From assembly GCF_902859765.1 (NCBI RefSeq), contig NZ_CADIJV010000005.1, positions 1 to 64,000 on the forward strand: a stretch of DNA of 64,000 bases. The letters run 5' to 3'. The first letter of the stretch is position 1. The number at the start of each line of letters is the position of its first letter. Source of the stretch: Achromobacter pulmonis (GTDB lineage: Bacteria > Pseudomonadota > Gammaproteobacteria > Burkholderiales > Burkholderiaceae_B). The position numbers and the translations under genes were made by a program. The notes below the pieces were generated by a model. It did no database searches and was not told the DNA's origin. It saw nothing but the letters and a program-made list of their open reading frames with translations. Positions 1 through 64,000 of the stretch are shown here, piece by piece.

Positions 1-1007
1 CGCCGGTTGCGCCCGCGCCAGTGGCATCGCCGCCCGCCGCCACGCCGCCGGTCGCCGCCGCGTCCGCCGCGCCCGAACCGGAGTCCGCGCCCAAGAAGGC
101 GTCGTGGCTGTCGCGGCTCAAGCAGGGCCTGTCGCGCACCGGCCAGAGCATTGGCGGCATTTTCGTCGGCGTCAAGGTCGACGAGAACCTGTTCGAGGAA
201 CTCGAATCGGCGCTCATTATGGCCGATGCCGGGCTGGAGGCCACCGAGAAGCTGCTGACCGCGCTGCGCGCGCGGGTCAAGAAAGAGCGCATCGAGGATC
301 CGGCCCAGGTCAAGACCGCGCTGCGCCAGTTGCTGGCCGATCACCTGCGCCCGCTGGAGCGCGCCTTCGAGCTGAAGCGCGCGCAGCCGCTGGTGGTGAT
401 GATCGCGGGCGTCAACGGCGCCGGCAAGACGACGTCCATCGGCAAGCTGGCGCATACGTTCCAGCGCCAGGGCGCCAGCGTGCTGCTGGCCGCGGGCGAC
501 ACGTTCCGCGCCGCGGCGCGCGAGCAGTTGATCGAATGGGGCAGCCGCAACAACGTCACCGTGATCTCGCAGGATGGCGGCGATCCGGCGGCGGTGGCGT
601 TCGACTCGGTCAACGCCGGCCGCGCGCGCGGCATGGGCGTGGTGATGGTGGATACGGCCGGCCGCCTGCCGACCCAGCTGCACCTGATGGAAGAACTGAA
701 GAAGATCCGCCGCGTCATCGGCAAGGCCGACCCGGCCGCGCCGCACGAAGTGCTGCTGGTGGTGGACGGCAACACCGGCCAGAACGCGCTGGCGCAGATC
801 CGCGCGTTCGACGCGGCCATCAACCTCACCGGCCTGGTCGTGACCAAGCTGGATGGCACCGCCAAGGGCGGCACGCTGGCGGCGGTGGCGGCGGGCAGCC
901 AGGGCGTGCGGCCGATCCCGGTGTACTGGATCGGCGTGGGCGAAAGCCTCGAAGACCTGCAGCCGTTCGTGGCCGACGAATTCGCGGGGGCATTGCTGGC
1001 CGACTGA
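1..1007 (+). CDS. ftsY: FtsY, signal recognition particle receptor (5' end cut by window)
   Basis: SRP-receptor GTPase that docks SRP-bound ribosomes at the inner membrane for co-translational insertion. The reading frame is open to the window edge and is Ala/Pro-rich there, so the GTG at 21 is probably internal and the N-terminal A domain starts upstream. Counting from that GTG, the helical N domain spans about residues 30-110. The G domain follows, with P-loop GVNGAGKTT (130-138), the DTFRAAAREQL box (160-170), DTAGR (211-215) and TKLDGTAKGG (275-284). This set and order is specific to SRP GTPases, and the A/N extension separates FtsY from Ffh. The gene ends just before a strong bidirectional terminator. 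Confidence 0.96.
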   Translation, partial: PVAPAPVASPPAATPPVAAASAAPEPESAPKKASWLSRLKQGLSRTGQSIGGIFVGVKVDENLFEELESALIMADAGLEATEKLLTALRARVKKERIEDPAQVKTALRQLLADHLRPLERAFELKRAQPLVVMIAGVNGAGKTTSIGKLAHTFQRQGASVLLAAGDTFRAAAREQLIEWGSRNNVTVISQDGGDPAAVAFDSVNAGRARGMGVVMVDTAGRLPTQLHLMEELKKIRRVIGKADPAAPHEVLLVVDGNTGQNALAQIRAFDAAINLTGLVVTKLDGTAKGGTLAAVAAGSQGVRPIPVYWIGVGESLEDLQPFVADEFAGALLAD

Positions 1008-1044
1008 TCAGGTCCACGGATCGCCGTCGGGGCCTCGCGCCCGG

Positions 1045-1106
1045 CGCTGAAAACACCGCGCCCCACGCCTGATACATCGCAGGCGTGGGGCGCGGTGTTT
1101 TCAGCG
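1045..1106. terminator. Bidirectional hairpin terminator between ftsY and the CYTH-CHAD gene
   Basis: Two perfect 27-base arms (1045-1071 and 1080-1106) surround an 8-base loop. An A-tract on one arm becomes a T-tract on the other. It lies between convergent stop codons (1007 on +, 1140 on -), so it can end transcription from both sides. Confidence 0.85.
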
Positions 1107-1139
1107 GGCGCAAACGTGGTCCGCGAGGACCGCGTGGCC

Positions 1140-2798
1140 TCACTTCCAGAACGGTTTGCTGCTGGCCAGGTCGTCGAAGGCGCGCTGCGCATCCACCGCC
1201 AGTTCTTCCAGCCGGGCGCTGATCCAGCCCAGCGCGAACCAGGCCTGCGGATGCGTGGCCGTACACGACTCGTAGTAGTCCTTGGCCACGGCCAGGTCGT
1301 TGATCTCGCCCAGGATGTCCTGCACCCGCGATAGCAGCTTGCGGTAGCCGCGCAGCTTGGCCGGCGGCAGCAGCGATTCGGCGAAGGCCAGGCTGTAGCG
1401 CAGGCGCTTGCCGCGCTTGCGCAGTTCGTGGCGCGTCGGGATGTCGAGCGTGGCGAACTGGGTGCCCTGGTCGGCTACCTTGCTGTGCCAGCGGTGCAGG
1501 CGCCGCGCCAACTGCTTATGCAGTCGCTGCGGGTCGGGCTCGGGCGCCAGCATGGGGATGATGGTCGGTTTGACGCTGGGGCCGGCGATGCCGCCTTCCA
1601 GGCGGATGGCGGGCTCGGGCGCGGCGTCGCTGGGCATGCCATTGGCAACGTGCTGGCCGTCGGAGGCCGGCAGGGCCGGCGGCACGTCCAGGCTCCATTC
1701 CAGCAGTTCCAGCAGCCACGCCTGGAAGGCCTTGCCGCCGGCAATGGCGCGCGCGTCCTGTTCGGGCGGCGCCGCTTCCATCGGGATGACTGGCATGCCG
1801 GCGCGCATCAGCGCGGGCGCCACGGTTTCGTTCAGCACGTCCTGGTCGCGGTTGGCGCCGAAAGCGGCGAAGTGCGCGCGCACGCCCTGCATGATGCTGT
1901 CGGAGACCGGCGCGATCCAGCCATCGAACAGCTTCCAGGCCGAACGCAGGCGGCGGATGCCGACGCGCAGTTGGTGCACGTGTTCGGAATTGCCGGCGCG
2001 GTACACGCCTTCGGTGTCGACCTCGGCCAGCACTGCGGCGTTGCGGGCGATCTGGTCCAGGCATTCGGCGGCGATGCGGCCCATGGCCTGGGCCGCGGTC
2101 ATGTCCTCGCGCAGCTTGACGGCGGCAGCCGTGCGCGGCGCCCAGAACAGGGCGATGGCCTGGGCGCGGCGGCTGTCGAGGTCATCGCCCGGGATGGCGT
2201 CGACATCGGCCAGGCGTTGCGCCAACTGCGCCAGGGCGTCGCCGCGTTCCGATTTGCTGCGCGGGTCCAGCACCAGGTTGTGGCGTTGCTGCCAGCCGCG
2301 CGCGACCGCGAAGATGGCGGCGGGGCGGCCCGAGACCAGTTCGAATTCGAGTTCGGAGATCGGCAGTTCCAGCGCGCCGGCGCGCAGGATGCCGGTGTCG
2401 TAGGCCAGTTCGACCGTGCCGTAGCGGGTGCGCACCTTGCGCAGCATGCGCTGCACGTCGGTCTCATAGCGCAGGCCCAGTTCGCCCTTGATGGCGGCCA
2501 GGGCGGCCTCGACTTCGGTGCCGGCGTAGACCGACAGGTCGAGCACCGGGCCAGGGCGGGGATGATTCAGTTCGATGCGGGTGATGGCGTTGATGCCGGG
2601 CATCTTCAGGGTCTGCACCCAGTCGCGGCCTTCCTGGCGCAGGCGGATGGCGATGCGCGCCCGGGCCAGTTCGCGCTCGGGGGTGTCGAAGTACATCGCG
2701 TGCAGGCGAATGCGCGTCGCTTCGCGTTGCTTGATCTCTCGCAGCACGGCCTGGCGCGAAGCCGTGGGCACGTGCAGTTTCAGTTCCTGTTCCGACAT
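1140..2798 (-). CDS. CYTH-CHAD domain protein (inorganic triphosphatase-like)
   Basis: 552 residues. The N-terminal CYTH domain (about 1-200) starts with the diagnostic ExExK signature (E3, E5, K7), followed by the basic and acidic tunnel residues expected in triphosphate tunnel enzymes. The C-terminal CHAD domain (about 230-545) is helical and has His/Arg-rich repeats such as HVHQLRVGIRRLR (273-285) and HELRKRGKRLRY. CYTH domains of this type hydrolyse inorganic triphosphate, and CHAD domains bind polyphosphate. A cytoplasmic role in polyphosphate or triphosphate metabolism is therefore likely. It is a single-gene unit convergent with ftsY. The exact substrate is inferred from the family. 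Confidence 0.88.
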   Translation of the reverse strand: MSEQELKLHVPTASRQAVLREIKQREATRIRLHAMYFDTPERELARARIAIRLRQEGRDWVQTLKMPGINAITRIELNHPRPGPVLDLSVYAGTEVEAALAAIKGELGLRYETDVQRMLRKVRTRYGTVELAYDTGILRAGALELPISELEFELVSGRPAAIFAVARGWQQRHNLVLDPRSKSERGDALAQLAQRLADVDAIPGDDLDSRRAQAIALFWAPRTAAAVKLREDMTAAQAMGRIAAECLDQIARNAAVLAEVDTEGVYRAGNSEHVHQLRVGIRRLRSAWKLFDGWIAPVSDSIMQGVRAHFAAFGANRDQDVLNETVAPALMRAGMPVIPMEAAPPEQDARAIAGGKAFQAWLLELLEWSLDVPPALPASDGQHVANGMPSDAAPEPAIRLEGGIAGPSVKPTIIPMLAPEPDPQRLHKQLARRLHRWHSKVADQGTQFATLDIPTRHELRKRGKRLRYSLAFAESLLPPAKLRGYRKLLSRVQDILGEINDLAVAKDYYESCTATHPQAWFALGWISARLEELAVDAQRAFDDLASSKPFWK

Positions 2799-3101
2799 GG
2801 CGGCGGGTGTCCAGCGGCAAAAGCCGAGATGTTAATCAAATGGGGGGAGATGTTTGATGACCGGTCATATTTAGTTCATAAATGCTCGTCCGAGCATAGA
2901 CCGGGTTGCGGTGCATCAACAATCGTCGGCGGACCGGTCCCGTCGATATTTTCGGCTTTGATTGCGTCCGCGCAATTACCCGGCTCCAACGACAGGCGAC
3001 GACGCCCCGGGCTATTCAAATTGTAATTAGCGTGCGTGCGCGCTATGGGTGACAGCGCTCCCCATGGGCGCGACGCGGCGGTGGCGGTCCGGCGACGCGG
3101 G
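2799..3101. other. Gene-free intergenic stretch
   Basis: Lies between the CYTH-CHAD start and the phn operon terminator. It presumably holds the leftward promoter of the CYTH-CHAD gene. Apart from the dyad at 2882-2897, I see no RNA gene, repeat or credible coding frame. Confidence 0.5.
2882..2897. promoter_or_regulatory. Short dyad upstream of the CYTH-CHAD gene
   Basis: ATGCTCG and CGAGCAT arms flank a two-base centre, about 85 bases upstream of the CYTH-CHAD start. The surrounding DNA is AT-richer than its neighbours and could hold the promoter. It may be an operator; no regulator is adjacent. Confidence 0.3.
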
Positions 3102-3128
3102 AAAAAAAAACCGCCCGTTGCCGGGCGG
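3102..3128 (-). terminator. Intrinsic terminator of the phn operon
   Basis: Read on the minus strand, a perfect CCGCCCG/CGGGCGG stem with a 4-base loop is followed by nine T's (the A-run 3102-3110 on +). It lies 28 bases after the stop of the last phnE-like gene. Confidence 0.88.
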
Positions 3129-3155
3129 CGCAAAGGAACGTCGGTGGCGGGCGCG

Positions 3156-3980
3156 TCAGAGGATGCGTTTGCGCGCCTGGGTGATGAGAATCTCGGCCAG
3201 CACCACCACCACGAAGATGGCGGCCAGCACCAGCGCGACGCGGTCCCACTGGAACAGGTTGAGGGCGGTGTCCAGCGCCATGCCGATGCCGCCGGCGCCG
3301 ACCAGGCCGAGCACGGCGGATTCGCGTACGTTGATGTCCCAGCGCAGCAGCACGATGGACCAGAACGCCGGGCGGATCTGCGGCCAGTAGGCGTACCAGA
3401 TCACCGCGGCCTTGCTGGCGCCGGTGGCGGTGACGGCTTCGATCGGGCCGCGCTGCGCTTCCTCGATGGCTTCGCCCACCAGCTTGCCGACGAAGCCGAT
3501 GGAGCGGAACGCGATGGCCAGCGTGCCGGCCAGCGCGCCGGGGCCGAAGATGGCGATGAACAGCAGCGCCCAGACCAGCGAGTTGACCGAGCGGCTCGAC
3601 ACCAGGACCAGCCGCGCGAGCATGTTGATGGTCTTGCTGGGCGTGAGATTGTTGGCCGCCAGCAGGCCCACCGGCACCGCCATGATCACCGACAGGATGG
3701 TGCCGAGCGTGGCAATGTGCAGGGTCTCGATCAGCGCGTCGTGCACGCCGCCGCGGTAGTGGGCCCAGTCCACCGGCCACATGCGCTGGAACAGGTCGGC
3801 CATCTGCTCGGGCGCGTCGTACAGGAACTCCGGAATGACTTCGACGCCACGGATGGCCTGCACGATGGCGGCCACCAGCAGCAGGTAGAGGGCGAAGCGC
3901 AGCAGCCGCTGGCCCAGGCTGTAGCGCTGCCAGACGCGCGGCGCGCCGCTGGCGGGCAAGGTGGGGGCGTGCGTGCTCAT
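3156..3980 (-). CDS. phnE: Phosphonate/phosphite ABC transporter permease PhnE (second copy)
   Basis: 274-residue inner-membrane permease with about six hydrophobic segments. The cytoplasmic EAA-type loop EAIEEAQRGPIEAVTATGAS contacts the ATPase. The terminal hydrophobic region has the PhnE-like GLVGAGGIGMALDTALN pattern. It overlaps the upstream permease by four bases (ATGA), so the two are translationally coupled and probably form a heterodimeric channel. It is the last gene of a phnC-D-E-E operon. The family imports phosphonates, phosphite or phosphate analogues; the actual substrate cannot be read from sequence. Confidence 0.93.
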   Translation of the reverse strand: MSTHAPTLPASGAPRVWQRYSLGQRLLRFALYLLLVAAIVQAIRGVEVIPEFLYDAPEQMADLFQRMWPVDWAHYRGGVHDALIETLHIATLGTILSVIMAVPVGLLAANNLTPSKTINMLARLVLVSSRSVNSLVWALLFIAIFGPGALAGTLAIAFRSIGFVGKLVGEAIEEAQRGPIEAVTATGASKAAVIWYAYWPQIRPAFWSIVLLRWDINVRESAVLGLVGAGGIGMALDTALNLFQWDRVALVLAAIFVVVVLAEILITQARKRIL

Positions 3981-4888
3981 TGGTCCGCCTCCGCTTTGCG
4001 GGCGGCCTGGTAGGCCGCCTTCGAGCTGCTGGAGCCGATGCCGCGCGCGCCGGCGAAACGGCCCTGCAGGATGCGGTCGAAGCCCAGGTTGTCCAGGAAT
4101 ACGGCGCGCACGAAGCCCGCCAGGATCTCGCCCAGCATGATGATGGCGATCAGCGTCAGCAGGATGGCGCTGACGAAGTCGTAGTCAAAGCGCTGGAAGG
4201 CCGAGAACAGCGTGCCGCCGACGCCGCCGGCGCCGACGATGCCGACCATGGTGGAGTTGCGCAGGTTCGAGTCGAACTGGTAGGTGGCAAAGCCGATGAA
4301 ACGCGCGAACACCTGCGGCAGCACGCCAAAGGCGAGCACGTTGGCGAACGAGGCGCCTGTGGCGCGCACCGCTTCGACCTGCTTGAGCGAGATTTCCTCG
4401 ATGGCCTCGGTGAACAGTTTGCCGATGAAGCCGATCGAGGCGACCGTCAACGCCAGGATGCCGGCCAGCGCGCCAAAGCCCACGGCCTTGACGAACAGGA
4501 TGGCGACGATCACCGGATGCAGCGCGCGGCATAGCGCGACGAGGGCCCGCGCCGGCCACGACACCCAGCCCGGCATCAGGTTGCGCGCGCCCAGCAGGCC
4601 CACCGGCAGCGCGAACAGGATGCCCAGCACCGAGGCCAGCACGGCGATCTCCAGGCTTTCGGCGATGCCTTTCCAGAGGGTGGCGGGCTTCTCGAAATTG
4701 GGCGGGAACATGCGCGCCAGAAAGGTCGAGGCATGGCCCATGCCGCTCTCGAAGCGGGCCCAGCTGAAGTCCAGCTGCGCGCCGGCGTAGATCGTGTATA
4801 GCACCAGCAACAGCATGCCCGCCTTGGCGCGGCCGGACAGGGCGAAGGGGCGCGGATGCGCGGAACGGGGAGAGGTCACGCCAGCCAA
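3977..4888 (-). CDS. phnE: Phosphonate/phosphite ABC transporter permease PhnE (first copy)
   Basis: 303-residue multi-spanning permease homologous to its downstream neighbour. It carries the EAA loop [20 protein letters not shown] and the [20 protein letters not shown] region typical of PhnE. Its start overlaps the phnC 3' end by 13 bases, which indicates tight operon coupling. Two divergent PhnE copies, rather than one homodimer, are a known arrangement for this transporter family. Confidence 0.93.
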
Positions 4889-5646
4889 GACTCGCCTCCG
4901 TAGATGGTCTTGAGCATGCCGGCGTCCAGGCCCTGGCCGTCGCCGTCGTAGACCACGTGGCCGCCGGACATGCCGACGATGCGGCTGGCATAGCGCCGCG
5001 CCAGCTCGACGTCATGGATGTTGACGATGACCGGGATGCCGCTGGCATCGCCCTGCGCCGCCAGCAGTTCCATGATCTCGACCGAGGTCTTGGGGTCGAG
5101 CGACGAGGTCGGTTCGTCGGCCAGCAGCAGTTGCGGCCGCTGCATCAGGGCGCGGGCGATGCCCACGCGCTGGCGCTGGCCGCCGGACAAGGCGTCGGCG
5201 CGCTGGTCGGCAAAGCCCGCCAGGCCGACGGTATCGAGCAACTGGTAGGCATGCTCGATGTCGTCGGGCTCGAAACGGCGGGTCCAGGCCTTGAAGGCGC
5301 CGGTGTAGCCCAGCCGCCCGGTGAGCAGGTTTTCCATCACGGTCAGGCGTTCGACCAGGTTGTATTCCTGGAACACCATGCCGATGCGCCGGCGCGCGCG
5401 CCGCAGCGACGCGCCACGCACCCGGGCCAGGTCGACCGCGCCGTCGCCGGCTTCCAGCACGATCTCGCCGCGGGTCGGCTCGATCAGCCGGTTGATGCAG
5501 CGCAGCAGCGTGCTCTTGCCGGTGCCCGAGGGGCCGATGATGGCCGTCAGGCCGCGTCCCGCGATCTGCAGGTCGATGCCGTTCAGTACCGGCCGGCCGG
5601 CCCGGTATTCCTTGACCAGGCCGGATATGCGTAGCGACGTCGTCAT
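4876..5646 (-). CDS. phnC: Phosphonate/phosphite ABC transporter ATPase PhnC
   Basis: 256 residues from the ATG at 5646. The frame is open further upstream, but the extension overlaps phnD and is not ABC-like. Walker A is GPSGTGKST (38-46), the Q-loop is VFQEYNLV, the ABC signature LSGGQRQR precedes Walker B LLLADEP, and the switch region is NIHDVELA. The NIHDxxLA form is typical of PhnC ATPases. It energises the two downstream permeases and lies 5 bases after phnD. Confidence 0.94.
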
Positions 5647-5651
5647 GCTGA

Positions 5652-6650
5652 TTACTTCTTGCTCTTGGCGGATTCGCGGTCGTAGGCGGCGCGGTTGAAG
5701 CTCTCGCCGCCGGATTCGGCGACTTGGCGCACGATGGCCCAGTCCTTCTGGTAGGTCACCAGGTAGAAGCGGTCGGCGCCGTCGAAGGCCTTGGACATCT
5801 CGGCCGGGAAGCGGTAGTCGTAGAAGCACTTGAGCATCTGGTCGCGGAACTTCGGCTCCAGGTCGTGCGCGTAGGCGAACGATGAGGTGGGGAATTTCTC
5901 GCTCTTGTAGATGATGCGGAAGTCGGCTTCCTTGACCTGGCCGCGCTCGACCATGCGCTTGAACACGTCCGAGGCGACCGCGGCGGCATCGTAGTCGCCG
6001 GAGTTCACGCCCATGACCGACTGGTCATGCTTGCCCGAGAAGATGATCTTGTAGTCCTTGTCGGGCGTCAGGCCTTCCTTGGGGAACAACGCCACCGGCG
6101 CCATGTGGCCGGAGTTCGACGACGGCGCGGTGTGCGCCAGCTTCTTGCCCTTCAGGTCGGTCAGCTTCTGGTACGGGCTGTCCTTCTTGACGATCACGAT
6201 CAAGTTGTAGCCCTGGAAGCCATCGGCATAGCCCTTGACGGCGAACGGCACCGCGCCGGCGATGTTGACGGCGAAGGCGGTGGGGCCGGTGGAGAAGCCG
6301 CCCACGTGCAGGCGGCCCGAGCGCATGGCTTCGATTTCGGCGGCGTTGCTCTGCACCTGGTAGAACACCACGCGCTTGCCGGTGCATTCGGACAGGTGCT
6401 TGGTGAAGGGCTTGAAGATGTCTTCATACACCGCCGGGTCTTCCACCGGGGTGTAGGTGAACACCAGCGTCGACGGCGTCTTGAGCTTGGACGCATCGGT
6501 GGGCGTGTCGGCCACCAGGTTCTTGTCGGCGTCGCAGTACATCTGGTCCAGGTCGCCCCGGTTCGGGCAGGTGTCGGCGGCGTGGGCGGCGGACGCCCCG
6601 AACGCGAGCGCGGCCAGCGAGGCCGCTTGCAGTAGACGCAAGGCGCGCAT
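5652..6650 (-). CDS. phnD: Periplasmic phosphonate/phosphite-binding protein PhnD
   Basis: 332 residues from the ATG at 6650, chosen because a GAGGAG ribosome site precedes it and it begins directly with a Sec signal peptide ([18 protein letters not shown], cleavage after AHA). The mature protein shows PhnD hallmarks: [19 protein letters not shown] near the start, the [10 protein letters not shown] loop, and [13 protein letters not shown], which resembles the ligand-binding helix start. It is the first gene of the phnDCEE operon and delivers ligand to the PhnE pair. No C-P lyase or phosphonatase lies in this window, so the fate of the ligand is unknown. Confidence 0.93.
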
Positions 6651-6811
6651 CGTATGTCTCCTCTTATCGGTCTGAATATGACTAGTAACTGAATTCAAAC
6701 ATACAAGCGCAGGGGAGACACTCGGGAAAGTCCCTGTGTTTCTTTTCGGGTTTTGTTCGGTTTGTTCGTTTTGGGTTCGTTTTTGCGCGAACCGGGGCGA
6801 GGCCCGGCGAC

Positions 6812-6838
6812 GGATCGGTCGATCCGCCGCCGGACTCG
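6812..6838. terminator. Possible hairpin between the IclR gene and phnD
   Basis: Twelve-base arms with one mismatch (CGGCGACGGATC versus GATCCGCCGCCG) around a short loop, 22 bases beyond the stop of the IclR gene. There is no clear T-run, so termination is only a possibility. The T-rich tract 6735-6785 next to it is low-complexity. Confidence 0.35.
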
Positions 6839-6859
6839 CGGGTCAGGCGGGAAGGAGGG

Positions 6860-7675
6860 TCAGGCGCGGTAGCCGAGCTTGCGCGAGATTTCCTGCGCGC
6901 AGGCCAGCAGCGGACGGGCGATGGCGCCGTCCCAGGACACGTCGAACAGGCCGGTGGGGCCCAGGCTGGTCAGCGCCAGCACGATGTTGCCGGTGTTGTC
7001 GAAGACCGGCACCGACAAGGCGTCGACGCCGGGCAGCGGGTTGCCCAGCGCCCGCGCCATGCCGTGCACGCGGATGTCGGCCAGTTGCGCCTCGATGTTG
7101 GCGCGGCTGGCCTTGCGCGGCGGCGGCACGCTGGCGATGACGGCGGTGTCGCCTTCCTCGCGGGCGATGTAGTGCTCGCTGACCTTGGGCGGCAGCCAGG
7201 CCGCGAACACCAGGCCGGTGGCGGTGTGCAGCATAGACATCACGGTGCCCTTGCGCATGTTCACGTGCACCGGGTAGCTGGCCTCGGTCATGTGGATCAT
7301 GGTGGGGCCGTGCGAGCCCAGCACCGCGATGCCCAAGGTGTGGCCGATCTCGGATTGCAGCTTGGCGATCTCGGGCATGGCGATGCGCACCGGATCCAGC
7401 CGTTGCAGGCTGACCAGGCCCATCTGCAGCGCGAACGGCCCCAGCTCGTACTGGCCGGTGATGCTGTCCTGCTGCACCAGGCCCACGCGGATGAAGCTGA
7501 CCAGGTAGGGGTGGGCCTTGGCCGAGGTCATGCCGGCGCCAGCGGCCAGGTCGCGCAGGGTCAGCGGCTTGGCGGCATCGACCAGCGCGGCCAGCAGCGG
7601 CACGCCCACTTCGATCGACTGGATGCTGCGGCGGCCGTCGTTGGCGGCGGGGGAGGATGTTTTGGCGGTGGCCAC
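6860..7675 (-). CDS. IclR-family transcriptional regulator
   Basis: 271 residues from a GTG at 7675, ten bases after the HAD gene stop. A longer frame exists but its extra residues lie inside the HAD gene. The N-terminal winged helix (about 10-75; RSIQSIEVGVPLLAALVDA, then LRDLAAGAGMTSAKAHPYL) is followed by the IclR effector domain, with GTVMSMLHTATGLVFAAWLP and a C-terminal LSVPVFDNTGNIVLALTSLG strand. Its position between the HAD gene and the phn operon suggests it controls one or both. The ligand is unknown. Confidence 0.88.
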   Translation of the reverse strand: MATAKTSSPAANDGRRSIQSIEVGVPLLAALVDAAKPLTLRDLAAGAGMTSAKAHPYLVSFIRVGLVQQDSITGQYELGPFALQMGLVSLQRLDPVRIAMPEIAKLQSEIGHTLGIAVLGSHGPTMIHMTEASYPVHVNMRKGTVMSMLHTATGLVFAAWLPPKVSEHYIAREEGDTAVIASVPPPRKASRANIEAQLADIRVHGMARALGNPLPGVDALSVPVFDNTGNIVLALTSLGPTGLFDVSWDGAIARPLLACAQEISRKLGYRA

Positions 7676-7685
7676 GGTGCGGGTC

Positions 7686-8492
7686 TCAGGCGGTGACGGC
7701 GCGGGCGGCCAGCAGGCGCTCGGCCATCTCGGTGAAACCGGCGCCGCCATGGAACGCGGCCACGTAGGCGGGGCGGTGCGTCAGGCGGTGCAACTGCGAC
7801 TGGATGTTGGCCACGCCGACCGAGACCGGGAAGTAGGCGAACATGGGCTCGTCGTTGGGCGAGTCGCCGATGAACAGGGTGCTGTCGAGCACGCTGGCCA
7901 CGTCCACGCCGAATTCGCGCTGGAACAGGGTGCGCGTCATGGTCAGCTTGTCGTAGTCGCCGAACCAGCCGTTGACGTGGATCGAACTGACCTTGGCCTG
8001 GGCGCCGGCTTCTTCGAAGAGGCGCACGATGCGGCCGATGTCGGCCTCGGGCAGGGGCGGCACGTCCTCGCAGAAGTCGATCGCCAGGTCGGCCACGCGG
8101 TAGTCCTGGTCGCTGGCGACGGCCGCGCCGGGCACCTCGGCCAGCACCCGGTCGCGGATCGCGTCCAACTGCTTGCGGCTGGCCTGGCGCGAGGCCGCGT
8201 CGGTCCAGTAGTGCGTGACCATGCGGCGCGCCTGGCGGTCGTAGGCGTAGTAGAACGCGCCGTTCTCGCCGACCACCGCGCGCACCGGCCACATGCGGGC
8301 GATGTGGTCGCACCAGCCAGCCGGGCGGCCGGTGATCGGCACCACCTGGATGCCGGCCTGTTCCAGGCGCTCCAGGGCGGCATAGGCGTCGGCGGGCAGC
8401 CGGCCTTCGGTGGTCAGGGTGTCGTCAATGTCGGTGAGCACGACGCGGATCCCCGCCGCGACGGTCGAAGGCATGGCCGCAAGGGCTTGCAT
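7686..8492 (-). CDS. HAD-IIB family hydrolase (sugar-phosphatase-like)
   Basis: 268 residues from the ATG at 8492; a second ATG at 8474 is possible. HAD motif I is the nucleophile segment VVLTDIDDTLTTEG, where the first Asp forms the aspartyl-phosphate. Motif II is the Thr of VVPITGRPAG, and motif IV is FIGDSPNDEPMF. The insertion between motifs II and III is the type-IIB (Cof/SPP-like) cap. It is likely a cytosolic phosphomonoesterase on a small metabolite. It is probably co-transcribed with the downstream IclR gene. Linkage to phosphonate uptake is suggestive only. Confidence 0.85.
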   Translation of the reverse strand: MQALAAMPSTVAAGIRVVLTDIDDTLTTEGRLPADAYAALERLEQAGIQVVPITGRPAGWCDHIARMWPVRAVVGENGAFYYAYDRQARRMVTHYWTDAASRQASRKQLDAIRDRVLAEVPGAAVASDQDYRVADLAIDFCEDVPPLPEADIGRIVRLFEEAGAQAKVSSIHVNGWFGDYDKLTMTRTLFQREFGVDVASVLDSTLFIGDSPNDEPMFAYFPVSVGVANIQSQLHRLTHRPAYVAAFHGGAGFTEMAERLLAARAVTA

Positions 8493-8601
8493 GGCGTTTT
8501 TCCTTGGTTTTATGGGGTGTTCTCCGGCCGAAAGTTTAACCGGATGGCCCGCTTTGGGCGGGGGCGGAGCGGCCCGGTAGGGGATATGGCGCCGGGAGCG
8601 G

Positions 8602-8607
8602 TAAAAT
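8602..8607 (+). promoter_or_regulatory. Candidate -10 element upstream of ribBA
   Basis: TAAAAT lies 34 bases before the ribBA ATG in an otherwise G+C-rich leader. No good -35 hexamer is obvious. No FMN-riboswitch consensus was recognised in the short leader. Confidence 0.3.
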
Positions 8608-8640
8608 CCGGGCTTTCCCGCCTGGTATTGCGTGTCCACC

Positions 8641-9816
8641 ATGTCCGTCCAGTTGTCCCCCTTGCCCGGCGCCGAGCCGGAATCCTTCGATATCGCGTCG
8701 GTCGCCGAGATCATCGCCGAGCTGCGCGCCGGCCGCATCGTCATCCTGGTCGACGAAGAAGACCGTGAAAATGAAGGCGATCTGGTCATGGCCGCCGAGT
8801 TCGTCACGCCCGAGGCCATCAATTTCATGGTGACCCACGGCCGCGGCCTGGTGTGCCTGACCCTGACCGAAGAACGCTGCCGCCAGTTGGACCTGCCGCT
8901 GATGGCGGCCCGCAACGGCACGCGATACGGCACCAATTTCACCCAGTCGATCGAGGCCGCCGAAGGCGTCGAGACCGGCATTTCGGCCGCCGACCGCGCC
9001 CGCACCATCCAGGTGGCGGTGGCGCGCGACGCCAAGCCGTCCGATCTGGTGCAGCCCGGCCACATCTTCCCGGTGCGCGCGGTGCCCGGCGGCGTGCTGG
9101 TGCGCGCCGGCCATACCGAAGCCGGCTGTGACCTGACCGCCATGGCCGGCCTGACCCCGGCCGCCGTGATCTGCGAGATCCTCAAGCCGGACGGCACCAT
9201 GGCGCGCCTGCCCGACCTGGTCGAATTCGCCCGCGAGCACAGCCTGAAGATCGGCACCATCGCCGACCTGATCCAATACCGCAGCGAGCACGAATCCATC
9301 GTCAAGCGCGTCGGCAAGCGCAGCATGCAGACCGCCTGGGGCACTTTCGAGGCCGTGGCGTACGAAGACGCGGCCACCGGCTCGGCCCACTTGGCGCTGG
9401 TGCACGGCAAGATCGCGCGCGACGTCGAGACCCTGGTGCGCGTGCATGAGCCGGCCTCGGTGCTGGACGTGCTGGATACCGGCGCCAGCCCGCACAGCTG
9501 GGGCGTGGCGCAGGCCCTGCAGGCCATCGCGCAGGCGCCGGCCGGCGTGCTGGTGCTGATGAATTGCCAGTCCTCCACCGAGCACCTGTTCGCGCAGATC
9601 GCCGGCTGGAGCGACCCCAAGGCCAATGCCAACCCCGCCAACGCCGACCGTTTCGGCCTGCGCACCTACGGCATCGGCGCCCAGATCCTGCGCGACCTGA
9701 ACGTGGGCCAGATGAGGCTGCTGGCCCGGCCGCGCAAGATGCCCAACATGGCGGGCTTCTCGCTCACCATTACGGGTTACGATTGCGACCCTCCGAACTC
9801 TCCCGCAACACACTGA
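8641..9816 (+). CDS. ribBA: 3,4-dihydroxy-2-butanone 4-phosphate synthase with degenerate RibA domain (RibBA/RibBX type)
   Basis: 391 residues from the ATG at 8641; a GTG three codons upstream is also possible. The RibB half (1-210) is complete, with [16 protein letters not shown] (38-53) supplying acidic metal ligands and [15 protein letters not shown] (156-170) the catalytic loop. It makes the four-carbon riboflavin precursor from ribulose 5-phosphate. The C-terminal half has the GTP-cyclohydrolase-II fold pattern but lacks the zinc ligands. Where active RibA has a Cys-rich SECLTGD...RCDCG region, this protein reads [17 protein letters not shown] (265-281). GTP cyclohydrolase II activity should therefore come from another gene. 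It is followed 10 bases later by ribH. Confidence 0.93.
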
Positions 9817-9826
9817 AGGCCGACAC

Positions 9827-10357
9827 ATGAACCCTTACATCCTCACCCCCGACCTGAACGGCGAAGGGCTGCACATCGGCATCGTACGCGCCCGCTTCAA
9901 TGAAGAGATCGGCCAGGCCGAACTCGAAGCGTGCCTGAAGGAACTGGCCGAACTCGGCGTGGACGAGCGCGACGTGATGGTCGCCACCGTGCCTGGCGCG
10001 CTGGAACTGGGCGTGGCCCTGTCGCACATGGCCGAGACCTTCGAGTTCGACGCCCTGATCGCTCTGGGCGCGGTCATCCGCGGCGAGACCTATCACTTTG
10101 AAGTGGTCAGCAATGAAATGGCCACTGCTATCACCCGTATCTCCCTCGAGACCGGCATCCCGGTCGCCAATGGCGTGCTGACCGTGGACACCGACGAGCA
10201 GGCGCAGGCCCGCGCCGCCGGCAAGGGCCGCGACTGCGCCCAGGTGGCGGTCGAAATGGCCAACCTGGTGGCGGCCCTGGAGCCCGAGGAAGAAGACGAA
10301 GACGACGAAGACGAGGACGAAGATTTTGACGACGAAGAAGACGACGACCAGCGCTGA
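9827..10357 (+). CDS. ribH: 6,7-dimethyl-8-ribityllumazine synthase with acidic C-terminal tail
   Basis: 176 residues. It condenses the pyrimidinedione with the four-carbon phosphate made by the upstream RibB. Family landmarks are [12 protein letters not shown] (start of the fold), [12 protein letters not shown], and [17 protein letters not shown], which contains the phosphate-binding and catalytic-His segment. The standard fold ends near residue 150. A 25-residue tail follows in which 21 residues are Asp or Glu, which is unusual for RibH. The DNA encoding this tail overlaps the nusB start in another frame. Confidence 0.95.
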
Positions 10358-10817
10358 TAGCGCGGCGCAGGCCCGCGCCAACGCCCGCAGCGCGCGCCGC
10401 CGTGCGCGCGAATTCGCGCTGCAGGGCGTGTACGCGTGGCTGCTGCGCGGCGGCGAAGGCACGCAGGACGCCGGCGAGATCGACGCCCATCTGCGCGACA
10501 CCGAGGATTTCTCCGAGGCCGACGCGCAGTGGTTCAAGACCTTGCTGCATGGCGTCCTGCGTGAAGCGCCCGCGCTGCGCGAGCGCTTCACGCCCTACGT
10601 CGACCGCCCGCTGGCCGAGTTGTCGCCCGTCGAGCATGGCATCCTGCTGATCGGCAGCTTCGAACTGATCCATCATGTCGAAGTGCCATACAAGGTCGCC
10701 ATCAATGAAGCCGTGGAGCTGGCCAAGTCGTTTGGTGGCACCGACGGCTTCAAGTTCGTCAATGGCGTGCTCGACAAGCTGGCGGCCGACGTGCGTTCGC
10801 ACGAAATGAAGAAGTAG
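10326..10817 (+). CDS. nusB: Transcription antitermination factor NusB
   Basis: 163 residues from a TTG at 10326. No ATG or GTG is available before the conserved [17 protein letters not shown] helix, so the TTG inside ribH is the best start. NusB binds boxA RNA with NusE/S10 during rRNA antitermination. Landmarks are the N-terminal Arg-rich helix, the mid-protein [15 protein letters not shown] and the C-terminal [31 protein letters not shown]. The 32-base overlap with ribH suggests translational coupling. The first residues (TKKTTT) are simply the acidic-tail codons of RibH read in another frame. Confidence 0.94.
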
Positions 10818-10823
10818 TATTTA

Positions 10824-10862
10824 CCCCCCCCCGAAGCGCTGCGCGCTTCCCCCCCAGGGGGG
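10824..10862. repeat. C/G-tract dyad element after nusB
   Basis: Nine C's are followed by a perfect GAAGCGC-TGC-GCGCTTC hairpin (10833-10849), then a C6-A-G6 dyad (10850-10862). The composite structure looks like an intergenic repeat element of the kind scattered through related genomes. That relation is from memory and not tested here. Confidence 0.5.
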
Positions 10863-10894
10863 CGCCGCTGCGGACCGGCGGAGCCGGATCCGCG

Positions 10895-10925
10895 CGGCCC
10901 GGGTCTGGGGAGGGCCGTTTTTTTT
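10895..10925 (+). terminator. Intrinsic terminator of the ribBA-ribH-nusB unit
   Basis: CGGCCC (10895-10900) pairs with GGGCCG (10912-10917) across an 11-base loop and is followed by eight T's. It lies about 80 bases after the nusB stop. Confidence 0.75.
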
Positions 10926-11040
10926 GGCGACCTTTCTCCTTTTGGAGCGCGCTTTCCGTCCCGTTGGAGCGAACCTCCCTTTGGAACGTGGCCCCTGAGT
11001 GGGAGTCAATACCGGCCTTGTGCCGGACTGCGGAGTTGTC

Positions 11041-12006
11041 GTGGCGTCCGAATTTGATCTGATCGCGCGCTATTTCACGCGCACCGCGCCTGCGGGGCTG
11101 CTGGGCGTGGGGGACGACTGCGCGTTGTTTCCCGTGCCGCCCGGCGAGCAGGTGGCCACCAGCACCGATCTGCTGCTGGAAGGCCGGCATTTCTTTCCCG
11201 ATGTCGATCCCAAGGCGCTGGGGCACAAGGCCCTGGCAGTAAACCTGTCGGACCTGGCCGCCATGGGCGCGCGTCCGATCGGTTGCGTCCTGGGGTTGGC
11301 GTTGCCGCGCCTGGACGAGCCGTGGCTGGCGGCTTTTGCCGATGGTTTTCACGCGCTGGCGGCGGCCCATGGCTGCCCGTTGATCGGCGGCGACACCACG
11401 CGCAGCGGCCATGAACTGGCCATCAGCGTGACCGTGTTCGGCGCCGTGCCGGCCGATCTGGCATTGCGCCGCGCCGGCGCGCGCGTGGACGACGATGTCT
11501 GGGTGTCCGGCGAACTGGGCGCGGCCGACGTGGCCTATCGCTTGCTCGACGGGCAGTACCCGGCCGACGCGGCGCGGTTGGCCGCGGTCCGCGGCGCGCT
11601 GGAGTGGCCCGAGCCGCAGGTGGCGTTGGGCCTGGCGTTGCGCGGCATCGCGCATGCCGCCATCGATATTTCCGACGGTTTGCTGCAGGATCTGGGCCAT
11701 ATCCTGGCGGCCAGCCGGGCGGGCGCGGTGCTGCATGAAGACCGGATGCCCGTGGCTGCCGCGCTGGCCGGCCTGCCCGCCGATCAGGTGCGCCGCGCCG
11801 TCCTGGGCGGCGGCGACGTTTACCAGTTCTGCTTTACCGCGCCGCCGGCGCGGCGTGATGCCGTGCTGGCCGCCGCGCGGACGGCAGGCGCGCGGGTGAC
11901 CCGCGTGGGCCGCATCGTGGCCCAGGCCGGCCTGGCGGTGCTGGACGCAGACGGGCATGCGCTGGCGCAATTGCCCGCGGGCTTCGATCACTTTCCGACT
12001 GCCTGA
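11041..12006 (+). CDS. thiL: Thiamine-monophosphate kinase ThiL
   Basis: 321 residues from the GTG at 11041, chosen because the product then starts VASEFDLIARYF, as ThiL proteins do. An upstream GTG at 10999 adds 14 unrelated residues. The enzyme phosphorylates thiamine monophosphate to the cofactor diphosphate. Visible landmarks are GVGDDCALF, STDLLLEGRHF, NLSDLAAMGARP and GGDTTRSG in the N-terminal AIRS-type domain (metal and ATP binding), plus DISDGLLQDLGHI. It is followed by pgpA in the same direction. Confidence 0.95.
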   Translation: MASEFDLIARYFTRTAPAGLLGVGDDCALFPVPPGEQVATSTDLLLEGRHFFPDVDPKALGHKALAVNLSDLAAMGARPIGCVLGLALPRLDEPWLAAFADGFHALAAAHGCPLIGGDTTRSGHELAISVTVFGAVPADLALRRAGARVDDDVWVSGELGAADVAYRLLDGQYPADAARLAAVRGALEWPEPQVALGLALRGIAHAAIDISDGLLQDLGHILAASRAGAVLHEDRMPVAAALAGLPADQVRRAVLGGGDVYQFCFTAPPARRDAVLAAARTAGARVTRVGRIVAQAGLAVLDADGHALAQLPAGFDHFPTA

Positions 12007-12112
12007 TTGCTCGTCGGCGTTGCGAAGCGCGGCGCCAAACCCTGGCACAATCGCTGCCACAGGCATCGCCAACCCTATTGTCATTCTTGCAGCCATCATC
12101 GGGCCCTCATCC

Positions 12113-12649
12113 ATGTCGTCCTCTTCCCCCCATTCCCCGTCGATGCGCGAACGCTCGCGGGCGGTCTATCCCGCGCTGTCCTGGGTCTGCCGCGATCCGG
12201 GCCGGCTGGTCGCCTTCGGCTTTGGCAGCGGTCTCATCCGGCCCGCCTCGGGCACCTGGGGCACGCTGCTGGCCTGGATCATCTGGGTCGCCGCCGCGCC
12301 GGCCGCCTCCGACCTGGCCATCGGCATTTTCCTGGCGCTGGCTTTCCTGTACGGCTGCTGGGCCTGCGACCGTGTCGGCCGCGAACTCCAGCAGCCCGAT
12401 CATGTCGGAATGGTGTGGGACGAGATGGTGGCGTTCTGGCTGGTGCTGTGGCTGACGCCGGCCGGCTGGTTGTCGCAAGCGCTGGCGTTCGTGCTGTTCC
12501 GCGCGTTCGACATCGTCAAGCCGCCGCCCATCAAGTTCTTCGACGCCCGCCTGAAGGGCGGTTTCGGGGTAATGTGGGACGATATCGTCGCGGCCGGATA
12601 CGCCTTGCTGATCATGGCGCTGGTCGTGCGCACAGGAGTCTTGGGATGA
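12113..12649 (+). CDS. pgpA: Phosphatidylglycerophosphatase A
   Basis: 178 residues from the ATG at 12113. This membrane phosphatase converts phosphatidylglycerophosphate to phosphatidylglycerol. It starts with the PgpA signature region (FGFGSGLIRPASGTWGTLLA) and has hydrophobic membrane segments. The acidic motif DHVGMVWDEMVAFW and the FDIVKPPPIKFFDARLKGG block with MWDDIVAAGYA are characteristic. The last codons overlap the next ATG (ATGA), so translation is coupled to the CinA-like gene. Confidence 0.94.
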   Translation: MSSSSPHSPSMRERSRAVYPALSWVCRDPGRLVAFGFGSGLIRPASGTWGTLLAWIIWVAAAPAASDLAIGIFLALAFLYGCWACDRVGRELQQPDHVGMVWDEMVAFWLVLWLTPAGWLSQALAFVLFRAFDIVKPPPIKFFDARLKGGFGVMWDDIVAAGYALLIMALVVRTGVLG

Positions 12650-13212
12650 ACCAGCAACAGGAAAGCACGCGGTCGAATCTGTCGGCCGAACAACTGGCGC
12701 AGGCCACCGCCTTCGGGCTGGCCGAAAGGCTCGGCGACACGCTGCGGCGCCAGGGCCTGGTGCTGGGCACCGCCGAATCCTGCACCGGCGGCCTGCTGGC
12801 CGGCGCGGTGACGGCGGTAGCGGGGTCCAGCGAATGGTTCGATCGCGGCTTCGTCACCTATAGCAATGACGCCAAGGTCGCCGAGCTGGATGTGTCGCCG
12901 GACGCGTTGCATCACTTCGGCGCGGTCAGCGAGCCGGTGGCGCTGGAAATGGCCAACGGCGTGTTGCTGGCCTCGCCTGCGGCGCAGGTGGCGGTGTCCA
13001 CCACCGGCATCGCCGGCCCGGGCGGCGCCACCCCGGGCAAGCCGGTGGGCATGGTGTGCTTCGGCTTCGCGCAGCGGGTCGGCGACGGCATCAGCAGCCG
13101 CGCCGTCACCCACGTGTTCAGCGGCGACCGCGCGCAGGTACGCCAGCAGGCGGTCGAGTTCGCGTTGCGCGGGGTGCTGGAATTGCTGGGGGCGCCGGCC
13201 AACCGGCGTTGA
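12646..13212 (+). CDS. pncC: Nicotinamide-nucleotide amidase, CinA C-terminal domain protein
   Basis: 188 residues. This single CinA_C domain deamidates NMN to nicotinate mononucleotide in the pyridine-nucleotide salvage cycle. Conserved parts are GTAESCTGGLLAGAVTAVAG (nucleophile Ser region), WFDRGFVTYSNDAK, VSEPVALEMANG and STTGIAGPGGATPGKPVG. The N-terminal MoCF domain of full-length CinA is absent, as in the short PncC forms. An AGGAG site lies at 12634-12638, and the start overlaps the pgpA stop. Confidence 0.92.
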   Translation: MNQQQESTRSNLSAEQLAQATAFGLAERLGDTLRRQGLVLGTAESCTGGLLAGAVTAVAGSSEWFDRGFVTYSNDAKVAELDVSPDALHHFGAVSEPVALEMANGVLLASPAAQVAVSTTGIAGPGGATPGKPVGMVCFGFAQRVGDGISSRAVTHVFSGDRAQVRQQAVEFALRGVLELLGAPANRR

Positions 13213-13249
13213 GGGCACGCGCGCAACGGCGCGGGTCGTGGAGACCATG

Positions 13250-13271
13250 GCGGGGGCCGGGCGGCCCCCGC
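13250..13271. terminator. Hairpin between convergent pncC and pyrF
   Basis: A perfect palindromic GC-rich stem (GCGGGGGCCG with CGGCCCCCGC) lies between two convergent stop codons. There is no T-run, so it is a weak intrinsic terminator at best. Confidence 0.45.
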
Positions 13272-13280
13272 AAACGTCGA

Positions 13281-14099
13281 TCAGCGCACCGCGTTGATCG
13301 CGTCGCGCAGGCCGCGCGCGGCGTCGCCGGCGGCTTGGCGCCAGTTGTCACCGCCGCTGGCGTAGATGATGGCGCGCGAGGAATTGATCATCATGCCGCT
13401 GCGCGCGGCGTTGGCGCCGGCGTTGACGGTGGCGGTGATGTCGCCGCCCTGGGCGCCGATGCCGGGCACCAGCAGCGGCACCGCATCGCCGATGCGCTGG
13501 CGCACCGCGGCCAGTTCGTTCGGGAAGGTCGCGCCCACCACCAGGCCGCACTGGCCGTTGGCGTTCCATTTGTCGGCCACCAGCCCTGCCACGTGCAGGT
13601 ACAGCGGCTCGCCGTTATCCATCTTGAGGAATTGCAGGTCCGAACCGCCGGGGTTGGAGGTGCGGCACAGCACGATCACGCCGCGGTCGCGCCAGGCCAG
13701 GTAGGGCTCGACCGAGTCCAGGCCCATGTACGGGCTGACCGTCAGCGCGTGCGCCTGGTAGCGCTCGTAGGCTTCGCGTGCGTAGTTCTCGGCGGTGGAG
13801 CCGATGTCGCCGCGCTTGGCGTCCAGCACAATGGGCAGGTCGGGATGCTGGTCGCGGATGTGCTGGCACAGCGCTTCGAGCTGGTCTTCGGCGCGGTGCG
13901 CGGCGAAGTAGGCGATCTGCGGCTTGAAGCTGCAGGCATAGGGCGCGGTGGCATCGACGATGTCGCGGCAGAACTGGAAGATCGCGTCGGGCTTGCCCTG
14001 CAGTTCGCGCGGGAAACGCTGCGGGTCGGGATCGAGCCCGACTTGCAGGAGCGAGTTGCTGGTGGTCCAGGCGTGTTCGAGTCTTTGGAGGAAGTTCAT
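13281..14099 (-). CDS. pyrF: Orotidine 5'-phosphate decarboxylase (type 2)
   Basis: 272 residues from the ATG at 14099, preceded by a GGAGG-like site. It catalyses the last step of UMP synthesis. The catalytic tetrad segment [13 protein letters not shown] (92-104; D93, K95, D98) is the family signature. The length and the [14 protein letters not shown] start identify the subfamily-2 enzyme found in many betaproteobacteria. [10 protein letters not shown] is the phosphate-binding loop. It begins 8 bases after the ndh stop and is probably in one operon with it. Confidence 0.95.
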
Positions 14100-14107
14100 G
14101 GGGGCGT

Positions 14108-15427
14108 TCAGTGCAGTTTGACCCGGGGGCGCGTGCGCCGCATGAGCAGGCGCGCCAGGGCCAGGGAGGCGGTGCGTGAGATGCCCAGCACCGCTTTGTG
14201 GTGCATCAGGTGCAGGCTCATGTACATCAGGCGCGCCAGTGTACCGCTTACGAACAGTCCCCGTCCGGCCAGCTTGCCCATCAGGCTGCCCACGCCGGCA
14301 TCCTGGCCCAGCGAGACCAGCGAGCCGTGGTCTTGGTAGACGTAGGGGGCGGTGGGCTCGGCAGCGCGACGCAGCCGCGCGCTGAGCTTCTTGCATAGGT
14401 AGTCGGCCTGCTGGTGCGCGGCCTGGGCGCGCGCCGGCACGGTACGGCCATCGCGCCAGGGTACGGCGCAGCAGTCGCCCAGCGCCAGGATGTGCGGGTC
14501 GGCGGTCTCGAGCCGTTCATTGACCTCGACCTGGCCCAGCCTGTTCAGCGGCAGGTCCAGTTCCGCCAGCAGGGCCGGGCCCTTGATGCCGGCCGCCCAC
14601 ATGCACAACCGCGCGGGGAATTCGCGGCCATCGGCGGTCTTGACGGAATCGGCGGTGACCTCGGAGACCCGGCAGTCGGTCTCGACGCGGATGCCGAGTT
14701 CGGTCAGGCGCGCGGTGGCGGCGGTGGAGATCTTTTCGGGCAGGGCCGACAGGATGCGCGGCGCGCCTTCGACCAGCGTGATCGCCAGGTCGCGCTCGGC
14801 GCGGAAATTCGGCAGGCCGTAGGCGCTGACCACATGGCTGGCCTCGACCAGCTCGACCGCCAGCTCGACGCCAGTGGCGCCGCCGCCGACGATCACCAGG
14901 TCCAGCCGCGCCGACGGGTCGCGCACCTTGGCCTGGTCGACCAGGGCCATGGCCTTGAGCATGGTCAGGCGGAACTGCTCGGCATTTTCGGTGGTATCGA
15001 GCGTGACGGCATGCTCGGCCGCGCCCGGGGTGTTGAAGAAATTGGAGGTGCTGCCCAGCGCCAGCACCAGGGTGTCGTAGGCCAGTTCGCGGCGCGGCAG
15101 CACTTCCTGGCCCTGGGCGTCGGCCACGGCGTCCACGGTGACCTGGCGCCGCTCGCGGTCGACGCCGACCAGCCGACCCTGGGCGAAGGAAAAGCCGTTC
15201 AGGTGCGCCAGCATCAGGTAGGACAGGCCTTCCTGGTGGATATCGAGCGTGCCGGCCGCCGCTTCGTGCAGCGACGGCTTCCAGATGTGGAACGGCCGGC
15301 TGTCGACCAGGGTGATGTGCTGGCGGCCGTGGAGGCGGCCGAGCTTGGCGGCCAGTTCGAGGCCGCCGGCACCCCCGCCGACGATAACGATGCGTTCCGA
15401 AGGGGCTGGCGTCGAGTTGGGCATCAT
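14108..15427 (-). CDS. ndh: Type II NADH:quinone oxidoreductase (NDH-2)
   Basis: 439 residues. A single-subunit, non-proton-pumping NADH dehydrogenase. The FAD Rossmann motif is [16 protein letters not shown] near residue 15 and the NADH motif is [16 protein letters not shown] near 180. GDCCAVPW with the following [11 protein letters not shown] is the family's third FAD-contact region. The last 70 or so residues contain an amphipathic, Arg/Met-rich stretch typical of NDH-2 membrane anchors. The FAD and NADH motif spacing fits NDH-2 better than sulfide:quinone reductase. Confidence 0.92.
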
Positions 15428-15479
15428 GGCTCCCAGTATAGAGGCGCGGACCCCTTGGCGGGCAAGCCGGCGCCGGAAT

Positions 15480-15878
15480 TCAGTGCATCACGAAACGGCT
15501 GACCGCCACGCCCACCCAGACCGCCACCGTGAACAGCAGCAGCAGCATGACGGCGGCGCTGCCCAGGTCCTTGGCCCGGCCCAGCAGCGGGTGGGTGTCG
15601 ACCGACAGGGCGTCGGCCAGCGCCTCGATCGCGGAATTGAGCAACTCCACCGCCAGCACCAGCACCACGGTGCCGATCAGGAAGAATACTTCGACCGTGG
15701 TGCGCCCGAGGAAGAACGCGGCCGGAATCAGCAGCACGGCCAGCGCCAGTTCCTGGCGGAAAGCGGCCTCGTACTTGATGGCGGCCTGCAGGCCCTGCAG
15801 CGAATAGCGCAGCGCGTTCAGGATGCGGCGCAGGCCGCCGGTGCTTTTGTAGGGCGAGTGGTGCGGATTGGTCGACAT
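15480..15878 (-). CDS. dgkA: Diacylglycerol kinase DgkA
   Basis: 132-residue integral membrane kinase that recycles diacylglycerol to phosphatidate. It has three hydrophobic helices. The catalytic segment VELLNSAIEALAD (77-89, containing E78, N81 and E85) and KDLGSAAV (103-110) match the bacterial DgkA active site. It stands 52 bases upstream of ndh on the same strand and may be transcribed separately. Confidence 0.94.
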   Translation of the reverse strand: MSTNPHHSPYKSTGGLRRILNALRYSLQGLQAAIKYEAAFRQELALAVLLIPAAFFLGRTTVEVFFLIGTVVLVLAVELLNSAIEALADALSVDTHPLLGRAKDLGSAAVMLLLLFTVAVWVGVAVSRFVMH

Positions 15879-16147
15879 GGGGAGCGTAAGAAGGCCTGGT
15901 GTGGCGGCTTTTTAACAGATATGGGTTGCCGGCGTGATGCCATCCGAGACTGGTCGGCAATCCTCCTGCGTTGTGCGGGTAATGCTACGTTACTTTTTGC
16001 CTTCGTTGCGGCCATGCGATACCCTGGCGGCGCGCGGCATCGCGGCGTTGGCCTTCGTCCGCGTCCGCCGTGTGCAATTTTCTATCAACGCGCCGCTTCG
16101 CCCGTCTGGGGGCGGATGCATCGCGGCGCCCTGAGACATTGCCATCC

Positions 16148-17779
16148 ATGCTCGAACGCTTGAATACGGAGTCCCTGTCACGCCTGCCCGCGGACGTGGA
16201 AAAGCCCCCCTATGACCGCAGCCGACTGACACCGGGCATCGTGCATATGGGGCTGGGCGCCTTTCATCGCGCGCACCAGGCGCTGGCCACCGAACTGGCC
16301 ATGGGCGCCAGCCAGGATCTCTCCTGGGGCATTCTCGGCGTGTCGCTGCGCAGTCCCGCGGCGCGCGATGCGCTGACACCGCAGGATGGCCTCTACACCT
16401 TGGCGCTGCGCGACTGCGGCGCGGACGGCGAAGCGCGCGAGTCGCTGCGAGTGGTCGGCGCGGTGCAGCGCGTAATGGTGGCCGGCGAAGATCCGCAGGC
16501 GGTGCTGGAACGCATCGCCTATCCGCAGACGCGCATCGTCAGCCTGACCATCACCGAAAAGGGCTATTGCCACGAACCCGCCACCGGACACCTGCGCTGG
16601 GACGACCCTGACATCCTGCACGACCTGGACAACCCGGTGCGGCCGCGCAGCGCCATCGGCATGCTGGTCCACGGCCTGGCGCTGCGGCGCGAGCGCGGCC
16701 TGCCGCCCCTGACGCTGCTGTCCTGCGACAACCTGCAGGCCAATGGCGATACCTTGCGCAGCCTGGTGCTGGCCTTCGCGCTGCGGCTGGACGCGGCCCT
16801 GACCGGCTGGATCGACGCGCACTGCACCTTTCCCAATTCTATGGTCGACCGCATCGTGCCGGCCACCCATGACGACGACCGCGCGCGCATCGCGCGGCGG
16901 CTGGGCGTGCAGGATGTCGGGCCGGTGGTCGCCGAGCCCTACCTGAATTGGGTGGTCGAGGACAAGTTCGCGGCCGGGCGCCCGGCCTGGGAAGCGGCGG
17001 GCGTGACTTTCGTGGCCAATACCGCGCCCTACGAGCGCCTGAAGCTGCGCATGGTCGACGGCCCGCAGTCGGTGCTGGCCTATCTGGGCGCGCTGCTCGG
17101 GCTGGCCACGATGCGCGAGGCGGTGGCGGTGCCGGCGTTGCGCAGGTTCATCGATGACCTGATGCGCCATGAGATCGCGCCGACGCTCAAGGGCATCCCG
17201 GAGGCCGGCCTGGAAGGCTACCGCGAGCGCTTCCTGGCGCGGGTCGGCAACGCGGCGCTGTCCCACCCGACGCGGCAGGTGGCGATGGACGGCTCGCAGA
17301 AGCTGCCGCCGCACCTGCTGGCCGCGATCCGCGACCGGCTGCGCGGCGGCGACGATATCCGCCGCCTGGCGCTGGCGGTGGCGGCCTGGCTGCACTACCT
17401 GCGCGGCGAAGACGAAAACGGCGCGGGCTATCCGGTCGAGGATCCGCTGGCCGAGTCGCTGGCCAAGCTGGTGGCGCGCGCCGATGTGGCCGCGCGGGCG
17501 GCCGCGCCCAAGCAGGCCGCGTATCGCCGCGCCCTGGTGCTGGCGGGGTATCGGCCGGTGTTCGGCGACCTGGGCGACAAGCCGGTATTCATCAATGCGC
17601 TGGCCGCGCAACTGGAGATCCTGCGCGAACACGGGGTGCTGCATGCGCTGCAAGCCGTGGCGCGCGAGCCCGAGCCCGGCGCCGCGGCCGACAGCGGGGA
17701 AGGGGCCGATGTGGCTCAAGGCGCTGACGCCGATGCCGCGCCGCACCCCCCGCAAGCGGCGGCCCGCGCCGGCGGGTGA
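16148..17779 (+). CDS. Mannitol dehydrogenase / fructuronate reductase family protein with altered active site
   Basis: 543 residues from the ATG at 16148. It is a long-chain polyol dehydrogenase: the N-terminal Rossmann region starts IVHMGLGAFHRAHQA, SCDNLQANG (192-200) contains the conserved Asn195, and the family C-terminal helical domain follows. In characterised members the catalytic Lys is followed by Asn at +5 and His at +8. Here the segment is KLRMVDGPQSVLAYLG: Lys299 is kept, but Asp304 and Gln307 replace Asn and His. Activity may be altered or lost. The Ala/Glu/Asp-rich last 35 residues look like a disordered tail. No sugar-acid pathway genes are adjacent. Confidence 0.82.
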   Translation: MLERLNTESLSRLPADVEKPPYDRSRLTPGIVHMGLGAFHRAHQALATELAMGASQDLSWGILGVSLRSPAARDALTPQDGLYTLALRDCGADGEARESLRVVGAVQRVMVAGEDPQAVLERIAYPQTRIVSLTITEKGYCHEPATGHLRWDDPDILHDLDNPVRPRSAIGMLVHGLALRRERGLPPLTLLSCDNLQANGDTLRSLVLAFALRLDAALTGWIDAHCTFPNSMVDRIVPATHDDDRARIARRLGVQDVGPVVAEPYLNWVVEDKFAAGRPAWEAAGVTFVANTAPYERLKLRMVDGPQSVLAYLGALLGLATMREAVAVPALRRFIDDLMRHEIAPTLKGIPEAGLEGYRERFLARVGNAALSHPTRQVAMDGSQKLPPHLLAAIRDRLRGGDDIRRLALAVAAWLHYLRGEDENGAGYPVEDPLAESLAKLVARADVAARAAAPKQAAYRRALVLAGYRPVFGDLGDKPVFINALAAQLEILREHGVLHALQAVAREPEPGAAADSGEGADVAQGADADAAPHPPQAAARAGG

Positions 17780-17898
17780 ACCCGCGGCGCCGTGGCCATG
17801 GCCGCGGCGCTATCCGTCCGGAGATCGCAGCAGGCGCAGCGCGTCGTTGACGACGGCCCGCGAGCTGCCGTTCCAGGGCTGCCCGGCCTTGCCCGATC

Positions 17899-18858
17899 TC
17901 AGGGCGCGTCTTGCGGCGGGGCAGGTGAGGCGGCGTCCGGTGCCGAGGCGGATGCGGGCGTCGCCGCCGTGTCCTTGCCGTTGGCCGCGCGCCCGAAGCG
18001 CAACGCGAACTGCCGCGTGAACACCGCGCCGAAAAAGAAGATCTGCGCCGAGTAATAGATCCACAGCAGCAGCGCGATCAGCGAGCCGGCCGCGCCGTAT
18101 GCCGACACCGCGGCGCCTCGGCTCAGGTATACGCCGATGCCCCACTTGCCCACCAGGAACAGCGCCGCCGTGACGATGGCGCCGGGAATCACGTCGCGCC
18201 AGGAAATGCGGGCGCTGGGCAGCAGCTTGAAGATCACGGCGAACAGCGCCACCACGACCGAAAACGAAAACAGGCTGGAGAGCCAGTCGGCCACCGTGGC
18301 GAAGGCCGACGCGGCCCACAGCTCGCCGTAGTACTTGCGCGCGGCGCCCAGCGCCGCGTTCACGGTCAGCGATATCAACAGGAACAGGGCCAGCACCAGC
18401 ACCAGGCCGAAAGACAGCACCCGGCTGCGCACCATGCCGTGCAGTCCGCCCTTCTGGTTGCCGGAGACCTCCCAGAGATCATCCAGGCTGGCCTTCAATT
18501 CGGCGAAGGCCGTGGTGGCGCTGAAGATCAGCACGAAGATGGAAATCAGCGCCGCGATCCAGCCGCCGCCGGATTCATGCGCGCTGGCCAGCACCGTCTG
18601 GATCACTTCGGCGCCGCGCTCGCCGGTCAGGTCGCGCAGCGACGAGAACAGCTCCGAGCGCACCGCGTCCTCGCCAAAGAAAGCGCCGGCTACCGCGATC
18701 ACCAGGATCAGCATGGGCGCGAGTGAAAACACCATGTATAGCGCCAGTGCCGCGCCCTTGCTGGAGGCGCGATGGGTGGACCATTGGTTGGCGGAATCCA
18801 TCAACAGCCCGCCGATTTCGGACGGACGCAGGACACGCAGGCTCTGGGGAAGGCGCAT
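17899..18858 (-). CDS. YihY/BrkB (UPF0761) family membrane protein
   Basis: 319-residue inner-membrane protein with six predicted hydrophobic segments. Conserved family parts are SSKGAALALYMVFSLAPML near the start and AYGAAGSLIALLLWIYYSAQ with FFFGAVFTRQFA near the end. The final 30 residues are Ala/Pro-rich and probably cytosolic. The family includes Bordetella BrkB, once linked to serum resistance; its molecular function is not settled. It is a lone gene, convergent with the upstream polyol-dehydrogenase-like gene. Confidence 0.88.
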   Translation of the reverse strand: MRLPQSLRVLRPSEIGGLLMDSANQWSTHRASSKGAALALYMVFSLAPMLILVIAVAGAFFGEDAVRSELFSSLRDLTGERGAEVIQTVLASAHESGGGWIAALISIFVLIFSATTAFAELKASLDDLWEVSGNQKGGLHGMVRSRVLSFGLVLVLALFLLISLTVNAALGAARKYYGELWAASAFATVADWLSSLFSFSVVVALFAVIFKLLPSARISWRDVIPGAIVTAALFLVGKWGIGVYLSRGAAVSAYGAAGSLIALLLWIYYSAQIFFFGAVFTRQFALRFGRAANGKDTAATPASASAPDAASPAPPQDAP

Positions 18859-18981
18859 GGCTCTGGGCGGTTGTCAGTGAGCCTCTCATTGTAGGGAGGT
18901 TGCGGCCGGGCCCGTCCACCCGAAACGTAACAAGTCTGTGGAGCCGCGGGCGCGCCAGCCGCGGCTCCGGGTTGGCCGGCC

Positions 18982-20235
18982 CTAGCGGGCCTTGTCGTAA
19001 GCCAGGTAATTCAAATGGATGCCGATGTGATCGGCGATGTACTTCGCGTCATGCCAGACGCCCCAGATGAAGGATGAAGAGCGGTTGGTCTGGTTCGGCA
19101 GGCCCAGGAAGTAGATGCCCTTCTCGGCGGTGATGCCGCGCTTGTGCACCGGGTAGCCGTGTTCGTCGAAGATGTCGGCGTCGATCCAGCTGTAATCCAC
19201 TTTGAACCCCGTCGCCCAGACGATGGCGCCGATGCCGGCCTGCGCCAGGTCCAGGCTGAGGATGGGGTTGGTGAGGCAGTCGGGGTCTTCCAGCAGCTTC
19301 CAGGCGTCGGGTTCGGGAGGCAGGTCCAGGCCGTTCTCCTCGATGTAGGCGTCGGCCTCGCGCAGCACTTCGAAGTAGTCGGCATCGCCCTGGGCGATGT
19401 TGCGGGCCAGGCCTTCCTCGAACGTCATGACGCCATCGGCGTAGCCGCGCGTGATGCCGACCAGCTGGATGCCGGTATGGGCCAGGCGCCGGAAGTCGAT
19501 GGTCTTGCCGTTGTCGTAACCGCTGACCGCGAAGGCGACGTGTTCGCGCTTGGGCTTTTTCTTGACCTCGTCCCACATGCCCAGCGCGCCCAGCCACCAG
19601 CAATAGTCGCGTTCGCGATAGGCGCGGGGCGGGCGGTAGTGCTCGCCCACGGACAGGTAGACGGTGCGGCCGGCCCGCCGCAACTCTTCGGCGATCTGCG
19701 ATCCCGAGGCTCCTGCGCCCACTACCAGCACCGCGCCTTCGGCCAGTTGCGCGGGGTTCTTGTAGGCCGACGAGTGGACCTGCTGGATACCGGCCTGTGC
19801 CGGCACGATCGAGGGATAGCTGGGAATCTGGAAGGCGCCGGTGGCGGCCACCACGTGGCGGGCCTCGATCTGGCCCGTCGAGGTGGTGACGGTGAAGCCG
19901 GGACGTTTCCGGTTGCGCTGGACCCGCAGCACTTCAACGCCGGTGCGCACCGGCGCCTGGATCATCCGGGCGTAATCCTCGAAATACCTGGCCATGCGCT
20001 CCTTGGGCGGGAAGGTGTCGGCACTGACGTCATCGAATGCCAGGTTGGGGAAGCGGTCGTGCCAGGCCGGGCCGTTGGCGACCAGCGAGTCCCAGCGTTC
20101 CGACCGCCAGCGCTCGGCGATGCGCCGGCGCTCCAGCACGATGTGGTCGATGCCCATCGCGCCGAGGTGTTCGCTCATGGCGATGCCGGCCTGGCCGGCG
20201 CCGATCACCAGGGTATTGGTTGTTTCCACTGACAT
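18982..20235 (-). CDS. Flavin-containing monooxygenase (class B) / NAD(P)-binding protein
   Basis: 417 residues from the ATG at 20235, with an AGGA site just upstream. The FAD motif GAGQAG is at 12-17 and the NADPH motif GAGASG at 173-178. The C-terminal ATGF segment (VWATGFKVDYSW) closes the flavin site. The layout matches class B monooxygenases, including YUCCA-type and CzcO-like proteins, which hydroxylate N or S atoms or insert oxygen at ketones. It is a single gene divergent from the ABC transporter cluster. The substrate is unknown. Confidence 0.85.
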   Translation of the reverse strand: MSVETTNTLVIGAGQAGIAMSEHLGAMGIDHIVLERRRIAERWRSERWDSLVANGPAWHDRFPNLAFDDVSADTFPPKERMARYFEDYARMIQAPVRTGVEVLRVQRNRKRPGFTVTTSTGQIEARHVVAATGAFQIPSYPSIVPAQAGIQQVHSSAYKNPAQLAEGAVLVVGAGASGSQIAEELRRAGRTVYLSVGEHYRPPRAYRERDYCWWLGALGMWDEVKKKPKREHVAFAVSGYDNGKTIDFRRLAHTGIQLVGITRGYADGVMTFEEGLARNIAQGDADYFEVLREADAYIEENGLDLPPEPDAWKLLEDPDCLTNPILSLDLAQAGIGAIVWATGFKVDYSWIDADIFDEHGYPVHKRGITAEKGIYFLGLPNQTNRSSSFIWGVWHDAKYIADHIGIHLNYLAYDKAR

Positions 20236-20572
20236 GTTTTTCCTGAGAAGTGTCGAAGCCGGGGCGCCACTGCGTCGCGGCTTCGTCGCCGGGGGCATGA
20301 GCAAGTCCGCTCATGGATGAGGCGCAGTGTGGGCCAGAAGGCCGCGCTTGATAACTTGGTTTTTTGGACGCGGGGCTTAGGAAAAAGCAAATCACTGCCC
20401 GGCCCCGGCGGCGCGGCGGCGTTTCGCTTTTTCCGATGGACGGCATCGGTATCCACTAACGGCCGGCCGCGCCCGCCTCCCGTATGCTGCAAGCCATCGC
20501 CTCCTGGAGCGACGCAGCGGCACGCGTGCCGCGCGTGCCCTGGGAAACCCTGTCGACGAATCGCGAGCCGCT
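20236..20572. other. Divergent intergenic region (monooxygenase / ABC ATPase)
   Basis: 337 bases without a credible gene. It must hold the leftward promoter of the monooxygenase and the rightward promoter of the ATPase operon. An AT-richer part lies at about 20335-20395, and a CCGATG-N5-CATCGG dyad at 20433-20449 could be an operator. Confidence 0.45.
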
Positions 20573-21691
<1,119 letters not shown>

Positions 21692-21693
21692 CG

Positions 21694-22695
21694 ATGACGG
21701 GCACGCTTCCCTCCACCATGTTGGCCGTCGTGGCGCGCGAGCCGGGCGATGCCGGCGTTCTGACGCTGGCCGAGCGGGCCGTGCCGCGACCCGGCCCGGG
21801 CGAAGTCCTGTTGCGGGTGCGCGCCGCCGGCGTCAACCGGCCCGACATCATGCAGCGCCAGGGCCTGGCCCGTCCCGCCGCGGGCGTCACCGATGTGCTG
21901 GGCCTGGAAGCCTGCGGCGAGGTAGCCGCCTGCGGTCCGGGCGTGCCCGACACCCTGCGCGGACGACGCCTGATGTGCCTGCTGCCGGGCGGCGGATATG
22001 CGCCCTGGTGCGTGGCGCGGGTCGAGCACGCGCTGCCGGTGCCGCCGCATCTGGACGACGAGGCGGCAGCGGCCCTGCCTGAAGGGCTGTTCACGGTGTG
22101 GCACAACCTTTTCGAGCTGGGCCGCCTGCGGCAGGGCGAGACCGTGTTGATCCACGGCGCGGCCGGCGGCATCGGCACGCTGGCGATCCGCATGGCGCAC
22201 GCGGCCGGGGCGCGCGTCATCGCAACCGCGGGCCGCGCCGAGCGCCTGCCGGCGCTGCGGGAAATGGGCGCGGTCGATGCGCTGTGCTACCGCGACACGG
22301 ATTTCGTGCCGGCCTGCCTCGACCTGACCGAGGGGCGCGGCGTGGATGTGGTGCTGGACGTGGTGGGCGGCGACTACGTGCGGCGCAACCTGCAGGCGCT
22401 GGCGTTCGGCGGGCGCCACGTGAGCCTGTCGTTTCTGCAGGGCGCCACGGTCACGCTCGATCTGCTTGTGCTGATGCAAAAGCAACTCAGCCTGCATTCC
22501 TCGACCTTGCGGCCCCAAACCGTGGCCGAGAAGACGCGCATGGCCCAGGCGCTGGCGCGTCATGTCTTGCCGCTGATCGCCGATGGCCGGGTCGCGCCGC
22601 GACTGAGCGCCAGCCTGCCGCTGGCGCAGGCGGCCGATGCCCACCGCCTGCTGGAAAGCGGCGAGGTGTTCGGCAAGGTGGTGCTGCGTCCCTGA
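21694..22695 (+). CDS. NAD(P)H:quinone oxidoreductase, zinc-independent MDR family
   Basis: 333 residues from the ATG at 21694. The catalytic domain starts AVVAREPGDAGVLTLAE and contains VRAAGVNRPDIMQRQGL, the pattern of the PIG3/QOR branch of medium-chain dehydrogenases. The nucleotide motif is GAAGGIGTLAIRMAHA. Zinc-binding Cys residues are absent. It probably reduces a quinone or an enone with NADPH. It follows the ATPase gene by two bases, so the two are co-transcribed. Confidence 0.88.
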   Translation: MTGTLPSTMLAVVAREPGDAGVLTLAERAVPRPGPGEVLLRVRAAGVNRPDIMQRQGLARPAAGVTDVLGLEACGEVAACGPGVPDTLRGRRLMCLLPGGGYAPWCVARVEHALPVPPHLDDEAAAALPEGLFTVWHNLFELGRLRQGETVLIHGAAGGIGTLAIRMAHAAGARVIATAGRAERLPALREMGAVDALCYRDTDFVPACLDLTEGRGVDVVLDVVGGDYVRRNLQALAFGGRHVSLSFLQGATVTLDLLVLMQKQLSLHSSTLRPQTVAEKTRMAQALARHVLPLIADGRVAPRLSASLPLAQAADAHRLLESGEVFGKVVLRP

Positions 22696-22741
22696 CGTCC
22701 GCGCGCCGGTTTCCGATTTTCATTGAAGGCACGGACCCGCC

Positions 22742-23362
22742 ATGCTCAAACTGCTATACGCACCGACTTCTCCCTACGTTCGCAAGGTCATGGCCTGCGC
22801 CCATCTCGCCGGCGTGGCGGACCGCATCGAATGGCTCGATAGCGCGGCCCATCCAGTGCGTCGCGACGACCGTATCGCGGCGCACAACCCGCTGGCCAAG
22901 GTGCCGACGCTGATCCTGGCGGATGGCACGGCGCTGTACGACAGCCGGGTCATCTGCGAATACCTGGCCGACCTGGGCGCGGCGCCCGGGCTCTTTCCGC
23001 CCGCCGGAACGCGGCGCTGGCAGGCGTTGACCTGGCAGGCCCTGGGCGATGGCCTGCTCGATGCGGCGCTGCTGGCGCGCTATGAGCACACCGCCCGGCC
23101 AGCGCAATGGCAGTGGCCGGACTGGCGCGAGGCGCAGTTGGCCAAGGTGGCGGCCTGCCTGGCCGCCATCGACCGGCTGGCGCCCGCGCTGGCACGGGAC
23201 CTGCCCACGATCGGCGAGGTCACGCTGGGCTGTGCCCTGGGGTATCTGGATTTCCGGTTCCCCGAACTCGACTGGCGCGCCGGCCATCCGGATGCCGCGC
23301 GCTGGGAGGCCGCCTTCGCCACGTTGCCCGCGATGCGGGCCACGCTCCCCCACGAACCTTGA
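22742..23362 (+). CDS. Glutathione S-transferase family protein
   Basis: 206 residues. The thioredoxin-fold N-terminal domain has TSPYVRKVM at the glutathione-activating position, the cis-Pro motif KVPTLILADG and the DSRVICEYL loop that binds the gamma-glutamyl group. An all-helical C-terminal domain follows. The SPYVRKV start is typical of the small beta/theta-like bacterial GSTs. It is the third gene of the operon, with a 46-base gap from the oxidoreductase. Its exact substrate is unknown. Confidence 0.88.
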   Translation: MLKLLYAPTSPYVRKVMACAHLAGVADRIEWLDSAAHPVRRDDRIAAHNPLAKVPTLILADGTALYDSRVICEYLADLGAAPGLFPPAGTRRWQALTWQALGDGLLDAALLARYEHTARPAQWQWPDWREAQLAKVAACLAAIDRLAPALARDLPTIGEVTLGCALGYLDFRFPELDWRAGHPDAARWEAAFATLPAMRATLPHEP

Positions 23363-23373
23363 GGTCATCGTCC

Positions 23374-23853
23374 ATGAACGCATCGACGCCCGCCACCATC
23401 CCCACGCCGGATCGCACCATCTGGTTTCTGAACGGCCCCAACGCCAACCTGTATGGCCTGGATGCCAACAAGACTTATGGCAGCGACAGCTTTCCGGTAT
23501 TGCGCGAACGCTGCGAACGCAAGGCCGCCAGCCTCGGCCTGGGGCTGAGTTTCCTGCAGTCCAACCATGAAGGCCAACTGGTCGACTGGATCCAGGAGGC
23601 GCGTGGCCAGGCGCCGGGGCTGATCATCAACGCCGCGGGCCTGACCTATTCCTCGGTTCCCATCCTGGACGCGCTGCTGGCGTTTCCCGGCCGCATCATC
23701 GAGGTGCACATGAGCAATATCTGGCGGCGCGAGCCGTTTCGTCATCACTCGTATATCTCGAAGGCCGCCGACGGCGTCATCGCCGGCCTGGGCGGCGATG
23801 GCTACGAACTGGCCATTGAAGCCATGGCGCGCATGATCGCGCGCCTTGCCTGA
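23374..23853 (+). CDS. Type II 3-dehydroquinase paralogue (AroQ-like)
   Basis: 159 residues from the ATG at 23374. The fold and most active-site parts of type II dehydroquinate dehydratase are present: FLNGPNANLYG (18-28), QSNHEGQLVDWIQ (62-74), NAAGLTYSSVPILDAL and IEVHMSNIWRREPFRHHSYIS with His112 as general acid. The lid loop is GLDANKTYG: Tyr35 is kept, but the essential lid Arg is replaced by Asp30. It sits in a transport/catabolic operon, not with aro genes, so it probably acts on a related compound or is not a normal dehydroquinase. Confidence 0.8.
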   Translation: MNASTPATIPTPDRTIWFLNGPNANLYGLDANKTYGSDSFPVLRERCERKAASLGLGLSFLQSNHEGQLVDWIQEARGQAPGLIINAAGLTYSSVPILDALLAFPGRIIEVHMSNIWRREPFRHHSYISKAADGVIAGLGGDGYELAIEAMARMIARLA

Positions 23854-23863
23854 GGACGCGGCG

Positions 23864-24820
23864 ATGCGGGCAGACAACACGACGCCTTCCGGCGCGCTGG
23901 TGTTCTACAGCGATTTCGACGACTTCGACACCTGGCGCCAGGCGCTGCGGGCGCGCTTGCCGGGGTTGCGCATCCTGCATTCGAGCGAGGTCGCCGACCC
24001 GGCCGACATTCATTACGCATTGGCCTGGAAGCCCCCGGCGGGCTTCTTCGGCCGCATGCCCAACCTGCGCCTCATCATCAACCTGGGCGCTGGCGTGGAC
24101 TCCCTGGTGGGCCGCGACGACCTGCCGGCCGGCGTGCCGGTCACGCGCATCACCGATCCGGACATGGCGCGCATGATGGCCGGCTACGTGCTGTTCGCCG
24201 TGCTGCGCCACGCGCGCGACATTCCCTGGTTCGAACAGGCCCAGCGGCGCGGCGAGTGGGCGTACCGCCATCCGCGCGCGCCGGCCGACACGCGCGTGGC
24301 GGTGCTCGGCCTGGGAGAACTGGGCGCATACGCCGCGCGCGAATTGCAGCGTCAGGGTTTGACGGTTATCGGTTGGTCGCGCAGTCCGCGCGCCATCGAC
24401 GGTATCCAGTGCCATGCCGGCATGCAGACGCTGGATGCCGTGATCGCCCAGGCTGACATCCTGGTGGTGATGCTGCCGCTCACGCCGCAGACGCGCGGCC
24501 TGCTCGATCGCCAGCGGTTGCAGCGCCTGCCGCGCGGCGCGGCATTGGTGAATGTGGCGCGCGGCGCACTGGTCGACCAGGCCGCGATGACCGAGCTGCT
24601 GCGCAGCGGCCATCTGGGCGCCGCCACGCTGGACGTGTTCGAGCGCGAGCCGTTGCCGCCGGAAGATCCGCTCTGGCGGATGGACAACGTCCTGATCACG
24701 CCGCATCTGGCGTCGGTGGCGATTCCGGCCTCCGCCGCCGCCCAGATCGCCGACAACATCCTGCGCGTTTCGCGCGACGAAGTGCCGCACAACCAGGTCG
24801 ATCCGACACGCGGTTACTGA
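23864..24820 (+). CDS. D-isomer 2-hydroxyacid dehydrogenase (GhrA-like)
   Basis: 318 residues from the ATG at 23864, with a GAGG site eight bases before it. The NAD(P) motif VAVLGLGELGAYAAREL lies mid-protein. Catalytic Arg is in NVARGALVDQ and catalytic His in TPHLASVA. The overall form, including INLGAGVDSL and the WAYRHPRAP linker, matches glyoxylate/hydroxypyruvate reductase A. It likely reduces a 2-oxoacid produced by the pathway. It is the last gene of the ATPase operon and precedes a strong bidirectional terminator. Confidence 0.88.
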   Translation: MRADNTTPSGALVFYSDFDDFDTWRQALRARLPGLRILHSSEVADPADIHYALAWKPPAGFFGRMPNLRLIINLGAGVDSLVGRDDLPAGVPVTRITDPDMARMMAGYVLFAVLRHARDIPWFEQAQRRGEWAYRHPRAPADTRVAVLGLGELGAYAARELQRQGLTVIGWSRSPRAIDGIQCHAGMQTLDAVIAQADILVVMLPLTPQTRGLLDRQRLQRLPRGAALVNVARGALVDQAAMTELLRSGHLGAATLDVFEREPLPPEDPLWRMDNVLITPHLASVAIPASAAAQIADNILRVSRDEVPHNQVDPTRGY

Positions 24821-24843
24821 GGCCCGATGTCGTTTGGCGTGGC

Positions 24844-24883
24844 AAAAAGGCGGCGTGGACGTTCCGGTCCACGCCGCCTTTTT
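24844..24883. terminator. Bidirectional intrinsic terminator
   Basis: A5, then the perfect 12-base stem GGCGGCGTGGAC/GTCCACGCCGCC with a 6-base loop, then T5. It sits between the converging + strand ATPase operon and - strand permease operon and works in both directions. Confidence 0.92.
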
Positions 24884-24895
24884 CCGTGCCGCCGC

Positions 24896-25711
24896 TCAGT
24901 GCGTCTCGTCGATGTTGAGGATGCGGCCCAGCCCCAGGAAATAGTTGGCGAAGGCCAGCAGGCTCGCCGTCACGGCGATGTAGACCACTGACAGCGCCGC
25001 CAGGGTCGGGTCGGCGAATTCACGCACATAGTTGTACATGGCTACCGGCAGCGTTTGGGTCGCCTGGGTGGTCACGAACAGCGAGGCGGTGAATTCGCTG
25101 AAGGACATGATGGCGGCGAACAGCCAGCCGCCGAACAGGCCGGGCGCCAGCAGAGGCACCGTCACGGTGAGCATGACCTTCAGCGGCGAGGCCCCGAGGC
25201 TCGCCGCGGCCTGCTCCAGGCGCTCGTCGATGTTCTCCATGGAGACATAGACGCTGCGCATGACGAACGGCAGGACCAGCATCACATGGCACAGGATCAC
25301 CAGGCCGTAGCCGCGGTCCATGTCCAGCTGGGCCACCAGGATCAACAGGCCCAGCCCCAGCGTGAAGTGCGGGATCACCAGCGGCGACAGCAGAATCGCC
25401 TGCAGCAGCTCCTTGCCCGGAAAGCCCATGCGCTTGACGGCAATCGCCAGGGCGGTGCCGATGAACAGCGCCAGGAACGATGTCCAGGCCATGACCACCA
25501 GGCTGGCGCGAAAACCCTGCTGGAAGTCCGGATAGGTGAATACCCGCGTGAACCACCGCAGCGACCAGCTCTGTGGCGGAAAGGTCAGCAGGGCTTTGTC
25601 GTTGAACGAGGCCAGCGTGACCACGAGTACCGGCAGCAGCACAAACGCCAGGATCAGCGTGATGAGCAGCGGCGCGCCCAGGCGCAGCGCCAGGGAAGAT
25701 TTATGGGTCAT
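24896..25711 (-). CDS. ABC transporter permease (PotC-like)
   Basis: 271-residue inner-membrane protein with about six transmembrane segments. The cytoplasmic EAA loop is LEQAAASLGASPLKVMLTVTVPLL. Similarity in layout is to PotC, the second permease of polyamine/opine importers. It begins one base after the upstream permease stop (TGACATG), which shows tight coupling. Its ATPase partner is very likely the gene at 20573. Confidence 0.92.
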   Translation of the reverse strand: MTHKSSLALRLGAPLLITLILAFVLLPVLVVTLASFNDKALLTFPPQSWSLRWFTRVFTYPDFQQGFRASLVVMAWTSFLALFIGTALAIAVKRMGFPGKELLQAILLSPLVIPHFTLGLGLLILVAQLDMDRGYGLVILCHVMLVLPFVMRSVYVSMENIDERLEQAAASLGASPLKVMLTVTVPLLAPGLFGGWLFAAIMSFSEFTASLFVTTQATQTLPVAMYNYVREFADPTLAALSVVYIAVTASLLAFANYFLGLGRILNIDETH

Positions 25712-25712
25712 G

Positions 25713-26567
25713 TCAGTGGGCTCCCAATGCCTTCAGACGCTTGGTGGCGCGGCCCAGCAGCAGCAAGGACACGACCGTCAGGGCCAGGCCGGAGACGCTC
25801 AGGCTGGCCGCCAGCGGGAAGTTCATCGAAGAGAATCCAAGCTGGTAGACCAGCGTGGAAACGGTGGGAACGCGTCCGCCGCCGATCATCTGCGGCGTGG
25901 CGAAGGCGCTGAAGGTCCAGGCGAAGGCGGTGGTGATACTGGCGATGATGCCCGGCATGGACAGCGGCAGCGTGACGGTGATAAAGGTGCGGACCGGCCC
26001 GGCGCCCAGGCTCTGCGCGGCCTTTTCATAGTCGCGGTTGATATGCGAAATGGCCGTGGCCAGCATCAGGACCACTACCGGTATCGTGACGTGGACCAGG
26101 GCGATCAGCACGCCCAGGTGCGTGAACATCAGATTCAGCGGCAGGTCGATCACGCCCAGTTTGCGCAGGACGGTGTTGATGAAACCGTTGCTGCCCAGCA
26201 CGATGATCCACGAATAGGTGCGAACGATCTCGCCCAGGAACAGCGGCGTGATCGACACGATCAGGATGAACGACTTCAACAGGCGGTTGCGCACGCGCAC
26301 CATGGCATAGGCCAGGGGATACGCCACCAGCAGCGAGCACAGCGTGGTTTCAATGCTCAGCAGCAGCGTGTTGGCGAATGCCGTCAGGTAAATGGACTTG
26401 CCCAGTCCGGAGAAGTTGGCCAGCGTCAGGCCGCCAACCGCCATCGAACCGGGGATAAAGGCGCGCACGCTGAATTGCAGTACCGCGGCCATCGCCACGA
26501 CGATGCACAGTGCGATGAAGCCCGCTGGCGAGATCAGCCATCCCCTCAGGCCGGAACGCGTATTCAT
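25713..26567 (-). CDS. ABC transporter permease (PotB-like)
   Basis: 284 residues from the ATG at 26567; no strong ribosome site is visible, and a TTG at 26606 is an alternative. It has an N-terminal hydrophobic helix, five further membrane segments and the EAA loop YEKAAQSLGAGPVRTFITVTLP. It pairs with the PotC-like permease. The 100-base gap to the binding-protein gene contains no terminator. Confidence 0.9.
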   Translation of the reverse strand: MNTRSGLRGWLISPAGFIALCIVVAMAAVLQFSVRAFIPGSMAVGGLTLANFSGLGKSIYLTAFANTLLLSIETTLCSLLVAYPLAYAMVRVRNRLLKSFILIVSITPLFLGEIVRTYSWIIVLGSNGFINTVLRKLGVIDLPLNLMFTHLGVLIALVHVTIPVVVLMLATAISHINRDYEKAAQSLGAGPVRTFITVTLPLSMPGIIASITTAFAWTFSAFATPQMIGGGRVPTVSTLVYQLGFSSMNFPLAASLSVSGLALTVVSLLLLGRATKRLKALGAH

Positions 26568-26667
26568 AGATCGTTTTATTCCCGTATGCGTTGATGCGTG
26601 CGGCAATGCCCGCGTCCCGGCAAGGCGAATCGCCGGGACGCGGGCGCGGCGCTGGACGGCACCGCCA

Positions 26668-27693
26668 TCAGTTCATGATGTTCTCGGTGAACCACTTGCG
26701 CCAGGTCGCCGTCTTCTCCGCGCGCAGCTTGTCGTCGATGACGATGGCCTGCTTGTCCCATTGCTCCTTGGTGGTGAAGACGCCCGGCAAGGCGGCGTCT
26801 TCGGGGGAAACCTTGGCATTGGTAATGACCGGGCTGGCCTTCTTGTAGGCCACGATCTTGGACTGGACTTCGGGCGACAGCGCGATGTTCATGAATTTGT
26901 AGGCCAGGTCCGTCTTGGCGCTGCCTTTCATGATGCCCATGGTGTCGATGCCGAGCACGGCGCCTTCCTTGGGCATCGCGACCTTGATCGGCACGCCCTG
27001 GCCGATCATGTAATAGGCGTTCATCGACAACAGGATCTGCACCGGGGTTTCGCCGGTGGCGATCAATTGCTGGCTATTGGCGTCGTTGGTGTAGAACGCC
27101 TTGAAGTTGGGCTTGAGGGCCTTGAGTTTTTCCTCCCCTTTTTCCCATGTGGCCGCGGTGCCGCCCGACAGCAGGGCGGCCACCGTGATGATGTGGCTGG
27201 GATCGAAGTCGGGCGCCGACAGCTTGCCCTTGAGCGCGGGATTCCACAGATCGTTCCAGCTGTCGAACTTGATGTCCTTGGGCACCAGGTCGGGGCGGTA
27301 GCCTATCGTGTAGACATAGGCCCAGCTGCCGATGTGGTACGGACTGACCTTGGCGCGGTCCACCAGGTTGGCGTAGTTCGGCAGCTTGGTCGTGTCGAGT
27401 TTCTCGAACAGGCCGCCGTCGACATACAGCCAGCCGATGTGCGAGGTGGTGAAAGTAATGTCGCTTTCCGGCGTCTTGGCGAGCTTGGCCTTGTTCAGGC
27501 GGTCGATCGTGCCGCCCGTGATGTACTTGACGGGCACGCCGGTCTGGCGCGTGAATTCCTTGCCGATGTTCTCATCGATCAGGTCCCGGAAGCTGCCGCC
27601 CCAGGTGCTGACCACGAGCGCATCCTCCGCCCAGGCCACATTGGCCAGCAGCACGGTTGAGAAAAGACCGGCTACGGTTAGTTGTCGAATCAT
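26668..27693 (-). CDS. Periplasmic polyamine/opine-type substrate-binding protein (PotD-like)
   Basis: 341 residues from the ATG at 27693, with AAGGGG seven bases upstream. A Sec signal peptide (MIRQLTVAGLFSTVLLANVAWA, 22 residues in two parts: MIRQLTVAGLF and STVLLANVAWA) precedes mature EDALVVSTWGGSFRD. The VVSTWGG...DLIDENIGKEF start and the KYITGGT and SDITFTT motifs are typical of the PotD/SBP_bac_8 family that binds polyamines, opines or amino-acid derivatives. It is the first gene of the SBP-permease-permease operon and is divergent from the RidA-DUF1028 genes. Confidence 0.9.
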   Translation of the reverse strand: MIRQLTVAGLFSTVLLANVAWAEDALVVSTWGGSFRDLIDENIGKEFTRQTGVPVKYITGGTIDRLNKAKLAKTPESDITFTTSHIGWLYVDGGLFEKLDTTKLPNYANLVDRAKVSPYHIGSWAYVYTIGYRPDLVPKDIKFDSWNDLWNPALKGKLSAPDFDPSHIITVAALLSGGTAATWEKGEEKLKALKPNFKAFYTNDANSQQLIATGETPVQILLSMNAYYMIGQGVPIKVAMPKEGAVLGIDTMGIMKGSAKTDLAYKFMNIALSPEVQSKIVAYKKASPVITNAKVSPEDAALPGVFTTKEQWDKQAIVIDDKLRAEKTATWRKWFTENIMN

Positions 27694-27982
27694 TGCAAAC
27701 CCCTTGAGTGTTTTGTGTCCGCCGAGCGCCGCCGACTTGAGCCCAGATGATGAAAGAGGGGGGCGGCGCGGGCCAAGTCGCCTTTTCCTTAGGCCTGGCT
27801 CGCAATTCCTGAGGCGCCGCGTTAACCCTTGCATGCGGGCCCGCAGGCGTCCCGGGTCGGAATTTCCGAGACCGGCCCCCGGAAAAAACAAATAGGCGTG
27901 GCGCGGCGCCGGGTCCGAAGATGGAGTCCCGGCGCGGCGTCCAGCGCGCGCCCTTGCCTACAGGCCCATTTCTCGAGCAGCC

Positions 27983-28396
27983 ATGAAACACAAGCGCATC
28001 CGCACCTTCAATACCAAGGCGACCTACCCCGAACAGAACCTGGACAACGACCTGTGCCAGGCGGTGGTGGCGCGCGGCAGCACGGTATTCCTGCGTGGAC
28101 AGATCGGGCAGAACCTGGATACCTCCGAAAGCGTGTGCATCGGCGACGCCGCGGGCCAGGCCGAGCAGGCCATGGCCAACATCGCCATGCTGCTCAAGGA
28201 GGCCGGTGGCGACATCGAGGACATCTGCAAGATCACCATCTACATCATCGACCCGCGTTATCGTGAAGCGGTCTACCGCGTGGTCGGCCGCTGGCTCAAG
28301 GGCGTGTTTCCGGTCTCGACCGGCATTGTGGTGTCGGCGCTGGCCCGTCCCGAGTGGCTGGTGGAGATCGATGCCACCGCCGTCATACCCGACTGA
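27983..28396 (+). CDS. RidA/YjgF-family protein
   Basis: 137 residues. RidA-type trimeric deaminases hydrolyse reactive enamine/imine intermediates from amino-acid breakdown. Conserved features are VFLRGQIGQNLDT near the start, the QAEQAMANI helix and the C-terminal RPEWLVEIDATAV, whose Arg normally binds the substrate carboxylate. The gene is divergent from the binding-protein operon and 27 bases upstream of the DUF1028 gene. RidA, DUF1028 and M20 peptidase genes often occur together near amino-compound transporters. Confidence 0.9.
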   Translation: MKHKRIRTFNTKATYPEQNLDNDLCQAVVARGSTVFLRGQIGQNLDTSESVCIGDAAGQAEQAMANIAMLLKEAGGDIEDICKITIYIIDPRYREAVYRVVGRWLKGVFPVSTGIVVSALARPEWLVEIDATAVIPD

Positions 28397-28422
28397 CCCG
28401 CTACAGGGACAGACCCTCGACC

Positions 28423-29094
28423 ATGACCTTCTCGATCATTGCCCGCTGCCCCGCGTCCGGCCAGTTCGGCGCCGCCGTGTCCTCGTCCTCGCCCGCCGTG
28501 GCGGCGCGTTGCATACGCGTGCGCGCCGGCGTCGGCGCGGCGGTCAGCCAGAACATCACCGATCCGGCGCTGGGGCCGCTGGCCCTGGACCTGATGGCCG
28601 CCGGACGCACCCCGGCCCAGGCGCTGGCGCAGCTGCAGGAACGCCCGTTCATCGACTACCGGCAACTGATGGCGATCGACGCCACCCATCCGCCCGCGGT
28701 CTTCACCGGCGCCAGCGCGCTGGGTACGCTGGCCAGCGCGGCAGGCGCGCACGCCGCCTGCGCCGGCAATATGCTGGCCTCGCCCGAGGTGCCGGCGGCC
28801 ATGCTGGCGGCCTTCGAACGCGCCGAGGGCGTGTTGGCCGAACGGCTGATGCTGGCGCTGCTGGCCGGGCAGGCCGCCGGCGGCGAAGCGGGGCCGGTGC
28901 ATTCGGCCGGCCTGCTGGTGTGCCAGGACCTGGATTGGCCGATGGTCGACCTGCGCCTGGACTGGGTCGAAGACGGCCCCGTGCAAGCGTTGTACGCGGC
29001 CTGGAAGCTATACGAACCGCAGATTCCCGCCTACCTGACGCGGGCCCGCGATCCGCGCGATGCCCCGAGCTTTGGCGTGCCGGGGGATCTCTGA
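28423..29094 (+). CDS. DUF1028 family protein (Ntn-hydrolase-like)
   Basis: 223 residues from the ATG at 28423. It starts MTFSIIARCPASGQFGAAVS, then VAARCIRVRAGVGAAVSQN. This matches DUF1028, whose fold is related to Ntn hydrolases and which is thought to act on amide substrates, though no reaction is established. The LALDLMAAGRTPAQALAQL helix and the HSAGLLV strand are conserved. It lies between RidA and a LysR gene, consistent with a shared amine/amide catabolic role. Confidence 0.85.
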   Translation: MTFSIIARCPASGQFGAAVSSSSPAVAARCIRVRAGVGAAVSQNITDPALGPLALDLMAAGRTPAQALAQLQERPFIDYRQLMAIDATHPPAVFTGASALGTLASAAGAHAACAGNMLASPEVPAAMLAAFERAEGVLAERLMLALLAGQAAGGEAGPVHSAGLLVCQDLDWPMVDLRLDWVEDGPVQALYAAWKLYEPQIPAYLTRARDPRDAPSFGVPGDL

Positions 29095-29213
29095 GTTCGG
29101 CAGCCGGACGCGCCTGAGGAAAATCTTGCCCGGCGCCGCGCGAGGAGGGGATACTTTGCGTGCCCCTTCCGCGCGTTCGCCGGCCTTTTGACCCTGTTTC
29201 CTCAAGTCGGACC

Positions 29214-30197
29214 ATGCTCAACCGCATTTCCCTACGCCAGATGGAATACTTCGTGGCGACCGCCAAGCATGGCAGCATCGCCGCGGCTTCCGCCCAGATC
29301 CACATCTCGCCGCCGTCGATCTCCGCGGCCATTGCCCACATCGAAACCGAACTGGGCGTGCAGCTGTTTGTCCGGCATCCGTCCAAGGGACTGGCGCTGA
29401 CGCCGCTGGGCACGCAGGTCATGCAGGAATGCGAGGACCTGCTGGAACGCGCCGCCAAGCTGTACGAGATCGCTTCCAACTCCAACGACACCATCCAGGG
29501 CGTGCTGCGCGTGGGTTGCTTCCAGCCGCTGGCCGCCATGATCGCGCCCGAGGTCATCTTCGGGTTTTCGCGCGCGTTCGAGAAAGTCGAGCTGCATATG
29601 GCCGAAGGCGACCAGCAGGAACTCATCAACCGGCTGCATCTGCTGGAAATCGACCTTGCCATCACCTATGACCTGCAACTGGGCGACGAGATCAGTTTCG
29701 AGACGCTGGCGCATATGCCGCCGCACGTGCTGGTGAGCGAGTTGCATCCCCTGGCCCAGCAAATCGCCGTCACGCTGGACGAACTGGCGCAGCTGCCGAT
29801 GGTGCTGCTGGACCTGCCCATGAGCCGCGAGTATTTCCTGTCGCTGTTCGCCAAGGCCGGCCTGGAGCCGAACATCGTGGCGCGCTCGCGCTCCGAAGAC
29901 GTGGTGCGCTCGATGGTCGCCAACGGCATCGGCTATGCGCTGTTCAACGTGCGGCCCAAGTCGAGCCAGTCGCTCGACGGCAAGCGCCTGGTGCGGCTGC
30001 GCCTGGCCGGCGAGCACCGGCCCATGCTGCTGGGATTGGCCACCTACCGGCCGATGAAGCCATCGCGGTTGACGCAGGCCTTCATGCAGCGCTGCCGCGC
30101 CTATATCTCCGATCAATACATTCCCGGCATGAGCGCGGCGAGTTTCTTCGATCCGTACATCTCCGGCCCGGCCGCCGACACGCCGCCTTCTTCCTGA
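29214..30197 (+). CDS. LysR-family transcriptional regulator
   Basis: 327 residues from the ATG at 29214. The winged helix-turn-helix (about 5-65) contains LRQMEYFVATAKHGSIAAAS and ISPPSISAAIAHIETELG. The effector domain is of the periplasmic-binding fold. A 120-base gap separates it from the DUF1028 gene and it precedes the peptidase gene by 7 bases, so it is embedded in the cluster it probably regulates. Confidence 0.9.
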   Translation: MLNRISLRQMEYFVATAKHGSIAAASAQIHISPPSISAAIAHIETELGVQLFVRHPSKGLALTPLGTQVMQECEDLLERAAKLYEIASNSNDTIQGVLRVGCFQPLAAMIAPEVIFGFSRAFEKVELHMAEGDQQELINRLHLLEIDLAITYDLQLGDEISFETLAHMPPHVLVSELHPLAQQIAVTLDELAQLPMVLLDLPMSREYFLSLFAKAGLEPNIVARSRSEDVVRSMVANGIGYALFNVRPKSSQSLDGKRLVRLRLAGEHRPMLLGLATYRPMKPSRLTQAFMQRCRAYISDQYIPGMSAASFFDPYISGPAADTPPSS

Positions 30198-30204
30198 GCC
30201 TCGC

Positions 30205-31377
30205 ATGAATCGCCTCCCCCCTGACAGCCTGGCGCTGCTGCGCGAACTGATCGCGTTTCCCTCCGTCACCCTGACGTCCAACGCCGCCCTGATGGACCGC
30301 GTGCAGGCGGTGCTGGAGCAAGCCGGCATCGCCTCGACCCGGGTGCCGGACCCGCAGGACGCGACGCGCTGCAATCTGTACGCCAGCGTCGGCCCGCGCG
30401 ACGTGGCGGGCATCCTGTTGTCGGGCCATACCGACGTGGTGCCGGTGGCGGGCCAGCCCTGGACCACGCCGCCTTTCGAGGCCAGCGAGCGCGACGGCCG
30501 ACTGTATGGCCGCGGCGCGGCCGACATGAAGGGGTTCGTGGCGTGCGCAGTGATGGCCATGGTGCGGGCCGCGCGGCGTCCGTTGCGGCGGCCGCTGCTG
30601 CTGGCCTTGTCGTTCGACGAGGAGATCGGCTGCGTCGGCGTGCGGCACCTGCTGCGCGAACTGGAGGGCCTGGAGCCGCAGCCGCTGCTATGCGTGGTGG
30701 GCGAGCCCACGCTGATGCAGATCGGCACCGGCCACAAGGGCAAGGCGGCCTACCGCGCGCGCTGTTGCGGGCAGGCGGGCCATTCCGGCCTGGCGCCGCG
30801 CTTTGTCAACGCCATCCATACCGCCGCCGACCTGGTGGGCGCGCTGCGCGATGTGCAGCGCGAGCTGGCCGAACAGGGGCCGCGCGAGGACGGCTACGCG
30901 ATCCCCTATTCGACGGTGCATGCCGGTACGGTGCGCGGCGGGACGGCGCTGAACATCGTGCCGGCCGAATGCGAGGTGGACTTCGAGATCCGCAATGTCG
31001 CCCAGGATGAGCCGCAGCGCATCCTGGCGCGCGTGCTGGAGCGCACCCGGACGCGGATGCGCGAGGCGCAGGCCCTGCCCGAGGCCGCAATGCCCGAGAT
31101 CGTGCCGGGCAACGCGTATCCGGGGCTGTCGGTGCCGCCGGATTCGCCGGCGGTGCGCCTGCTGGCGTCAATGCTGCCGGCGGGCACGCCATGCACCAAG
31201 GTTGCCTTCGGCACCGAGGGCGGGCTGTTCGGCCAATTGTGGCAGCGGACCTCGGTGCTGGTATGCGGCCCCGGCAGTATCGAAGTGGCCCACAAGGCCG
31301 ACGAATACGTCGAGATCTCGCAGATCGAGGCCTGCGACGCGATGCTGGCGCGCCTGACCGATTATCTGTGCGACTGA
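30205..31377 (+). CDS. M20 metallopeptidase, acetylornithine deacetylase-like (ArgE)
   Basis: 390 residues. The two-zinc site is complete: His75 and Asp77 in SGHTDVVP, Asp107 in GRGAADMKG, Glu139/Glu140 in FDEEIGC, Glu167 in GEPT, and a C-terminal His in EVAHKADEYV. The dimerisation domain lies at about residues 175-290. ArgE-like members release acetate or another acyl group from N-acyl amino acids. In this locus it more likely processes an imported N-acyl or amide compound than arginine precursors, but the two cannot be separated by sequence alone. Confidence 0.88.
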   Translation: MNRLPPDSLALLRELIAFPSVTLTSNAALMDRVQAVLEQAGIASTRVPDPQDATRCNLYASVGPRDVAGILLSGHTDVVPVAGQPWTTPPFEASERDGRLYGRGAADMKGFVACAVMAMVRAARRPLRRPLLLALSFDEEIGCVGVRHLLRELEGLEPQPLLCVVGEPTLMQIGTGHKGKAAYRARCCGQAGHSGLAPRFVNAIHTAADLVGALRDVQRELAEQGPREDGYAIPYSTVHAGTVRGGTALNIVPAECEVDFEIRNVAQDEPQRILARVLERTRTRMREAQALPEAAMPEIVPGNAYPGLSVPPDSPAVRLLASMLPAGTPCTKVAFGTEGGLFGQLWQRTSVLVCGPGSIEVAHKADEYVEISQIEACDAMLARLTDYLCD

Positions 31378-31392
31378 GCGTCGCCGAAAAAG

Positions 31393-31425
31393 AAAAACCC
31401 CCGGGGCGAAGGACCGGAGGTTTTT
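31393..31425. terminator. Bidirectional terminator between the ArgE-like gene and groEL
   Basis: A5-CCCCCGG pairs with CCGGAGG-T5 with one mismatch around a 9-base loop. A/T tracts on both sides let it serve both convergent genes. A second hairpin (CCCCGGC-CGAA-GCCGGGG, 31440-31457) lies next to it on the groEL side. Confidence 0.82.
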
Positions 31426-31480
31426 CGGGGTACTGCGTTCCCCGGCCGAAGCCGGGGAGGCCTTGCAGGGGAAGCGGGAC

Positions 31481-33124
<1,644 letters not shown>

Positions 33125-33158
33125 TTAGCTTCCTTCGAAAATTCGTTTGAGGCAGGGT

Positions 33159-33446
33159 TTACAGCACCACGGCGAGGATTTCGTCCTCGCGGATGACGAG
33201 CAGCTCTTCGCCATCGACCTTGACGGCCTGGCCGGCGTACTTGCCGAACAGAACCTTGTCGCCAGCCTTCAGGTCGACCGGCAGGATCTTGCCGTCTTCG
33301 GTCTTCTTGCCGGGGCCGACGGCCACGACTTCACCTTGATCAGGCTTTTCAGCGGCGCTGTCGGGGATGACGATGCCCGACGCAGTCTTGCGCTCGTTTT
33401 CGAGGCGTTTGACGATCACGCGATCGCCCAGGGGACGCAAGGCCAT
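33159..33446 (-). CDS. groS: Co-chaperonin GroES (Hsp10)
   Basis: 95 residues. The heptameric lid of the GroEL cage. It contains the mobile loop [18 protein letters not shown] and the [17 protein letters not shown] region typical of GroES. An AGGAG site precedes the ATG. It is the first gene of groESL. Confidence 0.98.
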
Positions 33447-33503
33447 GAGGAACTCCTGTTACTAAAGAAGAAAGTGAATGATCGGTTGGGCCCGGGAGGA
33501 TTG

Positions 33504-33530
33504 TTAGCACTCACCGGAGTCGAGTGCTAA
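33504..33530. promoter_or_regulatory. CIRCE operator of groESL
   Basis: A perfect TTAGCACTC-N9-GAGTGCTAA inverted repeat, the binding site of the HrcA repressor, located 58 bases upstream of groES. It predicts heat-induced derepression of groESL. Confidence 0.97.
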
Positions 33531-33557
33531 TTATAGGGATGATGTCGCGGGGTTCAA
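33530..33557 (-). promoter_or_regulatory. Sigma-70-type promoter of groESL
   Basis: On the minus strand, TTGAAC (33552-33557) and TATAAT (33530-33535) are separated by 16 bases. The -10 box touches the CIRCE element by one base, so HrcA binding would block initiation directly. A sigma-32 overlap is not evident. Confidence 0.8.
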
Positions 33558-33558
33558 G

Positions 33559-33909
33559 GGGGGAGGGGCACGCTGTTACATTTGGGCGAGGTGTCGGGGA
33601 AGTGCGTCCCTGTTTTGTCGAATTTCATCGAACTTGAGATTTGGTTCATGGACGTCGAACGCCACTCAACTTGGCAGTTGCGTCATGCCGATTGAGATTA
33701 AACAAAATGTGTCGGCCCAAAGCAGATCTGGCACTTGGGTCGATTTCAGCCCCTAAGGTACTTAGCCCCGAGTCCGTTTTTTTGAGAATTTCGTGGCACT
33801 GGGTCGTCACGGGTGAGCGATAGGCTCAACCCGCTTTCAGAGAACTTCCGCTTTCGACCCGAAGCAGCCCTTAAACCGAAGCAGACCCGTTTGGCCAAGG
33901 CGCGCTGAA
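33559..33909. other. AT-richer gene-free stretch at the left edge of a probable acquired segment
   Basis: About 350 bases with visibly lower G+C than the flanking DNA and a CTAAG-GTA-CTTAG dyad at 33753-33765. Short frames on either strand have no recognisable protein features. It probably marks the junction between the groESL backbone and the accessory region that follows. Confidence 0.45.
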
Positions 33910-34815
33910 TCAGGTGCGGCCCTGAAGAGCTACGCCTCGGGCTTCCTCGAGAATCCATGTCGCAAATGCCTGAAGCGGCCCTGCACTCAATTCGATTGGC
34001 TCGGGAAGAACGAGGCAGAAGTTTTTGGAGACCCCTTTACCGTCCGGCCAGGGCGTTACCAAACGGCCTTGTTCAAGCTCTGTCCCGATGTAAAGGCGCG
34101 GCACCAATGCCACGCCCAAGCCGGCTAGCGCTGCCTCAATCAGCATGGAATGGAGATCGTAACGGGCACCGACCGCAGAGTTCGTCAGCACGAAGCCGGA
34201 CTCTTGGGCATAGAGCTGCCAGGCGTCCGGATTTTGCCGCCTGTGAAGGCGTGGCAGTGCATCCAGTGACGTGTTTGCACCGGCGTCCTCGAGGAGCGCC
34301 GGACTGCACACGGGCACCAGCACCTCTTCGAGCAGGTGATGCAGATGCATACCCGCCCACGCGGGATGCTCGAAATGGATGGCGGCATCGAATCCGCTCC
34401 CGGCTAGGACGAAGGGGTCCATGCGCTCGGCAAGATGCACAGTGATGTTCGGATGTTTCTGTTGGAATCTTGACAAGCGAGGAATGAGCCATCGCATCGC
34501 GAACGTGGGGATGGTGGCAATGTCCAGGCTCGCGCCATCGCTCGGCTGCCCCATCAAGTACTGGCTGTCCCGATCCAGGCGGTCAAGCGATTCGCGGACT
34601 TGGGCCGCGTAACGCTCTCCGTTGGGCAGGAGGCGCACACGATTGCCGACCCGCTCGAACAGCGTGACCCCGAGGAAGGCTTCCAGCCTGCCAATCTGGC
34701 GACTGATGGCTCCTTCAGTCAGAGACAGTTCCTCTGCCGCGCGCGCGAAGCTGCCGTGGCGGGCGGCGGCTTCAAATGCGGTCAGTGCCGTGCTGCTGGG
34801 GATCTTCCTTCGCAT
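33910..34815 (-). CDS. LysR-family regulator (GcvA-like)
   Basis: 301 residues. The helix-turn-helix (about 5-65) reads SSTALTAFEAAARHGSFARA, then LTEGAISRQIGRLEAFLG, and an effector domain with the GLGVALVPRLYI motif follows. The PSSTALTAFEAAARHGSF start is the pattern of the GcvA-like subgroup. It is divergent from the three-gene operon at 34974-36714, which it probably controls from the shared 158-base intergenic region. Codon use is less G+C-biased than upstream genes. Confidence 0.9.
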   Translation of the reverse strand: MRRKIPSSTALTAFEAAARHGSFARAAEELSLTEGAISRQIGRLEAFLGVTLFERVGNRVRLLPNGERYAAQVRESLDRLDRDSQYLMGQPSDGASLDIATIPTFAMRWLIPRLSRFQQKHPNITVHLAERMDPFVLAGSGFDAAIHFEHPAWAGMHLHHLLEEVLVPVCSPALLEDAGANTSLDALPRLHRRQNPDAWQLYAQESGFVLTNSAVGARYDLHSMLIEAALAGLGVALVPRLYIGTELEQGRLVTPWPDGKGVSKNFCLVLPEPIELSAGPLQAFATWILEEARGVALQGRT

Positions 34816-34973
34816 GAGCGCTCCCGTTCTGAAGCTGGCGATCCAGCTTAGCTTGATCTTTTATCACTGAAGCATACCGAATAATCGTTTTATGCGCGGA
34901 TATCAAGGTCATACCATGACGGAACATCAACAAAGAGGGCCGGACGCACAAGAAGTCCGGTAGCGAGTCACCC

Positions 34974-35534
34974 ATGATCTATACCGTCGAGTGCAGCTTT
35001 GCCGACCCAGCCAGCGAAGCGGAGTGGAATGATTTCTACAGCCTGGAAAAGCTGCCCGCGCTTATTTCAGTAAGCGGGTTCCATACCTCGCAGCGATTCA
35101 AGGCGTTGAGCCTTGGCTGCCCCGTCTACCTGGCCATGCACTCGATCGACGGTTTGTCCGTGCTTGAGGGCGATGAGTACCGCCAGAAGGGTGGCGGCAA
35201 TTTCGCTCGTTGGCAGCACCACATCACCGATTGGCACCGCAATCTTTATGGCGGCCTTGAACGCGCGCCTGCCATCGGTGAAGGAGACCATCTGATCGTC
35301 AGCGCAGTCGGTCCCGAGCCGCTCATCGAGATGGGGCTCAAGCCGGATCTGATGCGGGCCGTCGCATTGGAGACATTCCCTGAAAACAGGTGGCTGGCGA
35401 AGCTCGATAGCGCCATCGGTCTTAGTGTGGAAACCCTTCCGAAGGACGTGTACCTCTATGCCCCGATGACCCCGCAATTGACGAGTGGCCATGGCGCAGT
35501 GCCCCAGACGCAGGGGCAGAACCGACATGCCTAA
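34974..35534 (+). CDS. Conserved hypothetical, possible dimeric alpha/beta-barrel (EthD/DUF4286-like) protein
   Basis: 186 residues. The repeated pattern in MIYTVECSFADPASEAEWND, then KLPALISVSGFHTSQRF, resembles ferredoxin-like stress or EthD-type barrels, in which a strand leads to a W/H-containing helix and a GF-xx-xxRF strand. A second similar half may begin at HLIVSAVGPEP. This assignment is tentative. It is the first gene of a catabolic-looking operon, and its last 8 bases overlap the tautomerase start (ATGCCTAA). Confidence 0.6.
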   Translation: MIYTVECSFADPASEAEWNDFYSLEKLPALISVSGFHTSQRFKALSLGCPVYLAMHSIDGLSVLEGDEYRQKGGGNFARWQHHITDWHRNLYGGLERAPAIGEGDHLIVSAVGPEPLIEMGLKPDLMRAVALETFPENRWLAKLDSAIGLSVETLPKDVYLYAPMTPQLTSGHGAVPQTQGQNRHA

Positions 35535-35853
35535 CCTGACGATCTTCATCCAGGCGGAAAGGATGCCGCCCGAAGCGAATCTGGCGGAACTCACCGAACG
35601 ATGCACTCGGCTTTGCACGGACGTCCTCCAGGCTGCGCTGGACAACGTGCATGTCATCTATGTCGCTGTTCGCCAGGGGCGCGGGCATCCTGCTTACGCG
35701 GAAATCAAATACCGCCTCGAACCGCTCAGAACGCCATCGGTCATGGACGCCTTCATGGCGCGACTGGATGAGGCCATAAAGCGCCATACCGGGCTGACGG
35801 CGCGCATCCGGTGCTTCGGCTATCCGGCCCCTGCCATCTGCGCGCGGAACTGA
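35527..35853 (+). CDS. Tautomerase-superfamily protein (4-OT/CHMI-like)
   Basis: 108 residues from the ATG at 35527. It starts Met-Pro (MPNLTIFIQAERMP), placing Pro2 as the possible catalytic N-terminal base after Met removal. The VIYVAVRQGRGHPAYAEIKY segment could form the second beta-alpha unit. Length is between the short 4-oxalocrotonate tautomerases and the longer CHMI forms. It overlaps the upstream gene and lies 21 bases before the beta-lactamase-fold gene. Role as an isomerase of a ring-cleavage or enol intermediate is inferred. Confidence 0.6.
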   Translation: MPNLTIFIQAERMPPEANLAELTERCTRLCTDVLQAALDNVHVIYVAVRQGRGHPAYAEIKYRLEPLRTPSVMDAFMARLDEAIKRHTGLTARIRCFGYPAPAICARN

Positions 35854-35874
35854 TGACGCGCAAGGAGCGCCACA

Positions 35875-36714
35875 ATGAAAAAAATGAAATTTCCAGGCCA
35901 GCAGATCGGCGAGTTTTCGATCACGGCCGTCAGTGACGGATACATTTTTGCAAGTCTGGATCTTCTCTCCAATATCGATCCTATGGAGGCGTCCAAGTTG
36001 CAGCAGGACGCAGGCGTGAGCGACCCATCCTCGATCCACATCAACTGCTATCTGGTGCGTGGAAGGGGTCGCACGATCCTCATCGACGCAGGGGCGGGTG
36101 GGTTCAAGCAATGGGGTGGAAAGTTGATCGCGAATCTCGCACTTGCTGGTGTGCAGCCCGCTGACATCGACACCATTCTTCTGACGCATGCCCATCCCGA
36201 CCATGTTGGGGGGCTGCTTGACGCGTCAGGGGAAGCTGCCTTTCCCGATGCAGAGTTAGTCATCCACCAGCGTGAGGCTTCTTTCTGGAAGGATGATGGC
36301 AACCTCAGCCGAGCGAGTGAGCGGGCTCGTGGCAACTTCCTGTTTGCTCGGAAGGTGTTCGATCAGTATCGGGAGAGGACGCGCGTATTCACTGATAGCG
36401 AAGTTCTCCCCGGCATTAGTGCGGTGCCCCTTCTGGGGCATACCGCAGGACATTCCGGTTATCGCATCGAATCCGATGATCGTAGTCTGCTGGTTTGGGG
36501 GGATATCGTTCATTTCCCCCAGATCCAGATTGCGCGTCCCGACGTATCCATTGCATTCGACCAAGATCCGATTCTCTCCGCCGAAACACGATCAAAACTG
36601 TTGGATGTTGTTAGCTCGGACAAAATCCTTATCGCTGGCATGCACCTTGGCGAGCTTGGATTCGGACACATCGAGCGCAAAGGTACGCGCTACGAGATTT
36701 CCTATGAGGCTTAG
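35875..36714 (+). CDS. Metallo-beta-lactamase-fold hydrolase
   Basis: 279 residues. The two-metal signature HAHPDH is at 105-110, with further ligands in GHTAGHSGY, WGDIVHF and a C-terminal GMHLG. It has no signal peptide and starts MKKMKFPGQQIGEFSITAVSDG, close to cytosolic lactonase/quorum-quenching-type or quinohemoprotein-linked hydrolases of this superfamily. It is probably a lactone or thioester hydrolase in the same pathway as the tautomerase. The substrate is unknown. Confidence 0.85.
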   Translation: MKKMKFPGQQIGEFSITAVSDGYIFASLDLLSNIDPMEASKLQQDAGVSDPSSIHINCYLVRGRGRTILIDAGAGGFKQWGGKLIANLALAGVQPADIDTILLTHAHPDHVGGLLDASGEAAFPDAELVIHQREASFWKDDGNLSRASERARGNFLFARKVFDQYRERTRVFTDSEVLPGISAVPLLGHTAGHSGYRIESDDRSLLVWGDIVHFPQIQIARPDVSIAFDQDPILSAETRSKLLDVVSSDKILIAGMHLGELGFGHIERKGTRYEISYEA

Positions 36715-36759
36715 CGCCCGGTAGAGATGTCTGGGATCAGCCAGCAGCGGGGAATGAGA

Positions 36760-36880
36760 TCAATGATCCCATGGTGCTTGCTGCCAGCGATCAAACAGAA
36801 AATCACTGAACGCCGTCAGCCGGCGCGGCACCGGTTCGCGCCGTGCTCGCACGATGCTGACCTGTATTGACCCAGCGGAA
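36760..36880 (-). pseudogene. LysR-family C-terminal remnant
   Basis: On the minus strand the frame ends QVSIVRARREPVPRRLTAF, then SDFLFDRWQQAPWDH, then stop at 36760. This is the usual LysR end (a VSIVRARR strand, then RLTAFxDFLxxRW). Upstream coding is lost within about 40 codons and no helix-turn-helix follows. It is a decayed 3' end, evidence of past rearrangement in this segment. A small AACCTG-CT-CAGGTT palindrome (36879-36892) sits at its broken end. Confidence 0.6.
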
Positions 36881-36953
36881 CCTGCTCAGGTTAAGCGGCT
36901 ACCCGAATGCGCGTTGTCCGTTTCTGGCCGGGCGCCGCCAACCCGTTACTCTC

Positions 36954-37376
36954 TCATCCTTGCCAGGCACTGGCCGCCACGCCGGCGGCCAGCAGTAGGC
37001 ACAGTGGTGAAAACACGTACGTGTCCAACCGGGCGAAGGGCTCGCCGCCAAACCGCTTGAACAATCCCACGTAGCGGAAGTCGCCAATTGCCCGTCCGAG
37101 CAGAGCCAGCGCCAGCACAGCGCCAACCCAGCGTAGCCAGGTTGGCGCCCCAAGTGTGTTCAGTAAGCCCGCGTTAACCGCAACGAGCCCGGCAAACGCC
37201 ATCAATGCCAAACCCACCACGAATGTCCCCAGAGCAGACGGCCGAAACAGAGGCTTTCCGTCTTTAACAGGCAAGGCGATCTGGTAGGCGACGCGACCGC
37301 CCAGGGCCCAGTAGATGTGCCACAGCGACAGCACGACGAACACGGCACAGGTCAAGGCGGCAATGGTGGCTTGCAT
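36954..37376 (-). CDS. DUF3995-family small membrane protein
   Basis: 140 residues from the ATG at 37376, since upstream codons are not hydrophobic. Four hydrophobic segments span most of the protein, starting with ATIAALTCAVFVVLSLWHIY and including GTFVVGLALMAFAGLVAV. The WHIYWALGG region and the C-terminal SPLCLLLAAG match DUF3995, a family of unknown function. It is a lone gene. Confidence 0.7.
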   Translation of the reverse strand: MQATIAALTCAVFVVLSLWHIYWALGGRVAYQIALPVKDGKPLFRPSALGTFVVGLALMAFAGLVAVNAGLLNTLGAPTWLRWVGAVLALALLGRAIGDFRYVGLFKRFGGEPFARLDTYVFSPLCLLLAAGVAASAWQG

Positions 37377-37483
37377 GATGATTTCAGAAAGTTGGAACCT
37401 GCGTGATTGTGCCCCGGAATTACTGAGAATGATCGGTAGGGACGAGCCGGTCATTGGCAAGCGGTCAGGTGGTCAACGCGCCG

Positions 37484-37867
37484 TTATCGGCTCTTGGAAA
37501 TCACATCGCTCATGTACTTGTTCAAATCGCGAAAATCCTGAACGGTCCAGGAGTGCGGCGCCAGCTTTACGCCGTTCTCCCTCAACGTTCTCGGAATCAG
37601 GTCTCCGTTCGGACGAAGTATTACCGACGAGACAATGACGCCAGGATAATCATTGAGCCGCTTTTTGAACGCAGCAGTTGTGAGGTCAGGCGTGGGAGGA
37701 TTGCTTTTCTTAGCCAATGGCCCTGTGCCCTTGATATCTGCACCGTGGCACATCGCGCATCTCTGCGTGTAGAGAGCCTTTCCGTTGATGTTTTGTGCGA
37801 AGGATGGTGACGGTTGAGTCAAAACCAACGTTCCTAGCGTAGCGATGAGTAATTCTCTTGCTTTCAT
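37484..37867 (-). CDS. Small c-type cytochrome
   Basis: 127 residues from the ATG at 37867. A signal peptide (MKARELLIATLGTLVLTQPS, cleaved near SFA) exports it to the periplasm. Haem binds at CAMCH (37-41) in the start NGKALYTQRCAMCHGADIKG. A C-terminal Met in MSDVIS could be the sixth ligand. The LTTAAFKKRLNDYP and VKLAPHSWTVQDFRDLNKYM segments are as in mono-haem electron carriers of dehydrogenases. No partner enzyme is adjacent, so its electron donor is unknown. Confidence 0.82.
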   Translation of the reverse strand: MKARELLIATLGTLVLTQPSPSFAQNINGKALYTQRCAMCHGADIKGTGPLAKKSNPPTPDLTTAAFKKRLNDYPGVIVSSVILRPNGDLIPRTLRENGVKLAPHSWTVQDFRDLNKYMSDVISKSR

Positions 37868-38066
37868 GGGCCCTGGCTTATCACGCAAATTGGCGGGGCG
37901 CCGAGTATAGACTCCTAAGCTAGGAATGGCTCGTCTTGGCCGCTTCTGTCCGATTACGGGCATTGCGTGACACGAGGTCCCGACCCGCGCGACCTGGACG
38001 ACCTGAGCGACGACAGCGTCCATCCGGGGGCGCACGTCTCAACGCTAAGCCTTGATGGCGATGAGG

Positions 38067-38996
38067 TCAGTTAATTTGTGCTGCGATACCTTGTCGGTAT
38101 TTGCCGGGACCGATACCGAAGTATCGCTTGAACACGCGGTGGAAGGCGGCCTCTGACTGGTAGCCGACAGCCTCCCCAACGGCTGCGACCGAAACGCCAC
38201 CGCGTTTGAGCATGGCACTGGCGTGTGCCATACGCGTTTGCAGCAATAGCACTGCCGGCGTTGTTCCTGAAACTTGCTGGAACAGCCGTGCCAACGTAGC
38301 GCGCGACATATTGCACTCGCGCGCCATGTCTTCAAGCGACCAGTCTCTTTCGGGGGCGGCCAACATACCGTGCAGTGCAGGCTGCAGACGGCGCTCACCC
38401 AGTAACGCGTAGAGCCCTGATACCGCAGGCGCTTGTTCTAACCACGCACGGATCAGTAGGGCGAACAGCACCGAAGCCAGTTGAGAGACCACAATGTCCG
38501 AACCTGGGCGCGGCGTCTCCGTTTCTTTGCGCAGCATATCAATCAACGCCCGCAGATCGGCAATACCGCTAGCGTGCGCATCGCCTCGAATCACGACCGT
38601 ATCCGGCAACGCCGCCACCATCGCATTCGGCACACCGGAAAGTGGTGCGAATTCGCCGCAGAGTATGTCCGTCACCGGCCCATCTCCGTCATTGACCCGC
38701 TGCATCAGCGACGACACGGAAGGGACCAGGCGACTCGGCGATGCGTCGGCTGGTGCCCCGGTGTAAAGACGATGCGCCCGACCTCTGGGAAAGAGGGCGA
38801 CGTCGCCGATATTGAGCGGCGTAGCGGTTTCGTCTGACCCATCCAACCACGCGGTTCCGCTCAGTACCAGGTGATAGGGCACGACACCTGGCGCCGCGGC
38901 TGGATGATCAATGACCCACGGGGCACGGAAGTGACAGCGAACATCAAGCGACCCCTGCATGGGATAGAGCGACAAAAGCCGGCTGAGTGTATCCAT
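38067..38996 (-). CDS. AraC-family regulator with cupin-type N-terminal domain
   Basis: 309 residues. The N-terminal AraC-binding/cupin_6 domain (about 1-190) starts MDTLSRLLSLYPMQGSLDVR and includes LFPRGRAHRLY. The C-terminal tandem helix-turn-helix (about 210-305) has WSLEDMARECNMSRATLARLF and VGYQSEAAFHRVFKRYFG. It is divergent from the AhpD-like gene 39127, which is its likely target. Confidence 0.92.
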   Translation of the reverse strand: MDTLSRLLSLYPMQGSLDVRCHFRAPWVIDHPAAAPGVVPYHLVLSGTAWLDGSDETATPLNIGDVALFPRGRAHRLYTGAPADASPSRLVPSVSSLMQRVNDGDGPVTDILCGEFAPLSGVPNAMVAALPDTVVIRGDAHASGIADLRALIDMLRKETETPRPGSDIVVSQLASVLFALLIRAWLEQAPAVSGLYALLGERRLQPALHGMLAAPERDWSLEDMARECNMSRATLARLFQQVSGTTPAVLLLQTRMAHASAMLKRGGVSVAAVGEAVGYQSEAAFHRVFKRYFGIGPGKYRQGIAAQIN

Positions 38997-39126
38997 CAGG
39001 AAAGAACGTTGAGACGAAAAAGCAAATTGTAGAGTGATTCAAGCATTAATCATCCGAAGTGAGCGCCATACACTGGGCTCATGTCAGCACGAGCTGTCAC
39101 CGAACCGATCACCACAAGGAATCATC

Positions 39127-39663
39127 ATGAGCCGTCTGTATACGCAAGCCCTTTCCGAAGCCACTGGCCAGTCTGCCGAACTGTTTTCCGCAATCAAGAG
39201 CGCCGTGGGCATGGTGCCCAATGCCTACCAGGTCATCGGCAATAACAGCCCCATTGCGTTGGAAGCGGCACTGAAGCTGGATGCTGCCCTCGGCAAGAGC
39301 AGCCTCGATGCGCGTGAGATCGAAGTCGTCAAACTGGCCGTCAGCGAGGCAGCGGGTTGTGACTATTGCCTGGCCGCGCATACCCTCATGGGCCGGAAGA
39401 AAGGGCTGAGCCGCGAAGCGATGTTGGCCGTGCGCCAGGGCGAGCCATCGGGCGAGGAGCGTTTCGACGCGCTGGCCAATTTCGTGCGCACACTGGTGTC
39501 GACTCGTGGCACCGCCTCGCAGGAGGTATTGGCCGAGGTGAAGCGGGCGGGTTACAGCGATGCGCAAATTGTGGACACTCTGCTGGCGGTGGCAAGCATT
39601 ACCTTCACCAATCTTTTCAACCGGGTCAATGACACTCCCGTGGATTTTCCCGCCGCAGATTGA
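39127..39663 (+). CDS. Carboxymuconolactone decarboxylase/AhpD-like peroxidase-family protein
   Basis: 178 residues from the ATG at 39127 with an AAGGA site. The AhpD-type CxxC is CDYC (78-81) with His85 (CLAAH), the proton-relay arrangement of alkylhydroperoxidase D. The LDAREIEVVKLAVSEAAGC helix is typical. It is likely a thiol-dependent peroxidase or related redox enzyme. Pairing with a divergent cupin-AraC regulator is common for this family and suggests response to an oxidant or electrophile. Confidence 0.88.
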   Translation: MSRLYTQALSEATGQSAELFSAIKSAVGMVPNAYQVIGNNSPIALEAALKLDAALGKSSLDAREIEVVKLAVSEAAGCDYCLAAHTLMGRKKGLSREAMLAVRQGEPSGEERFDALANFVRTLVSTRGTASQEVLAEVKRAGYSDAQIVDTLLAVASITFTNLFNRVNDTPVDFPAAD

Positions 39664-39744
39664 GGCGCAGGTGATCCACCGGGTTTCTTGGACAGCGTCG
39701 ATGTTAGTAATCGAGCGGTCATGAGTTCCGACTTGCTCAAGCAG

Positions 39745-39880
39745 CCCGGTGGACACGTCCCGCAGATCGGGCTGCATCTGGTCAATCGATTCATGCCAGG
39801 TCATGCGGCCTCGTAATGCGGATGTGCTCATCCAGCAAGGTGCGGTGCAGCCGTTCGACGACGCCGTTGCCACGCCCCAA
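39745..39880 (-). mobile_element. IS481/IS3-like transposase remnant, frameshifted
   Basis: On the minus strand, one frame reads NGVVERLHRTLLDEHIRI, the DDE-transposase C-terminal block that holds the catalytic Glu. The expected continuation, GRMTWHESIDQMQPDL, is in the next frame, so there is a frameshift. Neither the N-terminal half nor intact inverted repeats is present. A CACCTG-T-CAGGTG palindrome at 39887-39899 abuts the remnant. It is an inactive relic at the right edge of the lower-G+C segment. Confidence 0.65.
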
Positions 39881-39934
39881 GGTGCTCACCTGTCAGGTGA
39901 ATACCCTCTCCGTACACGCCAGGTCCATGACAAC

Positions 39935-41092
39935 TCATCGGGCGCGTTGCAGCAAGCTCTCGTTGACCTCCCGCAGATCGACGATACCGAGCAGGCCCAT
40001 GTTGCGTCGCACCTCTTCGGTGATGAGCGCGATGGCATGGGCCACGCCGCGCTGGCCGGCCACCGTGGCCGCGTAGTTGAATGGACGGCCGACGAATACG
40101 CAGCGCGCGCCAAGCGCCAGCGCCTTCAGCACGTCTGTGCCGCGCCGCACGCCGCTGTCGAGCATGACCTCCATGCCGCCCGCGGCGTCCACCACCGCGG
40201 GCAGGGCCTGCAAGGGCGCCAGGCTGCCGTCCAGTTGCCGGCCGCCATGGTTGGACACGATGATCGCGTCCATGCCGTGCGCGCGGGCGGTGCGCGCATC
40301 GTCCGGGTGCAGGATGCCCTTCAACACCATCCTGCCTTTCCATGTCTTGCGTATGGCGGCGATGTGCCGCCAGTTCAGGTGGCCGCGATCGGAAAAATCC
40401 CGCAGCACATGCCTGGACAGAATCGGCGCGCCGCGCGTGGCGTAGTTGTTTTCGAAGTGCGGCATGCCGTGGCGGGCCAGCGTGCGCAGCAGAGTTCCGA
40501 TCAACCAGCGGGGGTGCGTGAGGCCCTGCAAGGCCAGGCTGACGCTCGGCCGCAGCGGGGTGGAAAAGCCCGCCCGCACGTTGTTTTCGCGGTTGGCGGC
40601 GACCGGTGTGTCGACCGTCAGCACCAGCGTGTCCACCCCGGCGGCGGCGACGCGATCGATCAAGGCGGCGATCTGTGCGCTGTCGCCGGGCAGGTAGGCC
40701 TGGAACCAGGTCCCGGGCGCCGCCTCCATCACGGTTTCCAGGCGGATCAGCGAAGAACCGCTCATGATGCAGGGCACGCCTGCCTCGGCCGCCGCGCGGG
40801 CGAGCACCACGTCCCCGCGATAGCGCGTGAGCGCGGCAATTCCCATGGGCGCCACGCCAACGGGCGCCGCGTATTCGCGGCCCAGTACCGTGCAGCGCGT
40901 GCCGCGGCGGGACACGTCCACCAGCACCTTCGGACGGAACCCGTACGCGCCGTAGGCCTGCCGGTTGCTCCGCTCGGACTGCCCGTCTTCCACCGCGCCC
41001 GACACATAGGCAAACAAGGGTTTGGGCAGAATCCGCCGGGCGGCGTCTTCGAAGTCGTGCAGGCTGAGCATGTGGCGCAGCGGATCTGGCAT
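39935..41092 (-). CDS. FMN-dependent alpha-hydroxyacid dehydrogenase (LldD-like)
   Basis: 385 residues from the ATG at 41092. It is a TIM-barrel flavoprotein of the L-lactate dehydrogenase/glycolate oxidase family. Conserved blocks are RPKVLVDVSRRGT, APVGVAPMGIAAL, LTVDTPVAANRE and the active-site SNHGGRQLD with catalytic His, followed by VMLDSGVRRGTDVLKALALG. It oxidises an L-2-hydroxyacid to the 2-oxoacid with electrons to the quinone pool. It is divergent from a LysR gene across a dyad-containing promoter region. Confidence 0.92.
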   Translation of the reverse strand: MPDPLRHMLSLHDFEDAARRILPKPLFAYVSGAVEDGQSERSNRQAYGAYGFRPKVLVDVSRRGTRCTVLGREYAAPVGVAPMGIAALTRYRGDVVLARAAAEAGVPCIMSGSSLIRLETVMEAAPGTWFQAYLPGDSAQIAALIDRVAAAGVDTLVLTVDTPVAANRENNVRAGFSTPLRPSVSLALQGLTHPRWLIGTLLRTLARHGMPHFENNYATRGAPILSRHVLRDFSDRGHLNWRHIAAIRKTWKGRMVLKGILHPDDARTARAHGMDAIIVSNHGGRQLDGSLAPLQALPAVVDAAGGMEVMLDSGVRRGTDVLKALALGARCVFVGRPFNYAATVAGQRGVAHAIALITEEVRRNMGLLGIVDLREVNESLLQRAR

Positions 41093-41181
41093 GGCTGGGG
41101 TTCCTGGCGGCGCTCGGCGGGCACGCCGCCGCGCAAGGGTCATCGGTTACGGCGAATGACTATAGGCCGGGCCGAGGTTTG

Positions 41182-41198
41182 AATAAAGTGACTTTATT
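41182..41198. promoter_or_regulatory. Candidate LysR operator between lldD-like and LysR genes
   Basis: A perfect AATAAAGT-G-ACTTTATT inverted repeat in the short AT-rich divergent promoter region. The adjacent LysR regulator at 41261 is its likely binder. Confidence 0.6.
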
Positions 41199-41260
41199 GA
41201 AGTCCCTTATTACACTTTTCTTCGTGCTCAATCGCCTGCCGCCGCCCGGCCTTTACTCCC

Positions 41261-42160
41261 ATGACGCTCAAGCAACTCGAGGCCTTTTACTGGGCCGCCA
41301 CCTGCAAGAACTTCGCCATCGCCGCGAATCGCCTGAATATTTCGGTGTCGTCGTTGTCGAAGCGGATCGGCGAACTGGAATCCTCGATCGGCGCCGCGCT
41401 GTTCAGCCGCAGCGCCCGTAGCGCGAGCTTGACCGCGCTGGGCGAGCAACTGGTACCCCATGCCAAGGACTTGCTGCGCAATGCGGACCAGTTCATGCAA
41501 CAGGCCAGCGACAACCTCAGCTACTCCGGCCGATGCCGCTTCGGCGCCGGTGAGTTGACCGCCATGACGTGGATGGCCGGATTGATCGACGTCATCCAGC
41601 AGGCTCATCCCAATCTGCTGGTCGAGCCTTTCGTAGGCGTGGGCGAACTGGTCGAGCGCGGGCTGGAGGAGGGCGAGCTCGACTTCGCTGTGATCGCGGG
41701 CCCGTCGTCCCGGGCATCGCTCGCCTCGCGCGTGATCGGCAGCGCCCGCTTCGAATGGGTGGTGTCGGCTCGGGCCGTGCCCGATGCGGCCGCGCTCGAA
41801 CCGGCCGACCTGCCAGGCCTGACGCTCATCACCCTGCCGCAAAGCTCGGGCGCGATCCGCATCCTCGACGACTGGCTGACCGAGCAGCGCGTGTCGCCGG
41901 GCCGCAATCAATGCTGCAACAGCTGGTCAGGCATTGCCGCCATGCTGCGGCAAGGGCTGGGGCTGGGCTTCCTGCCCGCCGCCTGGGCCCGGATTTTGAT
42001 CGAGCGCGGCGACTTGCAGCCACTGTCGCGCTTTCCGCCATTGCCCCCCCTGGCCTATACCTTCCAATGGCGTCGCGACGACACGCGGCCCATGCTGGAA
42101 AGCCTGCGCGCACACGCGCAGGCGTGTCTGGACTTCCACGCGCCCGCCGGGATGATCTAG
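41261..42160 (+). CDS. LysR-family transcriptional regulator
   Basis: 299 residues. The N-terminal helix-turn-helix reads LKQLEAFYWAATCKNFAIAA, then ISVSSLSKRIGELESSIG. An effector domain follows with GLGLGFLPAAWA near its end. It is divergent from the FMN hydroxyacid dehydrogenase and followed after 132 bases by the RraA-like operon, so it may control both sides. Confidence 0.9.
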   Translation: MTLKQLEAFYWAATCKNFAIAANRLNISVSSLSKRIGELESSIGAALFSRSARSASLTALGEQLVPHAKDLLRNADQFMQQASDNLSYSGRCRFGAGELTAMTWMAGLIDVIQQAHPNLLVEPFVGVGELVERGLEEGELDFAVIAGPSSRASLASRVIGSARFEWVVSARAVPDAAALEPADLPGLTLITLPQSSGAIRILDDWLTEQRVSPGRNQCCNSWSGIAAMLRQGLGLGFLPAAWARILIERGDLQPLSRFPPLPPLAYTFQWRRDDTRPMLESLRAHAQACLDFHAPAGMI

Positions 42161-42292
42161 CCCGGGCGCCGGCGTGCGACGTGCGCGACATTTTCCAAAA
42201 AGCGTTGTTTTTCACATCAAATTATTCGCTTTAAACCGCCTTGAGCCCGGCGTAGAGTCTTCCCGGACAACGATCCAAGGAGACCAGGCGTC

Positions 42293-42961
42293 ATGTCGGA
42301 GTTCGGATTTACCCTGCAGGAATGTCCTGCCGGCCCCAGCCGCGAGACGCTCGCGGCCTATCAGGCGCTGGCCGTGGCCAACATCAGCGATGCCATGAGC
42401 CGCGCGACCGGCACCTCGGCCTTGCTCCCGATGCATCGCTCGCGCCGTATCCTTGGCCGTGCCTACACCGTGCGCACGCGGCCGGGCGACAACCTGATGG
42501 TCCACAAGGCGATCGATTCCGCCGAGCCGGGGGACGTGATCGTGGTGGATGCCGGCGGCGATATGAACAACGCCATCATCGGCGAGATCATGGTGGGTTG
42601 GGCGGCCCGGCGCGGGCTGGCCGGCTTCGTGATCGACGGCGCCATCCGCGATAGCGAAACGATCGGCGCAGGCGATTTTCCCGTCTATGCGCGCGGGGTC
42701 GCGCATCGCGGTCCCTACAAGGATGGCCCCGGCGCCATCAATGTGCCGGTCGCGGTCGACGGGATGGTGGTGCTGCCCGGCGACCTGCTGGTGGGCGATG
42801 CCGACGGTCTGTTGGCCATCCGTCCCGACGAGGCGCCCGCCATCGCGGCGCGCGTGCGCGCGATCGCCGCGGCGGAAGCCCGAGTGCTGGAGGATATCGC
42901 GCGCGGAACGCTGGACCGCGCCTGGGTCGATGGCACGCTCAAGGCGCGAGGCGTGCTGTGA
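42293..42961 (+). CDS. RraA-family aldolase (HMG/CHA aldolase-like)
   Basis: 222 residues. Members cleave 4-hydroxy-4-methyl-2-oxoglutarate or 4-carboxy-4-hydroxy-2-oxoadipate to pyruvate and a second oxoacid, and also decarboxylate oxaloacetate. Conserved parts are NISDAMSRATGT near the start, GDVIVVDAGGDMNNAIIGEI with substrate-binding residues, and GFVIDGAIRDSETIGAG with the catalytic Arg-Asp pair. It overlaps the next gene by four bases. Some family members inhibit RNase E, but the neighbourhood favours an aldolase role. Confidence 0.85.
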   Translation: MSEFGFTLQECPAGPSRETLAAYQALAVANISDAMSRATGTSALLPMHRSRRILGRAYTVRTRPGDNLMVHKAIDSAEPGDVIVVDAGGDMNNAIIGEIMVGWAARRGLAGFVIDGAIRDSETIGAGDFPVYARGVAHRGPYKDGPGAINVPVAVDGMVVLPGDLLVGDADGLLAIRPDEAPAIAARVRAIAAAEARVLEDIARGTLDRAWVDGTLKARGVL

Positions 42962-44001
42962 GCGTGGCGTCCCATCCCAAGACTGCCCGGCTCTGCCGCC
43001 TGGATCTCTGGCTCAATCCGGTGTTCGACGAGATCATCGGCGGCACGCCCGGTGTCTCGCTGTCGGTGCTGCCGGCAAGGGGCGACGATGCCCGCACGCT
43101 GGCCGGCCTGCAGTCGGCCCATGCGTATCACGTTTCCGCGGCCAAGGACGAGTTGCCGCGGCAATGGTTCGTCAATGCCGAACTGATCTCGCAATGCCCG
43201 GACCTGGTATGTGTCTCGTCCGGCGGCGCGGGCTATGACACCATCGACGTGGCGGCCTGCACCGCGGCAGGCATCGCCGTGGTCAATCAGGCGGGGGCAA
43301 ACGCGGAGTCCGTGGCCGAGCACACGTACGCGCTGCTGCTCGCCGTGCAGCGCCGCGTGGTGGAATCGCACCATCGCCTGCGCCACGACGCCGGCTTTGC
43401 GCGCGAGGACCTCATGGGCCATGAGATCCATGGCCTGGTCCTCGGCCTGGTCGGCATCGGCAAGATCGGCAGCAGCGTCGCCCGCATTGCGCGCGGCTTC
43501 GGCCTGCGCGTGATCGCGCACGATCCGCTGCTGTCCGCCGACACCATCCGCAGCCGTGGCGCGGAACCGGTGTCGCTGGACGAATTGCTGGCGCGGGCCG
43601 ATGTGGTGTCGCTGCATTGCCCGCTGGACGCCTCCACGCGCGGCCAGTTCGGTGCAAAGGCCTTCGCGGCCATGAAGCGCGACGCGGTATTCATCTCGAC
43701 CGCGCGCGGCGGCATTCATGACGAAGCGGCGCTGCACGACGCGCTACGCGCCGGGCATCTGCGCGGCGCGGGGCTGGACGTCTGGGAACAGGAGCCGCCC
43801 GAACGCGGCGCCCCGCTGCTGGGTTTGCCCAATGTCGTCGCCACCTTCCATACCGCCGGCGTCACCCACGAAGCCCGGCGCAATGTCGCCCGTTCATCGG
43901 CCACGCAGCTCGTTGCGATGCTGCGCGGCGAACGTCCACCGCAACTCGTCAATCCGGAGGTCTGGCCGCTGGCGGCCAAACGCATCGCAAACCTGGCATG
44001 A
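42958..44001 (+). CDS. D-isomer 2-hydroxyacid dehydrogenase
   Basis: 347 residues from a GTG overlapping the RraA-like stop (GTGA). The nucleotide motif is VLGLVGIGKIGSSVARIARGFG. The catalytic Arg is in STARGGIHDE, Glu in GLDVWEQEPPE, and His in FHTAGVTHEA. It differs from the GhrA-like enzyme at 23864 in having a longer N-terminal catalytic domain. It probably interconverts a 2-oxoacid with its D-hydroxyacid in the same pathway as the aldolase. Confidence 0.9.
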   Translation: MSVASHPKTARLCRLDLWLNPVFDEIIGGTPGVSLSVLPARGDDARTLAGLQSAHAYHVSAAKDELPRQWFVNAELISQCPDLVCVSSGGAGYDTIDVAACTAAGIAVVNQAGANAESVAEHTYALLLAVQRRVVESHHRLRHDAGFAREDLMGHEIHGLVLGLVGIGKIGSSVARIARGFGLRVIAHDPLLSADTIRSRGAEPVSLDELLARADVVSLHCPLDASTRGQFGAKAFAAMKRDAVFISTARGGIHDEAALHDALRAGHLRGAGLDVWEQEPPERGAPLLGLPNVVATFHTAGVTHEARRNVARSSATQLVAMLRGERPPQLVNPEVWPLAAKRIANLA

Positions 44002-44079
44002 CAACACGGCATGGGTCCCTGCCCGCATCGAAAAGCGCGAATCAGGCAGCCCCCCGCCAAAATACAAAGGAGACAACTC

Positions 44080-45069
44080 ATGCAAAAACAAGACAAACGC
44101 TGGAAGCGGCGCGCCGTGGCGACCCTGCTGGCGACCGCTGCGCTGCTCACCAGCGGCGCGCAGGCGGCCGGCTACCCCGAGCACCCGATCAACCTGATCG
44201 TGTCGTACGGGCCAGGCGGAGGCACCGACCTGGTGGCCCGCATGATGGCGCCCTATCTGCAGAAATACCTGGGCAGCGACGCCCGCATCGTCGTACTGAA
44301 CCGCCCTGGCGCGGGCGGGGCGATAGGTTTCTCGGAATTGGCGCGTGCCCAGCCGGACGGCTATACCATCGGCTTTATCAACACGCCGAACTTGTTGACG
44401 ATTCCCATCGAACGCAAGACGAGCTTCACGTGGCGCAGCTTCGATCTGCTGGGCAACCTGATCGACGATCCCGGCGCATTTTCGGTGCTGAACGACAATC
44501 CGATCAAGACCCTGGCCGATCTTTCCGCCTATGCCAAGAAGAACCCGGGCAAGGTGACGGTGGGCACCACCGGCACGGGCTCGGACGACCATCTTGCCAT
44601 GCTGCGCTTCGAGCGGGTTTCCGGCGGCAAGCTCAGCCATATTCCCTACAAGGGCGCGGGAGAAGTGCGGGGCGCGCTGGCAAGCGGCGAGATCACGATC
44701 GGCGCCATCAACGTGGGCGAAGCGCTGCAGTACCAGAAGGGCGGAACCCCGTTGCGCATGCTGGGCCAGATGGGCAAGACCCGGTCGGCGGCGCTGCCGG
44801 ACGTGCCGACGTTCAAGGAACAGGGCTTCGATTTCGAGTTGGCCTCGCTGCGAGGATTGGCAGCGCCCAAGGGCTTGCCCGAAGATATCCGCGCCAAGCT
44901 TGTCTCCGCGGTGAAGCGCACGGTGGACGATCCGGAATTCCAGGCCAAGGCCAAGGACATGTTTGTCCCGCTGCGCTATCTGCCGCCTCCCGAGTACGCC
45001 AAGGAACTGGCGGCCGGCGAAGCAGAATTCCGGGCGCTCTGGAAAGAAGCGCCGTGGCTGGATAAGTAA
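44080..45069 (+). CDS. Bug-family periplasmic receptor (TctC-like)
   Basis: 329 residues from the ATG at 44080 with a strong AAAGGAG site. The Sec signal peptide (MQKQDKRWKRRAVATLLATA, then ALLTSGAQAAG) is followed by the hallmark start YPEHPINLIVSYGPGGGTD. The GAGGAIGFSELARAQPDGYT and VGTTGTGSDDH segments contact carboxylate ligands in Bug structures. No TctA/TctB membrane genes are present nearby, which is usual for the amplified Bug family. It follows the hydroxyacid dehydrogenase gene and probably captures the pathway's carboxylate. Confidence 0.93.
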   Translation: MQKQDKRWKRRAVATLLATAALLTSGAQAAGYPEHPINLIVSYGPGGGTDLVARMMAPYLQKYLGSDARIVVLNRPGAGGAIGFSELARAQPDGYTIGFINTPNLLTIPIERKTSFTWRSFDLLGNLIDDPGAFSVLNDNPIKTLADLSAYAKKNPGKVTVGTTGTGSDDHLAMLRFERVSGGKLSHIPYKGAGEVRGALASGEITIGAINVGEALQYQKGGTPLRMLGQMGKTRSAALPDVPTFKEQGFDFELASLRGLAAPKGLPEDIRAKLVSAVKRTVDDPEFQAKAKDMFVPLRYLPPPEYAKELAAGEAEFRALWKEAPWLDK

Positions 45070-45139
45070 CGGGTCGGATGGCGGGAAGCGGGCCTCGGCC
45101 TGAGGTCCGCGTCAGGCGGTGCATGTCCCGGTTTCGCGG

Positions 45140-46144
45140 CTAATTCACCTTGATTTTGAACTCCCGCACGAGAACCGTATTGCGCTCCAGTTCTGTCTTT
45201 ATGCGTGCGCCGAACGCAGCACCCGGCAGGCCCACCGGATCGGTTCCCATCTCGGCGAGCTTTGCGCGGACCTCGGGTTTGGCCAGTACGGCCAACGCGG
45301 CGTCCTTCAGCTTCTTGATCGCTTCAGTCGGCGTGCCTGCTGGCGCCAGCAGACCGTACCAGGTCGTGGCAATGACATCTTTGCCAGCAGGCCCGAGCAC
45401 TTCGCCGACCGTGGGGATGTCGGGCGCCAGCGGCGTGCGGGTTAGCTGGGTCACGGCCAGCGCCCGTAGCTTGCCCGCATGAATCTGCGGCAGCAGCGGC
45501 GGCAGCCCCGCGATCACCAGTTGCACCTGGCCTCCCAAGGCATCGGACACGGCCGGCCCCGCGCCCTTGTACGGAACGTGGATCAGATCGGCGCCGGTGC
45601 GGGCCTTCATGATTTCCAAGGCCAGCTGATGTGTGGATCCCGTTCCAGGCGTGCCCACGGTCAGGGGCGAACCTGATTTTGCCCGTGCAACCACGTCTTT
45701 CAGCGTGCCCTGGACCGACGGATGGGCGGCAATGATGTTCGGCGATTCCGCTATCAGCACAAGCGGGACCAAGTCGCGCGACACGTCGTATCGCGTATCC
45801 CGATACAGCGCGGGGTTGACCGTCAGTTCCGGGTTGCCCGCAACCAGCACGGTGTACCCATCCGCGCGGGCGCGCACAACGGATTCCGTGCCGATCATGC
45901 CCGCAGCGCCGCCTTTGTTTTCGACGACCACGCTTTGCTTGAGCTCGGTGGACATGGCTTGCGCAAGCAGGCGCGCAATGACGTCGATGCCACCTCCTGC
46001 CGGGTACGAAACCACCATGCGTATCGGCCTGTCGGGATACGTATCCGCCTGCGCCACGCCTGCCGTCATGGCCGTGGCAGCGGCTAATACGGCAAGTTTC
46101 GCACCGAGGCCTTTGCGCGCCAGACGCGCGAACGAATCGAACAT
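45140..46144 (-). CDS. Bug-family periplasmic receptor
   Basis: 334 residues from the ATG at 46144 with an AGGAG site. Signal sequence MFDSFARLARKGLGAKLAVL, ending GVAQA|DTYPDRPIRM. The mature start MVVSYPAGGGIDVIAR and ARADGYTVLVAGN fit Bug proteins, as do VGTPGTGSTHQLALEIM and VPYKGAGPAVSDALGGQVQ. It is 57 bases downstream of the probable real stop of the sulfatase gene, in the same operon. Confidence 0.93.
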   Translation of the reverse strand: MFDSFARLARKGLGAKLAVLAAATAMTAGVAQADTYPDRPIRMVVSYPAGGGIDVIARLLAQAMSTELKQSVVVENKGGAAGMIGTESVVRARADGYTVLVAGNPELTVNPALYRDTRYDVSRDLVPLVLIAESPNIIAAHPSVQGTLKDVVARAKSGSPLTVGTPGTGSTHQLALEIMKARTGADLIHVPYKGAGPAVSDALGGQVQLVIAGLPPLLPQIHAGKLRALAVTQLTRTPLAPDIPTVGEVLGPAGKDVIATTWYGLLAPAGTPTEAIKKLKDAALAVLAKPEVRAKLAEMGTDPVGLPGAAFGARIKTELERNTVLVREFKIKVN

Positions 46145-46201
46145 GGATGTCTCCTGCGATGCCGGCATTGAGCGCCGATCTGGTAGGTGTAATGAAGAGG
46201 A

Positions 46202-47657
46202 TTAATAGAAACGGGGGGCGCTCGTTGGGCGCGGGGGTGTTCCCGAAGTCCCCCCGCTGCAGGATAGCGTCACGGCCGCCATGTTTGGCAATCAACTCGG
46301 ATTGCCGAGTCTTGGCGCGTTGGTCGGCGGCTTCGGGAATGCAGATAGCGCGCAGCGCCCGATCACACGCAGCGCGTTCGCTGGCATAGCCGGGATCGTC
46401 CGCGACATTACGCAGTTCTTCGGGATCGGCCTGCAGGTCGTACAGCTCGGGCGGCAAGTCGATATGGTGTATGTATTTCATCCTGCCAAGGCGCACGGCG
46501 AAGGCGCCCGCCACCGAACCGGTCGCGTGATACTCGATCAGCACGCCGCGATCTGGCTGTTGCCCCTCGCATAGTTGCGACAGCGAAACGCCAGGGCGGT
46601 CGTCCATCAGGCCGGCCGTGTCCTCCCCCACGGCTTCGAATAGAAAGGGGAATATGTCGACGTGGCTGACCGGCGTCTGGACCGTCTTGCCTGACGGCAG
46701 CCCCGCGCCGCTGACAATCAGCGGGCAACCCGCTGACTCTTCGTACAGGGTCGATTTCCCCCATAACCCGCGCGCGCCCAGGTTGTCGCCATGGTCGCTG
46801 GTGTACACGATACGCGTATTGTCCTGAAGCCCTGCTTTGTGCAATGCCGACATCACGTTGCCGATCTGTTCGTCCAGGAAGGTGCACAAGCCGTAATACG
46901 AAGCCAACGCGCGTTGCACGTGCGCGTCGTCTTCGAAGTAGGCGCCGTAGTCCAGGCAGGACGCATAGTTGCGCACGTACGGATGCAGGTCGTCGCCAGG
47001 GCGCTGATGCAGTTTGGGCATGGGCAAGGTGCGATCGGCATAGCGGTAGTAATGCTCCGGGGGCGCGGTCAACGGAAAATGCGGCGCGACAAACGACACG
47101 AAGAGCACCCATGGCTTGTTCGTGTATTTGTGTGCCTCTTCTCGCAGCCACACCTGCGCGCTGGCCGCGATGGCGCGGTCGTAAGTTGTGTAGGTGGATT
47201 CGCCAGGCCCGGCGGTGGCGGCCAGCTTTTTGGCATGCCCACGCACGGCCAAGGGATCGCGCAGCAAGCCGATCAGGTCTCCCTTGCCCTCGACGACATG
47301 CATGGGCAGCAGCTCCTCCGAAAAGCCATTGTCCTCGTCTGAACTGCGAAAGTGCAGCTTGCCGATCGAGGCCACATGATGTCCGCGGTCGCGAAGCAGG
47401 TGATGCCAGCTTTTTACCGAGCCGTCATACGGGTCGGCGTTGTCCCAGAATCCAATCTGGTGCACGTACTTGCCCAGGGCAAAAGCCGCGCGTGCCGGCA
47501 CGCAGATGGGACTGGTGGTGTAGGCGTCGGTGAACAGCGTGCCTCGCTGCGCCAATGCATCCAGATTGGGAGTATGCACAATGGGGTTGCCGTAGCAGCC
47601 CAGGACTTTACGGCTATGTTCGTCGGACATGATGACGAGCAGGTTTTGCGGTTTCAT
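46202..47657 (-). CDS. Type I sulfatase (choline-sulfatase/BetC-like), frameshifted near the C-terminus
   Basis: About 484 residues if the frameshift is corrected. The formylglycine site is SPICVPARAAFALG with Cys52 of CxPxR. Metal ligands start in IMSDEH near residue 10, and SDHGDNLGARGLWGKSTLYEES is the second conserved block. There is no signal peptide, so the protein is cytosolic. As sequenced, the frame misses its stop after NERPPF and runs 877 bases through the Bug gene in another frame. Removing one base of the six-G tract at 46213-46218 gives NERPRFY and a stop at 46202, matching the paralogue's length. A sequencing error or a recent mutation are both possible. Confidence 0.85.
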
Positions 47658-47728
47658 GCGGGTCTCCGGTGTTTTTCGATGTTGTCGCGGGAAAGTCTAG
47701 GCCCGGCTTGGCAGCGCGATGCGGAACG

Positions 47729-47747
47729 AGCTTATATGGGATAAGCT
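47729..47747. promoter_or_regulatory. Candidate LysR operator upstream of the sulfatase module
   Basis: AGCTTAT-ATGGG-ATAAGCT, a perfect 7-base-arm dyad, lies in the divergent region between the sulfatase and the LysR gene. A further ATAAG...CTTAT half-site overlap runs to 47755. It has the T-N11-A shape of LysR sites. Confidence 0.6.
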
Positions 47748-47754
47748 AATTCTT

Positions 47755-48729
47755 ATGAATGCGCCCATATACGATTCGCTGGATGACGCACGCCGCGCGC
47801 TCGGCCGCTTGACGATGACCGAATTCCGGACGTTGCTGGCCATCAAGACGGCGGGGACCTTGTCGCGCGCCGCAGTGGCCTTGGGCGTGAGCCAGCCTGC
47901 GCTCAGCCAACATGTGCGTGACATGGAAAGCAAACTGGGCGTGCCTATGTTTGTGCGTGGCGCGGGCGGTATGACGCCCACCGCCTATGGCGACGCAGTC
48001 TGGCAACTGGCGGCAAGCCTGCGGGCGGACATCGGGGTCGCTGCCGAGGCGCTATGGCACGCGTCACGGAACGACAAGCCGCCGCTGCGCATTGGCAGCA
48101 TGTCGGTCACCTCGGGCGGCATATTGGCCGTGGCGCTGGGGCGCTACGCCTCGGAAGCGGCCAACCCCGCGTGCGTGCTGGTCGAAGGGTCGCGCGAAGT
48201 CCTGCTTGAGCATTTGCATCACCGGCGCATCGATATGTTCGTGGGCAGGTTGGCCGACGATGAGCCCCCTTCTGGCATGCTGCGGGAAACCTTGTTCCAG
48301 GATAGTTGCGTTGTCATCTCCTCGTTGCGGCACCCGCTGGCACGTAAAAGCCGCCTGAATATGGAAGCGCTTTACGATCATTCCTGGATCGTGCCTGCCG
48401 AAGACACCAGCTTCTACAAGCAGATTGCGGAATCCATGCGGCGGGCGGGTGTGGCGCAGCCCGAGGCGCGCATCGCATCCTATTCCATGCTGGCATTGGC
48501 GGCCGTCGTTTCAACCTCGGAATTATTGGGCTTCCTGCCGATGTCGTTGTACGCATCGGGTACCTTGTCCAACAGTGTGCGCAGGCTGGAGGTGGATCTG
48601 GCCTGGACGCCGTCGCCGCTAGGTATCGTGATGTGGCGCGATGCCAGCCTGAATCCACGCGCGCAGCGTCTGTTGGAAATCCTGCGCGCCGTTGCTGGCA
48701 GCGCTCGCGCTTCGGCGCCGCATGCATGA
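47755..48729 (+). CDS. LysR-family transcriptional regulator
   Basis: 324 residues from the ATG at 47755. An in-frame earlier start at 47719 would place the operator dyad inside the gene. Helix-turn-helix region MTEFRTLLAIKTAGTLSRAA, then VSQPALSQHVRDMESKLGVP. It is divergent from sulfatase-Bug and directly upstream of a second LysR gene, from which it is separated by 18 bases. Confidence 0.9.
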   Translation: MNAPIYDSLDDARRALGRLTMTEFRTLLAIKTAGTLSRAAVALGVSQPALSQHVRDMESKLGVPMFVRGAGGMTPTAYGDAVWQLAASLRADIGVAAEALWHASRNDKPPLRIGSMSVTSGGILAVALGRYASEAANPACVLVEGSREVLLEHLHHRRIDMFVGRLADDEPPSGMLRETLFQDSCVVISSLRHPLARKSRLNMEALYDHSWIVPAEDTSFYKQIAESMRRAGVAQPEARIASYSMLALAAVVSTSELLGFLPMSLYASGTLSNSVRRLEVDLAWTPSPLGIVMWRDASLNPRAQRLLEILRAVAGSARASAPHA

Positions 48730-48747
48730 CTCCTTGATCCGTTAACC

Positions 48748-49701
48748 ATGACGCCACGCCAGCTTCGTTATTTTCTTGAAATCGCCCGCAGCGGCAGTCT
48801 GTCGCTGGCGTCCAGCGCGCTGCGTATCGCGCAGCCCGCGCTCAGCCAGCACGTGGCGGTGCTGGAAAGCGAGTTGGGCGTGGCCCTGTTCGAGCGGCAC
48901 GCCAAGGGCGTCACGCTGACGGCCGAAGGCAAGCGCCTGCAGCAGCGCGCCGCGTCCATCCTGGACCAGTTGGAATCGCTGAGAGCCGATGTGCTGGGCT
49001 CGACGGGAAAACCGCGAGGACCGGTGCGGGTATGCCTGGCGCGTTCGCTGGCGCAGGTGGTGGCCGCGCCCTTGATACGGTATGTGGAACGGGAATATCC
49101 CGACATCCGGCTCTTGTTGTCGTCGGCGCTGTCCAGCCAGGTGCGCGCGGCGCTTGAGACGCGGCAACTGGATGTGGCGCTGATGCCCAACGCGTTCGAA
49201 CTGCCGGGCTTGTATTGCAAGCCGGTGTACGAGGAAGGATTTTCGCTGTTCGGTCTGGAATCGATGTTCGACCGGCGCGGCAAGACCATCGCGTTTTCGG
49301 AGATCGGGTCGCGGCCACTGGTGGCGCCGGACCGCGATCACGATCTGCGCCGGCTGGTTGAGCGCACGGCGGTGGATCTGGACTGCCCGTTGAACGTGAA
49401 ATATGAAATCAACGATCCCGAGTTGAATTTTGCCTTGGTGCGTGAGGGCGTGGCGTTCGCGATCCTGCCCGACAGCGCAGGCCGGGAACTGGGGCTGGGC
49501 ACCCACACCGTGGGCGCACGGCGCCTGCTGCGGCCGCCGATCAAACGGATGCAGGCCATCGTGCGCGTGGCGGATAACGCGCCCGGCAGCGCGGTGCTGG
49601 CCGTGGAGCTGGCGCTACAGGCTGTGTTGCGCAGCTTGGTGGAACACAAGGTGCTGCGCGGTACGCTGGTATATGAAAAAACTTATACAAAACGCAGATA
49701 A
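48748..49701 (+). CDS. LysR-family transcriptional regulator (Nac/CynR-like)
   Basis: 317 residues. Start MTPRQLRYFLEIARSGSLSL, then IAQPALSQHVAVLESELGVA, the typical N-terminal helix-turn-helix. The effector domain is of the LysR substrate-binding type. It lies upstream of the second Bug-sulfatase module, in the same direction, and probably controls it. Having two LysR regulators back to back, each facing one module, suggests separate inducers. Confidence 0.9.
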   Translation: MTPRQLRYFLEIARSGSLSLASSALRIAQPALSQHVAVLESELGVALFERHAKGVTLTAEGKRLQQRAASILDQLESLRADVLGSTGKPRGPVRVCLARSLAQVVAAPLIRYVEREYPDIRLLLSSALSSQVRAALETRQLDVALMPNAFELPGLYCKPVYEEGFSLFGLESMFDRRGKTIAFSEIGSRPLVAPDRDHDLRRLVERTAVDLDCPLNVKYEINDPELNFALVREGVAFAILPDSAGRELGLGTHTVGARRLLRPPIKRMQAIVRVADNAPGSAVLAVELALQAVLRSLVEHKVLRGTLVYEKTYTKRR

Positions 49702-49781
49702 ATAATATTTGTCTTCAGGGCTGCCGCGACCGTACGCTACCCCAAAAATGGCGCACAGAAAGCGCCGATACGGAGACAAGC

Positions 49782-50753
49782 ATGCAAGTCGGACGCAGAC
49801 AATTTCTAGGCGCCCTGGGCGCCGCCGCGTGCTGTAGCGCGGTGCCGTTCAGGCAGGCGCGAGCCAATCCCCCTTTGCGTATGTTGGTCGGTTTCGCCCC
49901 GGGAGGCGCGGCTGACCTGGTGGCGCGTGCGCTGGCCGAAGGCATGCGAGCATCGGGCTACACCACCATCGTCGAAAACAAGGCGGGAGCGGGTGGCCGC
50001 ATTGCGGTCGATGCGCTGTTGGCGTCGGGCGCAGATGGCAATTCCGTGCTGTTCACGCCCTCCACGAACCTGACGCTATATCCCCATCTGTACAAGGACT
50101 TGCGCTACACCACGGCGGATTTCACCCCCCTGGGAACGGCCAGTGAATTCGATTTCGCGTTCGCGGTGGGCGCCAACAGTCCTGCCAGAACACTGGCTGA
50201 ATTTCTGCAACTGGCGAAAAAGGACATGCGCATGGCCGTGTACGGCACTCCCGGCGCCGGCACCGTCATGCATTTCCTGGGCATCATGCTGGCGAACGCC
50301 AGCAAAGTGCCCTTGACGCCCATTCCCTACAAGGGCGGATCGCCGGCGCTGGCCGACACCGTGGGCGGGACATTGCCTGCGTTGATCACAACGCTGCCCA
50401 ACCTGATTCCCATGCACAAATCCGGCAAGATCCGGATCCTGGCCACGACGGGATCGGCGCCGTCGGCTGCGCTGCCCGACGTGCCCACGTTCGCGTCCGC
50501 TGGATATCCGTCGCTGACGATGGCCGAGTACTTCACGCTGCTGGGCAACAAGGGCTTGCCCGCCGAGCGGATGCAGGCATTGACCCGTGCCGTGGCCGAC
50601 ACCGTGCGCTCCCCGGCTTTCGAACGGGTCATGCGGCAGCAATTCTTCCAACCCAAAGTCACCGCGCCCGTGGCCTTGAAGCAGCAGCTGGTACGCGAAG
50701 ACGCGTTCTGGGATCAGGTCGTCAGGGACAGCGGCTATCGCCCCGAGGCCTGA
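49782..50753 (+). CDS. Bug-family receptor with twin-arginine-type signal
   Basis: 323 residues. The N-terminus MQVGRRQFLGALGAAACCSA contains RRQFLGA, a twin-arginine motif, which is unusual in this largely Sec-exported family. Mature PPLRMLVGFAPGGAADLVAR, GAGGRIAVDALLAS and IPYKGGSPALADTVGGTLPA identify a Bug protein. It is the first gene of the Bug-sulfatase-FAD dehydrogenase operon on +. Confidence 0.92.
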   Translation: MQVGRRQFLGALGAAACCSAVPFRQARANPPLRMLVGFAPGGAADLVARALAEGMRASGYTTIVENKAGAGGRIAVDALLASGADGNSVLFTPSTNLTLYPHLYKDLRYTTADFTPLGTASEFDFAFAVGANSPARTLAEFLQLAKKDMRMAVYGTPGAGTVMHFLGIMLANASKVPLTPIPYKGGSPALADTVGGTLPALITTLPNLIPMHKSGKIRILATTGSAPSAALPDVPTFASAGYPSLTMAEYFTLLGNKGLPAERMQALTRAVADTVRSPAFERVMRQQFFQPKVTAPVALKQQLVREDAFWDQVVRDSGYRPEA

Positions 50754-50792
50754 CGCCGCGTGAGCGCGGCTATCCTATTTGCAGGAAGCACA

Positions 50793-52241
50793 ATGAAAGG
50801 CAAGAACATCGTCGTCATCATGTCCGATGAGCACAATCCCCAATTCATGGGCTGTTCCGGGCATCCGTTCATCAAGACCCCCCATTTGGATGCACTGGCT
50901 GCGCGCGGTGCACGGTTTCCCAACGCATACACCCCCAGTCCGATCTGCGTGCCGGCCCGGGCGGCGTTTGCCACAGGCCATCGGGTGCACCAGACCCGGC
51001 ATTGGGACAACGCCATGCCGTACGTGGGCGATCCCCAAGGCTGGGGCCATGTGCTGCAACAGCGCGGCATCAACGTGGAGAGCATAGGCAAACTGCACTA
51101 CCGCAATGAAGAGGACCCGGTCGGCTTCGACGCGGAACATATCCCCATGCATGTGGTGGGCGGGCACGGAATGGTGTGGGCGTCGATCCGCGATCCGTAT
51201 CTGCCCGTGGCCGGCCGCAAGCGCATGCTAGGCGACCGCATCGGCATGGGGGAATCTGCCTATACCTCCTATGACCGATCGGTCACGGGGCGCGCGCTGG
51301 ACTGGCTGCGCGCGGCGGCGGACCGGGGGCATCCCTTTGTGCTGTACGTGGGCCTGGTGGCGCCCCATTTTCCGCTGATTGCGCCGCAGGAATTCTTCAG
51401 TTTGTACGAGGCGCGCCAGATTCCCGAGGCCAAACTGCATCCGAAAAACGGCTACGAACGACACCCCTGGGTGCAGGCCTATGCGGAATTCGAGCGCAGC
51501 GAGGAAACGTTCCAGGATGAAGAGGAGCGGGTCAACGCCTTCCTGGCGTATTACGGACTTTGCAGCTTCCTTGACAGCAACGTGGGCCGTATCGTGGACG
51601 CGCTTGCCACGCTGGGCCTGGCCGACTCGACCCACGTGGTCTACACATCGGACCACGGCGACAACGTCGGGGCCCGCGGTTTGTGGGGAAAGTCCACGCT
51701 GTATCAGGAAAGCGTGGGCATCCCCATGATATTGGCGGGCCCGGACGTGGCGCCTACTGTCTGCGAGACGCCGGTGGATTTGCTGGATCTTTACCCGACG
51801 CTGTTGCAGGCCGTGGGCGTGGATCCGGCGCCGTATCAGGGCGCCCGGCCAGGAAAGTCCTTGTTCGACATCGCGCGGCAGCCGGCCGACGCCAGCCGCG
51901 CGATTCTCAGCGAATACCATGCCGCCGGCAGCAACACGGCGGGCTTCATGCTGCGCAAGGGGCCTTGGAAGTATCACCACTATGTGCGCTTCCAGCCGGA
52001 GCTTTTCAACCTGGATTCAGATCCCGGCGAACTGCACGATCTGGCGGGCGACCCGGCTTATGCGGCCGTACTGTCCGAGATGAAGACGGCGCTGTACGCA
52101 ATCTGCAATCCGGAAGACGTGGACAGGCAGGCCAAGGCCGACCAGGCCGCGATGATCGAACGCTTGGGCGGCCCCGAAGCCGCCTCGACGATGGGCGCCA
52201 GCGGGGCAACGCCGGCGCCCAGGGTGGAGCAAGCAGCATGA
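50793..52241 (+). CDS. Type I sulfatase (choline-sulfatase/BetC-like)
   Basis: 482 residues from the ATG at 50793 with a GCAGGAAG site. It is a paralogue of the sulfatase at 46202: the same IMSDEH start, formylglycine Cys52 in SPICVPARAAFATG, and SDHGDNVGARGLWGKSTLYQES. No signal peptide is present. It hydrolyses a sulfate ester in the cytosol after formylglycine maturation of Cys52; no maturation enzyme is encoded here. Its stop overlaps the next ATG (ATGA), which couples it to the FAD dehydrogenase and suggests that the desulfated alcohol is oxidised next. Confidence 0.92.
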   Translation: MKGKNIVVIMSDEHNPQFMGCSGHPFIKTPHLDALAARGARFPNAYTPSPICVPARAAFATGHRVHQTRHWDNAMPYVGDPQGWGHVLQQRGINVESIGKLHYRNEEDPVGFDAEHIPMHVVGGHGMVWASIRDPYLPVAGRKRMLGDRIGMGESAYTSYDRSVTGRALDWLRAAADRGHPFVLYVGLVAPHFPLIAPQEFFSLYEARQIPEAKLHPKNGYERHPWVQAYAEFERSEETFQDEEERVNAFLAYYGLCSFLDSNVGRIVDALATLGLADSTHVVYTSDHGDNVGARGLWGKSTLYQESVGIPMILAGPDVAPTVCETPVDLLDLYPTLLQAVGVDPAPYQGARPGKSLFDIARQPADASRAILSEYHAAGSNTAGFMLRKGPWKYHHYVRFQPELFNLDSDPGELHDLAGDPAYAAVLSEMKTALYAICNPEDVDRQAKADQAAMIERLGGPEAASTMGASGATPAPRVEQAA

Positions 52242-53554
52242 ACGTGGATGCCCGGTATCTCAAAGACTGGAGCGGCCTGACGCGGGGTGTGCCTAGCGAG
52301 GTGCACCGGCCCATGACCACGGACGACGTGGCGGCGCTTGTTCGCGATGCCGATCTGCGGGGGCGCAAGATCACGATCCAGGGCGGGATGACGGGGCTGG
52401 CTGGCGGCGCGGTGCCGGGCGATGGCGATGTGGTCATCAACATGGAGCGCATGAATCGCATTGAATCCATCGACGAGGTGGAAGGGATCATGCAGGTGCA
52501 GGCGGGCGCCACGTTGCAACAGGTGCAGGAAGCCGCCGCCGCAGCAGGTTGGTTCTTTCCGGTGGACCTGGGCGCGCGCGGCACGTGCCAGGTCGGCGGC
52601 AACGCCGCTACCAACGCGGGCGGCACGCAGGTTGTGCGCTACGGCACGATGCGCGATTCGGTGTTGGGGCTGGAAGCGGTCTTGCCTGATGGGTCGGTCG
52701 TGACGTCGTTGACGCGCCTGGTCAAAAACAGTTCGGGTCTGGACTTGCGTTACCTGTTCATCGGCTCCGAAGGGACGCTGGGCGTGATCACCCGGCTGAT
52801 CCTGCGCTTGCAGCCCGATCCAGGCGCGCCGGCGACGGCGTTGGTGCAGGTGCCGGACACGGCGTCCATGGCCTTGTTGTTGCGCCATTTGAAAAAGACC
52901 TTGGGTCCGCAACTGACCGCCTATGAATTCATGTCGGCGCCGTTTCTACAACGCGCCGCAGCGCTGACGGACGTGTCCCTGCCATTGCCTGGCGGCGCGC
53001 CATGGAGCGTGCTGATTCAGGCCAGCGGGTTGGCTGGCGTGGACCCGCAACTGGCGCTGGAAGGCGCGTTGGAACAGGCGTGGGAGGCCGGTACGATCAG
53101 CGATTGCGCGGTGGCGTCCAGCCTGTCCGATGCGCAGAAATTCTGGCGGCTGCGGGAATGCATTCCCGAACTGTTGACGGCGCTCAAGCCCACAGTGAAT
53201 TTCGACTGTGGCCTGCCCTGGACCGAAATGTCGGGCTTCGTGAGCGAGGTCGAGGCCGCGCTGAAACTGAAATACCCGGATGCGGCGCACTTGTTCCTGG
53301 GCCATTTGGGCGACAACAACGTTCACATCCTGACGGGACCGCATGACCCAAGCGAATGGCTGGACGTGGAGGAGGTGGTGTACAGCGCGCTGCGAGGCCG
53401 GCAAGGGACTGTCAGCGCTGAACACGGCATAGGCTTTCTGAAAAAGCCGTTTCTGGGCTATACCCGCAGCAACGGCGAGATCGCGTTGTTGAAGCGCCTG
53501 AAGCGTGCGCTAGACCCCAACAATACGTTGAACCCGGGCCGCATTGTCGATTGA
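52238..53554 (+). CDS. FAD-linked 2-hydroxyacid dehydrogenase (GlcD/D-LDH-like)
   Basis: 438 residues from the ATG at 52238. The PCMH-type FAD domain contains IQGGMTGLAGGAVPGDGDVV and QVGGNAATNAGGTQVVRYGT. The C-terminal domain has LGHLGDNNVHIL and SAEHGIGFLKK (metal and substrate binding) and ends LDPNNTLNPGRIVD. Members oxidise glycolate, D-lactate or D-2-hydroxyglutarate. Coupling to a sulfatase implies a substrate released as a D-2-hydroxyacid. A convergent hairpin with ACCGCCGG arms (53662-53692) follows it. Confidence 0.92.
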   Translation: MNVDARYLKDWSGLTRGVPSEVHRPMTTDDVAALVRDADLRGRKITIQGGMTGLAGGAVPGDGDVVINMERMNRIESIDEVEGIMQVQAGATLQQVQEAAAAAGWFFPVDLGARGTCQVGGNAATNAGGTQVVRYGTMRDSVLGLEAVLPDGSVVTSLTRLVKNSSGLDLRYLFIGSEGTLGVITRLILRLQPDPGAPATALVQVPDTASMALLLRHLKKTLGPQLTAYEFMSAPFLQRAAALTDVSLPLPGGAPWSVLIQASGLAGVDPQLALEGALEQAWEAGTISDCAVASSLSDAQKFWRLRECIPELLTALKPTVNFDCGLPWTEMSGFVSEVEAALKLKYPDAAHLFLGHLGDNNVHILTGPHDPSEWLDVEEVVYSALRGRQGTVSAEHGIGFLKKPFLGYTRSNGEIALLKRLKRALDPNNTLNPGRIVD

Positions 53555-53775
53555 CGGTCGGTTTCCGACGGAAAGTGTTCCGGGTGCAAGTGGCTCTGCC
53601 CCATCCGGAGGTTCGTAGCGCGGGTGACTGGTCACGGCCGCGCCGAACGGGCGCCAGCCCCCCGGCGGTGGGCCTCGAACGCCAACCGCCGGCATGCGCA
53701 CCTCCCAAGTAAGCCGTGACACGCCACGGCATTGGCAGGATGCGCTTTGCCTCGCCGCAGGTAGGGGGCCCAGCC

Positions 53776-54750
53776 CTAGTTTTTATCCCCGATGCCAGCG
53801 TCATCGACGACTTTCTTCCAGCGGGCCTGTTCCGCCGCGATGTAGGTCTGATAGGCCTCGGGCCCCATATAGTCTTTCTGCAGGCCCAGATTCGCCAGCT
53901 TATCCGCGACGCCTTTCTCGTTGAGAATCTGCTCGATATCCTTGGCGAGCTGATGCACGATGGGCGCTGGCGTCTTGGCCGGCGCGGCGAAACCGAACCA
54001 GGACCTGACATCGAAGTCCTTGATGTTCAGCGCCTCCTCGACGGTCGGCACGGACGGCAGCGCCGAGCTGCGCACGTTGGTCGCCGCGGCCAGCGCTTTC
54101 AGTTTGCCCGCTTTGACGTATTGCCCGGCCAATGCGGAAGTGAGCGCCATCATGTCGACGCGGCCGGCCATCAGGTCTGACAGCGCATCCGATTGGCCCT
54201 TGTACGGCACGTGGACCAACTCGGTGTGGGTGCGCTGGGACAGCAATTCGCCGGTGAGGTGATTGGAGGTGCCGACGCCAGGCGACGAGTAGGTCAGGGG
54301 CGGGCCGGACTTGGCGCGATTGAGCAGGTCCCGCAGCGACGAGGCCGGATTGCTGGGGTTGACCACGATGACGTTGGGAATCATCCCGACGTTGGCGACC
54401 GCGACAAAGTCCTTGGTCGGAGACCACGGGATGGTCTTGCTGATGCTGGGCAGTACCGTGAAGTAGGTGCTGACCGCCAGCAAGGTATAGCCGTCCGCGG
54501 GCGCGCTGGCGACGTGTCCGGTGCCAATGGCGCCGCCGGCGCCCGCGCGGTTCTCCACGACCACCGGCTGTCCGTATTTGGCTGACAGGCGCTCGCCGAT
54601 GATGCGGGCGATGGAATCCACGACCCCGCCCGGCGAGAACGCGACGACCAGCGTGATGGGTTTGGTGGGATACGCGGCGTCCGCCGCCGAGGCGACGCCC
54701 GTCGTCGCCAATGCGCTCGCCGCGACTGCGGCCAGTATGATTTTTTTCAT
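53776..54750 (-). CDS. Bug-family periplasmic receptor
   Basis: 324 residues from the ATG at 54750, with a GGAGGAG site. Sec signal MKKIILAAVAASALATTGVA. Mature YPTKPITLVVAFSPGGVVDS, GAGGAIGTGHVASAPADGYT and SSPGVGTSNHLTGELLSQ are Bug marks. It is the last of a three-gene operon (FAD dehydrogenase, small barrel protein, Bug receptor) on the minus strand. Confidence 0.92.
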   Translation of the reverse strand: MKKIILAAVAASALATTGVASAADAAYPTKPITLVVAFSPGGVVDSIARIIGERLSAKYGQPVVVENRAGAGGAIGTGHVASAPADGYTLLAVSTYFTVLPSISKTIPWSPTKDFVAVANVGMIPNVIVVNPSNPASSLRDLLNRAKSGPPLTYSSPGVGTSNHLTGELLSQRTHTELVHVPYKGQSDALSDLMAGRVDMMALTSALAGQYVKAGKLKALAAATNVRSSALPSVPTVEEALNIKDFDVRSWFGFAAPAKTPAPIVHQLAKDIEQILNEKGVADKLANLGLQKDYMGPEAYQTYIAAEQARWKKVVDDAGIGDKN

Positions 54751-54809
54751 GGTCTCCTCCGGTGCCGTGGCGATTGTCCGCCCGGCCGTGCTGTGGCTGA
54801 TGCGCCGTT

Positions 54810-55148
54810 CTAGTTGTTCAGTTGTCCGGGCAGCGTTGCGCTGCTTGCGCACACTTCAAAGTATTCGACTTTGGGGTCATAGGATTCCAGGCGCTTTTGC
54901 GTGCTTTCCTTGACGATCGCATCTTCCAGGGGCGCGCCCTTGGCGAACAGCTTTACGGCGTCCATGTCGCGCCAGTAGCTCAGATACAGCAGTTCGAATT
55001 TGTCGCCGACCGGCTTCTTGGACAGGGATGCGCCCAGGTTCCCGTCCAGCGCGGCCATTTCCCGGAACGTGGTTGCCTGCAGATGCGCAATGTACTCGTC
55101 GATGACGGCTTGGGATGTGGCGATCGCGCGCCAGGATCGGATGATCAT
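54810..55148 (-). CDS. Small dimeric alpha/beta-barrel (ABM-type) protein
   Basis: 112 residues. MIIRSWRAIATSQAVIDEYI, then FELLYLSYWRDMDAVKLFA, is the ferredoxin-like pattern of antibiotic-biosynthesis-monooxygenase and stress-responsive barrels. It has no obvious cofactor. It lies 47 bases after the FAD dehydrogenase gene and 59 bases before the Bug gene. A role as a small oxygenase or an isomerase is possible but unproven. Confidence 0.65.
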   Translation of the reverse strand: MIIRSWRAIATSQAVIDEYIAHLQATTFREMAALDGNLGASLSKKPVGDKFELLYLSYWRDMDAVKLFAKGAPLEDAIVKESTQKRLESYDPKVEYFEVCASSATLPGQLNN

Positions 55149-55195
55149 GTTTTGCTCCAATTGAAGGGTGGGTTGAGAGCGGCCCGTCGCTCGCG

Positions 55196-56617
55196 TTAGT
55201 CTGGTTGAACGACTTTGCCGGGGTTCAGCAGGTTCCTGGGATCGAGCGCCTGCTTGATGCGCTGCATCATGCGCAGGCGGGCGCCCGCCTTGTACTTGCG
55301 CAGGTGGCTCGTCTTGCGAGCGCCGATGCCATGCTCGGCGGAAAACGATCCTTCGAGATCGAGCACGATGCGATACAGCTCGTTGCGCAGATCGTCCTCG
55401 ATGTTTGGCGTGACTGCCGCTTCGTGCAGGCGGGACGTATGAACGCTGAAATGCAGATTCCCGTCGCCCAAGTGGCCGAAGCAGACGATTGGCAGCGCGC
55501 CATGGCGTTCTTCGATTTTCCGCGCCGACAGAACCAGGAATCGATTGACCGCCGAAATCGGCACGGAAATATCGACATTGACGACGTGCGGCTTGCTGGC
55601 CTGGGCCAGGACGATGTTCTCCCGGATCAGCCAGAAGCTCTTGGCGCGCTGCATGCTGTCGGAGATCGAGGCATCGATCAGTTCGGCGTCGTCCATCGCG
55701 GCGCCCAGCGTCTGCTCGATGCGTGCCTGCAGCGTCTCGTGCGGCGCCTGACTGTCTAGCTGCATCAGGGCAAACTGTTCGACATCCTTGTTGTCGAGAA
55801 AGGGTATTGGCATGCCGGGAAATGCGTCCGCCGCCAATTCCAGGCTGGCGCGATTCATGATCTCGAAGCTGGTGAGCTCGGTTCCCAGCGAGGCCTGGCA
55901 GCGGCGCAGGAGCGCGACCGCGCTGTCCACGTTCCGCAAGCCCATCCAGGCGCACACCGATGACGCCGGCGCGTGTTCGATCTTGAGCGTTGCCGCCGTG
56001 ATGATGCCCAGGCTACCTTCGCTGCCGATGATCAGGCCCTTGAGATCGAAGCCGGTGTTGTTCTTGCGCAGGCCGCCCAGCTCCGACACGAGTTCTCCGT
56101 CGGCGGTCAGGAACTCCAGACCCAGGCAGAGGTCGCGTGCGTTGCCAAAGCGCAGGACCTGCGCGCCGCCGGCATTGGTGGCGAGGTTGCCGCCGATCGT
56201 GCACGTGCCTTCCGAACCCAGGCTGAGCGGAAAGAGCAGGCCTTGTGCCATCAGCGATTCACGCAGGCCTTGCAAGGTGCAGCCGGCTTCCACCGTGACG
56301 GTCATGTTGGCGCGGTCGACCTTGCGGATCGCGGTCAGCCTGCGCAGGCTCAGGATGACCTGGGAGCTCGATGCGTCAGGGGTCGCGCCGGCCGCCAGCC
56401 CCGTGTTGCCGCCTTGAGGCACGATGGCAACATGCCGGTCGGCGCACTGTTGTACGACCGCGCGGGTTTGCTCGACCGATCCGGGTCGCACGACGGCGAG
56501 CGCCGATCCGTGGACCTGGCCGCGCCAGTCCGTTTCGTAACTTGCCTTGTCGTCGCCGGCCAGCACGTTGGCCGGGCCGACGATCCGGCGCAACGCGCCC
56601 AACAGTTCGTCATGCAT
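55196..56617 (-). CDS. FAD-linked 2-hydroxyacid dehydrogenase (GlcD/D2HGDH-like), second copy
   Basis: 473 residues from the ATG at 56617, with GGGGAG upstream; the frame continues but is not family-like. The FAD region contains IVPQGGNTGLAAGATPDASS and IGGNLATNAGGAQVLRFGNA. The C-terminal half contains CFGHLGDGNLHFSVH and SAEHGIGARKTSHLRKYKAG and ends LDPRNLLNPGKVV. It is closer to D-2-hydroxyglutarate/D-lactate dehydrogenases than the gene at 52238. It is divergent from an aminotransferase that could amidate or transaminate the 2-oxoacid it makes. Confidence 0.92.
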   Translation of the reverse strand: MHDELLGALRRIVGPANVLAGDDKASYETDWRGQVHGSALAVVRPGSVEQTRAVVQQCADRHVAIVPQGGNTGLAAGATPDASSSQVILSLRRLTAIRKVDRANMTVTVEAGCTLQGLRESLMAQGLLFPLSLGSEGTCTIGGNLATNAGGAQVLRFGNARDLCLGLEFLTADGELVSELGGLRKNNTGFDLKGLIIGSEGSLGIITAATLKIEHAPASSVCAWMGLRNVDSAVALLRRCQASLGTELTSFEIMNRASLELAADAFPGMPIPFLDNKDVEQFALMQLDSQAPHETLQARIEQTLGAAMDDAELIDASISDSMQRAKSFWLIRENIVLAQASKPHVVNVDISVPISAVNRFLVLSARKIEERHGALPIVCFGHLGDGNLHFSVHTSRLHEAAVTPNIEDDLRNELYRIVLDLEGSFSAEHGIGARKTSHLRKYKAGARLRMMQRIKQALDPRNLLNPGKVVQPD

Positions 56618-56902
56618 TCGATGGCTCCCCCGATATTCTTTCGGCGCCATAGCGCCATTTTGCTGGCGAGTCTGGCCGAGGATCCTTGTCTTGGAAAGGG
56701 CTGTTTCGCTGTGCGGTTCACCGTGGCGCCACGGCGTCGGTCGGGCGCCGGGGCGTCTGTTTTGCAGTGCGAAACGGCTCCTCATGGTCAGGGAGCCTTG
56801 ATCTACTGTCTGGGTATTGGCCGATGCGCGGCCCTTGCCGCCGTTGGGGAGAAGCCGCTTCGGTCGCATAGAAACAAGAACATACGATGCGTGGATGGGA
56901 CA

Positions 56903-58126
56903 ATGGATCAAAAATTCGCTGATTATTTCGTGAAGCCGCTCGAATCGCCGATTCGAGCGCTGTTTCCCTATCTCAAGGATCCGTCGATCATCGGATTTGC
57001 CGGAGGCAACCCGGCCGTCGACGTGTTTGACGTGGCGGGGCTTCGTGAGGCCATGGCCGAGGCGATGTGCGCGTCGGCCGACGGCTGGGCGCAGTACTCG
57101 GCCACCGACGGCTTGCCGCGTCTAAGGCAGGCCATCATTGGCTACATGGGCAGGCGGGGCGCGCCAGTCGACGAGGCCTCGCTGTTGCTGACGGCGGGCT
57201 CGCAACAGGCGCTGGACCTGTTGGCGCGGGTACTGGTCAATCCGGGCGACAGGATCATCGTCGAGCGGCCGACGTATCCGACGGCCATCCAGACATTCAA
57301 GTCCGCCGGCGCGCGGCTGGTTGGCGTGGATAGCGGACCCGACGGCATCTGTCTGGCGCACCTCAGAAGCATCCTGGAGGAGTCCAGCGCGAGCGGCAGA
57401 CCCAAGGCGCTTTATTGCGTGCCTACGTTCGGCAACCCCACCGGGCGGACGTTTTCCGCGCAGAACCGCCGTGGCCTGCTGGCGCTGGCGAGCGAATTCG
57501 ATCTGCTGATCATCGAGGATGATCCCTACAGCGCGCTCAGCTTCGAACCCCTGGATTTGCCGAGCCTCCATCGCCTTGCGCAGCAAGACGCGTCGACCTC
57601 CGGTCTGGTCGTGTATCTGTCGAGCCTGTCCAAAGTCATGGCTCCCGGGATGCGAATCGGCTGGATGATCGGGGCGGCTGCGCTGGTGCGGCGATGCGCC
57701 ATCGCCAAGCAATCGGTGGATCTATGCTCCAGCACCTGGACGCAGGCGGCGGCCGCGGTCTACCTCGAGGCGGGACGGCTGGAGGCGCATCTGCCGCGCG
57801 CCTGCGAAGTCTATGCGGAACGCGCCCTGGCGTTGCAGTCCTGCTTGTCCTCCCTGCTTGGCGACCGATTCGAATTCGACGCGCCACGGGGAGGCATGTT
57901 CATTTGGGGACGCTTTCCGGCGCGGGTGAATACACAGGCGTTGCTGAAAGCGTGCATCGCTCAAGGAGTGGTGTTCGTGCCGGGGGATGCGTTCTATGCC
58001 GATGACGCGGACGGCAGCACGGCGCGGCTGTGCTTCTCGATGTGCTCGCCGGATCGCATCGAAGCAGGCGTGCGCCGGCTGGCGCAGGCGCTCGACCGAT
58101 ACCAGGCCGGTCAGGTCGCCGATTGA
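56903..58126 (+). CDS. PLP-dependent class I/II aminotransferase (2-aminoadipate-aminotransferase-like)
   Basis: 407 residues from the ATG at 56903. The catalytic Lys is K244 in LSSLSKVMAPGMRIGW. Other parts are GNPAVDVF near the start, YSATDGLPRLRQAI, CVPTFGNPTGRTFSAQNRRG and IIEDDPYSALSF, the MocR/KAT-II layout without a DNA-binding domain. It interconverts 2-oxoacids and amino acids. Divergent from the FAD dehydrogenase, it could consume the 2-oxoacid product. It precedes a convergent IclR gene. Confidence 0.92.
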   Translation: MDQKFADYFVKPLESPIRALFPYLKDPSIIGFAGGNPAVDVFDVAGLREAMAEAMCASADGWAQYSATDGLPRLRQAIIGYMGRRGAPVDEASLLLTAGSQQALDLLARVLVNPGDRIIVERPTYPTAIQTFKSAGARLVGVDSGPDGICLAHLRSILEESSASGRPKALYCVPTFGNPTGRTFSAQNRRGLLALASEFDLLIIEDDPYSALSFEPLDLPSLHRLAQQDASTSGLVVYLSSLSKVMAPGMRIGWMIGAAALVRRCAIAKQSVDLCSSTWTQAAAAVYLEAGRLEAHLPRACEVYAERALALQSCLSSLLGDRFEFDAPRGGMFIWGRFPARVNTQALLKACIAQGVVFVPGDAFYADDADGSTARLCFSMCSPDRIEAGVRRLAQALDRYQAGQVAD

Positions 58127-58151
58127 TTCGGCCGATCGCCCGATGCCGGCA

Positions 58152-59006
58152 TTATCCGCTGCGGCGCGATGGCGCGTCAGGCGCCGCCGAGTACTGCAGC
58201 GCGATTTTCCTGGCGGCGGCGTTCAGTTGTGGCGCCAGTTCGGCAAGGTCGACCTTCAGGTTGGCCTTGTTCGAGATCGTGCAGTTGATGGCCGCGGGCT
58301 CGGCCGAGCTGGGCAGGGGGATATACGTTGCAATGGCGTCGATATCCGCCAGCCATGGGCCGCGCGCGCGGCAATGCCCCGCGGCGCGAAAAAGCTGTTC
58401 ATCCGCTTCGAGGTACTCGAGGCCCGCGGCGTAACTGGCGGGATCGGAAACCTTGATGCGGTTGAGCAGTGGTTCGCGCTGTTTGGCTGGATGCGCCAGG
58501 ACAAGCGCCCGGCCGATGGCGCTGTGCAGCAACGGGCTGACGCTGCCCACGTCGGGCAGGTACGGATTGGCCAGGTCGGAACGAACCGAGTCGATATAGA
58601 TGGCTTGGACCCGTTCCTGGGCCGCGAGGTTGACCGTGCAACCGGTTTCCGTGGCAAGTTGCTGCAAGACCGGTCTGGCGATCTGCCGTAGCGCGAGTCC
58701 GCCCAGTACGGGGTGCGCCAAGGTGAGCACGGCGGTGCCCAGGCGGTATGCCCCCGCCTCGTCCTGGCACAGATAGCCGAAGGCGGCGAGCGTGTAGGTC
58801 AGGCGCGAGACCGTCGCCTTGGGCAAGCCCGTGCGATCGGAAATCGTGCGATTGGTGAGCACGGGATCCGCGGCAGTGAAGGCGCGCAAGACTTCGAGCC
58901 CGCGCGCGAGGTTCATGGAGAACTGGCGGTCTTCGCCCCCCGAACTGGCCTCTTCGATTATCGGCGAAAGTCGCCGCGCGGCTTTTTGCTTGGGATGGGC
59001 GTCCAT
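58152..59006 (-). CDS. IclR-family transcriptional regulator
   Basis: 284 residues. Winged helix MNLARGLEVLRAFTAADPVL, then GLPKATVSRLTYTLAAFGYL, followed by an IclR effector domain with GSVSPLLHSAIGRALVLAHP. The N-terminal 30 residues are a basic, flexible extension. It is convergent with the aminotransferase gene and a likely regulator of the neighbouring carboxylate operon. Confidence 0.9.
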   Translation of the reverse strand: MDAHPKQKAARRLSPIIEEASSGGEDRQFSMNLARGLEVLRAFTAADPVLTNRTISDRTGLPKATVSRLTYTLAAFGYLCQDEAGAYRLGTAVLTLAHPVLGGLALRQIARPVLQQLATETGCTVNLAAQERVQAIYIDSVRSDLANPYLPDVGSVSPLLHSAIGRALVLAHPAKQREPLLNRIKVSDPASYAAGLEYLEADEQLFRAAGHCRARGPWLADIDAIATYIPLPSSAEPAAINCTISNKANLKVDLAELAPQLNAAARKIALQYSAAPDAPSRRSG

Positions 59007-59058
59007 CGCGGGCTTTCGCTCCGGTTAAACAACGGTAGGGGAGGGATTATAGTGACTG

Positions 59059-60537
59059 TCACGGCCGCGAGACCGGCAAGCGTTGATCGCCCGGGGAGGC
59101 CGACGCCGGGTCCGTCCAACCCGCGCCCAGCGCCTTGTACAAGGCAACCGCGCCACGCAGCTGCGCCAGTTGGCTAAGGGCCAGCGCGTCGCGCGCCTGG
59201 TTCACGCTGCGCTGCGCCACGAGCACCGGCAGGTAGGCGCTCAGCCCGCGCGCATAGCGTTGCGTTGCCTGCTGCCGGGCCTGTTCGCTGTCGGATGCGG
59301 CCTGGCGCAACGCGGATTGCCGCTGGCGTTCGCTGTTCCAGGCCGTCAAGGCGTCTTCCACGTCGCGCAGCGCGGACCTCACATCCCGTTCGTAGACGCG
59401 CCGCACGGCGTCGGCGTTGGCCTGCGCCGCCGTAACCCCTGCCTGTGCGCGTCCTGCATCGTAGAGGGACTGACTGCCCTGTATCGCGGCCGACCATGCC
59501 AGGCTGGCGCCCGAGAACAGGTCATGGATGACGCTGGCCGTGGAGCCGATGCCCAGCGGGATGCGGAAGGTTGGGAACCGCCCGGCCTGCGCGACACCGA
59601 TTTGCGCGGTGGCGGCGGCCAGGCGGCGTTCGTCCGCGCGCACATCGGGACGCTGGCGGATGACCTCCGAGGGCAGCGACAGCGGCAGGTCCGCCGGCAC
59701 CGGCAAGGCCGGCGTGGCAGTGGCCAGGGCGGCGTGCCAGTCGCCGGGAAACCCGCCCGCCAGCACGCCGATGGCATGGCTGAAACGGGCGATATCCGCT
59801 TGCAGCAATGGCGGCTGCGCCTCGGCCGCTTCGCGCTCGGCGCGCGCCTGGGTGACGTCGGCCAGCGCGCCCAGACCGGCGCGGTATGCCTGTTCGGCCA
59901 GCTTCTCGGCGTTTACGAGGGTGCGGATATTGTCGCGCGCGATGGTCAGGCGCACTTGCGCGGCGCGCAACCCGGCGTAATCGGACACCATTTCGGCCAC
60001 CAGGCTCACTTGCAGCGCGCGATGGTCCTCGGCCAAAGCCTGGATGCCGGCGTCGGCGGCCTCGACCGCGCGGCGCGTGCCGCCGAAAAGGTCCGGTTCC
60101 CAGCTGGCATCGACGCCCAGATGCCAGGTCCGCGCCTGTCCGCCGGGCTGCGAGGCGAGCGCTTTGCTGTCGCGCACGGCCTGGCCGGCGGCGCCGGCGG
60201 ACACCTCGGGCATGGCCGCCGCGGCGATCTGCACGCGCTCGGCGCGCGCCTGACGCAGGCGCGCCAAGGCGATGTCCAGGTCCTGGTTGTGGGCCAGGGT
60301 CTGGCCGACCAGCTTGTCCAGCAGGGGATCCTGGAAGGCGCGCCACCAGGCGCGCAGGCCGTCGTGGCCGTCGGCAGGCATGGCCGTCCCGGCCTCGGTC
60401 CAGTTCGCGGGCACGTCCAGCGTGGGCGCGCGATAGTCAGGGCCCACGGTGGCGCAACCGGACAGGCCCGCCAGCAGCGAAGCCAGCCACAGTGCGGGCC
60501 GAAGGCACCGCCACGCGCGGAGAAATGATGCATGCAT
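59059..60537 (-). CDS. NodT/OprM-type outer-membrane efflux lipoprotein
   Basis: 492 residues. A lipoprotein signal (MHASFLRAWRCLRPALWLAS, lipobox LLAGLSGC) precedes ATVGPDYRAPTLDVPANWT, the OprM/NodT start. Two internal TolC-type repeats with long helices follow; PLSLPSEVIRQRPDVRADER is the conserved hinge of the second half. It forms the outer-membrane exit duct of the FUSC efflux system, starting 10 bases after the membrane-fusion gene. Confidence 0.92.
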   Translation of the reverse strand: MHASFLRAWRCLRPALWLASLLAGLSGCATVGPDYRAPTLDVPANWTEAGTAMPADGHDGLRAWWRAFQDPLLDKLVGQTLAHNQDLDIALARLRQARAERVQIAAAAMPEVSAGAAGQAVRDSKALASQPGGQARTWHLGVDASWEPDLFGGTRRAVEAADAGIQALAEDHRALQVSLVAEMVSDYAGLRAAQVRLTIARDNIRTLVNAEKLAEQAYRAGLGALADVTQARAEREAAEAQPPLLQADIARFSHAIGVLAGGFPGDWHAALATATPALPVPADLPLSLPSEVIRQRPDVRADERRLAAATAQIGVAQAGRFPTFRIPLGIGSTASVIHDLFSGASLAWSAAIQGSQSLYDAGRAQAGVTAAQANADAVRRVYERDVRSALRDVEDALTAWNSERQRQSALRQAASDSEQARQQATQRYARGLSAYLPVLVAQRSVNQARDALALSQLAQLRGAVALYKALGAGWTDPASASPGDQRLPVSRP

Positions 60538-60547
60538 GGCCTGCCCC

Positions 60548-61477
60548 TCACATCCAGCGATGCAGCAGGGAGATCAGCCGGCCCTGGGGCATCCCGGCGC
60601 TTCCCGGTGGCGCCACTTCGATGCTGCCGGTCATGCCGGCCGCCAGCACGATCTCATGCGGGAGGTGTTCGAACTCGACGCGCACGGGAATGCGCTGCGC
60701 CAGCCGGACCCAGCTGAAAGTGGGTTCCACGCTCGGCAGCCCGCGCGCATCGGCCTGTTGGTTGGCGTCGGTGATGCCGCGCCCGATGCTCGCCACGCGT
60801 CCCGGCAACACCTGGTCGAACCCCATCAGGCGAATCCGCGCGGCGGCGCCGGGTTGGATGCCGCGCAGTTTGGTTTCCTCGAAATAGCCGGTGATCCAGA
60901 AGCTGTGGGCGTCGATCAAGGCGATATTGGGCTGGCCGGCCACGGCGTAGTCGCCTTTGTTCAAGCGCAGGTGCGTGACGTAGCCATCCGCTGGCGCACG
61001 CAGCACGGTTCGCGCCAGGTCCAGCTTTGCCCTGTCCACGGCGACCTGCGCACTGCGCAGCTCGGCCTGGGCGATGGCGGCCGCCTGTTTCGCGCGCTGG
61101 ATTTCCTCGGCGGGTACCAGGTGTTCCATGCCCTGACGGCGGCGCGCATCGTCGGTTTTCTGGCGCCAGGAAAGTTCGGCCGCCGCCAACTGCGCTTCGG
61201 CCTGGGCCAGTGCCAGCGTGAAGCTGGCGCTGTCGACCCGATAGAGCACATCGCCCTGTTTGACGTATTGATCGTCCGATACCGAGACGTCGGCGACGGC
61301 GCCGGACACCTGCGGGGCGATGCGCACGATCTGCGCGCTGACGCGGCCATCGCGTGTCCAGGGCGCGACGACGTAGGCGCGCCACAGCGCGCTGACCAGG
61401 AAGCCGGCGGCGATGACCGCGGCCAGGGTGAGTCCCGCCCGCAGAAGTTGGCTGGCGGGGAATGAGCGTTCAAACAT
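60548..61477 (-). CDS. HlyD/EmrA-type membrane fusion protein (AaeA-like)
   Basis: 309 residues from the ATG at 61477. One N-terminal membrane anchor (LLRAGLTLAAVIAAGFLVSA), then VAPWTRDGRVSAQIVRIAPQ and VSGAVADVSVSDDQYVKQGD as the first lipoyl half, a coiled-coil hairpin, and VLRAPADGYVTHLRLNKGDY as the second half. This is the pattern of the AaeA/p-hydroxybenzoate efflux adaptors. It links the FUSC pump to the NodT duct. Confidence 0.92.
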   Translation of the reverse strand: MFERSFPASQLLRAGLTLAAVIAAGFLVSALWRAYVVAPWTRDGRVSAQIVRIAPQVSGAVADVSVSDDQYVKQGDVLYRVDSASFTLALAQAEAQLAAAELSWRQKTDDARRRQGMEHLVPAEEIQRAKQAAAIAQAELRSAQVAVDRAKLDLARTVLRAPADGYVTHLRLNKGDYAVAGQPNIALIDAHSFWITGYFEETKLRGIQPGAAARIRLMGFDQVLPGRVASIGRGITDANQQADARGLPSVEPTFSWVRLAQRIPVRVEFEHLPHEIVLAAGMTGSIEVAPPGSAGMPQGRLISLLHRWM

Positions 61478-61670
61478 AGAGAACCAACAAGGAAACGAGG
61501 CAAAGGGAAAGGGCGAATTCGAACAGGCCCGGATGCCAGACCCAGCGCAGCACGCCCGTGCGCGCGAGCACGAAGCGGATGCCCAGGTAGATCGGCAGGG
61601 CGACGCAGGCGTAGACGAAGAAGGGCGGCAGGTAGATGCCGGCCACCGGGAATTCACTGAGCATGGGCAT
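61470..61670 (-). CDS. DUF1656 small membrane protein (AaeX-like)
   Basis: 66 residues with two hydrophobic helices: FPVAGIYLPPFFVYACVALP near the start and FEFALSLCLVSLLVLYV at the end. The family sits between FUSC pumps and their fusion proteins, as here, with overlaps of 17 bases upstream and 8 bases downstream. It is presumed a small inner-membrane subunit. Confidence 0.9.
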   Translation of the reverse strand: MPMLSEFPVAGIYLPPFFVYACVALPIYLGIRFVLARTGVLRWVWHPGLFEFALSLCLVSLLVLYV

Positions 61671-63789
61671 GGCTTCCAGAGGGAGATGAAACGGCGTCCG
61701 CGTGGCGCTCCAGCAGCGCGGCGATATCCAGCAGCACGACCGTCAGCCGCCGCACTTCGTTTGTCGTCGCGTGCGACTGCGCCGGCGAGCGCGCCAGGGA
61801 TTTGGCCGCGCGGCGGGCATGGCGCGCGGCCCGCGCGGGATCGCCCGCCCGCAGGCGCATGCGGCGCAGCGCGGTGTCCACCACACGCGGACACTCGGCG
61901 TTCTTGGGCGCCTGGCGCAGCCAGCGCCGCAGGCCCAGGACTTCCTGGCCCAGATGCTGGCTGGCCAGGGCCTGGGCGATGGCGCGATCCATCGCCTGCG
62001 GCTGCGTCCTGAGCAAGGCCCCCAGCTGCGTGATGCGGTGCTGCTGGCGCCACTGCCAGGCCCGCGCATCGGCGGGCGCGCCACGTAAGGTGGCCAGCGC
62101 CTCGTCCCGGATGCGCTGGCGCAGGCGCGTGACGTCGCGCGCCAGGTTGCGCGGCAGCACGATCCTGAAACCCAGCAGCGTGAAACACGTCGCCAGGACC
62201 CAGGCCGCGGCGCTATTGAGAAATAGCGCGAAGTCGTAGCGCATCGGATTGTCCGCCGCCGCCAGTGTGGTGAAGGCCACCAGATAGGCGACGCCCGCCA
62301 AGGCATGGCGCGGCATCGTGGTGGCGTACACGCCGGGCAGCCAGAACAGGATCAGGACCGCCAGCAACAGCGGCAGTCCCGCAACGTGCGGCAGCACGAT
62401 GAACGTGCACAGAAAGGCCATGGCCACGGCGGCCACCGTGCCCTTGATGAAGGCGACGGCGCCCAGGCGCGGGTCAGGGGCGGTGGACAGCAGCGCGCAT
62501 GCCGCCGCCAATCCGGCCAGCATCATGTTGCCGTTTGTCCAGCCGGTGGCGATCCAGAAGGCGCCGCCCATCAACACGGTCAGCAGGGCGCGCGCGCCGT
62601 TCTGGATGGCCGCCGCCGGGTCGCGGTGGAACGGCACGGACACGCGCGCCGGGGCGGGCCTGGGCTGGTGCAGGCGCCCGATGCCGGCCAGGGCCTGCAG
62701 GTAATCGTCGAGCTGCCTGGTCAAGCGGTCGCCCGCGAGCATCAGCGCGGCATGTTCGCGGGCATCGTCGAGCGAGGCCGCGTCGAGCACGGCCGCCAGC
62801 TGGGCACGCAGGCCGGTCAGAAGCCGGACGGCGCACGCCCGCCCGCCGGGGCCGGGTTCGCGCGCCAGGGCCTGGCCGGCTTCCCGCCAGGCCTGCTCCC
62901 ATTGCGGCCGCAGTGTTCTCAGTGTATCGAGGCTGGCACGGTGTTCGCGCTGGGGCGGCGCGCCGCCCACCAGGGCGGAAAACAGCGACACCATCGTTTG
63001 CCGCACCGTGCCGGCGCGATGGGCCAGATCGGCGGACTCGGCTTTGCCCAGCGCCAGCAGATCATCCAGGCCATAGACCTCGACAATGAGACTGCGCCGG
63101 TCTGCATCCAGCGGCTCGCCGCCGGGGTCGGCGCTGCCGTGAATGGCCTGATGATGGGTGGCCAGCACGCCCGCCGTGGCGGCAGCCAGCCGGTCTAGCT
63201 GCGAGGCCAGGCGGCTGCGCACGCTGCGGGGGCTGAACAAGGCCGACACCACCGCCAGGCAGATCACGCCAACCAGCACGGACGCGCCGCGCCCCATCAC
63301 CTGGTCGAAGGTGAGCTGCGGATGCTGCATGGCGCCAAAGGCCGCCAGGCCGACGGTGTAGCCTGCCAGCGCCGCGCCATAGGCGCGGAAATGGCGCAGC
63401 AGGGTCATGCCCACCACGCAAAGCCCCAGCCACAGGCCGAAGCCGAGCAGGAACAGCCACGGCATCTGCCCGAAGGCGCTCATCAGGACGAACGCAGCCA
63501 GCATGCCGGCCAGGGTGCCCAGAACCCGCCAGACCCCTTTGCCGATCACGGCGCCCTGGACGGGGTTGATGACGAGCAGCACGCTGGAGGCCGCCGCATA
63601 GGGCGCGTGCAATTCCAGCAGATAGGCCACTGACAAGGCCAGGCAAGCGGCCAGGATAGAACGCATCACATAGGTCGCGCGCGGTGTCGTCAGATCGAGG
63701 CAGCACAGCCCGCGCGCCAGCCCCGCCCGAAGCCGGGAAATGGCTGGAGAGACGCCTGAATCCGCTTCAGGCTGGTTCGCCGAATGCAC
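61654..63789 (-). CDS. FUSC-family aromatic-acid efflux pump (AaeB-like)
   Basis: 711-residue inner-membrane pump with two hydrophobic blocks (about 40-190 and 395-540) separated by a large cytosolic domain. Each block has the FUSC pattern, such as YVMRSILAACLALSVAYLLE and AALLTVLMGGAFWIATGWTN. The family exports fusaric acid, hydroxybenzoates and similar weak aromatic acids. It is the first gene of the four-gene efflux operon. The exporter and the catabolic locus could handle related aromatic or organic acids, though this is only spatial inference. Confidence 0.92.
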   Translation of the reverse strand: MHSANQPEADSGVSPAISRLRAGLARGLCCLDLTTPRATYVMRSILAACLALSVAYLLELHAPYAAASSVLLVINPVQGAVIGKGVWRVLGTLAGMLAAFVLMSAFGQMPWLFLLGFGLWLGLCVVGMTLLRHFRAYGAALAGYTVGLAAFGAMQHPQLTFDQVMGRGASVLVGVICLAVVSALFSPRSVRSRLASQLDRLAAATAGVLATHHQAIHGSADPGGEPLDADRRSLIVEVYGLDDLLALGKAESADLAHRAGTVRQTMVSLFSALVGGAPPQREHRASLDTLRTLRPQWEQAWREAGQALAREPGPGGRACAVRLLTGLRAQLAAVLDAASLDDAREHAALMLAGDRLTRQLDDYLQALAGIGRLHQPRPAPARVSVPFHRDPAAAIQNGARALLTVLMGGAFWIATGWTNGNMMLAGLAAACALLSTAPDPRLGAVAFIKGTVAAVAMAFLCTFIVLPHVAGLPLLLAVLILFWLPGVYATTMPRHALAGVAYLVAFTTLAAADNPMRYDFALFLNSAAAWVLATCFTLLGFRIVLPRNLARDVTRLRQRIRDEALATLRGAPADARAWQWRQQHRITQLGALLRTQPQAMDRAIAQALASQHLGQEVLGLRRWLRQAPKNAECPRVVDTALRRMRLRAGDPARAARHARRAAKSLARSPAQSHATTNEVRRLTVVLLDIAALLERHADAVSSPSGSHAHAQ

Positions 63790-63862
63790 GATGCAACCCT
63801 TCTGCAGTGACCAGAATGCATCACTGTAGGCAGGCGCAATCGTTCCGAAAAGTGAATTTATT

Positions 63863-63878
63863 GCAATCGGTCGATTGC
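63863..63878. promoter_or_regulatory. Candidate operator upstream of the efflux operon
   Basis: GCAATCG-GT-CGATTGC, a perfect 7-base-arm dyad, lies 74 bases before the FUSC start and close to the expected promoter. The upstream LysR gene may encode its ligand-responsive regulator. Confidence 0.5.
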
Positions 63879-63910
63879 GCTACGCGCACTGATTGCCGGC
63901 GTGCCAGCGC

Positions 63911-64000
63911 TTACACCTTGGCTCGCATCGCCGCCTGTGCGGGATGCTCCTGGCAGAGCGCGTGAATGGTGTGCCGCAGCCATTGGTGGGCCGGGTCGGC
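63911..64000 (-). CDS. 3' end of a gene, probably a LysR-family regulator (cut by window edge)
   Basis: The last 29 codons on the minus strand read DPAHQWLRHTIHALCQEHPA, then QAAMRAKV and a TAA stop at 63911. The ADPAHQWLRHTIHAL pattern is how many LysR proteins end. Gene order (LysR then FUSC pump) supports a local regulator. The rest is outside the window. Confidence 0.5.
   Translation of the reverse strand, partial: ADPAHQWLRHTIHALCQEHPAQAAMRAKV

Follow-up and report, generated by a model that had tools for sequence, protein, structure and literature searches.

A recurring receptor–sulfatase–FAD dehydrogenase operon of Achromobacter pulmonis and its possible role in the catabolism of sulfated 2-hydroxycarboxylic acids

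Introduction

A stretch of 64,000 nucleotides from Achromobacter pulmonis (hereafter the window) carries two sulfatase genes, each adjoining a gene for a Bug receptor, as well as two genes for predicted flavin dehydrogenases, and the question arises whether these genes serve one catabolic system for organosulfates, which of them belong to it, and on what substrate it would act. Aerosols and marine plants contain small carboxylate organosulfates, examples being zosteric acid and the sulfates of glycolic and lactic acid, and tyrosine sulfate products come from animals. From the neighbour genes of a sulfatase family it may be possible to predict the substrates of its members—rarely given by sequence alone—and a conserved receptor–sulfatase–oxidase operon provides a short list of testable enzymes and substrates.

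Gene organisation of the region

The core of the region is a recurring operon of four genes on the plus strand (48748-53554), opened by the regulator LysR2 (48748..49701; PF00126 and PF03466) and continuing with the TctC-type periplasmic receptor Bug2 (49782..50753; PF03401, 149.6 bits against a cut-off of 27), the intracellular class I-type sulfatase Sulf2 (50793..52241) and the predicted flavin D-2-hydroxyacid dehydrogenase FAD1 (52238..53554; PF01565 and PF02913). Sulf2 starts with ATG at 50793, GTG at 50760 being an alternative, and its stop codon overlaps the start of FAD1 in the ATGA at 52238-52241, as the original prediction had stated. On the minus strand lie the receptor Bug1 (45140..46168; PF03401, 199.2 bits) and the adjoining Sulf1 (46224..47657 for the part common to relatives), the frame of which is open to 45324, over 777 codons, and runs into the Bug1 gene; Sulf1 of the nearest relative, Achromobacter sp. 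Bel (locus L028), stops a few codons past the shared C-terminus, the two frames differing by one base in the length of a run of C. LysR1 (47719..48729, plus strand; assigned by Pfam) is positioned between both modules, as is its 96% homologue in L028.

The genes further downstream are regarded here as neighbours, namely the receptor Bug3 (53776..54852, minus; Pfam TctC), a small, putative barrel protein of 112 residues seen in translation (54810..55148, minus; no Pfam or NCBIfam match for the fragments covering the gene), the second predicted flavin 2-hydroxyacid dehydrogenase FAD2 (55196..56617, minus; Pfam FAD-oxidase, nearest solved structure by sequence 3pm9), a class I/II aminotransferase (56903..58126, plus; PF00155, 132.2 bits) and an IclR regulator (58152..59006, minus; Pfam). 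The Pfam matches thus agree with the TctC, sulfatase, LysR, FAD-oxidase, aminotransferase and IclR genes proposed earlier at these places. Since the window contains no tRNA and nothing exceeds the Rfam gathering score at 40000-60000, there is no riboswitch clue.

The two modules had been taken for twins. Two sulfatase–receptor pairs are indeed present, and their sulfatases are paralogous (48% identical), both with Cys52 in a CVPAR motif; they are not twins, and one twin system is not supported, since Sulf1 and Sulf2 belong to different clades, each placed in its own starred set of the family tree. On account of these separate sets and of the 33% identity of Bug1 and Bug2, a recent duplication of both modules was rejected. 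Among the loci read, the modules stand side by side only here and in L028, and the Sulf1–Bug1 couple is best classified as a pair in its own right from another clade, Sulf1 being a deep paralogue of Sulf2.

The sulfatases and their maturation

Both proteins match the class I sulfatase profile PF00884 (160.6 bits for Sulf1 and 146.5 for Sulf2, cut-off 25), and the start of Sulf2, inspected by eye, does not resemble a signal peptide. The nearest solved structure to Sulf2 by sequence is the choline-sulfatase 6fny, in the numbering of which ten catalytic positions—Asp14, Cys54, Arg58, Asn75, Lys102, His104, His201, Asp296, His297 and Lys309—are invariant in 95/95 aligned members of the family. Gln15 of choline sulfatase, which contacts Lys309, is replaced by Glu in all 95, and this counts against the best explanation given below.

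Choline-O-sulfatase needs Glu386 for choline sulfate (PMC5870055), and Trp129 and His145 form its choline clamp (PMC9063841). Because Glu386 is absent from all 95 members (the pairwise alignment with 6fny, shifted by one residue, has no Glu there either), the family is not that of choline sulfatases, which is also ruled out by the NCBIfam choline-O-sulfatase model TIGR03417, scoring 298.2 and 250.0 bits with the two sulfatases, below its cut-off of 433.45. Trp129 is kept in 0/95, in a hard-to-align loop where the pairwise alignment with 6fny places a Trp of Sulf2 on Trp129, and the position of His145 is occupied by Arg in 81/95, with no His among the residues listed for 94 of the 95.

No canonical sulfatase-maturing enzyme, neither FGE nor anSME, has been recognised in the own genome, TIGR03942 has no match there, and this, too, counts against the best explanation. 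The sole PF03781 match of the genome lies in another locus (L122) beside a methyltransferase-like gene; the two are probably EgtB and EgtD, and the PF03781 protein lacks the cysteine pair of the maturase. A maturase of an unrecognised kind is possible.

The FAD1 dehydrogenase

The nearest solved structures to FAD1 by sequence are 3pm9 and the human D-2-hydroxyglutarate dehydrogenase 6lpn, the residue roles being those described in PMC7801405. Arg386, His434, His441, Glu475 and His476 (human numbering) are kept in FAD1 and in 27/27 homologues (those matching it over more than 350 residues at 45% identity or higher), so that the residue evidence fits the 2-hydroxyacid oxidase proposed earlier. 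The second-carboxylate lysine, Lys401, is kept in none of the 27 homologues, and FAD1 is therefore not a D-2-hydroxyglutarate dehydrogenase; the position of Asn443 is likewise a gap in FAD1 and in all 27. With these second-carboxylate residues not kept, D-2-hydroxyglutarate is rejected as the product as well; the product would most likely carry a single carboxylate group and a side chain that is neutral or aromatic.

Conservation of the operon

The search for relatives started from two short peptide patterns and retained the 80 best of 330; it was supplemented by an order sweep of 47 places, of which 40 were taken, the others being the window's own two, L113, L114 and L115 (already in the set) and two left out; the locus counts are based on tblastn matches, and L037 and L195 denote one place. 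In 24/43 mainly betaproteobacterial loci, or in 25/43 with L028, for which Sulf1, not Sulf2, served as the reference sulfatase in distance counts, the sulfatase has a homologue of FAD1 (at least 45%) no more than 2.6 kb away. A LysR2 homologue (at least 39% identity) is found within 4 kb of it in 33 of these 43 loci. The predicted synteny of receptor, sulfatase and FAD dehydrogenase is thus conserved in other genera. No FAD1 was seen near the sulfatase in 18/43 mainly betaproteobacterial loci (two of the 18 hold no downstream sequence), in 37/37 mostly alphaproteobacterial loci and in 40/40 loci of the order sweep, which means that the sulfatase family has uses without FAD1.

Bug0 to Bug3 all score well over the PF03401 cut-off, and a TctC/Bug gene stands within 1.5 kb of the sulfatase in 109/130 loci, or, by set, in 67/80 (the best 80 of 330 relatives), 34/40 and 8/10. 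The own genome has 91 TctC genes, giving a chance of adjacency of 0.07 per gene; an adjacent TctC is present for 4/4 PF00884 genes with the CxPxR motif and for none of the three without it, four of seven being expected by chance with a probability of 8e-4. Within 6 kb, the 37 mostly alphaproteobacterial loci contain TctA in 31 and TctC in 31 cases, and 8/43 mainly betaproteobacterial loci carry a member of a single symporter-like MFS family.

Some neighbours name possible carbon routes. A gene for 4-hydroxyphenylpyruvate dioxygenase (HPPD) lies no more than 3.7 kb from the sulfatase gene in 4/130 loci (L034, L039, L104 and L112), two of which, L034 and L039, also contain phenylalanine 4-monooxygenase. 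Against these four loci stand 0.22 expected (P 8e-5, rising to 1.4e-3 when the discovery locus is left out), a number derived from ten genomes including the four that carry linked loci, the enzyme having been sought after one sighting. This link, hinting at an aryl-lactate skeleton, is weakened by transposases nearby in L034 and by an HPPD frame in two pieces in L112; a commoner enzyme, of HMG-CoA lyase type and taken from L112, also has matches no more than 5 kb from the sulfatase gene in L032 and L049, and A. pulmonis itself encodes HPPD on a contig other than that of the window. As for electron transfer, L065 has sulfatase, FAD1, symporter, porin, ETF beta and ETF alpha on one strand, and ETF genes near FAD1 were also seen in L041 and L045. 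More distant relatives neighbour further enzymes of hydroxyacids: in L168 the sulfatase adjoins 3-oxo-tetronate kinase and 2-oxo-tetronate isomerase, and it is beside aconitase X in L162 and beside a mandelate racemase/enolase-type enzyme in L164.

Two further kinds of neighbours may be recorded, ComA-like proteins (L043, L047, L055, L069, L173 and L179, more loosely L062 and L079) and an RraA-like gene (L156, L157, L159, L163, L166, L170 and L172).

Proposed pathway and alternatives

Of the import, desulfation and oxidation system predicted originally, the receptor–sulfatase–FAD dehydrogenase operon stands, whereas the twin system and the inclusion of FAD2, Bug3, the aminotransferase and IclR are not supported. 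We rate the chances as even that the operon is a catabolic one for the sulfate ester of a D-2-hydroxycarboxylic acid, the substrate being what we infer from sequence. In the periplasm, Bug2 would capture the sulfated carboxylate for delivery to a TctAB-type permease presumably encoded elsewhere; TctA has six matches elsewhere in the genome and none in the region, and its absence from the region counts against this explanation. Sulf2 would then cleave the sulfate in the cytosol via a formylglycine formed from Cys52, the motif and residues being seen and the chemistry deduced from them, and FAD1 would oxidise the freed D-2-hydroxyacid to the 2-oxoacid, its electrons probably passing to electron-transfer flavoprotein. 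The leading, still tentative candidate for the carbon skeleton is 4-hydroxyphenyllactate, which would be converted via 4-hydroxyphenylpyruvate to homogentisate.

In an unlikely alternative, Sulf2 is a general sulfatase of aryl- or alkyl-carboxylates, e.g. phenolic acid sulfates, and FAD1 serves another hydroxyacid imported by the same receptor, so that regulation is shared and there is not one linear pathway. FAD1 is indeed dispensable (18/43 and 37/37 loci), and class I sulfatases cleave aryl sulfates, choline sulfatase acting even on 4-nitrophenyl sulfate according to PMC5870055; the overlap of the Sulf2 stop with the FAD1 start in the window and the repeated adjacency of the two genes, however, speak for a common pathway. 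It is rather improbable that the sulfatase scavenges sulfur, supplying sulfate for growth with the carbon part incidental: sulfatases are often induced for sulfur supply, but carbon-catabolic partners accompany this one, i.e. FAD1 in 25/43 loci and HPPD, the tetronate enzymes and ETF in single or few loci. It is still less probable that the main activity of the protein is that of its superfamily relatives, the phosphodiesterases or phosphonate monoester hydrolases, with sulfate esters cleaved on the side, a reading favoured by superfamily promiscuity (PMC5870055) and by weaker matches of both sulfatases to PehA and phosphonate monoester hydrolases, although the best PDB matches of both are choline sulfatases and PehA reaches 153-156 bits against a cut-off of 900.

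The best matches in 60 other genomes did not exceed 49% (E 1e-100) for FAD2 and 43% (E 1e-90) for the aminotransferase, the nearest relative, G041, lying outside the 60, and the 10 kb beyond Sulf2 in L028 hold no match to either, with a Bug3-type gene (35%) downstream; a pathway including FAD2 and the aminotransferase was rejected on these grounds, and Bug3 and IclR are likewise not supported as members. FAD2 is 35% identical to FAD1, and as a query it retrieved in the first 90 loci FAD1-type matches (32-37%) and one of 28% in L063. The sole locus weakly suggesting the inclusion of FAD2 is L182, one of the 40 later loci: on the strand opposite its Sulf1-type sulfatase, at a distance of 1-3 kb, it has a FAD2 match of 43% and a gene of Bug3 type. 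In none of these loci does an aminotransferase match come within 6 kb of the sulfatase, one standing at 6.1 kb in L193, so that the proposed transamination is not supported. That all of 45140-58126 is one system ending in transamination is thus very improbable: the genes are close together, FAD2 keeps the 2-hydroxyacid residues and L182 resembles the arrangement, but it does so as 1/130 loci, its 43% is within the range of FAD2 homologues carried by most relatives anyway, the block is missing beyond both modules in L028, and Sulf1 and Sulf2 come from different clades.

Taking the catabolic operon together with its relatives, which suggest a little-known use of sulfated organic acids, possibly tyrosine-derived, an unlikely joint reading can be offered. 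Cytosolic sulfatases linked to receptors would form a broad family that has not been described and would open sulfated hydroxy- and aryl-carboxylic acids to bacterial catabolism, the next enzyme in each clade revealing the carbon skeleton; the clade of the window would take an aryl-lactate in sulfated form, for instance 4-sulfooxyphenyllactate from the breakdown of tyrosine sulfate, via 4-hydroxyphenylpyruvate into the homogentisate route, and at least some of these bacteria would mature the enzyme by an unrecognised formylglycine-forming activity. Among the papers listed by searches of the openly licensed full-text literature, none named a bacterial pathway for sulfated 2-hydroxyacids or the LysR2–Bug2–Sulf2–FAD1 operon, which is not proof of absence.

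Comparison with known systems

The receptors are like those of tripartite tricarboxylate transporters in their PF03401 domain and unlike them in that the region has no TctA match. With the choline-O-sulfatase of Sinorhizobium meliloti (6fny, 6g5z and 7pth), the nearest structure, the sulfatase family shares the ten catalytic residues, differing from it in having neither Glu386 nor the Trp129/His145 clamp and in the change of Gln15 to Glu. FAD1 has the metal, C1-carboxylate and 2-hydroxyl residues in common with 6lpn and 3pm9, whereas the residues that bind the second carboxylate in the human enzyme (Thr390, Lys401, Tyr432 and Asn443) are all changed. The glycolate oxidase subunit GlcD belongs to the same two-domain FAD enzyme family and is likewise without the second-carboxylate residues (PMC7801405); FAD1, however, scores 243.5 bits with the GlcD equivalog TIGR00387, below the cut-off of 567.9, and no GlcE or GlcF homologue was noticed in the region. 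The acesulfame sulfatase of Shinella (PMC11500405) offers a parallel by description: it is also a formylglycine sulfatase in a small catabolic gene group and, as here, only distantly related to choline sulfatase, its partner being an amidase, whereas the partners here are a receptor and an FAD dehydrogenase.

Gene organization

The genes listed in the original prediction were recovered with Pfam and NCBIfam. The receptor gene Bug1 and the sulfatase gene Sulf1 lie on the minus strand, separated by LysR1 and LysR2 from Bug2, Sulf2 and the flavin 2-hydroxyacid dehydrogenase gene FAD1, which follow each other in that order on the plus strand (LysR2 to FAD1, 48748-53554); beyond FAD1 come Bug3, a gene for a small protein and FAD2 (minus strand), then an aminotransferase gene (plus strand) and an IclR gene (minus strand). 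The predicted overlap of the FAD1 start with the Sulf2 stop is seen in the sequence. Judged by eye, the Bug proteins possess a signal-peptide-like start and the sulfatases do not. The Sulf1 frame (45324-47657, minus strand) stays open for 777 codons and enters the Bug1 gene, whereas that of the nearest relative, from Achromobacter sp. Bel, stops earlier, the two sequences differing by one base in the length of a C-run. This run-on reflects a sequencing error, an assembly error or a real change, and all the catalytic residues lie upstream of it.

An adjoining plus-strand operon (41261-45069) has the order LysR–RraA-like–NAD 2-hydroxyacid dehydrogenase–Bug. No genes like its RraA or dehydrogenase were seen in the Bel locus (L028); RraA-like or dehydrogenase-like genes occur near sulfatase relatives at loci L156, L157, L159, L163, L166, L170, L172, L173, L116 and L117.

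Conservation of the sulfatase neighbourhood

Relatives were collected by one pattern-seeded scan of 84,980 species' genomes, and the best 80 of 330 were kept: 43 mainly betaproteobacterial loci (one from Azospirillum) and 37 mostly from Alphaproteobacteria. Among the 43 (best 80 of 330), a FAD1 homologue is found within 2.6 kb of the sulfatase in 24 (25 with the Bel locus), a LysR2 homologue (at least 39% identity) within 4 kb in 33 and a TctC receptor within 1.5 kb in 37; eight carry a symporter-like gene belonging to a single MFS family, and just one locus has neither TctC nor that symporter. The common order is Bug–Sulf–FAD1 in Bordetella and Achromobacter, and LysR–Sulf–FAD1–Bug in Cupriavidus, Variovorax, Azohydromonas and Xenophilus. 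The Bug–sulfatase–FAD dehydrogenase synteny extends to other genera, the operon being conserved.

Concerning the 37 mostly alphaproteobacterial loci (best 80 of 330), FAD1 was found within 6 kb of the sulfatase in none, the neighbours over this distance being TctA (31), TctC (31), MarR (29), a second sulfatase (28) and a metallo-beta-lactamase-fold gene (27). Between TctA and TctC lies a gene that Pfam assigns to no family and that is called TctB-like from its position alone. In marine Rhodobacteraceae (L072, L080 and others), the sulfatase is divergent from the TctA, TctB-like and TctC genes and is followed by the metallo-beta-lactamase-fold gene. A sweep through 399 genomes of the order yielded 33 with a sulfatase match at E 1e-125; TctC lies within 1.5 kb in 34 of the 40 regions fetched, and since FAD1 was found within 2.5 kb in none of these 40, FAD1 linkage is a mark of one part of the sulfatase family.

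Sulfatase and TctC genes lie together more often than chance would give. The genome itself contains 91 TctC genes in 5.67 Mb, which puts the probability that any one gene lies within 1.5 kb of a TctC at about 7%. It has seven PF00884 genes, four of which encode CxPxR (two in the window, one each on contigs C13 and C56). All four stand next to a TctC gene, whereas the remaining three have neither the motif nor such a neighbour. Four of seven would arise by chance with P = 8e-4, taking TctC genes as randomly scattered. The sulfatase genes on C13 and C56 (L001, L005) are each adjoined by a Bug receptor gene.

Two sulfatase–receptor pairs and the genes beyond

Sulf1 and Sulf2 share 48% identity and CVPAR at Cys52. 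The evolutionary tree, covering 131 family members and one choline sulfatase (quick method without bootstrap, rooted for drawing only), places Sulf2 in a starred set that holds 44 rows (27 are labelled FAD1-linked, and the window's own row carries no label) and Sulf1 in a separate starred set whose 18 rows include none that is FAD1-linked. The modules, described originally as twins, are not twins: each is a sulfatase–receptor pair with its own origin, and the two have become neighbours. Among the loci read, the two pairs were seen side by side in Achromobacter sp. Bel and in the window but nowhere else.

The general proposal of an organosulfate pathway held only for LysR2–Bug2–Sulf2–FAD1. It is not supported for FAD2 and the aminotransferase, neither of which was found in the Bel locus, although this has both modules and extends a further 10 kb. 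Their best matches in 60 other genomes, the nearest relative not being among these, reach 49% and 43%, respectively. In the first 90 loci, FAD2 matched FAD1-type proteins plus one at 28%; among the 40 later ones, L182 encodes a Sulf1-type sulfatase with two neighbours at 1-3 kb on the opposite strand, a 43% FAD2 match and a gene of Bug3 type, the one result that favours the wider system.

Sulfatase maturation and substrate pocket

No formylglycine-generating enzyme was recognised in the genome, despite its four CxPxR sulfatase genes, and the anSME model gave no match there. Its sole PF03781 match lacks the cysteine pair and adjoins a methyltransferase-like gene, the two being presumably EgtB and EgtD. 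Among 38 other genomes with the sulfatase family, four have no PF03781 match, and the cysteine pattern occurs in 10 of 30 loci, the best PF03781 locus of each of 30 genomes. The maturase may be of a kind not recognised here; in Escherichia coli, formylglycine maturation by an unrecognised maturase is known.

In an alignment of 95 members including the window's two, numbered after the Sinorhizobium meliloti choline sulfatase, ten catalytic positions are invariant: Asp14, fGly54, Arg58, Asn75, Lys102, His104, His201, Asp296, His297 and Lys309. The position of Gln15, contacting Lys309 in choline sulfatase, is Glu in all 95, and Glu386 is kept in none. Loss of Glu386 lowers choline-sulfate hydrolysis about 1000-fold (PMC5870055); a second source questions ammonium binding by residue 386, agrees on its importance for activity and assigns the roles of the choline clamp residues Trp129 and His145 (PMC9063841). 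In the alignment, small aliphatic residues occupy the Trp129 position and the His145 position is Arg in 81 of 95; it should be noted that the Trp129 loop is hard to align, a pairwise match placing a Sulf2 Trp on Trp129. Family-specific invariants of the 95 members include His14, Asp33, His224, Arg369 and His376 (Sulf2 numbering). From these residues, we infer a pocket that would be basic rather than cation-binding and would fit an anionic substrate.

FAD1 and the carbon skeleton

The nearest solved structures to FAD1, by sequence, are 3pm9 and the human D-2-hydroxyglutarate dehydrogenase. The residues for the metal, the C1-carboxylate and the 2-hydroxyl, kept in FAD1 and in 27 of 27 homologues, form a set common to D-lactate and glycolate enzymes, and mutation of Lys401 abolishes D-2-hydroxyglutarate activity, according to PMC7801405. 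The second-carboxylate residues Thr390, Lys401, Tyr432 and Asn443 are replaced, Lys401 by Ala, Thr or Asn. Since the hydroxyacid core is kept and these residues are not, FAD1 should oxidise a D-2-hydroxyacid whose side chain is neutral. In L065, FAD1 is followed on its own strand by the genes for both ETF subunits, and ETF genes are near it in L041 and L045, which supports ETF as its electron acceptor.

In Variovorax paradoxus ISL-3 (L034), a 4-hydroxyphenylpyruvate dioxygenase (HPPD) gene above the NCBIfam cut-off starts about 90 bases past FAD1; after 1.3 kb without a called gene, an aminotransferase gene and then one for phenylalanine 4-monooxygenase (above cut-off) follow. In Acidovorax sp. 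CF316 (L039), HPPD and phenylalanine 4-monooxygenase both exceed their cut-offs and are encoded divergently to Bug–Sulf; HPPD also lies, in two pieces, 3 kb from the sulfatase in L112, from a genome of the same family, and 0.9 kb from it in an alphaproteobacterial MAG (L104). HPPD is thus seen at four of 130 loci, where the rate in ten genomes would predict 0.22 (P 8e-5; 1.4e-3 without the discovery locus). These loci, although few and with transposases near the one in L034, point to hydroxyphenyllactate as the acid that would be freed. Single neighbours are not to be over-read, because an HMG-CoA lyase type enzyme from L112, commoner than HPPD, also had matches within 5 kb in two other loci.

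The wider family and comparison with known systems

The more distant relatives adjoin other hydroxyacid enzymes. In L168, 3-oxo-tetronate kinase and 2-oxo-tetronate isomerase, both above cut-off, are encoded near the sulfatase, which looks like a putative route for a sulfated tetronate; the order is Bug–sulfatase–kinase, with the isomerase on the same strand. Others stand beside aconitase X (L162) or a mandelate racemase/enolase-type enzyme (L164), an RraA-like gene is directly upstream in seven loci, and L173 has an NAD 2-hydroxyacid dehydrogenase-like gene and a ComA-like protein (151.5 bits against a cut-off of 280). ComA-like (phosphosulfolactate synthase family) genes are located near family members in L043, L047, L055, L069, L173 and L179. 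We read the probable common theme of the distant members as the sulfate ester of a hydroxycarboxylic acid.

The original observation was right, the operon being both real and conserved, and by reasoned inference from sequence its substrate class would be a sulfated hydroxycarboxylic acid. As far as the openly licensed literature searched shows, LysR2–Bug2–Sulf2–FAD1 represents an undescribed variant of known parts.
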